A DNA stretch of 34,676 bases from contig CAMBPV010000024.1 of NCBI GenBank assembly GCA_945869695.1, positions 1-34,676 of the forward strand, written 5' to 3'. The notes under the pieces were generated by a model. That model searched no databases, was not told the origin of the DNA, and was given only the letters and a program-made list of their open reading frames with translations. How positions within the stretch are numbered: the first letter of the stretch is position 1; the number at the start of each line of letters is the position of its first letter. Source of the stretch: Prosthecobacter debontii (GTDB lineage Bacteria > Verrucomicrobiota > Verrucomicrobiia > Verrucomicrobiales > Verrucomicrobiaceae). Below, piece after piece: positions 1 through 34,676 of the stretch. The translations under genes were made by a program, and so were the position numbers.

Positions 1-1
1 C

Positions 2-79
2 GTCGAGGCGCAAGCGCTGATTTTGGATGGCAGGGTCAAGGGTTGGTACTACACGGGATCGGGCGAGGAAGTGCCCTGA
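2..79 (+). CDS. C-terminal tail of an unidentified protein (partial)
   Basis: An open frame enters from the left edge and ends at TGA 77-79, giving 25 residues ending GWYYTGSGEEVP. The frame is open with protein-like composition, but 25 codons can be open by chance. It converges on and overlaps the DUF3817 gene on the other strand by about 31 bases. No family can be assigned from so short a tail. Confidence 0.4.
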   Translation, partial: VEAQALILDGRVKGWYYTGSGEEVP

Positions 80-375
80 GCTTCCCATTCCTTCATTTTT
101 CCATCGAGCACAAAGGGACCGAAGGGTAAAAGGGACGCGATGAAAACCACCGCGCCTCGGGTGAGGGGCCAACGTGCCGACACCATGGCACGGAGCAGGG
201 CGAGACCAAAAATCACAAAGAGCACCCCGTGCGCCCAGCCCACGACTTTAACAAAAATGGGCATGCCAGCGAGATACTTCAGTGGCATCGCGATGCCGAG
301 CAAAAGGAGGAAGGACCAGCCCTCGAGCAAGCAGATGCGGCGGAGAAAATAGACGGAGTTCATTGTCGAAGCCAT
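49..375 (-). CDS. DUF3817-family small integral membrane protein
   Basis: Small hydrophobic protein of about 108 residues. It carries the signature of the DUF3817 (YdzA-like) family: an N-terminal LLEGWSFLLLLGIAMPLKY segment, a central VGWAHGVLFVIFGLALL segment, and ASLLPFGPFVLD near the C-terminus. About three membrane segments are expected, which places it in the inner membrane; the biochemical role of the family is unknown. The frame is open to a TTG at 402, but ATG at 373-375 (MASTMNSV) or ATG at 361-363 are more plausible starts; neither has a strong Shine-Dalgarno sequence. It converges with the partial gene at the left edge and diverges from the nucleoid-associated protein gene, leaving about 130 bases for promoters of both. 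Confidence 0.8.
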   Translation of the reverse strand: MASTMNSVYFLRRICLLEGWSFLLLLGIAMPLKYLAGMPIFVKVVGWAHGVLFVIFGLALLRAMVSARWPLTRGAVVFIASLLPFGPFVLDGKMKEWEAQGTSSPDPV

Positions 376-509
376 GAGAACGTGAGTTGGGCACAAGGGC
401 AATCGAGGTCAAGCGAAGAACGTGAATGACCGCGATTTGTCTGATCGACCGCGAGACAGTTCATCTTGTCGGTTGCAAATCCCTGACGCTCCCTAGCTTC
501 CGCCCCCTC

Positions 510-1568
510 ATGTCACTCCGCATCCGTTTCAGCTTCGCTCTCGCTCATGGCATCGTGCTCGCCAAGGTAGGCAATCCTCAAAGGGAGGAGCCCTTGGTCA
601 CGTCCAAAGAAGTCTTCAAAGTTCAGGAGGATGATCAGGAGGCACTCACGGCGCTCTTGTTGAAGCCTTTTAAGAACCTCATCGGGCATCGCTTTTATCA
701 TCACTCATCACTGGAGAAAAATGAGGTGTATTCCTGTGCACAGGCCATTTTTGCGAATCCGGACTCCCTTCACGCGACGGGATGCGAGATCGCGCGGCAA
801 CTCTACGCGAAGTCCACCCACCCCAACATCAAAGCAGGAGATCTCTGCATCGCCCTCATTGACGATATCTCCGTCGATGAAGACAAGGTGCAGGCTATCT
901 GCATCCTGAAGTCTGAGAGCATGGTCCCCTTTCTCAGCATCTCCACGCGGAACGGTGATCTCCAACTCTCCACCGAGCAGGGCATCAATCCGGAGAAGAT
1001 CGACAAGGGCTGTCTGATCCTGAATCACGGAGCGAAGAAGGGCTACCACGTCCTCATGTTTGACCGCGCAGGTGCGGACTCACGTTTTTGGGTGCGTGAC
1101 TTTCTCGGAGTGCAGGCCATCACGGATGCCGCCTTTCTAACCCAGTCCTACGCCAAGATGGCGGTGGAAGTGATCAAGGATGAACCCCCATCCGATGACA
1201 CGCCGCCTTGGGAAGTGTGCAATGCAGCGCGCACGGCTTTGGATTTCTTTGAAAGCCGTGAGGAGTTCAATCTTCAGGACTTTGAAAAAGAAGTGCTCAA
1301 GACCCCGGAGGCTGTGGCTAAATTTGCCGATCATCGCTCCCGCATGGAGGAGGAGCAGGGGCAGTCCTTTGATGATGCTTTTCAAATCTCGAAGAAAGAT
1401 CTCTCGAAAGCCAAAAAAAGAATCGGCGCTGTCATCAAATTGGACACGGGTGTGGAGATCCATGTAAAGCCGATCTTCACGACGCGGGAGGATCCCGTCC
1501 TGGAGCGTGGGTTCGATGAAGCAAAGGGCATGAACTTTGTGAAGGTGTTTTACCAAAAAGAACTGTGA
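510..1568 (+). CDS. 37-kDa nucleoid-associated protein (NdpA/YejK family)
   Basis: Protein of 352 residues matching the nucleoid-associated protein family (PF04245; E. coli YejK/NdpA) in length and in overall pattern. Visible features are an N-terminal FALAHGIVLAKV segment, a YSCAQAIF stretch around residues 72-79, a central GDLCIALIDD strand region, the segment KGCLILNHGAKKGYHVLMFD, then FWVRDFLGVQ, and a C-terminal GVEIHVKPIF region. E. coli YejK is nucleoid associated; its exact role is not settled, so a DNA-associated cytoplasmic protein is the safe description. The frame is open back to 426, but ATG 510 begins MSLRIRFSF, which fits the family start; no strong Shine-Dalgarno is seen. It is followed after 86 bases by a conserved gene of unknown function on the same strand. 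Confidence 0.8.
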   Translation: MSLRIRFSFALAHGIVLAKVGNPQREEPLVTSKEVFKVQEDDQEALTALLLKPFKNLIGHRFYHHSSLEKNEVYSCAQAIFANPDSLHATGCEIARQLYAKSTHPNIKAGDLCIALIDDISVDEDKVQAICILKSESMVPFLSISTRNGDLQLSTEQGINPEKIDKGCLILNHGAKKGYHVLMFDRAGADSRFWVRDFLGVQAITDAAFLTQSYAKMAVEVIKDEPPSDDTPPWEVCNAARTALDFFESREEFNLQDFEKEVLKTPEAVAKFADHRSRMEEEQGQSFDDAFQISKKDLSKAKKRIGAVIKLDTGVEIHVKPIFTTREDPVLERGFDEAKGMNFVKVFYQKEL

Positions 1569-1654
1569 GGAATCACGAGGGGAGACGGAAGTGACAGTTG
1601 ATGCCATGGCGTCCCCGGGCGAGTCTCCAGACGTAGCAGTCCTTGCTCTTTACC

Positions 1655-3073
1655 ATGACGACCGACCCCAAGGCCAAGCCCAGCACCCTCGAAAAAGCGC
1701 TGAAGATCAATCTTAGCCGACAAATCTACGGCACTTTTGCGGAGATCGGCGCTGGACAAGAAATCGCGAACTGGTTCTTCCGCGCAGGCGGCGCATCGGG
1801 ATCGGTAGCGAAGACCATGTCGGCCTACGACATGATCGTGAGCGATGAAATTTACGGCAAGGCCGGACGCTATGTCTCGCGCGAGCGGATGGTGGCCATG
1901 CTCGGACACGAGTACCCGATGCTGCTGCAACGTCTCCAGGAAAAGCGCGGAGACACGACCAGCTTTTTTGCACTCACCAACACGGTGCGAGCCAAAGGTT
2001 TCCGCGACACGAATGAAGAGTGCCACGGCTGGATGGGCCTGCGCTTTCAGACGGCCCCGGGCACACCGTCGAGCGACATTCAACTGCACGTCCGGTTGCT
2101 CGATGAAACGAACGTGCGCCAGTGCGAGGCCTTGGGAATTTTAGGCGTGAACTTGCTCTACGCAGCCTTTCACCTGCGCGAGTCACTGCCAGTGTTTCTG
2201 ACCAGCCTGATGGATGATCTGAGCCGTCGCCGGGTGGAGATCGACATGGTGGACTTTAGCGGTCCGGCCTTTGCCTCATCCGCCTTTCAAGACAGGCTGG
2301 TGGCGCTGCAGCTTCTGCGCACAGGCCTGGCTGATGCAGCACTCTTCGGAGCCGATGGCGAGATCTGGCAGGCCTCTGATGTGCTTTATAAAAAGCCGGT
2401 ATTCCTGAAGCGTGGCAGCTTTGACCCGATCACCCGTCTGAATCTTGACATGATTGAGCGCGGCCAAGCTGCCTTCCAAGAAGAATTTGGCTCCGAGGTG
2501 GAGGATGCCATCGAGATTCTGGAGATCACGATGCACAATCTCCTCGCCTCAGGCGCCGAATGCACAGACACCGATTTCCTAGCGCGCGCAGACATTCTTC
2601 AGGCACTCGGAAAGAACGTTCTCATCTCTAAGTATCCCGAGTTTCACCGCATCAGTTCCTACCTCGCGCGCCACACACAGAAGCCCATCGGCATTGTATT
2701 GGGCCTTCCGCTTTTTGAAGAACTCTTCAATGAGAAATGGTGCACAGATCTCGAAGGTGGGCTGATGGAATCTTTCGGCCGCCTGTTCAAGAATCAAGTG
2801 CGCCTCTACGTGTATCCCAAAGGTGATCCGCACACGCGAAAACAGCTCCACCTTGCACAAGCAAATGTGAAGCCCGCACAGAAGCATCTTTTGCGCTACA
2901 TCATTGAGACTGGCTGCGTGCGAGACATTGAGGAGCCTAAGGAGGATTACCTCTTCGATACGAGCGCTGAGGTGCGAAGCATGATCCTGAAGGGGAATCT
3001 CCGCTGGCGTGAGTTGGTGCCCGAGATCGTCCTCAAGACGGGACCCTGGGCTGAAGGAAAGATGACTTGCTAA
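1655..3073 (+). CDS. Conserved protein of unknown function, 472 aa
   Basis: Cytoplasmic-looking protein without signal peptide or membrane segments. Its N-terminal stretch (ALKINLSRQIYGTFAEIGAG, then QEIANWFFRAGGASGSVAKT) belongs to a widely distributed bacterial family. From memory, database members often carry unsupported labels such as TonB-dependent receptor or nicotinate-nucleotide adenylyltransferase. Nothing here resembles a beta-barrel, and I see no clear nucleotidyltransferase motif. Other recognisable blocks are SAYDMIVSDEIYGKAGRYVS, NEECHGWMGLRFQ and EALGILGVNLLYAAFH. The start is ATG 1655 (MTTDPKAK); an in-frame TTG lies at 1643. The last codons overlap the frame of the following SGNH hydrolase only if that gene used an upstream TTG. 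Same-strand neighbours suggest possible co-transcription with the NdpA-like gene. Function is not assigned. Confidence 0.8.
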   Translation: MTTDPKAKPSTLEKALKINLSRQIYGTFAEIGAGQEIANWFFRAGGASGSVAKTMSAYDMIVSDEIYGKAGRYVSRERMVAMLGHEYPMLLQRLQEKRGDTTSFFALTNTVRAKGFRDTNEECHGWMGLRFQTAPGTPSSDIQLHVRLLDETNVRQCEALGILGVNLLYAAFHLRESLPVFLTSLMDDLSRRRVEIDMVDFSGPAFASSAFQDRLVALQLLRTGLADAALFGADGEIWQASDVLYKKPVFLKRGSFDPITRLNLDMIERGQAAFQEEFGSEVEDAIEILEITMHNLLASGAECTDTDFLARADILQALGKNVLISKYPEFHRISSYLARHTQKPIGIVLGLPLFEELFNEKWCTDLEGGLMESFGRLFKNQVRLYVYPKGDPHTRKQLHLAQANVKPAQKHLLRYIIETGCVRDIEEPKEDYLFDTSAEVRSMILKGNLRWRELVPEIVLKTGPWAEGKMTC

Positions 3074-3093
3074 GCTTCCGGAGAGCGTGCGTA

Positions 3094-4377
3094 ATGGCTC
3101 TCATGCGACGCCGCCTCCCTTTGTCTCTTTTCCTCTTCCTGTCTTCAGCTCTCTCCGCTGCCACGGTGGATGATCTGCCTGATCATGTGCTGCGAAAGGG
3201 TCTGCCTAACGTTTTTTCGAAACTGCAAAAGGGTGGAGATGTCAGCATTGCCTATTTCGGCGGCAGCATCACCGCGCAGCCGGGTTATCGGGTGAAAACC
3301 TTCCAGTGGCTGGGGAAAGAATTCCCGCAGACCAAGCTGACCGAGATCAATGCGGCCATTGGCGGCACGGGCTCTGACCTCGGCGTTTTTCGCAATGGCC
3401 AGAACGTGCTGGCACACAAGCCGGACCTTGTTTTTGTCGAGTTTGCCGTGAATGACAGCGGTGCGCCTCCCGATCAAATTCACCGCTGCATGGAAGGCAT
3501 CGTAAGACAGACTTGGCGCGCCAATCCTTCGACCGACATCTGCTTTGTTTACACCATCGCGAACAACATGATCGACGAATGGAAGGAGGGGGCGCTCCCG
3601 CGCTCGGTCGTGGCGATGGAACAACTGGCCGAGCACTACGGCATCCCGAGCATCCATTTCGGCCGAGAGATCGCAAAACTGGCGGCTGCGGACCGCCTCA
3701 TCCGCGCTGCACCTCTGCCCAAGACAGACGCTGAGCGTGCGGCGCTCGGTAACAAAGTCGTCTTTGCCCCTGACAATGTACATCCTCATGTTGAAACCGG
3801 ACACCAAATTTATTTTGAAGCCGCCGCCAGAGCGCTCACAGAAATGAAAACAATGGGGCAACCATTTGAGCACGCTATCATCAGCCCCTTGGTGGCAGAT
3901 CATCTGGAAGCCGCGAAACTGGTGCCCTTCAGCCGAGCCCAAAAAAGTCCGGGCTGGAAAACCCTGCCTGCGGATCACAAGCTAGCCAAAAGCTTTTCCA
4001 AGCGCCTGCCAGAGATCTGGCATTCCAATGAGCCGGGCCAAACCGTCGAGTTTTCATTCAAAGGCACGAGCATTGGTCTTTACGACTTGGTCGGACCCGA
4101 CTGTGGCCAGCTCGCGGTGACTCTCGATGGTGTCAAGGCTCCGAAGCCGACCGCCCGATTCGACTCGTATTGCACCTATCATCGGCTGGCCAGCTTCTTT
4201 CCATCCCGCAATCTACCGGATGCCGTGCACACGGTGAAAATCGAGATTCTTCCCGATCAGCCGGATAAAGCGGCTATCCTTTCTCAGCGGAAGCAGGTGA
4301 TCGATGATCCCAAACGATTTGATGACCGCCAGTGGTACGTCGGGGGCATCATGCTGGTGGGTGATCTCGTCGAATAA
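3094..4377 (+). CDS. Exported SGNH/GDSL-type hydrolase with C-terminal beta domain
   Basis: Protein of 427 residues. A signal peptide is clear (basic MALMRRR, hydrophobic LPLSLFLFLSSALSA, likely cut before ATVDD). The SGNH catalytic blocks follow in order: GGSIT with nucleophile S58, GGTGSD with G91-G93, FAVND with N120, and DNVHPH with D227 and H230. These define an esterase/lipase of the SGNH fold, probably acting on acetylated or otherwise esterified glycans in the periplasm or outside; substrate cannot be read from sequence. Residues ~290-427 look like a beta-sandwich accessory domain. ATG 3094 is chosen because it gives a clean signal peptide and has GGAG at about 3080-3083. It lies 20 bases after the preceding gene, so the two may share a transcript. 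Confidence 0.85.
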   Translation: MALMRRRLPLSLFLFLSSALSAATVDDLPDHVLRKGLPNVFSKLQKGGDVSIAYFGGSITAQPGYRVKTFQWLGKEFPQTKLTEINAAIGGTGSDLGVFRNGQNVLAHKPDLVFVEFAVNDSGAPPDQIHRCMEGIVRQTWRANPSTDICFVYTIANNMIDEWKEGALPRSVVAMEQLAEHYGIPSIHFGREIAKLAAADRLIRAAPLPKTDAERAALGNKVVFAPDNVHPHVETGHQIYFEAAARALTEMKTMGQPFEHAIISPLVADHLEAAKLVPFSRAQKSPGWKTLPADHKLAKSFSKRLPEIWHSNEPGQTVEFSFKGTSIGLYDLVGPDCGQLAVTLDGVKAPKPTARFDSYCTYHRLASFFPSRNLPDAVHTVKIEILPDQPDKAAILSQRKQVIDDPKRFDDRQWYVGGIMLVGDLVE

Positions 4378-4431
4378 ACCAGCATCTACCGCGACGAGGA
4401 CAAAAAGCTGGAGAAAAACTGTCTTCGTGCT

Positions 4432-4438
4432 AAGGAGG
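4432..4438 (+). promoter_or_regulatory. Shine-Dalgarno of the L,D-transpeptidase gene
   Basis: AAGGAGG ends 5 bases before ATG 4444 and fixes the start of the lipoprotein. Confidence 0.75.
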
Positions 4439-4443
4439 GCGGG

Positions 4444-5067
4444 ATGAAAGCATTCACCCTCCTCCTCACCCGTTCCATCGTGGCCGCTACACTCGCGTTT
4501 GGCCTCAGCAGTTGCGCGACAAAACTTGGTCCAGCGGCAAAGTACTCGACCACCTTTGACCCGCCAGTCGCACAGGTGAACAATCCTTCCGCCCTGAGAG
4601 TCAAACTGAGCACAGGCGCCCAGCGCATTTATGTGGTCGAAGGCAGCCGCGTGATTCTCGCCTCCCCCTGCTCCGTCGGCACAGCTTCGGACCCGACTCC
4701 CAAGGGTAACTTCACGATTTATCACAAGAATGCCACCCGCCGCCGTCAAAGCAGCCCTGGCGCAGGCTACCCCATGAGCTATTGGATGGAATTCAAGGCC
4801 GCTTACGGCATGCATTGGGGATTTGTGAAGCCCTTCCCTTGCACGCACGGTTGCGTTCGTCTCCCCATCAAGACCGCCAAGAAAATCTTTGATCTCGTGA
4901 GAGTCGGCACCCCGCTGAGCATCTCGACCAGCCAACCCGAGGACGCCACCGTCGGCCGGACTCTGCCTGTTTTGGATGACAGCCAAATGCCCGACCCGCC
5001 GAACTCCTACATGCTGAGCCCCCAAGTCTTCACCGACGCCGCCAAGGGCAAGCTCTACACCTACTAG
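4444..5067 (+). CDS. L,D-transpeptidase (YkuD domain) lipoprotein
   Basis: Protein of 207 residues. The N-terminus is a lipoprotein signal ending in the lipobox LSSC, so the mature protein is expected to be lipid-anchored at C24. The body is an ErfK/YbiS/YcfS/YnhG (YkuD) domain: a VEGSRVILASPCSVGTA strand region, TPKGNFTIYHK, and the catalytic segment CTHGCVRLP with H135 and nucleophile C137. Such enzymes form 3-3 crosslinks in peptidoglycan or attach proteins to it. The upstream conserved histidine appears to be H124 in MHWG, a slightly shorter spacing to the HGC motif than in the textbook pattern, and an additional C133 sits just before it. A strong AAGGAGG precedes the start. It is 18 bases upstream of ispH, suggesting a shared transcript. 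Confidence 0.88.
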   Translation: MKAFTLLLTRSIVAATLAFGLSSCATKLGPAAKYSTTFDPPVAQVNNPSALRVKLSTGAQRIYVVEGSRVILASPCSVGTASDPTPKGNFTIYHKNATRRRQSSPGAGYPMSYWMEFKAAYGMHWGFVKPFPCTHGCVRLPIKTAKKIFDLVRVGTPLSISTSQPEDATVGRTLPVLDDSQMPDPPNSYMLSPQVFTDAAKGKLYTY

Positions 5068-5085
5068 CCCTTCTTGACTCAGCCT

Positions 5086-6327
5086 ATGTCTGCCCCTGTT
5101 CCTTCCGCTCGCCGCGTGAACGTCCGCACGCCGGAGGTGATGGAGAGGGTGCAGGCTCAGGTGGAGCAGCACTACCGCAGCTCACTGGTGGAGAGTTTCC
5201 GCAGTCGCGGCGGCACCTTCACGGTGGGAAATACCACCATCCGCCTGGCCAAGGACTTTGGCTTTTGCTACGGCGTGGAGCGCGCCATCGACCTGGCCTA
5301 TGCTGCGAGAAAGGTCTTCGCGGATCGACAAGTCTTTTTGCTGGGTGAGATCATCCACAATCCAGAGGTGAATCGACAACTCACTGAGATGGGCGTGGTG
5401 AGTATCCCGGTGGAAAAGCACGAGGAAGAGATCGCAAAACTCACTCCGGAAGATGTGGTGATCGTACCAGCGTTCGGCGCTGAGACGCGACTGATGAAGC
5501 TGATCTCCGAGCGCGGTTGCATGGTGGTGGACACCACCTGCGGAGATGTCATGAGCGTATGGAAACGCGTGCGCGGCTATGCCAAGCAGGGATTTACCTC
5601 CATCATTCATGGGAAGGCAGCGCACGAAGAAACCCGGGCCACCTCGTCGCGCGCCATGGGTGACGACGGGCTGGGGAATTACCTGGTGGTCCTCACCCTG
5701 AAAGACGTGGACTACGTCTGCGACTACATCCGCAACGGCGGTGACAAGGCGGAATTCCTCACACGCTTCCCGGAAGGATCACACTCCGACGGCTTTGACC
5801 CCGATCTTCATCTGAAGCGCGTCGGCGTAGCCAATCAAACGACCATGCTGAAGTCTGAGACCGAGGAAATTCAGCGTCGTGTGCAAAAGGCCATCGAGGA
5901 TCGTGACGGCGGCAGCGCTGCCCATTTTCAAGTCTTCGACACCATTTGCGGAGCCACTCAGGAGCGTCAGGACGCTTTGTTCGGAATGTTGGAAAATCCC
6001 ATGGACGTGCTCCTCGTGGTCGGGGGATATAACAGCAGCAACACCACCCACCTGGTGGAAATCGGAGAGCAAAAGCTGCCGACCTTTTTCATTCAAAATG
6101 CCAGCTGTCTCACCTCGCTGGAGCAGATTATTCACTTCGATCTTCACTCAAAAGTCGAGACTCAGAGTTACTCGACCAAATTGGCGGGGGATGGACCGGT
6201 CGTCGTCGGCATCACCGCAGGCGCATCCTGCCCCAATAATTTGATCGAGGACACCATCCGCCGGGTTTTTGCCCTACGTGGAGTCCCTGAGGCGGAAGTT
6301 TTAGCTGCAGCGGGTGCAGATTTCTGA
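5086..6327 (+). CDS. ispH: 4-hydroxy-3-methylbut-2-enyl diphosphate reductase, plant/cyanobacterial-type
   Basis: IspH catalyses the last step of the MEP isoprenoid pathway, reducing HMBPP to IPP and DMAPP with a [4Fe-4S] cluster. At 413 residues it is about 100 longer than the E. coli enzyme, with an N-terminal extension of ~50 residues. Candidate cluster ligands are C61 (FGFCYGVERA), C152 (DTTCGDV) and C288 (DTICGATQ). It has IIHNP for the first active-site histidine region, PAFGAE where the E. coli enzyme has an AHGV segment, HGKAAHEET, and YNSSNTTHL. PAFGA and HGKxxHEET are, to my knowledge, features of the plant and cyanobacterial class. ATG 5086 is preferred over an in-frame TTG at 5074. 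It lies between the L,D-transpeptidase and ribBA, all on the same strand. Confidence 0.93.
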   Translation: MSAPVPSARRVNVRTPEVMERVQAQVEQHYRSSLVESFRSRGGTFTVGNTTIRLAKDFGFCYGVERAIDLAYAARKVFADRQVFLLGEIIHNPEVNRQLTEMGVVSIPVEKHEEEIAKLTPEDVVIVPAFGAETRLMKLISERGCMVVDTTCGDVMSVWKRVRGYAKQGFTSIIHGKAAHEETRATSSRAMGDDGLGNYLVVLTLKDVDYVCDYIRNGGDKAEFLTRFPEGSHSDGFDPDLHLKRVGVANQTTMLKSETEEIQRRVQKAIEDRDGGSAAHFQVFDTICGATQERQDALFGMLENPMDVLLVVGGYNSSNTTHLVEIGEQKLPTFFIQNASCLTSLEQIIHFDLHSKVETQSYSTKLAGDGPVVVGITAGASCPNNLIEDTIRRVFALRGVPEAEVLAAAGADF

Positions 6328-6424
6328 TGGCAGCTTGTTCTTGCCGCTGGATTTCCCTCCTGCCGCACCTACAGTGCCAGCCCCAATTCTCTGCGGCATG
6401 GGCTGCTGAACTTGATCTTTGATG

Positions 6425-7630
6425 ATGCCAAAATCCTTCCAATTTGACTCTGTGGAGAACGTCCTAACCGACGTGCGGAAAGGCAGGATGGTGATCGTCA
6501 CCGACGACGAAGATCGTGAAAACGAGGGAGACCTGCTCTGTGCGGCCGAGAGAATCACGCCGGAGATCGTCAATTTCATGGCCACCCATGGCCGCGGCTT
6601 GATTTGTGCCCCGCTGAGCCCGGAGATCGCCCAGCGCCTCGAATTGCGTGAGATGGTGCAACGAAACAAAGAAGCCTTCTCCACCAATTTCACCGTGTCC
6701 GTGGATGCCGCGTCCGGCATTTCCACGGGCATCAGCGCCGCGGATCGTGCCCGGACCATCCAATTACTCGCCGAGCCCAAAACCCAAGTGGGTGATCTGG
6801 TGCAGCCCGGTCACATCTTCCCCTTGATCGCAAAGCCCGGTGGTGTTCTCCGTCGGGCAGGTCACACCGAGGCCGCCGTGGATATCGCTCGACTCTCGGG
6901 GCTCCAGCCCGCCGGCGTCATCTGCGAGATCATGAATAAAAAAGGTGAGATGGCCCGCCTTCCCGAGCTCATCACCTTTGCCAAAAAGCACAAACTCCGC
7001 GTCTGCACCATCGCCTCTCTCATCCGTTACCGGCGTGATCAGGAGAAGCTGGTGGAGAAAGAGCAGACGATTCAGATGCCCACGGACTATGGAGAATTCG
7101 ATCTCCACCTCTACCGCTCAAAGCTCGATGGCGAGACCCACCTCGCGCTCACGAAGGGTAAGATCGATGACGGTGAACCTGTTCTTGTCCGCGTGCACAG
7201 CGAGTGCCTCACGGGCGATGTCTTTGGCTCCCGCCGGTGCGACTGCGGCACCCAGCTCCACCTCGCCATGGAGCGCATTCAGACCGAGGGACGCGGCGTT
7301 TTACTCTACATGAGACAGGAAGGCCGGGGCATCGGCCTCGCCGCCAAGATCCATGCTTACAAGCTCCAGGAGCAGGGCATGGATACCGTAGAGGCCAATC
7401 TCAAACTTGGCTTTCCCATGGACCTGCGTGACTACGGCATGGGCGCTCAAATGCTCTGTGATCTCGGCGTGAAAAAACTCCGCCTGATGACGAACAATCC
7501 GCGCAAGGTCGTCGGACTCCAGGGTCACAATTTGGAAATGGTGGAGCAGATTCCCATCAAAGCCGTGCCAAACGAGCACAACGCCCGCTACCTCGACACC
7601 AAGAGAAAGAAAATGGGCCACAAGCTCTAA
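6425..7630 (+). CDS. ribBA: Bifunctional DHBP synthase / GTP cyclohydrolase II
   Basis: Two riboflavin enzymes are fused. Residues 1-~205 form 3,4-dihydroxy-2-butanone 4-phosphate synthase (ribulose 5-phosphate branch), with [11 protein letters not shown] at 27-37, [12 protein letters not shown], and [13 protein letters not shown]. Residues ~210-401 form GTP cyclohydrolase II, with zinc ligands C261, C272 and C274 ([18 protein letters not shown]), [12 protein letters not shown], the [12 protein letters not shown] segment and the MTNNPRK motif. Both active sites look intact, so both activities are expected. ATG codons occur back to back at 6422 and 6425; no good Shine-Dalgarno separates them. 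I searched the ~95-base upstream gap for an FMN riboswitch and saw none. ribH follows 30 bases downstream. Confidence 0.95.
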
Positions 7631-7660
7631 CCTAAACCCTCCCCTCTACCCTCAAGAACC

Positions 7661-8173
7661 ATGGCAGGAAGCATCCCCAATCGCCCGAAAGAAACGCAGG
7701 ACCCCGTGTCCATCGCCGTCGTCGCCAGTCTTTACCATGATACCTATGTGTCGGGGATGATCGACGCCGCCCGTGAGGAAATCCAACTCATGGCCCCAAA
7801 TGCCTCCATCACCGTTTATCGCGTTCCAGGAGCGTTTGAAATTCCCGTCACCGTCGAGCTCGCGCTTCGCCACTCAGGGGCCGACGCCGTCATGGCACTG
7901 GGATGCATCATCCGGGGTGAGACCGAGCACGCCGACCTCGTAGCCGCCTCTGTCACCGATGCACTCCAGCGCCTTGCCTTGAAACACGTTATTCCCGTCG
8001 TTCACGAGGTCCTCCTCCTCGATTCCGAGGAACAGGCAGAGGAGCGCTGCCTCGGAGCCACCATCAACCGCGGCACCGAAGCTGCCCGCGTGGCCATGAA
8101 CATGGTGCAGCTTTTCAAGAAGATGCGGCAAGCCTTCGGCGTGACGCGAACTTCCGATTTCCACCAGGACTAA
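7661..8173 (+). CDS. ribH: 6,7-dimethyl-8-ribityllumazine synthase
   Basis: RibH condenses the ribBA product 3,4-dihydroxy-2-butanone 4-phosphate with 5-amino-6-ribitylaminouracil to give lumazine, the penultimate step to riboflavin. The 170-residue length fits the family. Visible landmarks are the N-terminal VSIAVVASLYHDTYVSGM strand and helix, VPGAFEIPV (substrate pocket), LGCIIRGETEHADLVA with the catalytic-site histidine in TEH, and SEEQAEERC near the phosphate-binding end. Its place directly after ribBA and 2 bases before nusB is a very common bacterial arrangement. Assembly into an icosahedral or pentameric particle is known for the family, not visible here. Confidence 0.95.
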   Translation: MAGSIPNRPKETQDPVSIAVVASLYHDTYVSGMIDAAREEIQLMAPNASITVYRVPGAFEIPVTVELALRHSGADAVMALGCIIRGETEHADLVAASVTDALQRLALKHVIPVVHEVLLLDSEEQAEERCLGATINRGTEAARVAMNMVQLFKKMRQAFGVTRTSDFHQD

Positions 8174-8175
8174 CC

Positions 8176-8628
8176 ATGGGACGAAGACGTGAAGGCCGCG
8201 AGGCCGCAGTTCAATTCCTCTTCGCCCACGAGCTCCACGCCGAGCACAGTGACGAAGAAAAGGAATCCTTTTGGTCGCTCCACATGGCCAAAAAGGGTGC
8301 GCGTGAATACGCACTCGAACTCATCAAAGGCGTGCTCACCCACCTGCCGGAGATCGATGCCCGCATCGAGAGCACCGCAGAAAACTACCGCATCGAACGT
8401 CTGGCCAATGTGGACCGCAATGTCCTCAGGCTCGCTGTTTATGAACTGCTCTTTGTTCCAGACGCCCCGCCTCCCGTCGTGATCAATGAAGCCATCGAGA
8501 TCGCCAAAAAATATGGAGCCACCGAGTCGGGTGGTTTTGTGAACGGCCTGCTCGATCGCATCGCCAACGGCCCCAAGCGCTCCCCTGCCCCTCAGATCCC
8601 TGCTTCTGAACCCACCATCGTTCCCTGA
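8176..8628 (+). CDS. nusB: Transcription antitermination factor NusB
   Basis: All-helical RNA-binding protein of 150 residues. NusB with NusE (S10) binds boxA RNA and promotes antitermination of rRNA operons. Family landmarks are the N-terminal GRRREGREAAVQFLFAHE, the VDRNVLRLAVYELLF helix, and INEAIEIAKKYGATESGGFV followed by NGLLDRIA. The C-terminal ~18 residues (after IANGPK) are a proline-rich tail not required by the family. It begins 2 bases after the ribH stop and ends 3 bases before ftsY, so translational coupling is likely. Confidence 0.93.
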   Translation: MGRRREGREAAVQFLFAHELHAEHSDEEKESFWSLHMAKKGAREYALELIKGVLTHLPEIDARIESTAENYRIERLANVDRNVLRLAVYELLFVPDAPPPVVINEAIEIAKKYGATESGGFVNGLLDRIANGPKRSPAPQIPASEPTIVP

Positions 8629-8631
8629 TCC

Positions 8632-9480
8632 ATGGCCGGATTTTTCAAATCACTGATCAGCAAATTCAGCGGAAAGCCCGACATCGATTGGGACGAGTTC
8701 GAGGCTGCGCTCATCGCGGGAGACCTCGGCCCGCGACTGGCCATGCAGATCATGGATGACCTCAAAGCCCAGGGCCGAAAAATCGCCGGAGACGACATCG
8801 TCGCCGTCGCGCGCGAGCACATCCGCAAAATCCTCCCACCACCCCAGCCGCCCATCATGCCCCCGGCGGATCGCCCCTTTGTGATCCTCGTCGTTGGCGT
8901 CAATGGCACGGGGAAAACCACCTCCACCGCCAAGCTCGCACGGCACTTGCAAAAAAAGGGACGCAGCGTCGTTGTCGCCGCAGCCGATACCTTCCGCGCA
9001 GCAGCCGTCGAGCAACTCGCCGTCTGGTCCGAGCGCCTCGGCATCACGATGGTCAAAGGCGCACCCAATTGCGATCCTGCTTCCGTTTGCTTTGATGCCT
9101 ATGACCGAGCTGAGCGTGACAAAGCAGGCTATCTCATCTGCGACACCGCCGGACGCCTCCACACCAAGCACAACCTCATGGAGGAGTTGAAAAAAGTGCA
9201 TCGCACCCTCGGCCGCCGTGATTCCACCTCACCGCATGAGGTCCTCCTCGTCGTCGATGCCACCACGGGAGCCAACGCCCTACAGCAAGCTCGCGAGTTC
9301 CATAAAATCATCCCCCTCACCGGTCTCGTCGTCACCAAACTCGACGGCAGCGGAAAAGGCGGCATCATCGTCGCCATCCAGCAAGAACTGGGTGTCCCCG
9401 CCCGCTACGTCGGCCTCGGCGAGGGTGCCGAAGACTTCGCCGCCTTTGATCCCAAGCAGTTTGTGGAAGAGCTCCTTTAA
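8632..9480 (+). CDS. ftsY: Signal recognition particle receptor FtsY (short NG form)
   Basis: GTPase that docks SRP-ribosome complexes at the inner membrane. At 282 residues it consists of a compact N domain (residues ~1-75) and the G domain. GTPase motifs are GVNGTGKTT at 89-97 (G1), an AADTFRAAAVEQL segment (G2 region), DTAGR at 171-175 (G3), TKLDG at 235-239 (G4) and a GLGEGAEDFAAFDP closing loop (G5). The acidic A domain of E. coli FtsY is absent and the first N-domain helix looks short. G4 continues SGKGG where many FtsY proteins have TAKGG. Last gene of the ispH-ribBA-ribH-nusB-ftsY run; it converges on the giant gene with 80 bases between them. Confidence 0.93.
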   Translation: MAGFFKSLISKFSGKPDIDWDEFEAALIAGDLGPRLAMQIMDDLKAQGRKIAGDDIVAVAREHIRKILPPPQPPIMPPADRPFVILVVGVNGTGKTTSTAKLARHLQKKGRSVVVAAADTFRAAAVEQLAVWSERLGITMVKGAPNCDPASVCFDAYDRAERDKAGYLICDTAGRLHTKHNLMEELKKVHRTLGRRDSTSPHEVLLVVDATTGANALQQAREFHKIIPLTGLVVTKLDGSGKGGIIVAIQQELGVPARYVGLGEGAEDFAAFDPKQFVEELL

Positions 9481-9560
9481 CAGGGAACCCGAAGACCCTC
9501 AGAGGCTCCCGAGGCACGAGTGATGGCTTTTTGCAAATCGTGAGAGGCAAAGAGAATCGC
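9481..9560. other. Convergent intergenic gap
   Basis: Eighty bases between the ends of ftsY (+) and the giant gene (-). I looked for a stem-loop followed by a T run on either strand and found only short imperfect stems, so no intrinsic terminator is called. Confidence 0.5.
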
Positions 9561-12500
9561 TCAGGGAACGAACTCGACCGTTAAGGTGAAGAACCTAGCT
9601 GTTTCTCCGCCAATGGAGGCGCGAAAAGGCACACTCACCGCCTGATAGGTTCCGTCGTCGGCAAGGACCGTCGGAGTTACCGTGCTGTCTTCCCAAGTTA
9701 CCAAACTGGAACTAAATTTAGGAATGTAACGCAATCCCGCAGCCACATGATCTTTCCTTCGGACGAAGATAGCCCGATGTTCAGAACCCGTGTTCGTCGG
9801 ATCGGGAAGAGCAATCGGTTTCCCTCTCACGAAGGTCCCTCCACCCAAACCACCCGTCATCACCAATGCTCCTGAACCAGACGCACTGCCGGCAGGATTC
9901 GTTCCAAAGACAAACTCGGAGAAATTGGATTCCCCGTCCTGATCCAAGTCACCTCCGTCTGCCGTGTCACCCGTATTGGAAGTCGTCCCGAGATTGGCGA
10001 GGCGCCATGCATTGATGGTTGAGAGTGTGGTGAAACTAAGCGTCGCTCCAAGTGCGCGACCTGAATTACTGAAGACTTCAGCGGCGAAGTAATATGTCGT
10101 GGATGGCAAAAGGCTAGCAGTCGGCAAACTCACGGCCAATGCGGTGCTGCCCGCGCCGATGGCTTGTGCGCTTGACGGCGTCGCACCGGCGAGATTATTG
10201 GCAGTGGAAACAAGGAAGCGCACACTGGCTGCGGTGCCGTTGGCGATACCACTGGCGTTCAGTGTGACAGTGGTGTCGGTAATCGCACTGGCGGCGAGAG
10301 TGGTGACGGCGGGTGCGTCAGGCAGATCGAGCGTCCAGACATCATTCATACGGATCTGCGAGTTGCCGGTGGTGACGTAACCGAAGCCGCCGAAGAGCCA
10401 AAGATTGGATGAGACGCTGCTACCGGAGAAGGAACTGGCCTGCTCGCGTGCACCGGGAAGATTGGCGGCTGACGCTACGCCAACTGTGCCGTAGATGCCG
10501 TTGTTTTGAATGGTCTGCTGACCTTTGACCCACGCCCATTGATTGAGATCGATGTCGTAGAACCAGAGGTCGCTGAGGTCTCCGACGGTGATGCCTTGCG
10601 CACCAAGGCCGAGGCCGCCATGGAGCCAGAGGCGGCCCTGTGCATCGGTCCAGCTCGTGGGAAATTGCCGGTAGCCCGGCGCGCTTGTGGCAGCTGGCCG
10701 CGCCTGGGTGCCATAGATACCACTGTAATACGGTCCTGACACTGAGGTGGCCGAGCCACTCATCCAGGTCCAGAAATTAGTGGTTGGATCGTAGCGCCAG
10801 AGGTCGCCGAGGTAGTAGCCTGAGTAATTGCTGCCATTGCCGTTACCGCCGAAGACCCAGAAGCGGCCCTGCTTGTCGAGCCATGAGCAACAGCCATTGC
10901 GGGTGCTTGGCGTGTTCGTGCCTGCGGCGACGCCTTTGGTGCCGAAGCTGCCGTTTGAACTGATGGCGTTGAAACCTTTCATCCAAGTCCATTCGCCGGT
11001 GGTGGGATTGTACCTCCAGAGGTCGTTGAGATTGCCGGTGGAACTGCCAGTGGCCGGCAGGCCGAAACCACCGAAGAGCCAGACCATGCCCGTCGCGGGA
11101 TCCGCTGCGGCGCTGCCGTTCCAGCGCGCGCCGGGAATGTTCGTGGTCGAGGGTGTGCCTTGCGTTCCATAGGTGCCGTTGGCGAGCGTGGCGTTGCTGC
11201 CACCGAGCCAGGTCCACATGTTGGTAGCCGGGTCAAAGCGCCAGAGATCGTTGAGATAATTGTTCGTGCTGCCGCTGGCACCGAGGCCGAAGCCGCCGAA
11301 GAGCCAGAGCTTGCCGCTGGCATCCGTCCAAGTGATGCCGCCGTAGCGTGCGCCGGGAAGGTTTGCGGCAGCCGCCGTGCCGAGCGTGCCATAGACGCCA
11401 TTGGTGCCGGAGAATACCGTGCCTTTCATGAAAGCCCACTGCCCGAGGGCGCGGTCATACTTCCACATGTCGTTCATCACAGTCGGGCTGGAGGAAGAGG
11501 TGCCGCCGAACATCCAGAGAATCCCAGATGCATCCGTCCAGGTCATGCAGGTGCTGCGACCGGTAGGGTTGTTCCCGGAGCCAAACACTCCCTGAATTGC
11601 CATGCTTCCGGAGACAGGCGAATTATTCTGGCCCTTCTTCCACGTCCAGGTGAAGGACTCGACGAGGACGAGATCGTTGCCGTCACCGCCGAAGTAGTTC
11701 GCTTGGAAAATGTAAGTCTGCCCTCCGAACGTCGCTGTGATGAGTCCACCCTGCGGCAGATCGAGGAAGGTGCCGCTGATCGGCGGCGGTGCCGTGTTGC
11801 TCAACACGACGAGCGCAGTGCCCGGCGGCGGCGCGAAACCTAGCGTGAGATTGAGGCTACGTCCTGATGGCACCGTGTAGCCCGCGGCGGTGATGGGAAT
11901 ATCAACCTCGCTGTTGAAGGTGGCCTCGACAAAGTTGTTGCCTGTGAGTGCGATGTCGAAGGGGCTTTCGTCCCCGTCGTTGTTGGCAATTTGAATGGCG
12001 GCAGCGCGCACTCCGCCAGCCGAGGGTGTGTAGGTCACATCAAAAGTCGTGCTGGCTCCGGGCGCGAGCGTCGTGGCACTGGGGGCGCTGATTGTGTAAT
12101 CAGCGGCGGCTAGGCCGGCTTTACTGAGGGCTAATCCGGTTAGTGTCGCGGTCGCTGTCCCTGAGTTGAGGATGGTGAACGTCTTCGTCTGCGATGACCC
12201 AACGGGCACGGCATCAAAACTCACCGTCGAAACGCCATCGGTCAGCCCCGATCCTGCAGGCTGCTCGACGCTGATCTCCGCGTCAGCAAAAGTCGTGACA
12301 CTCTGACCGCCGCTCGTCGTCGTGCCCTCATTATTCGTGGCGCGCACGCGGAAGTGCATCGTGGTGAGCGGCGCGAGCGCGCTGAGTGAGTGGCTGCGTG
12401 TGGCAGGCACAAGACCGGCGGGCACATCTGTGGCGGAGACGGTGGTGCCGTAGCTCGTGGTTGGGCCGTAGTCGATGAGCACCGTTGTATCCTGCCCGCG

Positions 12501-15500
12501 TGTGTCGATACTTGCGTTGAAGGTCATCGTGCTCGGCGAGAGTCCGCTCGCTGGCAGCAGCGCGACGGCGGGCGCCGCGGGCGGCTCGGCGCCACCTGCG
12601 TGAAAGCGGGCAAAATAAAGATCGTTATTCGTGCCGCCTGTATCTGCGTTGGGGAGCGCTGTTTGATTCGCTTCGCCGAAGCCAAACATGGCAGAGGTCG
12701 GCTGATAATTGCCGACGAGGAGCACGCTTCCGTTCGTCAGCGTGGCCATTCCATGGACTGTGTCCGAAGCGCCGCTGCCACCGCTCTTCGCCCACACGAG
12801 TGAGCCGTCCGCGCGGTTAAACTTGGCGAAATATACCTCGCTGCTATTGGCGAGTCCAGAGTTCGTGAGCGTGGTCTGGTTTGATTCACCTAGCCCGAAG
12901 ATGCTCGAAGGCGTGGTAAAAGTGCCAGCCACGCCGATGTCGCCATCCCAAAGAACCGCGATGCCGCCGGCGCTGTCCGCAGCTGTGCCGCTACTGTTTT
13001 TCGCCCAGCGCAACGTGCCATTGCTGCTTCGGAATGTGGCGACAAACATTTTATTGTTGGCGGAGCCGGCTGTGAGCGTCGTTGCGCCCGCCTCGCCAGC
13101 GCCAAGCAACATGGAACCTCCAGTAAACTGACCTGTAACGCAGATGGAGTTATCTGGCAAAATAGCCAGGGCCCCGGCAGTGTCATTCCCCGCACCGCCC
13201 GCTTGCCGAGCCCAAAGCAAAGAACCATCAGCTGCTGCGAGCCTGGCGAGCGCCACCTCAGTGCCAGAAACCGGAGTGAGCACGACTTGGCCGGACTCGC
13301 CCAGTCCGAAAGTGGCTGGCGGTGCGACATTCGCGACGAGCACCAAACTCGCATCCGAGAGCAGGCGCGCGCCTATGAGCGAGTCAGTGCCCGAGCCGCC
13401 AGCGGTCTTCGCCCACACGAGTCCGCCCGAAGTGCTGAGCCTCGCGGCGAAGAGTTCGTTTGCTGTACTGGAATTCGTAAGAGTTACCGCCGAGCCAGTG
13501 AAACTCAACGTGGCCGAGGTGTAGGTTGAAGCGACGATGGCACCGCCATCGGATGTGGGCAGCACGGACATACCGGTCGTCAAGTCCCCGCTTGAGCCAC
13601 CGACGCGGGACACCCACGGAACATCGCCAGTGGCTAGGTCATATTTGGCAAAGAACAGATCGCTCGACCCCAAGCTGGAAAGCGTCAAACCCGACGCGAA
13701 GGTAGTGGGCGACGAATTGAAGAAACCGCCAACGATCAAATTGCCGTCGGAGGCTAAAGCAATGACATTAGCTGCCTCGGTTCCCGTTGTTCCTGCGATC
13801 CCTTTGGCCCACGCGAGAGTACCGTCGGCGAGATAGCGGGCGACAAAACCATCCTGGTTCGTCGCATTGAGTGTCACTCCGCTGAATGTTGCAGCGGAAC
13901 CAATGAATCCACCCAACGCAACGCTGCCATCGGCCAGCACGGTTACAGCGAGGGCCGTGTCACTGCCTGTACCACCGCCGCTACGCGCCCATAATAACCT
14001 CCCGTCTTTTGCAAAACGTGCGAGGAACACGTCATTGCTGCCCGCGGAGTTCAGCGTGACCTGATCAGCGCCCGAGCCGAGCGTGAAAGGAGAGGAGCTA
14101 AATGTGCCAGCGACATACGCGCCACCGTCAGGCGCGGCTGCCACGCGCGAAGTGGCCGCTCCATCGTTCCCCACGCCTGTGCCGGAGCGTGCCCAGGCGA
14201 GATTGCCTGTGTTTGGTTGGCCAATTCCCATTTTCACCGTCGTACTCACGGTGTTCGAGACATTGCCCGCGCTGTCGGTCGCGGTGAAGGTGACGACCAT
14301 GCTCTCACCGATGGCCAGCACACCGTCGCCGGGGATCGGGTCCTGCGTGATTGTGCCGTCGCCGAGGCGGTTGTCCGAGAAGATCACGATGCCACGCACA
14401 TCGGGCAGCGACATGGCGAGCTGGCCGGGCTGGCCGATGAGATAGGTGGCTGGCGCGGTGATGACTGGTGGCACAGTGTCATCGACCGTCACAGTCACGG
14501 GCACATCGAAGGAGGATTCATCCGCGTCATTGCACCGCAAGCTGACCACCGCGCTCTGCGACAACGGCCCCTCAAGAGTGGCGATAACGGAGAAAGTGTG
14601 CGTCGCGCCCGGCAGGATGGCAAGCGCGGGATCAGGCTTAGTCAGCACCACAAACGAATCCGCTTGCAGCCCGCTGGTGACGATGTCGCTCACATACAAA
14701 TAGCCCGTGCCATTGTTCTTGATCGTGAAGCTGCGCGTCGTCGCCACGCTTTGCGTGCCGAACGCATAGACGCCCACATTGTCCTGCCGCTCCAAGCCGC
14801 TAGTGTCTGCGCCCTCGTAGAACGCCAGTTCTGGCGAGGTGCCGAGATCCAAGGAGAACAGCTCCGTGCCAATGCCGGTCACAAATGCATTGAAGTAAAG
14901 CCGACTGCCAGCCAGCGAGAGCAAACTAGGAGAGGAGCTTGTCGTGCCCAGATTGATGTCCGCGACGAGCTGCGTCCCTACCGCCGTGCCATCTGTGCGC
15001 CACAACTCGCTTCCATTAGCCACGGTGGAGGCGCTGAAATACAAGTGTCCGCTTGCCGAAAAGAGGCCAGCGGGCGAGCTGGATCCGGATCCTGAACTGA
15101 TGTCCTTCACCTGATAGGTGCCGCCGACGGTTCCGTCCGTGCGCCACAGCTCGGAACCGAAGCTGTCAAACGCGGAAAAATACAGGATGCCATTGTGCCC
15201 GCGGAAGTTCGCAGGCGATGAACTGGATGCCCCCGGATTGATATCCATCAGCATGTAAGTGCCCACAGTCGTGCCGTCGCTGCGCCACAGTTCCGTAAGC
15301 GCCACGCCGTCGCTCGAGGCAAAATAGAGCACTCCATTGTAGCTGACGAGGTTCGCTGGCGAGCCGCTGCCGGTCCCAGGATTGATGTCCTTCACCAGCA
15401 CTGTGCCCCCGCTCGTGCCATCGCTCACCCAAAGCTCCTGACCATTCACCCCATCCGTCGCGCTGAAAAAGATCGTGCTGCCGACTGCGGTGATGGATGC

Positions 15501-18173
15501 GATGCTCGATCCCGTGCCCGCGGTCGAGTTGATGTCCTTCACCATGACCGTGCCCGCGCTGGTGCCATCGCTTTTCCACAGCTCCGCTCCATTGGTGCCA
15601 TCGTTCGCGCTGAAATAAAGTAGACTGCCGACGACCACGGGTGAGGCGATGCTGGAGCCGGCATTCGCGCTGGGATTGATGTTCTTCACCATGACCGTGC
15701 CTCCCGCCGTGCCGTCGGATTTCCAGAGCTCCTGCCCGTTCGCCGTCGTGTCCGTGGCGGCAAAGAACAGCGTGCTGCCCAATGCACGCAGAAGCGTCGG
15801 AAAGGAACTGGAGGTGCCTGCGTTTAAATTGCTCACCAGCACCGTGCCCGCATTTGTTCCATCCGTCTTCCATAGCTCCGTGCCGTTCGTAGCATCGCCC
15901 GCGCTAAAGAACACGTTGGAGCCGACGAGTGTGAGATTGCCAGGCGAGGAAGACAGCCCCGCTCCTGTGAAAATGTCCTTCAGCAAAACCGTGCCACTGG
16001 AGGTTCCGTCGCTCTTCCACAGCTCCGCGCCATTCACACCGTCATTCGCGGAGAACAACACGGACGAACCGAGCGCGACGGAAGCGCCTGGACTCGTCGA
16101 TGTATTCCCGGTCAGCAAATCATTCACGCGGTAGGTGCCCGGCGTAGTGCCGTCGCTGCGCCACAGCTCCGTGCCCGTCACGCCATCTGTTGCACCAAAG
16201 AGCGCGATGCCGGAGAGATTGACCATCGCGTTAATGGCGGAGCTTCCCGTTCCGAGGTTGATGTCCTCCACGCGTACCGTGCCAAGTCCGGAACCGTCGG
16301 ATTTCCACAGCTCAGCTCCCGCCAATCCGTCATTGGCGTAGAAGAACAAAGAGCTGCCCGCTGTCGTCAGCACCGCTGGATTGGAACTGCCATTCGCCGT
16401 TGCGTTGATGTTCGACACCATCACAGTGCCCGCATCGGTGCCGTCGGTTCTCCAAAGCTCCACACCATTTGCCGTCGAGTCCGTCGCGGAAAAATACAAC
16501 GCGCTGCCAAGGACGGCGAAGCTGGCCGGAGTCGAACTGCTCGTGCCGCTGAAAATGTCCTTCACCAAAACAGTGCCGCCCGCGGTGCCGTCGGATTTCC
16601 AAAGCTCCACACCAACTACCGCAGTGTTGCCTCTGAAATAGAGCGTGCCGCTCCAGTTGAAGAGCGCGGAAGGTGTGGAGCTTCCTGATCCTGCATTGAT
16701 GTCTAGCACAATGGCCGTTGTGATGCCGTCGGTTTTATAAAGCTCGACGCCAGTTGTGCCATTCGTCGCCGCGAAAAACAGATTGCTGCCCACGGCGGTG
16801 AGGCTCGCCGGGGAGGAACTCGCAGAGCCCGCATTGATGTTTGCCACCATAACAGTGCCAGCGTTGGTGCCGTCAGACTTCCACAACTCCACACCATTCG
16901 TTCCGTCATTGGCTGTGAAATACAGGGTGCCGCCGACGGCGACAAGATTCGCCGGCGAAGAGTTCGTCGTGCCCGCAGCGATATCCTTCACCAGCACTGT
17001 GCCGCCCGCCGTGCCATCGCTTTTCCAGAGCTCCAAGCCATTGGCCGCTGTTGTCGCCGTGAAGAAAAGTGTGCTGCCGACGACGGTGAAGTTGGCGGGA
17101 GTCGAGTTGGCGCTACCTAGATTGATATCCAACAGCCTGGCGGAGGTGGAGCCATTGTAGGTCCATAGTTCGACGCCCGCCGTGGTGTCCGTCTGGCCAA
17201 AGAAAAGCGTGGAACCGATCGCCGCCATGCTCGGCGCCAAGGATGAGTAGGCATTGATCAGCGTTGTCCCGCCCGCCGTGCCATTCGTGCGATAGATGGA
17301 CAGGTTGTACTGGTAAAAGTAGTTACTGCCGCTGGCGACGAAGTTGCTCAACCCGGCGCCACTAGGCAGCGCGTTAATATCTCTCATCAATGACACGGGA
17401 CCACTCACGACAGTGCCGATGCCGTGCAACTCAATGTCGTAGCTGGCCTCGTCCGAGTCATTGCTCAGCACGTGAAGTGCCGCCAGCTTCGCCCCCGGAG
17501 TCGTCGGTGTAAAAGTCACTGCCAGCGTCGCGCTTCCCAATGGCGCAATCAGTGTGGATGAAAGCACACCCACCGAGAACTGGCTCGCTCCCGTGCCATC
17601 AATGTTAACGCCGCTGATGCTCAAATCCGCGCCGCCTGAATTCTTGATCGTAAACGTCTGCGTCACAGGCGTGTTGAGCATGGCAACGCCAAAATCAATA
17701 ATCGCCGCCCCATCCGGCCGCAGCGTACCAGCAGGCTGCTCAATGGCGATCTCCGGGAAAGCCGCACTGCCTGTTGCCTCGAGCGCGATGTCGAAAGAGC
17801 CCTCATCCAAGTCGTTGCTCTGCACATGAATCGCAGCCGAGCGGGAGCCGAGTGCAGCGGGAGCGAAGGTCACATCAAAGGTCGCGGTCGATCCCGGGGC
17901 GATGGTGCTGGCGCTGATGGTGCCGAGCGTGATGTCCGCGCTGTTCGCGCCATCCTTAGTGATGCTGCTGACCACGATGTTGGTCGCGCCCACGTTACGC
18001 ACCGTGAAGGTGCGCACAGTGCCAGAGATGATGGGTATGGAACCGTAGTTCACCGTCGAGACGCCATCCGTGAGTCCGGTCCCCACTGGCTGCTCGATGG
18101 CGATTTCGCCCGGCGGCTGCAGCACCGTGAGGCTCACCGTCGCTGGTGCACTGGTGATTGCACCGTTTGTCAC
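9561..18173 (-). CDS. Distal part of giant repeat protein (choice-of-anchor, ELWxSDGT, SBBP and Kelch-like repeats)
   Basis: Frame of 2870 residues starting at a GTG in mid-domain; it has no signal peptide and no credible start of its own. It continues the frame of the metallopeptidase part upstream, separated only by TAA 18219-18221, so it is probably the distal portion of one gene. Order by residue: choice-of-anchor-D-like domains ~22-133 and ~141-256; ELWxSDGT repeats ~260-1112; a third such domain ~1113-1227; an HYR-like domain ~1230-1313; eight SBBP/delta-60-like repeats ~1320-1858; a fibronectin-III-like domain ~1862-1963; a fourth choice-of-anchor-D-like domain ~1967-2082; a segment ending GGDGNDLVLVES ~2085-2170; six Kelch-like repeats ~2172-2617; another FnIII-like domain; a DLDQDGESNFSEF calcium-binding motif ~2740; and a short C-terminal beta domain. 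Extracellular location and ligand binding are inferred from the repeats. Confidence 0.75.
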   Translation of the reverse strand: MTNGAITSAPATVSLTVLQPPGEIAIEQPVGTGLTDGVSTVNYGSIPIISGTVRTFTVRNVGATNIVVSSITKDGANSADITLGTISASTIAPGSTATFDVTFAPAALGSRSAAIHVQSNDLDEGSFDIALEATGSAAFPEIAIEQPAGTLRPDGAAIIDFGVAMLNTPVTQTFTIKNSGGADLSISGVNIDGTGASQFSVGVLSSTLIAPLGSATLAVTFTPTTPGAKLAALHVLSNDSDEASYDIELHGIGTVVSGPVSLMRDINALPSGAGLSNFVASGSNYFYQYNLSIYRTNGTAGGTTLINAYSSLAPSMAAIGSTLFFGQTDTTAGVELWTYNGSTSARLLDINLGSANSTPANFTVVGSTLFFTATTAANGLELWKSDGTAGGTVLVKDIAAGTTNSSPANLVAVGGTLYFTANDGTNGVELWKSDGTNAGTVMVANINAGSASSSPASLTAVGSNLFFAATNGTTGVELYKTDGITTAIVLDINAGSGSSTPSALFNWSGTLYFRGNTAVVGVELWKSDGTAGGTVLVKDIFSGTSSSTPASFAVLGSALYFSATDSTANGVELWRTDGTDAGTVMVSNINATANGSSNPAVLTTAGSSLFFYANDGLAGAELWKSDGSGLGTVRVEDINLGTGSSAINAMVNLSGIALFGATDGVTGTELWRSDGTTPGTYRVNDLLTGNTSTSPGASVALGSSVLFSANDGVNGAELWKSDGTSSGTVLLKDIFTGAGLSSSPGNLTLVGSNVFFSAGDATNGTELWKTDGTNAGTVLVSNLNAGTSSSFPTLLRALGSTLFFAATDTTANGQELWKSDGTAGGTVMVKNINPSANAGSSIASPVVVGSLLYFSANDGTNGAELWKSDGTSAGTVMVKDINSTAGTGSSIASITAVGSTIFFSATDGVNGQELWVSDGTSGGTVLVKDINPGTGSGSPANLVSYNGVLYFASSDGVALTELWRSDGTTVGTYMLMDINPGASSSSPANFRGHNGILYFSAFDSFGSELWRTDGTVGGTYQVKDISSGSGSSSPAGLFSASGHLYFSASTVANGSELWRTDGTAVGTQLVADINLGTTSSSPSLLSLAGSRLYFNAFVTGIGTELFSLDLGTSPELAFYEGADTSGLERQDNVGVYAFGTQSVATTRSFTIKNNGTGYLYVSDIVTSGLQADSFVVLTKPDPALAILPGATHTFSVIATLEGPLSQSAVVSLRCNDADESSFDVPVTVTVDDTVPPVITAPATYLIGQPGQLAMSLPDVRGIVIFSDNRLGDGTITQDPIPGDGVLAIGESMVVTFTATDSAGNVSNTVSTTVKMGIGQPNTGNLAWARSGTGVGNDGAATSRVAAAPDGGAYVAGTFSSSPFTLGSGADQVTLNSAGSNDVFLARFAKDGRLLWARSGGGTGSDTALAVTVLADGSVALGGFIGSAATFSGVTLNATNQDGFVARYLADGTLAWAKGIAGTTGTEAANVIALASDGNLIVGGFFNSSPTTFASGLTLSSLGSSDLFFAKYDLATGDVPWVSRVGGSSGDLTTGMSVLPTSDGGAIVASTYTSATLSFTGSAVTLTNSSTANELFAARLSTSGGLVWAKTAGGSGTDSLIGARLLSDASLVLVANVAPPATFGLGESGQVVLTPVSGTEVALARLAAADGSLLWARQAGGAGNDTAGALAILPDNSICVTGQFTGGSMLLGAGEAGATTLTAGSANNKMFVATFRSSNGTLRWAKNSSGTAADSAGGIAVLWDGDIGVAGTFTTPSSIFGLGESNQTTLTNSGLANSSEVYFAKFNRADGSLVWAKSGGSGASDTVHGMATLTNGSVLLVGNYQPTSAMFGFGEANQTALPNADTGGTNNDLYFARFHAGGAEPPAAPAVALLPASGLSPSTMTFNASIDTRGQDTTVLIDYGPTTSYGTTVSATDVPAGLVPATRSHSLSALAPLTTMHFRVRATNNEGTTTSGGQSVTTFADAEISVEQPAGSGLTDGVSTVSFDAVPVGSSQTKTFTILNSGTATATLTGLALSKAGLAAADYTISAPSATTLAPGASTTFDVTYTPSAGGVRAAAIQIANNDGDESPFDIALTGNNFVEATFNSEVDIPITAAGYTVPSGRSLNLTLGFAPPPGTALVVLSNTAPPPISGTFLDLPQGGLITATFGGQTYIFQANYFGGDGNDLVLVESFTWTWKKGQNNSPVSGSMAIQGVFGSGNNPTGRSTCMTWTDASGILWMFGGTSSSSPTVMNDMWKYDRALGQWAFMKGTVFSGTNGVYGTLGTAAAANLPGARYGGITWTDASGKLWLFGGFGLGASGSTNNYLNDLWRFDPATNMWTWLGGSNATLANGTYGTQGTPSTTNIPGARWNGSAAADPATGMVWLFGGFGLPATGSSTGNLNDLWRYNPTTGEWTWMKGFNAISSNGSFGTKGVAAGTNTPSTRNGCCSWLDKQGRFWVFGGNGNGSNYSGYYLGDLWRYDPTTNFWTWMSGSATSVSGPYYSGIYGTQARPAATSAPGYRQFPTSWTDAQGRLWLHGGLGLGAQGITVGDLSDLWFYDIDLNQWAWVKGQQTIQNNGIYGTVGVASAANLPGAREQASSFSGSSVSSNLWLFGGFGYVTTGNSQIRMNDVWTLDLPDAPAVTTLAASAITDTTVTLNASGIANGTAASVRFLVSTANNLAGATPSSAQAIGAGSTALAVSLPTASLLPSTTYYFAAEVFSNSGRALGATLSFTTLSTINAWRLANLGTTSNTGDTADGGDLDQDGESNFSEFVFGTNPAGSASGSGALVMTGGLGGGTFVRGKPIALPDPTNTGSEHRAIFVRRKDHVAAGLRYIPKFSSSLVTWEDSTVTPTVLADDGTYQAVSVPFRASIGGETARFFTLTVEFVP
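9890..9975 (-). other. Calcium-binding (TSP3/dockerin-like) motif near the C-terminus of the giant protein
   Basis: The encoded segment GDLDQDGESNFSEFVFGTNP has the D-x-D-x-D-G-x(4)-E pattern of EF-hand-like/TSP3 loops. Similar motifs are common before the C-terminal domain of secreted Verrucomicrobia proteins (general knowledge); here it suggests calcium-dependent folding outside the cell. Confidence 0.6.
10325..11660 (-). repeat. Six Kelch-like repeats in the giant gene
   Basis: Each unit of about 70-75 residues has a GARxxxxxW-D-xGxxWLFGGFG core followed by NDLWRYDPxTxxWTWMxG and a GxYGTxG linker. Six units can be aligned by eye, which matches a six-bladed propeller or part of one. The repeats differ from each other, so they are not a recent duplication. 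Confidence 0.8.
12590..14215 (-). repeat. Eight SBBP/delta-60-like repeats in the giant gene
   Basis: Units of about 65 residues with a WAxxxGGxGxD core, a DGxxxxxGxF strand and an FxAxxxxxxG strand. Eight units are visible, beginning WARSGTGVGND and ending WAKSGGSGASD. The pattern matches SBBP/delta-60 beta-propeller repeats of secreted bacterial proteins. Confidence 0.75.
14840..17400 (-). repeat. About 17 ELWxSDGT tandem repeats in the giant gene
   Basis: Units of 46-50 residues (about 141-150 bases) each holding an LYF strand, a DGxNGxELWKSDGT turn and a GTVxVKDINxG strand, with a serine-rich SSSP linker. The first and last units are degenerate (YRTNGT and ELFSLDLG). The spacing is regular and several central units are very alike at DNA level, so this array is the part of the gene most prone to copy-number change and assembly error. 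Confidence 0.9.
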
Positions 18174-18218
18174 TGTGAAAGTGAAACTGTCAGGGCCGCT
18201 GTAGCCCGTCGTCGGCGT

Positions 18219-18221
18219 TTA
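18219..18221 (-). other. In-frame TAA splitting the giant gene
   Basis: On the minus strand the frame reads ...GTGLNRT, TAA, then TPTTGYSGPDSFTFTVTNG. The module is the common cadherin-like/VCBS-like repeat in which YTPTxxYxGxDSFTFTV is expected, so the TAA stands exactly where Tyr (TAC or TAT) belongs, one base away. Frame is unchanged on both sides: 23513 and 18173 differ by a multiple of three. The base after the stop is A, a context not associated with readthrough. Confidence 0.9.
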
Positions 18222-21200
18222 GGTGCGATTTAAACCCGTGCCAGAAAGAGCCCCATTGGTTGGATTGCTCACGACAGCGTACGTCAGCGTCGCGCCCGGA
18301 TTCGCCGTGTCCTGTCCTGTAAGCGCAATCGAAGTTGCGGTGTTGTGGATAACGTTCACCGATTGCGCGTTGGCTGCGACTGTGCTCGTCACGTCGAAGG
18401 CGTTGCTTTCGCCTGCGCTCGAACCGCTGGTTGCGCGAAGCGAGAGCTGCGGTCCGGTCTGGTTCACCGTCACATTGCCCGTCCATAAGCCCGATGTGAA
18501 TGCGGTGGTCGAAGCCGGCACAACTGTGAATGTGTTACCAGTTTGCAACACCAGATTCGGAAGCTGTGTGGAAGTCAGCGGCGGCGGACTCGTCGTGCCC
18601 GACCACGTCAACGGATCCCCGTAGCCGCTGTCGGTGTAATAGTGGATGGTGCGCGTGGGGCTGGCGGTTGTGTAGGTCACGCCACCCTGCGTGGTGTACG
18701 AGGAATTGTTGAAGCTGAAATCCACCATCAGATTGCTCGCGCCGTTGTAAGCAAAGGGCGTCGTGAAAGTGAACGTCCTCAAACCAGTGGTGCTGATCGT
18801 CTCATTCGACTGGTACACCGTCGTCCACCCCGTGCTGTCCCATGAGGCCGTGCTGTAACTCGCGAGCGCGGTGTGCTTCATTCGGAGCGTCCAGTTGTTC
18901 ATCGTCTGGCCAGGCAGCGTCGTGACATTCAGCGACAGACCCTTGATCGTCGTCGCCGCACCGATCTCGCTTTGCAAGTAAATGCACTGTGTGCGCTGGT
19001 CGTGGTAGTAGGTGTAGAGTGGCAGTGCTGTAGTGGACGAATTACCCGTGCCCACCGAACGCGGAGCGCCTAAATTGACGCCACTGAGCGCCGCCGGGCT
19101 GACAAAGCTTGTCACCGTGTTGTTCGCCACATCCTGCGCCGTGATTGTCGTGCTGAACGCCGTGCCCGCCGTCTTCGGGCTGGTGATCGTGTTCCAGGCA
19201 AAATGATGCAGCGCGCCCGCCGCTACATTGAAGGTGTTGCTCACGCCGGTGTGACCGGCACCGTCATTCGCGGTCAACGCCACGTTCGTGTCAAAGGTGT
19301 TGATGGTCACATTGCCCGTCCACACGCCAGCGGTGAAAGCTGTCGTCGCCGAAGGCGTCATCGCCACCGCGCCGCCGGTTCCTGCACCGCTCAGATTCGC
19401 CGTTCCGGTGAAGCCCACGACGGTGCTGTTGCTTTGGTTCCGCGCCGTGATCGTCACGGTGAAGGCCGCACCGCGCGTCTTCGGACTCGTGATCGTGGCC
19501 CAACCGAAGTTGTGCAAATCATTGTCAATCACACTTGTGTTTGCCGTTCCGTTGGTGAATCCCGCCGCACTCGCGGTGATCGTCACCGTCGCGTTTGTCT
19601 CCACCACGGCGTCATTTGGCGCGGTGAGCGTGAAGCTGGCCGACGTCGCGCCCGCCGCGATAGTGGCGGAGGCAGGAACGGAGAGGCGAGGGTTATTGGA
19701 AGAGAGTGACACGACAAGTGGCGTCGTCAGCGTGCCGGAGATCGACACCGTTGCCGATCCCGTTGCGCCTTCGGTGATGTTGGCTGGCGGCGTGACAGTG
19801 AGATTCGTGTTCTCATTGTCCGACACCGCAAGCGGAGCGGTCGCACCCGTCCAACCAACAACAGATGCGCTGATCACGAGGTTTTGCGTTCCGTCGATGC
19901 GGTTGTCGTCGATGGCGGTGATGAGGAAATCAACGCTCGTGCTGCCGCCGGGGATCACGACCGTGGCCGGCACGGATGCATTCGATGCATCACTTGAGGC
20001 CAACGTCACGGTGATGGGGCTGGCATTGACCACGCTGCGTGTGACCGTGGCCAACACCGCGCCTGTGCCCTCTGTCGTCGTTGTGGGCACCGTGAGGGTG
20101 AGAGCTGCGGTTTCATTGTCTTCGACCGTGAAAATTCTCGTGCCTGGCCCGATCCCCGCTGCCGTCGCTGTGATCGTGGTGACCTGAGGTCCGTCCGCCA
20201 AGGCATCATCGACGGGCGTGACTTCAAAGTTCGTCGTTAACTCACCCTCAGCGATTGAGACGCTCGCGGGGACCGTGGCCGCGCTCGTGTCACTGGATGC
20301 CAGAGCCACAGTCGTCGTGCCCACCTGGGCTTGCGTCAGCGTTACCGTGAACGTCGTAGGCGCACCACCTTCCACTGCGCTGAAAGGCCCCGAAAGAATG
20401 ATCGCATTGGTCGCTTCGCCGAGGAACTCCACATCGTCAATGTTCCAGCCCGAATACGGCGATGCGGTGCTCAGGGTCTGATACCCCCAGCGCACCTGCA
20501 CCTGCGATTGATTGTCCGCAAAAGAGGAAATGTCATACTCCAACGTTTGCCAGGCATTGTCGGCAGTCACCGGACCTTCATTGACAAAGACCTCGCGCCA
20601 AGTCGAGCCGTCAGTGGAAACCTCCACCGTGTTGCGACTGGCGGTGACGGAGGCGGAATTCAGCCAACGCTTGAAGCGCAGCCGCGTTTGCACCCGGTTC
20701 TGTAGGTTCACGGGTGCTGAGGTTAAATAATGCGGCCCGGTAACCGTCGCTGAATGATTACCTGACAAATTGACGCCAAAAACCGAGCTACCCGTCGCGC
20801 CGGAGGTTGGGTCTGAATTGCCCGTGCCGCCGCCGCCCGCACCGCCCCCACCTGCAGGAGTGCCGAAAACCCACTCACCTGCGCGTGTCCAGCCCGGATC
20901 ACTACTGAGATCGAAGAGTTGCACCAGCGGTGATCTCACTTCCAACCTTACACTGGTGCGCTGGCTGAGCCCGCTGGTCGTGTTGGTGAAAACCAAATCC
21001 GTCCCGTGATAACCCGAAGCCACGGAGGACGCCTGCGTGGTGAAGGTGAGCGGCGCGGATGCACCAGCCGCCAGAGTGCCCGAGGAAGGACTGACCGCCA
21101 ACCATGGGGCGCCCGTCGCAGCGGTCCAGTTGATCGCAGAACCACTCGTGTTGCTGACGACCAAAACTTTGCTCGCCGGTGTGAAGGGGCCACCTTTGTC

Positions 21201-23513
21201 GCCCACGATGTTCCAACCATTTCGGTCGTCAATTTGAAGTGCATCTGGGACCGAATAAGACTCAACCACGCCCGTGGTCGTGCTGTTCGCCGGGCCGGAA
21301 GCACCAAAGCCGATGCCGCGCTTTGCGAAGCCTGACCACACCTCACCCATGTCCGCCGGAAAGGCCACCAGCGCCGCCTGGATGATGCTGTCTCGTGACT
21401 GAATAAAGGTCGGGTTGGCCGGTGCAAGTTTCATGCCATCGATCACGATCTGCAGCGCACGCTGGTTGCCCAATGCATACCCGTGTTTGCTGACTAAATT
21501 ATGTCGCACTTCCCATAGCATGTTGCACCAAACCTCGCCCTGAGCGTGATATTGGTCGGGAGATGCATTCGCACTCGAGTAGCGCGGGCAAAGGGGCACA
21601 CCGGTGTGGGGAAGCGCCTGCGTCGGGTCAATGTCGCGGTAAGTCAGCGGACTCTTCGTGCGGTCTGGGCCGTATGGGAATCGGCGGATGCCGAAGTAAT
21701 AATTCGTGCTGATATTGCTCAGCAGCAGCGTCGAGTAGCCGCCCATGGCGTAATTGCCGTGCAGATCATCGCCCTCCTGCGCCAGCATTGTGACGGCCAG
21801 AAAGTCAGACCAACCCTCGCCCATACCACGGGGTTGCCACGCACTGATTCCCACTCCACCTCCGACGAGACGATTGCTCACGCCATGTCCGTACTCGTGA
21901 ATGATGATGTCATTGTCGAAGTCGCTATCACGGTCCGGATTCGGCCCCGTCCAGATATACATCTGCATGCGTCCTGGGCTGCCGTCTGCTGGTGCTGAGA
22001 AGTTCGCATTGTTTGTGCCGCTGCCATCCTGTGCATCGGCCTGCACCGCATCATTGCCTAGGCCACCGCGACCGAAGTTGTCGGTCTGGAAATTACCCGC
22101 GCTCTCCGTGAAACCGAGCCCATACATTTTGTCGTGAATCCAATTGTTCATGTAGAACAATTGCGTCACCAAGGCCGGCTGATAGGTCACGGGCGATTGC
22201 GTTGAATCCACCGGGAAATCGAACACGCGCAACGCTCCGCCATTGGGACGCGGCAGGTCGGGACTGTTGTTGGCGTCCGTATCTGTGTGCGCATCCACGT
22301 TATTGCCCAGCGTCTCCATGTTCCCATCGTTGATCCAGCCATTTGGAGATGCCGTCGTGTTTTCCGCCTGAAAGGTCAGCACCTGACGCGGAGCCTCCAG
22401 CGGCTGCAGACTTGACTTATTGCGAGGCCCAGGCGTCATCGAAAACGGGCTGTCAAACGGCTGCTTGCTTGCCGGGTTCGCATACACGCGATACGTCGCA
22501 TCACTGATGTCCGCAGTCAGACTCGTGCGGTAAAGCAACTCACCTTTTTCAGCATCCACCACCGTGCGGAACATCTCGTTTTGCGCGAGGCTGAAGGTCG
22601 TGACATCCCACGCAAGTCTCACGCGATCCGCACTCATCGGCATCCAGGTTAACTGAGCCGTCGTGTCACTGAGCTTGGGGGCTGTGAAACTCTGTTTGCG
22701 TTCACCCCCTTCAGCTGCGCCCTTTGCTACAATTTGACTGGCAGGCACCTCTTCACTCCATGAAGCGGCAACCAGTGAAATAGCTTTCGATGCATTCACA
22801 AGAGGGTTTGTAATCGCCTCCAATCGCTGCTCAGGAGGCATCTTTGAAGCCGATGCGGGATCACTGAGAAAATGGGATCCCAAAGTCACCAGATCTCCAT
22901 TCTTGGTGAGGTTGGCTTTAAAAATAGTCTTGAAAAGAGGGATGCCATCCAATTCCTGTTGCCAAACCACGGTCTTGAGTCCGCTGTGTGCTGTCACATC
23001 ATCTCGTGAAACGCGGGAGTTTTCCTGATTCAGCACGGCTGAGGGGTGACCGAAAAGCGCGGCGTTGTCGTCAACAAAACGTCGAACGGCGTCGAGGGGG
23101 TCGCTATTTCCTCCGGCCTTCTGATTTGGACGTGTCAAAAACTTGCCCACAGCCACGATGTTCGACGGCGCACCGGTGATCGCATCAAAATCGATCTGCA
23201 CACCCGGGATCTTTTCTTGTAACTCGGTCACGGCTGATTCTCTGGCCTTTGCAAGGATGGATGACTCGATTGCTTTTCGTGAGTCCAACTCGGGAATCGC
23301 CTTCGGCTTGAGCCGACTCATGATGTCACGAGACCCTGATTCTGGCGGGCTTTCATCCGCCTGAGGCACCTGCCCCGCATCCGATTTCACTGAGGCCGCC
23401 GCTCTTTCTCCGTCTGAGCCTCGGACGGCTAACCAACAGATAAGCCCCAAGATCATGACGGCGATCAAGGCTGCAACCAACCCGACAGAGCTTCTTTTTT
23501 GGGATTTACTCAT
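18219..23513 (-). CDS. M36 (fungalysin) metallopeptidase, proximal part of giant protein
   Basis: Frame of 1764 residues. Residues ~10-31 are a hydrophobic signal or anchor segment after a basic N-terminus. A propeptide region (FTP-like, ~165-215, around GLKTVVWQQELDGIPLF) precedes the M36 catalytic domain (~385-735). Zinc ligands are H539 and H543 in HEYGHGVSNRL, with E540 as catalytic base and E566 in GEGWSDFLA as third ligand; HAQGEVWCNMLWE is also typical of M36. Then follow a BACON-like domain (~775-855), a glycine-rich beta-sandwich (~857-1035), three Calx-beta-like domains (~1035-1330), two Ig-like repeats beginning HNFGW and HHFAW (~1335 on), and a cadherin-like module cut by TAA. Predicted to be a secreted or surface protease. 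It lies 90 bases after a TPR gene of the ExbB/ExbD cluster on the same strand. Confidence 0.88.
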   Translation of the reverse strand: MSKSQKRSSVGLVAALIAVMILGLICWLAVRGSDGERAAASVKSDAGQVPQADESPPESGSRDIMSRLKPKAIPELDSRKAIESSILAKARESAVTELQEKIPGVQIDFDAITGAPSNIVAVGKFLTRPNQKAGGNSDPLDAVRRFVDDNAALFGHPSAVLNQENSRVSRDDVTAHSGLKTVVWQQELDGIPLFKTIFKANLTKNGDLVTLGSHFLSDPASASKMPPEQRLEAITNPLVNASKAISLVAASWSEEVPASQIVAKGAAEGGERKQSFTAPKLSDTTAQLTWMPMSADRVRLAWDVTTFSLAQNEMFRTVVDAEKGELLYRTSLTADISDATYRVYANPASKQPFDSPFSMTPGPRNKSSLQPLEAPRQVLTFQAENTTASPNGWINDGNMETLGNNVDAHTDTDANNSPDLPRPNGGALRVFDFPVDSTQSPVTYQPALVTQLFYMNNWIHDKMYGLGFTESAGNFQTDNFGRGGLGNDAVQADAQDGSGTNNANFSAPADGSPGRMQMYIWTGPNPDRDSDFDNDIIIHEYGHGVSNRLVGGGVGISAWQPRGMGEGWSDFLAVTMLAQEGDDLHGNYAMGGYSTLLLSNISTNYYFGIRRFPYGPDRTKSPLTYRDIDPTQALPHTGVPLCPRYSSANASPDQYHAQGEVWCNMLWEVRHNLVSKHGYALGNQRALQIVIDGMKLAPANPTFIQSRDSIIQAALVAFPADMGEVWSGFAKRGIGFGASGPANSTTTGVVESYSVPDALQIDDRNGWNIVGDKGGPFTPASKVLVVSNTSGSAINWTAATGAPWLAVSPSSGTLAAGASAPLTFTTQASSVASGYHGTDLVFTNTTSGLSQRTSVRLEVRSPLVQLFDLSSDPGWTRAGEWVFGTPAGGGGAGGGGTGNSDPTSGATGSSVFGVNLSGNHSATVTGPHYLTSAPVNLQNRVQTRLRFKRWLNSASVTASRNTVEVSTDGSTWREVFVNEGPVTADNAWQTLEYDISSFADNQSQVQVRWGYQTLSTASPYSGWNIDDVEFLGEATNAIILSGPFSAVEGGAPTTFTVTLTQAQVGTTTVALASSDTSAATVPASVSIAEGELTTNFEVTPVDDALADGPQVTTITATAAGIGPGTRIFTVEDNETAALTLTVPTTTTEGTGAVLATVTRSVVNASPITVTLASSDASNASVPATVVIPGGSTSVDFLITAIDDNRIDGTQNLVISASVVGWTGATAPLAVSDNENTNLTVTPPANITEGATGSATVSISGTLTTPLVVSLSSNNPRLSVPASATIAAGATSASFTLTAPNDAVVETNATVTITASAAGFTNGTANTSVIDNDLHNFGWATITSPKTRGAAFTVTITARNQSNSTVVGFTGTANLSGAGTGGAVAMTPSATTAFTAGVWTGNVTINTFDTNVALTANDGAGHTGVSNTFNVAAGALHHFAWNTITSPKTAGTAFSTTITAQDVANNTVTSFVSPAALSGVNLGAPRSVGTGNSSTTALPLYTYYHDQRTQCIYLQSEIGAATTIKGLSLNVTTLPGQTMNNWTLRMKHTALASYSTASWDSTGWTTVYQSNETISTTGLRTFTFTTPFAYNGASNLMVDFSFNNSSYTTQGGVTYTTASPTRTIHYYTDSGYGDPLTWSGTTSPPPLTSTQLPNLVLQTGNTFTVVPASTTAFTSGLWTGNVTVNQTGPQLSLRATSGSSAGESNAFDVTSTVAANAQSVNVIHNTATSIALTGQDTANPGATLTYAVVSNPTNGALSGTGLNRT
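18520..19065 (-). other. Domain nested inside the second Ig-like repeat of the giant protein
   Basis: The two Ig-like repeats align at ITSPKT...ALSG and again at TTAFTxGxWTGNVT. In the second copy about 180 residues lie between these anchors, starting RSVGTGNSSTTALPLYTYY and ending LVLQTGNTFTV. The insert resembles jelly-roll modules of Bacteroidetes-type secreted proteins (GTGxSTxxxLPxxTYYxxSxxQxIYLxSEIG pattern, from memory). Confidence 0.65.
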
Positions 23514-23603
23514 AAGATCCCACCCGTTTTATCGAAATCGCAGCCTTCCTGCAATCCTAATTTTCTCTAAGTTAGGGCAGCACTTTGAGCGCCAACTTCT
23601 CCT

Positions 23604-24536
23604 TTACTTCTTCTCAGGCTCGGGAGAAACCGCGGGCTCGGCGGGTTTTTCGGCTAGCTTGGCCAACTCGGGAGGGAGTTGGCCTTTGGCGGAGAGATCG
23701 CGGTAGATGACGGCGAGGGCGTAGGCTTGGCGTTTGAGTTGGGTGTGGTCGGGTTTCTGTTGGAGCAACTCATCAGTGAGCTTCAGGGCGGACTTGGCGG
23801 CTTGGGCTGTGAGGGAGGCGTCTGAACCAAGATTCAGGGTCAGGGCTCCATGATAATCGAGCAGGGCCAGTTCCTTTTTTCCGTCGTGTTCTTCAAGGAG
23901 TGCACGCATGAAAGAGAGAGACGAGAGGCGCGAACGGCTGGCTTTTTTGAAGGGAGCTTGGGGCAGGCTACCTTTGGCGGCTTTGTCTTCAAATCCTTGG
24001 AGATAGGCCATCAGCGCTACCCAGTCCTGCTTCCCGATGATCGTCCAGCCCTGGAGGTCCTGAATGTCTTCCTGGAAGCCTTCATTGAGGCTAAGCGGAT
24101 TGGCGAGTTGACGCTCAAAGACTGCGGCCAATTCCTTGAATTTACCCTGTTTTTGCAGGCTGCTGAAGCGGTAGTATTTGGCCATGCTGCCAAAGGAGTC
24201 TTTCAGCGGAACGAGCTTCTCCAAACTCTGACCCAGGGTCTCAAACTGCTTCTCAGCCTCAGCGTAGTTCCCGGATTGATAAACCGCCAAGGCCGCACTC
24301 CAGCCCCTGGGTTCCTCCATGTTATAATCCTTGATGTTCTGAAAAGGGAGCTTGAACGAGGTCGCGCCGTCTGCCGTGGTGCTGACGAGGATGCCTTCTT
24401 TGTCAGCTCCGATGACAAACCCGGGGGTCGTCTCGCCATTAACATTCAAGATCGTGGCCTGGAGTCCTTGGCCAAAGGCGGCGTTGGCCATCCAACTCGA
24501 AAAAAGAAATAGGAATGCGATCTGACTTTTCATCAT
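23604..24536 (-). CDS. Exported TPR-like protein with N-terminal SH3-like segment
   Basis: Protein of about 310 residues. Signal peptide MMKSQIAFLFLFSSWMANAA with probable cleavage near AFGQ. Residues ~25-75 read as a small beta domain (ILNVNGETTPGFVIGADKEG), followed by alpha-helical TPR-like repeats, for example AALAVYQSGNYAEAEKQFETL, and a proline/glutamate-rich tail. No enzyme motif is visible. The ATG at 24536 overlaps the TGA of the upstream 988-residue TPR gene in ATGA, with GGGGGA just before it, so translation is coupled. Likely a periplasmic partner of the large TPR protein and the ExbB/ExbD complex. An ATG 12 bases further upstream is less likely because the ATGA start yields a cleaner signal peptide. 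Confidence 0.78.
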   Translation of the reverse strand: MMKSQIAFLFLFSSWMANAAFGQGLQATILNVNGETTPGFVIGADKEGILVSTTADGATSFKLPFQNIKDYNMEEPRGWSAALAVYQSGNYAEAEKQFETLGQSLEKLVPLKDSFGSMAKYYRFSSLQKQGKFKELAAVFERQLANPLSLNEGFQEDIQDLQGWTIIGKQDWVALMAYLQGFEDKAAKGSLPQAPFKKASRSRLSSLSFMRALLEEHDGKKELALLDYHGALTLNLGSDASLTAQAAKSALKLTDELLQQKPDHTQLKRQAYALAVIYRDLSAKGQLPPELAKLAEKPAEPAVSPEPEKK

Positions 24537-27499
24537 TTGATCCCCCATAGACCTTCGTCAGGTTCAGCTGGTTTTTTGAGTTCATCCCGGAGTATCTTGT
24601 AGAACTCCTTGGCGCGCAGAATGTGCGGACCGCCCACGGGGTGGCTGGAAAGCTTATACATTCTCGAAACGGTGTCTTTCACGAGGCGGAAGGCTTTGTC
24701 TTTGTTTCCCTTTTTGACCTGAATCTCGACAGCCCGAACGCGCGCCTCGGCTGAGTAGTCCACAAAGTTTTCGAGCGGAGGAGCGACGAAGGGAGTGAAG
24801 GCTTCCAGCGCTTCGTCCGGCTTGCCCAGCTCCTCGTAGGAGCGCCCCAACTTGAAATAAACCTCGGGCCGCGAGCGCGTGAAGCTTTTCTCCTTCGTCA
24901 TGGCGGTGAAGGCAGACTGAGACTCGGCCCACATTTTTTTGTCATAGTAGAGCCGGCCTTTTTCCAGCATGGCCTCTTCCACATACTCGGGTTTGTCCTT
25001 CAACTCTTTGATCACCGAGTCAAAGGCTGCGATGGCGTCTGTGAAGGAGGCGTCGTCACCTGATTTACCCAGAACGCGAGCACGCCCCATGAGCGCCAGT
25101 GCATAGTGCTCTGACTGACCGCGGTCCAAGACCGATTGGAACCACTCGACGGCAAGTTTGTCGGTCTCAGCCGTGTTCTTCTGTGCGAGGTGACGCCCCA
25201 CCTGAACCACGATGTAGGCCGCGAGCTCTTTTTTATCAAATTTCTCCAACTCTTCCATCGCCACCTGGGCCTGTGCTTCTCTTTTTGGAAACTTGTCTTT
25301 GTAGGCGTCATTGCTGAGCAGATCCACCCGCGCCATGAGCAGCCACGCTTTGAGTGCATTGTTAAACTTCTGTCCCTCAGGAGCGAAGTTCATCAGGCGG
25401 TCCAACAGGGGCTCAGGACCTACGATGTCCAGATAGTTGGAGGTGTAAGAGCCGATGGCCTCCTCGATGCCCGCGCCTGTTTCGCCGCTGCCTAGTCGGA
25501 TGATGACCTTCTCCAGCTCATCCATGGCCTCCTTGCCACGCTTCGCTTCCTTCAGGGGTTCGAGCGCACCGACGATGATTTCCGCATCATAAAATCCACC
25601 TTTGTATTTCGCAGCATAAGCGTCGTAGTAGGCGATCACATCCGCAGGCTTTTTCAAAGCATTGGCCACCCGGACGAGTTGGACGAGGACTCGGGCGACG
25701 ACGGGCGCATGGGCATCGCCAGCGGCTTCACCTAGCTCCTTTGATTTCAGGTAAGCAGCTTCAGCTTGTTCATTGGCATTGAGCATGAGGTGGGAATCAC
25801 CCCGCATCGCGAGGGCTCGATCCAGATCTCCAAAATCGGGACGTTGTTTCATCAGGCTATCGGTGACCTCCAGACACTGGGGAAACTGTCCGAGCTGGAA
25901 ATGGCAGGTGGCGAGGTCGAGCAGCGCGTAACCCAAATAGTCTGAACTCGGGAACGCCTTCACAAAGGCCTCCAATTTGGTCACCGCTTCCTTCCACTCT
26001 TTAAGCCGCACCATGCTTGATGCCTCAAAATAGAACACCGGCTCTTTGAATCGGCTCTCAGGGAATCGCTTGGCATGAGACTCGAGCTCCACCTTTGCCG
26101 CCTCTGTTTTACCGAGATTAAAGAGAGAGGCTCCCATGACAAAGTCCGTCAGATCGCGCTCCTTAGCGTCTTTTGCCAAGGCGTCTCGAATGTCACCCGC
26201 CAAGGTCACGGCTTCGTCATATTGCTTTGACTGAAAAACGCTCTCCAGCATGAGGGTGCTTACGCTCCCGGCATATTCATGCTCAGGGAACTCCTTTCTG
26301 AACTGTGCGCCCAGCTCTTTCGCTGCATCCATCTGCCCTGTAGCCAGAGAGCACCGCATGGCACCGAAGAGAAAAATGGGCCGGTGCGTGCTTTTGGGAG
26401 CAGCCTGGAGACCATGAGAATAGATGGCGTAACCGGCCGACATATTCCCCAGCTTCTCATAGCAGGCGGCCAAGGTGAGTGCGGCGATCCAATCCAGTGA
26501 ATCATCCGCCGCGGCCTGCTGGGAGTATTTCTCGATTTCCTTTTTGAGGAGTTCGGGCACTTTACCATTGTGATACTTCGTGCTCCGGAGCCGGAGATCC
26601 CTAACCACATCGGCGCTCGGAGCCATCATGCCGATCAGTCGAATCGCCAGCGTCTGCTGATTGTTCTCTGAGGCCACACGCGCCAGCGCCAGCAGCCGAT
26701 TGTTGAACTCAAAACGCGCAAGATCGTAGGGTCCGAGAGCAAGACGACTTGAATTGGCATCGATAAACTGATGCGCTTGACGCTCAGTCTCCGGGCTGGC
26801 GATACCGGGTGTGGTCCAACTCTCGACCAACGCCATGAGGGCGCGAAAAAGACCGTCAGGCTTGGGCTTCACACCACCGGCACCCGCGAAGAGTTGCTCG
26901 AGCAGTGATTTGGCTCGGTCAGGCTGTCCCGCCTTCGAATAAGCTGTCGCCGCCTGCACCCGGAAAGCGGCATCATCGTAACTCCCGGCGGCAGCGGGTT
27001 TGGCGGCAAAGGCCTCATAGTCCTTCACTGCTTCCGCATATTTTCCGAGCGCCTGCTTGATCACACCCATTTCCAGCAGCGATAGCTCCCAGACAGGATT
27101 TGACCTGTCCTTCGGCGTATCCTTGGCGTTCTGGCCTTCTTTGTAGCACTTCTCGTAGGCAGCGAGTGCGTCGTCGAATCGCTTCAAATTTTTGAGACAG
27201 AAACCGTAGCGGTAATGCATCACACCGAACGCCGGACCAAAGTCCTGAAAGCCACTGGGCCCGAACTCCTTCATGATCTTCTCAAGCGGAACCAAAGCTT
27301 GCTCCCACTGCCCTTCTTCCATGAGGTTACCTGCTTTTTCGAACAGAGACTGGATGTTAAAATCTTCCTCCTCTGCTGCCGGAGCCTGCGCCAAAAGATC
27401 AAAAGGACTGAGCGCGACGAACAATCCGAAAAGGGAGACGAAGAGAGCGCCCCAACTCCGCGCGCTCATCAAACTGGCTTCGTGAGAACCGGTATTCAT
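24533..27499 (-). CDS. Large exported tetratricopeptide repeat protein
   Basis: Protein of 988 residues. The N-terminus carries a signal peptide (SARSWGALFVSLFGLFVALSP, cleavage near LLAQAPA). The rest is almost wholly helical TPR/Sel1-like repeats: examples are FEKAGNLMEEGQWEQALVPL, FDDALAAYEKCY, YAEAVKDYEAF, FPQCLEVTDSLMKQRPDF and, near the end, GRSYEELGKPDEALEAF. Such proteins act as scaffolds; no catalytic motif is seen. ATG 27499 lies four bases after the stop of the upstream exbD-like gene and has an AAGGAAAG Shine-Dalgarno; an in-frame TTG at 27520 lies within that gene and is rejected. Gene order ExbB-ExbD-ExbD-TPR recalls tolQ-tolR-...-cpoB, where a periplasmic TPR protein works with the Tol complex; this comparison is inference. 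Confidence 0.85.
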   Translation of the reverse strand: MNTGSHEASLMSARSWGALFVSLFGLFVALSPFDLLAQAPAAEEEDFNIQSLFEKAGNLMEEGQWEQALVPLEKIMKEFGPSGFQDFGPAFGVMHYRYGFCLKNLKRFDDALAAYEKCYKEGQNAKDTPKDRSNPVWELSLLEMGVIKQALGKYAEAVKDYEAFAAKPAAAGSYDDAAFRVQAATAYSKAGQPDRAKSLLEQLFAGAGGVKPKPDGLFRALMALVESWTTPGIASPETERQAHQFIDANSSRLALGPYDLARFEFNNRLLALARVASENNQQTLAIRLIGMMAPSADVVRDLRLRSTKYHNGKVPELLKKEIEKYSQQAAADDSLDWIAALTLAACYEKLGNMSAGYAIYSHGLQAAPKSTHRPIFLFGAMRCSLATGQMDAAKELGAQFRKEFPEHEYAGSVSTLMLESVFQSKQYDEAVTLAGDIRDALAKDAKERDLTDFVMGASLFNLGKTEAAKVELESHAKRFPESRFKEPVFYFEASSMVRLKEWKEAVTKLEAFVKAFPSSDYLGYALLDLATCHFQLGQFPQCLEVTDSLMKQRPDFGDLDRALAMRGDSHLMLNANEQAEAAYLKSKELGEAAGDAHAPVVARVLVQLVRVANALKKPADVIAYYDAYAAKYKGGFYDAEIIVGALEPLKEAKRGKEAMDELEKVIIRLGSGETGAGIEEAIGSYTSNYLDIVGPEPLLDRLMNFAPEGQKFNNALKAWLLMARVDLLSNDAYKDKFPKREAQAQVAMEELEKFDKKELAAYIVVQVGRHLAQKNTAETDKLAVEWFQSVLDRGQSEHYALALMGRARVLGKSGDDASFTDAIAAFDSVIKELKDKPEYVEEAMLEKGRLYYDKKMWAESQSAFTAMTKEKSFTRSRPEVYFKLGRSYEELGKPDEALEAFTPFVAPPLENFVDYSAEARVRAVEIQVKKGNKDKAFRLVKDTVSRMYKLSSHPVGGPHILRAKEFYKILRDELKKPAEPDEGLWGIK

Positions 27500-27503
27500 G
27501 CGT

Positions 27504-27944
27504 TCACTTTCCTTTGTCAAAACCTGAGAGTGTTACGGTGTTGATGCCCACTTTGGCCAGAGCGTTCATGAGATCGATGAAGCGCTGCTGTTTGGCATCG
27601 TCATCTGCGGATACGATCACCAAGGGTTTCTTGTTTGTGGCGTCCGTCAGTTGTTTGTAGCGATCCAATTCAGCCTCCATCGCCTGATCATCCGCCATCG
27701 GCTGATCTGCGATGGTGATCTCTCCGTTGGTCGTCAGTCTGACTTTCAGGGGATCGATCTGGATGTTGCTGGCCTTCCCCGTATCGGTCGGGAGCTCCAT
27801 GCTAAGGTCAGACTCCCGAGGCTCCAGTGTGGAGGTTACCAAAAAGTAAATCAGAAGGAGGAAACTCACGTCAATCAGCGATGAAATATCAAGCGACGGA
27901 TCATCCGGCGGCTCGATTTCAAAGTGCTTTTTTCGTTTCTTCAT
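27504..27944 (-). CDS. ExbD/TolR-family protein (second copy)
   Basis: Protein of 146 residues with the ExbD/TolR plan: short cytoplasmic basic N-terminus (MKKRKKHFE), a single membrane helix SLIDVSFLLLIYFLVTS with the conserved proton-relay aspartate in LIDV, and a periplasmic domain ending in NALAKVGINTVTL. Members pair with ExbB/TolQ/MotA-type channels to turn proton flow into mechanical work across the envelope. It is 21 bases downstream of another ExbD-like gene and four bases upstream of the TPR gene. The two ExbD copies are clearly divergent, so heterodimeric or alternative stator use is possible. Confidence 0.88.
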   Translation of the reverse strand: MKKRKKHFEIEPPDDPSLDISSLIDVSFLLLIYFLVTSTLEPRESDLSMELPTDTGKASNIQIDPLKVRLTTNGEITIADQPMADDQAMEAELDRYKQLTDATNKKPLVIVSADDDAKQQRFIDLMNALAKVGINTVTLSGFDKGK

Positions 27945-27965
27945 TCGGGGAGTGGATTGACCAAA

Positions 27966-28415
27966 CTACTTCGACTTTTTGCCACTGGGGAAGGCGCTGA
28001 AGATGATCGTATTGACCCCGGCGGCTCCCGCTCCCTGAACCACTTGTTTGCTGTACTTCACCAGCGCTGTGCGATGTCCGCGAAGCATGATTTTGGGCGT
28101 CGTTCCCGTCGCGATACCCTCTTTTTCCTTCTGCACGAATTCGGTAATGGCCGCCATGTCAGCCAGGGGTAATTTGTTGCCACCCGAAAATTTTCCGTCG
28201 TCGTAAATATTGATCACGATCCGACCTGCTGCTTGCTCAGGGGGCCTGGCATTGGCGGCGATGGGGATCTCCACCGCCGGGTCGATCTGGTTGGTGATCA
28301 TCCTCGAGCTCACCATGAAAAAGAGCAGAAGCTGAAACACCATGTCGATCATCGACGAGGAGTCCATCTTGCATTCTTCCGAGACACCGGTGAGCTGGCT
28401 GATCTTTCTTGCCAT
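27966..28415 (-). CDS. ExbD/TolR-family protein (first copy)
   Basis: Protein of 149 residues. The membrane helix SMIDMVFQLLLFFMVSS keeps the essential aspartate (MID). The periplasmic part carries PKIMLRGHRTALVKYSKQVV and AGVNTIIFSAF, equivalent to the swapped beta-strand/helix region of ExbD. Begins 33 bases after the ExbB-like gene. The pair of ExbD genes beside one ExbB gene is common in Planctomycetes-Verrucomicrobia-type clusters from general knowledge. No TonB-like gene is seen nearby. Confidence 0.88.
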   Translation of the reverse strand: MARKISQLTGVSEECKMDSSSMIDMVFQLLLFFMVSSRMITNQIDPAVEIPIAANARPPEQAAGRIVINIYDDGKFSGGNKLPLADMAAITEFVQKEKEGIATGTTPKIMLRGHRTALVKYSKQVVQGAGAAGVNTIIFSAFPSGKKSK

Positions 28416-28448
28416 GAGGCAGAGCGAGAAGGTTGAGTTTTTCAGCCG

Positions 28449-29264
28449 TTAAGACATGCCCTCGGGGATACGTGCAGCCTTCGCCTCACCATGAACTGCA
28501 TGCACGCAGGCATCCACCAATTCAGTGCCCGCCGTCAATGTCTGGGAGATGAGGTCGTTGAGCCGATTCTTGAACGCATAAAAAAGTGCCAGTGCAGGAA
28601 TGGCCACGATTAGACCACCGAGTGTCGTGAGAAGGGCCACCGAAATGTCACCCGCCAAAGCAGCGGGCTCCGCGCCTCCCGACTGCGCCAGGACACCGAA
28701 AGCTCCCACCATCCCCACCACCGTTCCCAGGAGACCCAGCATCGGGCAGATTTGGGCCAGCACTGAAAAGTAAGTGATCCACTTTTGGTAAGGCCGAAGC
28801 TCCTGAGCTGCGAACTCTGCCATCGCATCTTCCACGGATTCTTTGCCCAGCGTTTCCTGATTCGTGGCATCAAAATGCGGCAGCGCCACCGTCATCATGC
28901 GCCCCAAAAAGGAGGGACTCTGAGCGGACGCTTCGATCGCACTCCTGACTCGGCACTGTTGCATGAGATCGAGGAGTTGAGATTGCAGCACGGGCGGACA
29001 AAATTTTCCTTTATTGAAGGTCATCGCGCACAACACGGTGTATCCGACGGCCATCACGGAACAAAGGCCCAGAGGAGCCATCCAGATGCCACCATCCAGG
29101 ATCCACTTCTGCAGCCATGTTTTCGGCGCCACTTCCGGCGCATCATCTGCGGCCTGCGCCAGCAATTCAGGCGACATCATAAACACGGCGGCTAGGGCAA
29201 TGATGAGAATGAGGAACCCGTTACGCTGACCAAAAGAGAGTGAGGAGTTGAGTCGGGCAGTCAT
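28449..29264 (-). CDS. MotA/TolQ/ExbB proton-channel family protein
   Basis: Protein of 271 residues. Residues ~17-38 form an extra hydrophobic segment with signal-peptide character ending LLAQA, then a helix around ~58-80 (GGIWMAPLGLCSVMAVGY), a large cytoplasmic loop, and the diagnostic ExbB block ICPMLGLLGTVVGMVGAF followed by ISVALLTTLGGLIVAIPALA. These are the pore-lining helices of the ExbB/TolQ family. ATG 29264 starts MTARLNSS; the frame is open further but contains no better start. First gene of the minus-strand cluster that continues through two ExbD-like and two TPR genes to the giant peptidase gene, and divergent from the ABC transporter genes. Confidence 0.88.
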   Translation of the reverse strand: MTARLNSSLSFGQRNGFLILIIALAAVFMMSPELLAQAADDAPEVAPKTWLQKWILDGGIWMAPLGLCSVMAVGYTVLCAMTFNKGKFCPPVLQSQLLDLMQQCRVRSAIEASAQSPSFLGRMMTVALPHFDATNQETLGKESVEDAMAEFAAQELRPYQKWITYFSVLAQICPMLGLLGTVVGMVGAFGVLAQSGGAEPAALAGDISVALLTTLGGLIVAIPALALFYAFKNRLNDLISQTLTAGTELVDACVHAVHGEAKAARIPEGMS

Positions 29265-29330
29265 GGAATTTGAAGTCTGGAGGGTGTCTGGCGGCCAGAG
29301 TGGCTCAGCAGAAAAAGAAACACAAACCAA

Positions 29331-29359
29331 AGTAAAGCGGGAAACACAAATTCACTCAA
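29331..29359 (-). promoter_or_regulatory. Possible sigma-70-like promoter of the ExbB cluster
   Basis: On the minus strand TTGAGT (29354-29359), a 17-base spacer and TTTACT (29331-29336) match the -35/-10 consensus at 4 of 6 positions each. It lies 67-95 bases upstream of the ExbB start in the 203-base divergent gap. Consensus use in this phylum is uncertain. Confidence 0.22.
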
Positions 29360-29420
29360 TAGAAAAGTTGGCGAATGATGCGCGAAGGAGACTTCCCCAT
29401 CAGTCCGCCTCTGAGTGAAT
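29350..29420. repeat. Nine-base inverted repeat in the divergent promoter region
   Basis: ATTCACTCA at 29350-29358 and its exact reverse complement TGAGTGAAT at 29412-29420 lie about 62 bases centre to centre, roughly six helical turns. The first arm overlaps the putative -35 of the minus-strand promoter. Chance occurrence in a gap of this size is not negligible. Confidence 0.35.
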
Positions 29421-29467
29421 GGAATTTCCCCCTTGTCGGCACGGGGACTGCTGCCTACCGTCAAACC

Positions 29468-30598
29468 ATGCTCCGTCGCACCTTCCTCCCTCTCGCAGCC
29501 GTTTCCTGCCTCCTCTCTTCTTGTGACAAATCGGGGGGCGATGGCATTGTCATTGGAGAATTTGCCTCTCTAACAGGTAAAGAGGCCACCTTTGGCATCT
29601 CCTCCCACGAAGGCACCCTACTCGCGATCGAGACCCTGAATGCTGCTGGGGGTGTGCTGGGAAAGAAGATCGATCTCCTGACGGAGGACAATCAATCGAA
29701 GGCGGGCGAGACCTCAAACGTCGTCAATAAACTGATTTCCAAAGATGGCGCGGTGGCCTTGCTCGGTGAGGTGGCCTCCAGTCGCTCACTCGAGGCGGCA
29801 CCCATCTGCCAACAGAACGGCATCCCGATGGTGTCTCCGGCCTCGACGAATCCGAAGGTCACTGAGACGGGCGATCACATCTTCCGCGTCTGTTTCATCG
29901 ACCCCTTTCAGGGCACCGTGATGGCTAACTTCGTCACCAAGACTCTGAATGCAAAAAAGGTGGCCGTCTTCACGGATGTGAAAAGTGATTACAGCAAAGG
30001 CCTCGCGAAGTTCTTCAAGGAAGGCCTCGCTAAAAACGGCGTCCAGATCGTGGCGGAGCTCGATTTCAATGGCGGCGACAAAGATTTTAAGGCCCAACTC
30101 ACGGCCATTAAGAGCGCTGCCCCCGACGCCGTCTTCATCCCCGGTTATTACACCGACGTGGCTTTGATCGCCATTCAAGCAAAACAACTGGGGCTAAACG
30201 TCCCCCTCTGCGGCGGCGATGGCTGGGAGAGCCAGACGCTGCTGGACATCGGCAAGAACGCTGTCGAAGGCCACTATTTCTCGACCCACTACGCATCCGA
30301 TGCGGCATCACCCAAAGTAGAAGCCTTTGTGGCAGCCTACACGAAGCGCTTCAATGGCAAAGTGCCTGATGCCATGGCTGCCCTCGGTTACGACTCCGCG
30401 ATGATCCTAGCTGATGCCATTGCCCGCGCGGGGAATACGGGAAGCAAAGCCATCCGAGATGCCCTAGCTGCAACCAAGGACTTCGAGGCAGTGACCGGCA
30501 AGATCGCCATCAACGCCCAACGCGATGCGGTGAAGTCAGCCGTCATTCTTCAGGTCAAAGACGGTAAGTTTAAATACCTGGAGACAGTCGCCCCCTGA
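29468..30598 (+). CDS. livK: Branched-chain amino acid-type ABC transporter substrate-binding lipoprotein
   Basis: Protein of 376 residues. Lipoprotein signal MLRRTFLPLAAVSCLLSSC with C19 as lipidation site, followed by a type I periplasmic-binding fold of the LivJ/LivK (Peripla_BP_6) class: IVIGEFASLTGKEATFGISS, LAIETLNAAGGVLGKKIDLL, GEVASSRSLEAAPICQQNGI and ALGYDSAMILADAI. It captures a substrate and delivers it to LivHMGF. Family members bind leucine/isoleucine/valine, other amino acids, amides or urea; specificity cannot be read here, so the symbol denotes position in the system. ATG 29468 is chosen because it gives the lipoprotein signal; the frame is open to 29375. No strong Shine-Dalgarno precedes it. 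Confidence 0.9.
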   Translation: MLRRTFLPLAAVSCLLSSCDKSGGDGIVIGEFASLTGKEATFGISSHEGTLLAIETLNAAGGVLGKKIDLLTEDNQSKAGETSNVVNKLISKDGAVALLGEVASSRSLEAAPICQQNGIPMVSPASTNPKVTETGDHIFRVCFIDPFQGTVMANFVTKTLNAKKVAVFTDVKSDYSKGLAKFFKEGLAKNGVQIVAELDFNGGDKDFKAQLTAIKSAAPDAVFIPGYYTDVALIAIQAKQLGLNVPLCGGDGWESQTLLDIGKNAVEGHYFSTHYASDAASPKVEAFVAAYTKRFNGKVPDAMAALGYDSAMILADAIARAGNTGSKAIRDALAATKDFEAVTGKIAINAQRDAVKSAVILQVKDGKFKYLETVAP

Positions 30599-30644
30599 TT
30601 CAATCGGCCGTCGGACTCTGAAGAAAACCCGGACCGTCGCTCTC

Positions 30645-31556
30645 ATGGATTGGCTACTGCAACAACTCATTAACGGCCTCGCCCTCGGGTCCATCTATGC
30701 GCTCATCGCCCTCGGCTACACCATGGTCTACGGCGTGCTGAGGTTCATTAACTTCGCCCATGCTGATGTGCTCATGTTAGGTGCCTACGCGGCCTACTTC
30801 CTGGCACCGGCTGTCGGCGGCATTTTTCCGCTCCCCTCATTCACAGGAACTCTCATCATCCTGCTGCTTTCGGCAATGATCTGCGCGGGAATTGGCATCC
30901 TGATTGAAATTCTAGCCTACCGGCCGTTGCGTCATCGGCCACGCTTGACCGTCTTGATCACCGCCATCGGCGTCTCGCTTTTGATTGAGTTCACCTGCCA
31001 GCACAAAGCCGTCTTTGGAGCCGACACAAAGCCTTTTCCCCAGCTCCTGCCTGAACATGATTTTAACCTCGGCGGACTTGTCATCAGCAGCAATGATCTC
31101 GTCGTCGTTGTAACCACGCTCCTGCTGCTTGGAATCATGTGGTTCATCGTGCAGCGCACCAAGATGGGGACGGCGATGCGCGCAGTCTCCTTCAATCAGC
31201 AGGCCGCAGCTCTGATGGGCATCAACATCAATCGAATCATCTCCTTCACCTTTGGTCTCGGCTCAGCATTGGCGGCGGTTGCCGGTATTCTTTATGCCAT
31301 GAAAGCACCCGGGATCGACCCACTGATGGGCGTGCAACCGGGACTGCGCGCCTTCATCGCCGCAGTTCTGGGCGGTATCGGCAGTCTTCCGGGTGCTGCG
31401 CTCGGCGGACTTCTACTCGGTCTCTTGGAAACCTTTGCGGGCGGCATTTCGGGATTGTCGAATTACCGTGACGGCATCGCCTTTGCCATCCTCATCTTGA
31501 TATTGCTCTTCAAACCCGCCGGTCTTCTCGGGAAGGCCACCATCGAAAAAGTCTAG
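30645..31556 (+). CDS. livH: Branched-chain amino acid-type ABC transporter permease LivH
   Basis: Inner-membrane permease of 303 residues with about eight hydrophobic segments. The LivH hallmark GYTMVYGVLRFINFAHAD is near residues 24-41, and the C-terminal AFIAAVLGGIGSLPGAALGG segment is the loop that contacts the ATPases. It starts 46 bases after the binding-protein gene and ends 2 bases before livM, so all five genes are expected on one transcript. Confidence 0.92.
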   Translation: MDWLLQQLINGLALGSIYALIALGYTMVYGVLRFINFAHADVLMLGAYAAYFLAPAVGGIFPLPSFTGTLIILLLSAMICAGIGILIEILAYRPLRHRPRLTVLITAIGVSLLIEFTCQHKAVFGADTKPFPQLLPEHDFNLGGLVISSNDLVVVVTTLLLLGIMWFIVQRTKMGTAMRAVSFNQQAAALMGININRIISFTFGLGSALAAVAGILYAMKAPGIDPLMGVQPGLRAFIAAVLGGIGSLPGAALGGLLLGLLETFAGGISGLSNYRDGIAFAILILILLFKPAGLLGKATIEKV

Positions 31557-31558
31557 CC

Positions 31559-32512
31559 ATGTCGTCCACACTCAACCCTTCATCCACTGTGGGCGCAAAG
31601 CGCTGGTTGATCGCGGGCATCGCACTGGCGGTGGTGGTTTCGATGTTTAGCGCGCAGTTCAATCGCTACCATCTCGGCATCATCATCGACATCGGCATCA
31701 ATATCATCCTCGCCGTCAGCCTCAATTTGATCAACGGCCACACCGGCCAGTTTAGCCTCGGTCACGCTGGCTTCATGGCTGTCGGGGGCTACACGGCAGC
31801 GAAGATTTCCCTTGTTGCCTCTCCCCTGTTGCCACCCGCTCTGCAGCCTGTGATTTTCCTTTTTGCACTGCTCGCAGGAGGTGGGCTGGCAGCTTTGACC
31901 GGATTGGGAGTCGGTGTTCCATCCTTGCGCTTGCGGGGAGACTACCTTGCCATCGTGACGCTCGGATTCGGCGAAATCATTCGGGTGATTGTGCAGAACA
32001 TGGAATCCGTTGGCGCGGCGAGCGGACTCAAGGGCATCCCTAAATTCACCACCCTTGGCTGGACCTTTAGCCTCGCTGCCGTCACGATCTATTTTGTCAC
32101 TGCATTGGTGAACTCAACTTACGGGCGGGGATTTATCGCCGTGAGTGATGACGAAGTGGCCGCCAGTTCCATGGGCATCAACCCCGTTCGCTACAAAGTC
32201 ACCGCTTTCGTCACGGGTGCCTTTTTCGCGGGCATCGCAGGTGGGCTGTATGCCCATCACAAGCAGTTCCTCTCGCCCACAGGCTTCGACTTTCTCAAAT
32301 CCATCGACATCGTCGTCATGGTCATCCTCGGTGGCATGGGTCGCACCGCAGGCGTCGTCGTGGCTGCGATCGTGCTCACCTTGCTGCCGGAAGTATTGCG
32401 ACAGTTCAGCGAATATCGCATGATCATTTATTCACTTCTCATCATCGTCCTGATGATGGCGCGCCCGCAAGGCCTCTTTACGTGGAATCGGAAAAAAGGA
32501 GGTGCCGCATGA
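31559..32512 (+). CDS. livM: Branched-chain amino acid-type ABC transporter permease LivM
   Basis: Second permease, 317 residues. It shows the LivM hallmark GQFSLGHAGFMAVGGY around residues 62-77 and the ATPase-coupling region with VSDDEVAASSMGIN, followed by YKVTAFVTGAFFAGIAGGLY and a C-terminal GGMGRTAGVVVAAI. Together with LivH it forms the transmembrane path. The TGA stop at 32510-32512 overlaps the ATG of livG (ATGA), and the livG Shine-Dalgarno lies inside livM. Confidence 0.92.
   Translation: MSSTLNPSSTVGAKRWLIAGIALAVVVSMFSAQFNRYHLGIIIDIGINIILAVSLNLINGHTGQFSLGHAGFMAVGGYTAAKISLVASPLLPPALQPVIFLFALLAGGGLAALTGLGVGVPSLRLRGDYLAIVTLGFGEIIRVIVQNMESVGAASGLKGIPKFTTLGWTFSLAAVTIYFVTALVNSTYGRGFIAVSDDEVAASSMGINPVRYKVTAFVTGAFFAGIAGGLYAHHKQFLSPTGFDFLKSIDIVVMVILGGMGRTAGVVVAAIVLTLLPEVLRQFSEYRMIIYSLLIIVLMMARPQGLFTWNRKKGGAA
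32496..32503 (+). promoter_or_regulatory. Shine-Dalgarno of livG inside livM
   Basis: AAGGAGGT ends 5 bases before ATG 32509 and decides this start over an in-frame GTG at 32482. Confidence 0.8.
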
Positions 32513-33303
32513 GCCAGCCTTTGCTCAAGCTCGACCACGCGACGATCCGCTTCGGTGGCCTCACCGCTGTATCCAAATTCAGCCTTGAGGTTCAACCCTG
32601 TGAATTGATCGGCCTGATCGGACCAAATGGTGCGGGCAAGACCACCGCCTTCAACATGATCACAGGGGTTTATCAGCCTACCGAAGGCCACATCCACCTG
32701 AATGGAAAGAGCATCGCCGGAGTGAAGCCTCACGCTCTCACGCGCGAGGGCATTGCACGCACCTTTCAAAACATTCGGCTCTTTGGCTCACTGTCCGTGC
32801 TGGATAATGTTCGCGCCGCCATGCAGTTGCATTGCAAGCACGGCGTGCGCGCCGCGCTCTGGCGGGGAGCAAACTTCAGAAAACTCGAAGGAGACGTTGA
32901 AAGCCGGGCCATCGAGTTGCTCGAGATCTTCAAGCTCGGTGACCTGAAGGACGAGGAGGCCAAGAGCCTGCCGTATGGTGATCAGCGTAAGCTGGAGATT
33001 GTCCGAGCCCTCGCCACTCGCCCAAAACTCCTGCTGCTCGATGAGCCAGCCGCAGGCATGAATCCCACGGAAAAAGAGGAACTGATGCACCTCATCCGCT
33101 TCATCAAAGATAAGTTCCAAATAGCCGTCATGCTTGTCGAACACGACATGACCGTGGTCATGGGAATCTGTGAGCGTATCGCCGTTCTCGAATACGGGAT
33201 CAAAATCGCAGAAGGCACACCCGAGCAAATTCAGCGCGACCCGAAGGTCATCGCTGCGTACCTAGGCACCGAGACGGAAAAGGAGGAACCTGCCGATGCT
33301 TGA
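32509..33303 (+). CDS. livG: Branched-chain amino acid-type ABC transporter ATPase LivG
   Basis: ABC ATPase of 264 residues. Walker A GPNGAGKTT at 38-46, a signature reading LPYGDQRKLE (usual LivG form LSYGQQRRLE), Walker B LLLLDEPAAGMNP and the switch histidine in VEHDM are all present. The AGMNPTE motif and the ARTFQNIRLF segment are typical of LivG rather than LivF. ATGA overlap with livM and an 8-base overlap with livF indicate translational coupling. The energy-coupling partner for the LivH/LivM pore. Confidence 0.93.
   Translation: MSQPLLKLDHATIRFGGLTAVSKFSLEVQPCELIGLIGPNGAGKTTAFNMITGVYQPTEGHIHLNGKSIAGVKPHALTREGIARTFQNIRLFGSLSVLDNVRAAMQLHCKHGVRAALWRGANFRKLEGDVESRAIELLEIFKLGDLKDEEAKSLPYGDQRKLEIVRALATRPKLLLLDEPAAGMNPTEKEELMHLIRFIKDKFQIAVMLVEHDMTVVMGICERIAVLEYGIKIAEGTPEQIQRDPKVIAAYLGTETEKEEPADA
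33280..33286 (+). promoter_or_regulatory. Shine-Dalgarno of livF inside livG
   Basis: AAGGAGG lies 9 bases before ATG 33296 within the last codons of livG. Confidence 0.75.
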
Positions 33304-34003
33304 GATCAAAGACCTCGAAGTCAGCTATGGCTCCATCAAGGCCCTGCACGGCATTTCACTCAAGGTGCCGGACAAGAGCATTGTCACACTCATCGGCGCG
33401 AATGGCGCAGGCAAGTCCACCACCCTTCGCGCTATCAGCGGCCTGATCAAAGCACGGGCCGGAACGGTGACCTACAACGGAGAAGTCATCACGAACCAAC
33501 CCGCACACAAAATTGTGGCCAAGCACCTTTGCCACGTTCCCGAAGGGCGGATGGTGTTTGCCAACCTGACCGTCGCGGAAAATCTGCGCATGGGTGCCTA
33601 CCTGCGCAATGACAAGGCAGGCATCGCTGCCGACATGGACTACTCCTTCACTCTCTTTCCACGATTAAAGGAGCGTATCCATCAAGCCGCGGGAACCATG
33701 TCTGGAGGTGAACAGCAGATGCTAGCCATCGCCCGCGCGTTGATGAGCCAGCCGAAGTGCCTGATGCTCGATGAGCCCTCACTCGGCATCGCCCCCATCC
33801 TCGTTCGATCCATTTTTGATCAAATCGTTGCCATCAACAAGGAGCGAGGACTGACGATTCTCCTTGTCGAACAGAATGCCAATCTTGCCCTTGGCATTTC
33901 CCATCACGGTTATGTCCTCGAATCCGGCCACGTCATCCTCGAAGACACCGCCGACGCCCTCTTGAAAAATCCTCAGGTGCGAGCGGCTTATCTCGGGGAT
34001 TGA
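33296..34003 (+). CDS. livF: Branched-chain amino acid-type ABC transporter ATPase LivF
   Basis: ABC ATPase of 235 residues. Walker A GANGAGKST at 34-42, signature MSGGEQQMLAIARAL, Walker B LMLDEPSLGIAP and switch histidine region replaced by VEQNANLAL, which is normal for LivF. LivF segments CHVPEGRMVFANLTVAENL and QNANLALGISHHGYVLESGH are diagnostic. It overlaps livG by 8 bases and closes the transporter operon; the next gene starts 67 bases on with no terminator visible between them. Confidence 0.93.
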   Translation: MLEIKDLEVSYGSIKALHGISLKVPDKSIVTLIGANGAGKSTTLRAISGLIKARAGTVTYNGEVITNQPAHKIVAKHLCHVPEGRMVFANLTVAENLRMGAYLRNDKAGIAADMDYSFTLFPRLKERIHQAAGTMSGGEQQMLAIARALMSQPKCLMLDEPSLGIAPILVRSIFDQIVAINKERGLTILLVEQNANLALGISHHGYVLESGHVILEDTADALLKNPQVRAAYLGD

Positions 34004-34070
34004 TCCTCAGATCTATCGTTTTCGCCGCACCGGCAAGGAACGGACGTCAGCCCCGTATCCGTCCACGCTC

Positions 34071-34676
34071 ATGAATCGCCGCCACTTTCTCAAATCCGCA
34101 GCCGGGACCGCTCTGACCTCTTGCTCCACTTTGAAAGAGCCAGATGCTCTGATCATCGACACTCATCAGCATCTATGGGTGCGGGAGAAAATTAATCCTC
34201 CCTGGCTGGGCGGCGCACCCGAAATCCTGCGGCATGACTATGGAAACGCCGAGTATCAAAAAGCAACCGCCGGCCTCAATGTGAAGGCCATTTACATGGA
34301 GGTCGACGTGGCTCCGAAGGATCATGTGAAGGAGGCGGATGACGTCGTGGCTCAATGCCGTGCGGGGAACACACCCACCGTCGCAGCGACCATCGGTGGG
34401 CGGCCTTCCTCGCCCGATTTCGAGAGCTATGTGAAGCGCTACGCCGGCAATGGCCTCGTCAAAGGTCTGAGACAGGTATTGCATGGTGACTCCACGCCGC
34501 CCGGCTTCTGCCTCAGCCCGGAATTTGTGCGCGGCATGCGGACGCTCGGCAAACACGGCCTCAACTTCGAGCTCACCATGCGCCCTACCGAACTGAGGGA
34601 CGGCGCGAAGCTCATCAAGGAATGCCCGGACACCCGTTTCGTTCTCGACCACTGTGGCAATGGCGATCCCAAAGCC
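34071..34676 (+). CDS. Tat-exported amidohydrolase-family lipoprotein (partial, 3' end outside the window)
   Basis: First 202 codons of a longer gene that runs off the right edge. The N-terminus MNRRHFLKSAAGTALTSC combines a twin-arginine motif (RRHFLK) with a lipobox LTSC, suggesting Tat export and lipidation at C18. The body begins with the metal-binding DTHQHLW (H32, H34), followed by AIYMEVDVAP and LVKGLRQVLHG, and a RFVLDHCGNGD strand near the cut. This is the amidohydrolase-2 (PF04909) TIM-barrel pattern of L-fuconolactonase-like lactonases and decarboxylases. Export of such an enzyme, often cytoplasmic, is notable but common in Verrucomicrobia and Planctomycetes. Substrate unknown. Confidence 0.82.
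   Translation, partial: MNRRHFLKSAAGTALTSCSTLKEPDALIIDTHQHLWVREKINPPWLGGAPEILRHDYGNAEYQKATAGLNVKAIYMEVDVAPKDHVKEADDVVAQCRAGNTPTVAATIGGRPSSPDFESYVKRYAGNGLVKGLRQVLHGDSTPPGFCLSPEFVRGMRTLGKHGLNFELTMRPTELRDGAKLIKECPDTRFVLDHCGNGDPKA

Follow-up and report, generated by a model that had tools for sequence, protein, structure and literature searches.

A lone in-frame TAA interrupts a giant gene for a predicted M36 metallopeptidase in Prosthecobacter debontii and may be a very recent nonsense mutation

Results

A giant gene split by one stop codon

The window analysed here is a stretch of 34,676 nucleotides from an uncultured Prosthecobacter debontii (family Verrucomicrobiaceae; contig CAMBPV010000024.1, assembly GCA_945869695.1) and forms one complete contig of a 4.9-Mb draft genome. 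On its minus strand lies a gene of about 4650 codons, the single reading frame of which is split by a TAA (TTA on the plus strand) with the same frame continuing on both sides, as the first-pass annotation of this DNA had described. The features are:

18222..23513, minus strand: proximal part of the giant gene, 1764 codons with ATG at 23513, orthologous to the first part of single open reading frames (ORFs) in two relatives (G063/L035 and G010, see below)
18219-23513, minus strand: the same ORF including the stop, ATG start, 1764 aa
18219..18221, minus strand: the in-frame TAA; both orthologues that span this codon have TAC (Tyr) here
18126..18380, minus strand: Big_9/tandem-95 Ig-like module with the one TAA inside
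9561..18218, minus strand: distal part of the giant gene, 2885 open codons, ending at TGA 9561-9563

At the local base composition, the computed chance of an open run of 2885 codons is about 1e-40, and the distal frame is thus coding. It has the length reported earlier, and the further claim that it lacks a start signal of its own also holds. The earliest start past the TAA is a GTG at 18173, 15 codons on and within the Big_9 domain; no SD-like motif is found at the first start candidates beyond the TAA, and by inspection no signal-peptide-like stretch follows any in-frame start listed for the first 290 distal codons. A gene cluster on the same strand (23604-29330, minus) immediately precedes the giant gene and encodes a TPR protein, two proteins that read as ExbD/TolR-like, and an ExbB/TolQ-like protein.

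Domain architecture

The product is predicted from its domains to be a secreted M36 (fungalysin) metallopeptidase with a long, repeat-rich tail. The proximal part encodes, in order, an N-terminal hydrophobic signal or anchor, a propeptide region, the M36 metallopeptidase, a BACON-like domain, more repeat domains and the first two thirds of Big_9. The peptidase domain (PF02128) is complete at residues 375-738 (E 1e-109, 367 bits against a cut-off of 23.3), its translation contains the zinc motif HExxH as HEYGH, and the PDB matches of the proximal part are the extracellular metalloproteinases 7qfy and 4k90. The distal part continues with the remainder of Big_9, choice-of-anchor-D/ASH-type Ig-like domains, 16 ELWxxDGT repeats, another Ig-like domain, kelch repeats and a C-terminal module. 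A literature search on ELWxxDGT returned no paper.

The complete M36 domain and HExxH motif are shared with bacterial fungalysin metallopeptidases (PF02128; NCBIfam NF038112, NF038113, NF038111). However, scores against the myxosortase-, T9SS- and rhombosortase-dependent subfamilies (409 of 1500, 395 of 885 and 340 of 1700 bits) lie far under the curated cut-offs, so the giant gene is assigned to none of the three, and its tail, unlike theirs, carries ELWxxDGT and kelch repeats.

The module across the TAA had been called cadherin-like, which was roughly right: a single module does span the stop, and it is Pfam Big_9/NCBIfam tandem-95 (Big_9 E 3e-9 with X in place of the stop), while the match to Cadherin_5 is weak.

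Neither Pfam nor NCBIfam clearly matches the C-terminal module (9561-10007, minus), which opens WRLANLGTTSNTG..D.DG..N..EF. Other giant proteins also carry this module close to their C-terminal end (L035, L016), and there are C-terminal matches in G001, G010, G012, G022 and G034. It is a possible surface-sorting domain; truncation at the TAA would remove it.

Orthologues have one frame and a tyrosine codon

The comparison with orthologous loci that the first-pass annotation had proposed was run on 68 genomes of the family. Two orthologues, in G063 and G010, cover the TAA site with its full surroundings, and both have a single uninterrupted frame without a stop. The G063 locus coincides exactly in sequence with part of locus L035 of the pond MAG Verrucomicrobiaceae bacterium D8_MAG_00016, which has one ORF of 4617 aa and reads ACT TAC ACA at the site; its amino-acid identity to the giant gene is 66-71% (distal part 71-72% against L035). 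G010 has one frame of 4781 codons from stop to stop and reads ACC TAC ACT, with 58-60% identity (about 60% for the distal part). Tyrosine occupies the stop position in 13/13 matching module copies from relatives, these two orthologues included, which bears out the suggestion that the stop replaces the module's tyrosine.

The closest relative of the proximal part, in G019 (L095, contig C84), is 82% identical over 1428 aa and is uninformative on the stop because its sequence ends at the contig edge short of the site. A search of the genome collection for contigs of the same species returned G063 as the sole record; no second copy of the region was found within the source genome, and viral contigs yielded no relative. 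In a check for conserved neighbourhood, the other genes of the window were unmatched in the examined parts of the G063, G010 and G019 contigs.

The gene of G019, a genome from another genus, is 82% identical to the proximal part (18222-23513), while the best match in G001, the sole genome of the same genus, reaches only about 49%. This pattern, together with the patchy occurrence and different neighbours, hints at horizontal transfer. A G001 contig (C41; L016) has 46-48% identity to the distal part (window 10000-18200, the ELWxxDGT region); the distal-like ORFs of L016 have no M36 match in the examined stretch, which suggests tail shuffling.

No sign of decay downstream of the stop

Selection was compared on the two sides of the TAA in a codon alignment with L035. 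Because dS in this alignment, at about 1.2, shows partial saturation, only the comparison between upstream and downstream is meaningful. The dN/dS ratio is 0.197 upstream and 0.188 downstream. When amino-acid changes were polarised with G010 as outgroup, private changes upstream of the stop numbered 171 in the lineage of the window and 167 in L035; downstream the figures were 239 and 230. By these measures the distal part shows no acceleration, decay or relaxed selection after the stop. An old pseudogene is ruled out by the equal dN/dS and the balanced lineage-specific changes, and an alternative genetic code is ruled out because TAA terminates ordinary neighbouring genes.

No second stop or frameshift occurs in the 8655 downstream bases, where about 2.2% of substitutions would make a stop. 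Since the distal part has no second lesion, the age of the stop has a 95% upper bound of about 0.3-0.6% neutral divergence, given assumed indel/substitution ratios of 0.15 (0.3%) to 0.05 (0.6%). The earlier view that the lesion is very recent or not real is thus upheld by the intact orthologues and the unrelaxed selection on the distal part.

Similar lesions elsewhere in the genome and its relatives

Four large families (ABC ATPases, sulfatases, PSD1 and GFO/IDH/MocA) were screened genome-wide, covering about 46,000 codons when the listed matches are roughly added up. They contained one more in-frame stop, a rate of about 1 per 46,000 codons; at this rough rate, which rests on one event and has a wide error, about 0.1 stops would be expected in a gene of 4651 codons. 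This second lone TAA interrupts a sulfatase gene (contig C98, 3590-3592, minus; L096), three orthologues of which, 77% identical, are intact (G001, G004, G014). Sulfatase matches with internal stops also occur in relatives, namely G031 (C140:26584-27960, TAG) and G003 (C1:3003076-3004311, TGA), the latter a single-contig genome. Nonsense lesions are therefore not rare in this group.

A length-based list of same-frame neighbours over 835 kb of the source genome, judged by eye and blind to frameshifts, showed no recognisable second example comparable to the giant gene. A codon-usage screen for interruptions missed the TAA site itself at the threshold used.

Discussion

The giant gene has a lone same-frame stop, and its orthologues are intact with a sense codon at the site, as in interrupted coding sequences (ICDS) of the nonsense type and recent bacterial pseudogenes, with which it shares coding sequence in frame on both sides and no decay. 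It differs from the usual ICDS only in size, its roughly 4650 codons making a larger target; a literature search for giant genes with premature stops found no paper. The locus is not a new kind of gene; its stop is either an ordinary, very recent nonsense mutation or a sequence error.

The orthologues, being single-frame with TAC at the site, rule out conservation of either a split or a readthrough site; the giant gene is thus not genuinely split, and its stop is neither old nor conserved. The third option offered earlier, two genuine genes of which the distal one has its own start, is the least probable of the readings considered here. The distal frame is indeed long and conserved, but it lacks the start and secretion signals of a separate gene, its first start lies in mid-domain, and no orthologue is split. 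It is also quite improbable that the TAA is real and tolerated, with low-level readthrough or a regulated product of two lengths giving a short and a full-length protein; the more specific idea of a length switch, in which most chains stop past the peptidase and nearby modules and occasional readthrough yields the full 4650-residue protein, is more doubtful still. Purifying selection is undiminished downstream, and in-frame stops in genes with dN/dS <1 have been reported as widespread in bacteria and argued to be often tolerated (Belinky et al. 2021, PMC7918605). The stop of the giant gene likewise lies within coding sequence whose dN/dS is far below 1. However, that study analysed stops common to orthologues of at least two species, whereas only one of the genomes compared here carries the present stop, and since it is not conserved, selection averaged over the branch is silent on the time after it arose. 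Moreover, TAA serves neighbouring genes in the source genome as an ordinary terminator, and a family of such sites was not seen. For a stop this young, functional readthrough keeps a small probability, but none of the present observations points to it in particular.

The stop is probably, although by no means certainly, a very recent nonsense mutation that turned the conserved tyrosine codon of the Big_9 module into TAA, either fixed in the strain or segregating in the sampled population. A plausible but lesser possibility is a consensus, assembly or strain-mixture error, in which case the organism still encodes tyrosine here and its giant gene is whole. In sequence such an error would look identical to a mutation, and it accounts equally well for the complete lack of decay. 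The source genome is a 333-contig draft, has 4.6% contamination and contains another lone TAA in an otherwise intact sulfatase; in Mycobacterium smegmatis, 28/73 checked interrupted genes were sequencing errors (PMC1852416). In addition, conservation in the 250 codons around the TAA is among the highest in the gene (dN 0.10), a point that we counted against a real nonsense mutation. On the other hand, the lack of any other recognised same-frame interruption in 835 kb and the single one in about 46,000 codons indicate that the genome is not error-riddled, and interrupted genes occur occasionally in relatives too. Lone stops turn up at a low rate in this genome and are also seen in a single-contig relative; on these grounds we moderately favour the recent, possibly segregating, nonsense mutation, which we rate as somewhat more probable than a consensus error.

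If the base is real, as we infer, translation should end after 1764 residues. The short product would keep the signal region, the propeptide and the catalytic domain, but would be without the Ig-like, ELWxxDGT, kelch and C-terminal modules of the distal part. The 2885 codons beyond the TAA would then be an untranslated remnant, too young to have decayed.

For annotation, the two ORFs should be entered together as a single interrupted gene instead of a 1764-aa peptidase next to a startless 2870-aa protein. Should the base prove real, the TAA would be a natural truncation that parts the M36 catalytic portion from its long tail, and it could be used to probe the role of that tail.
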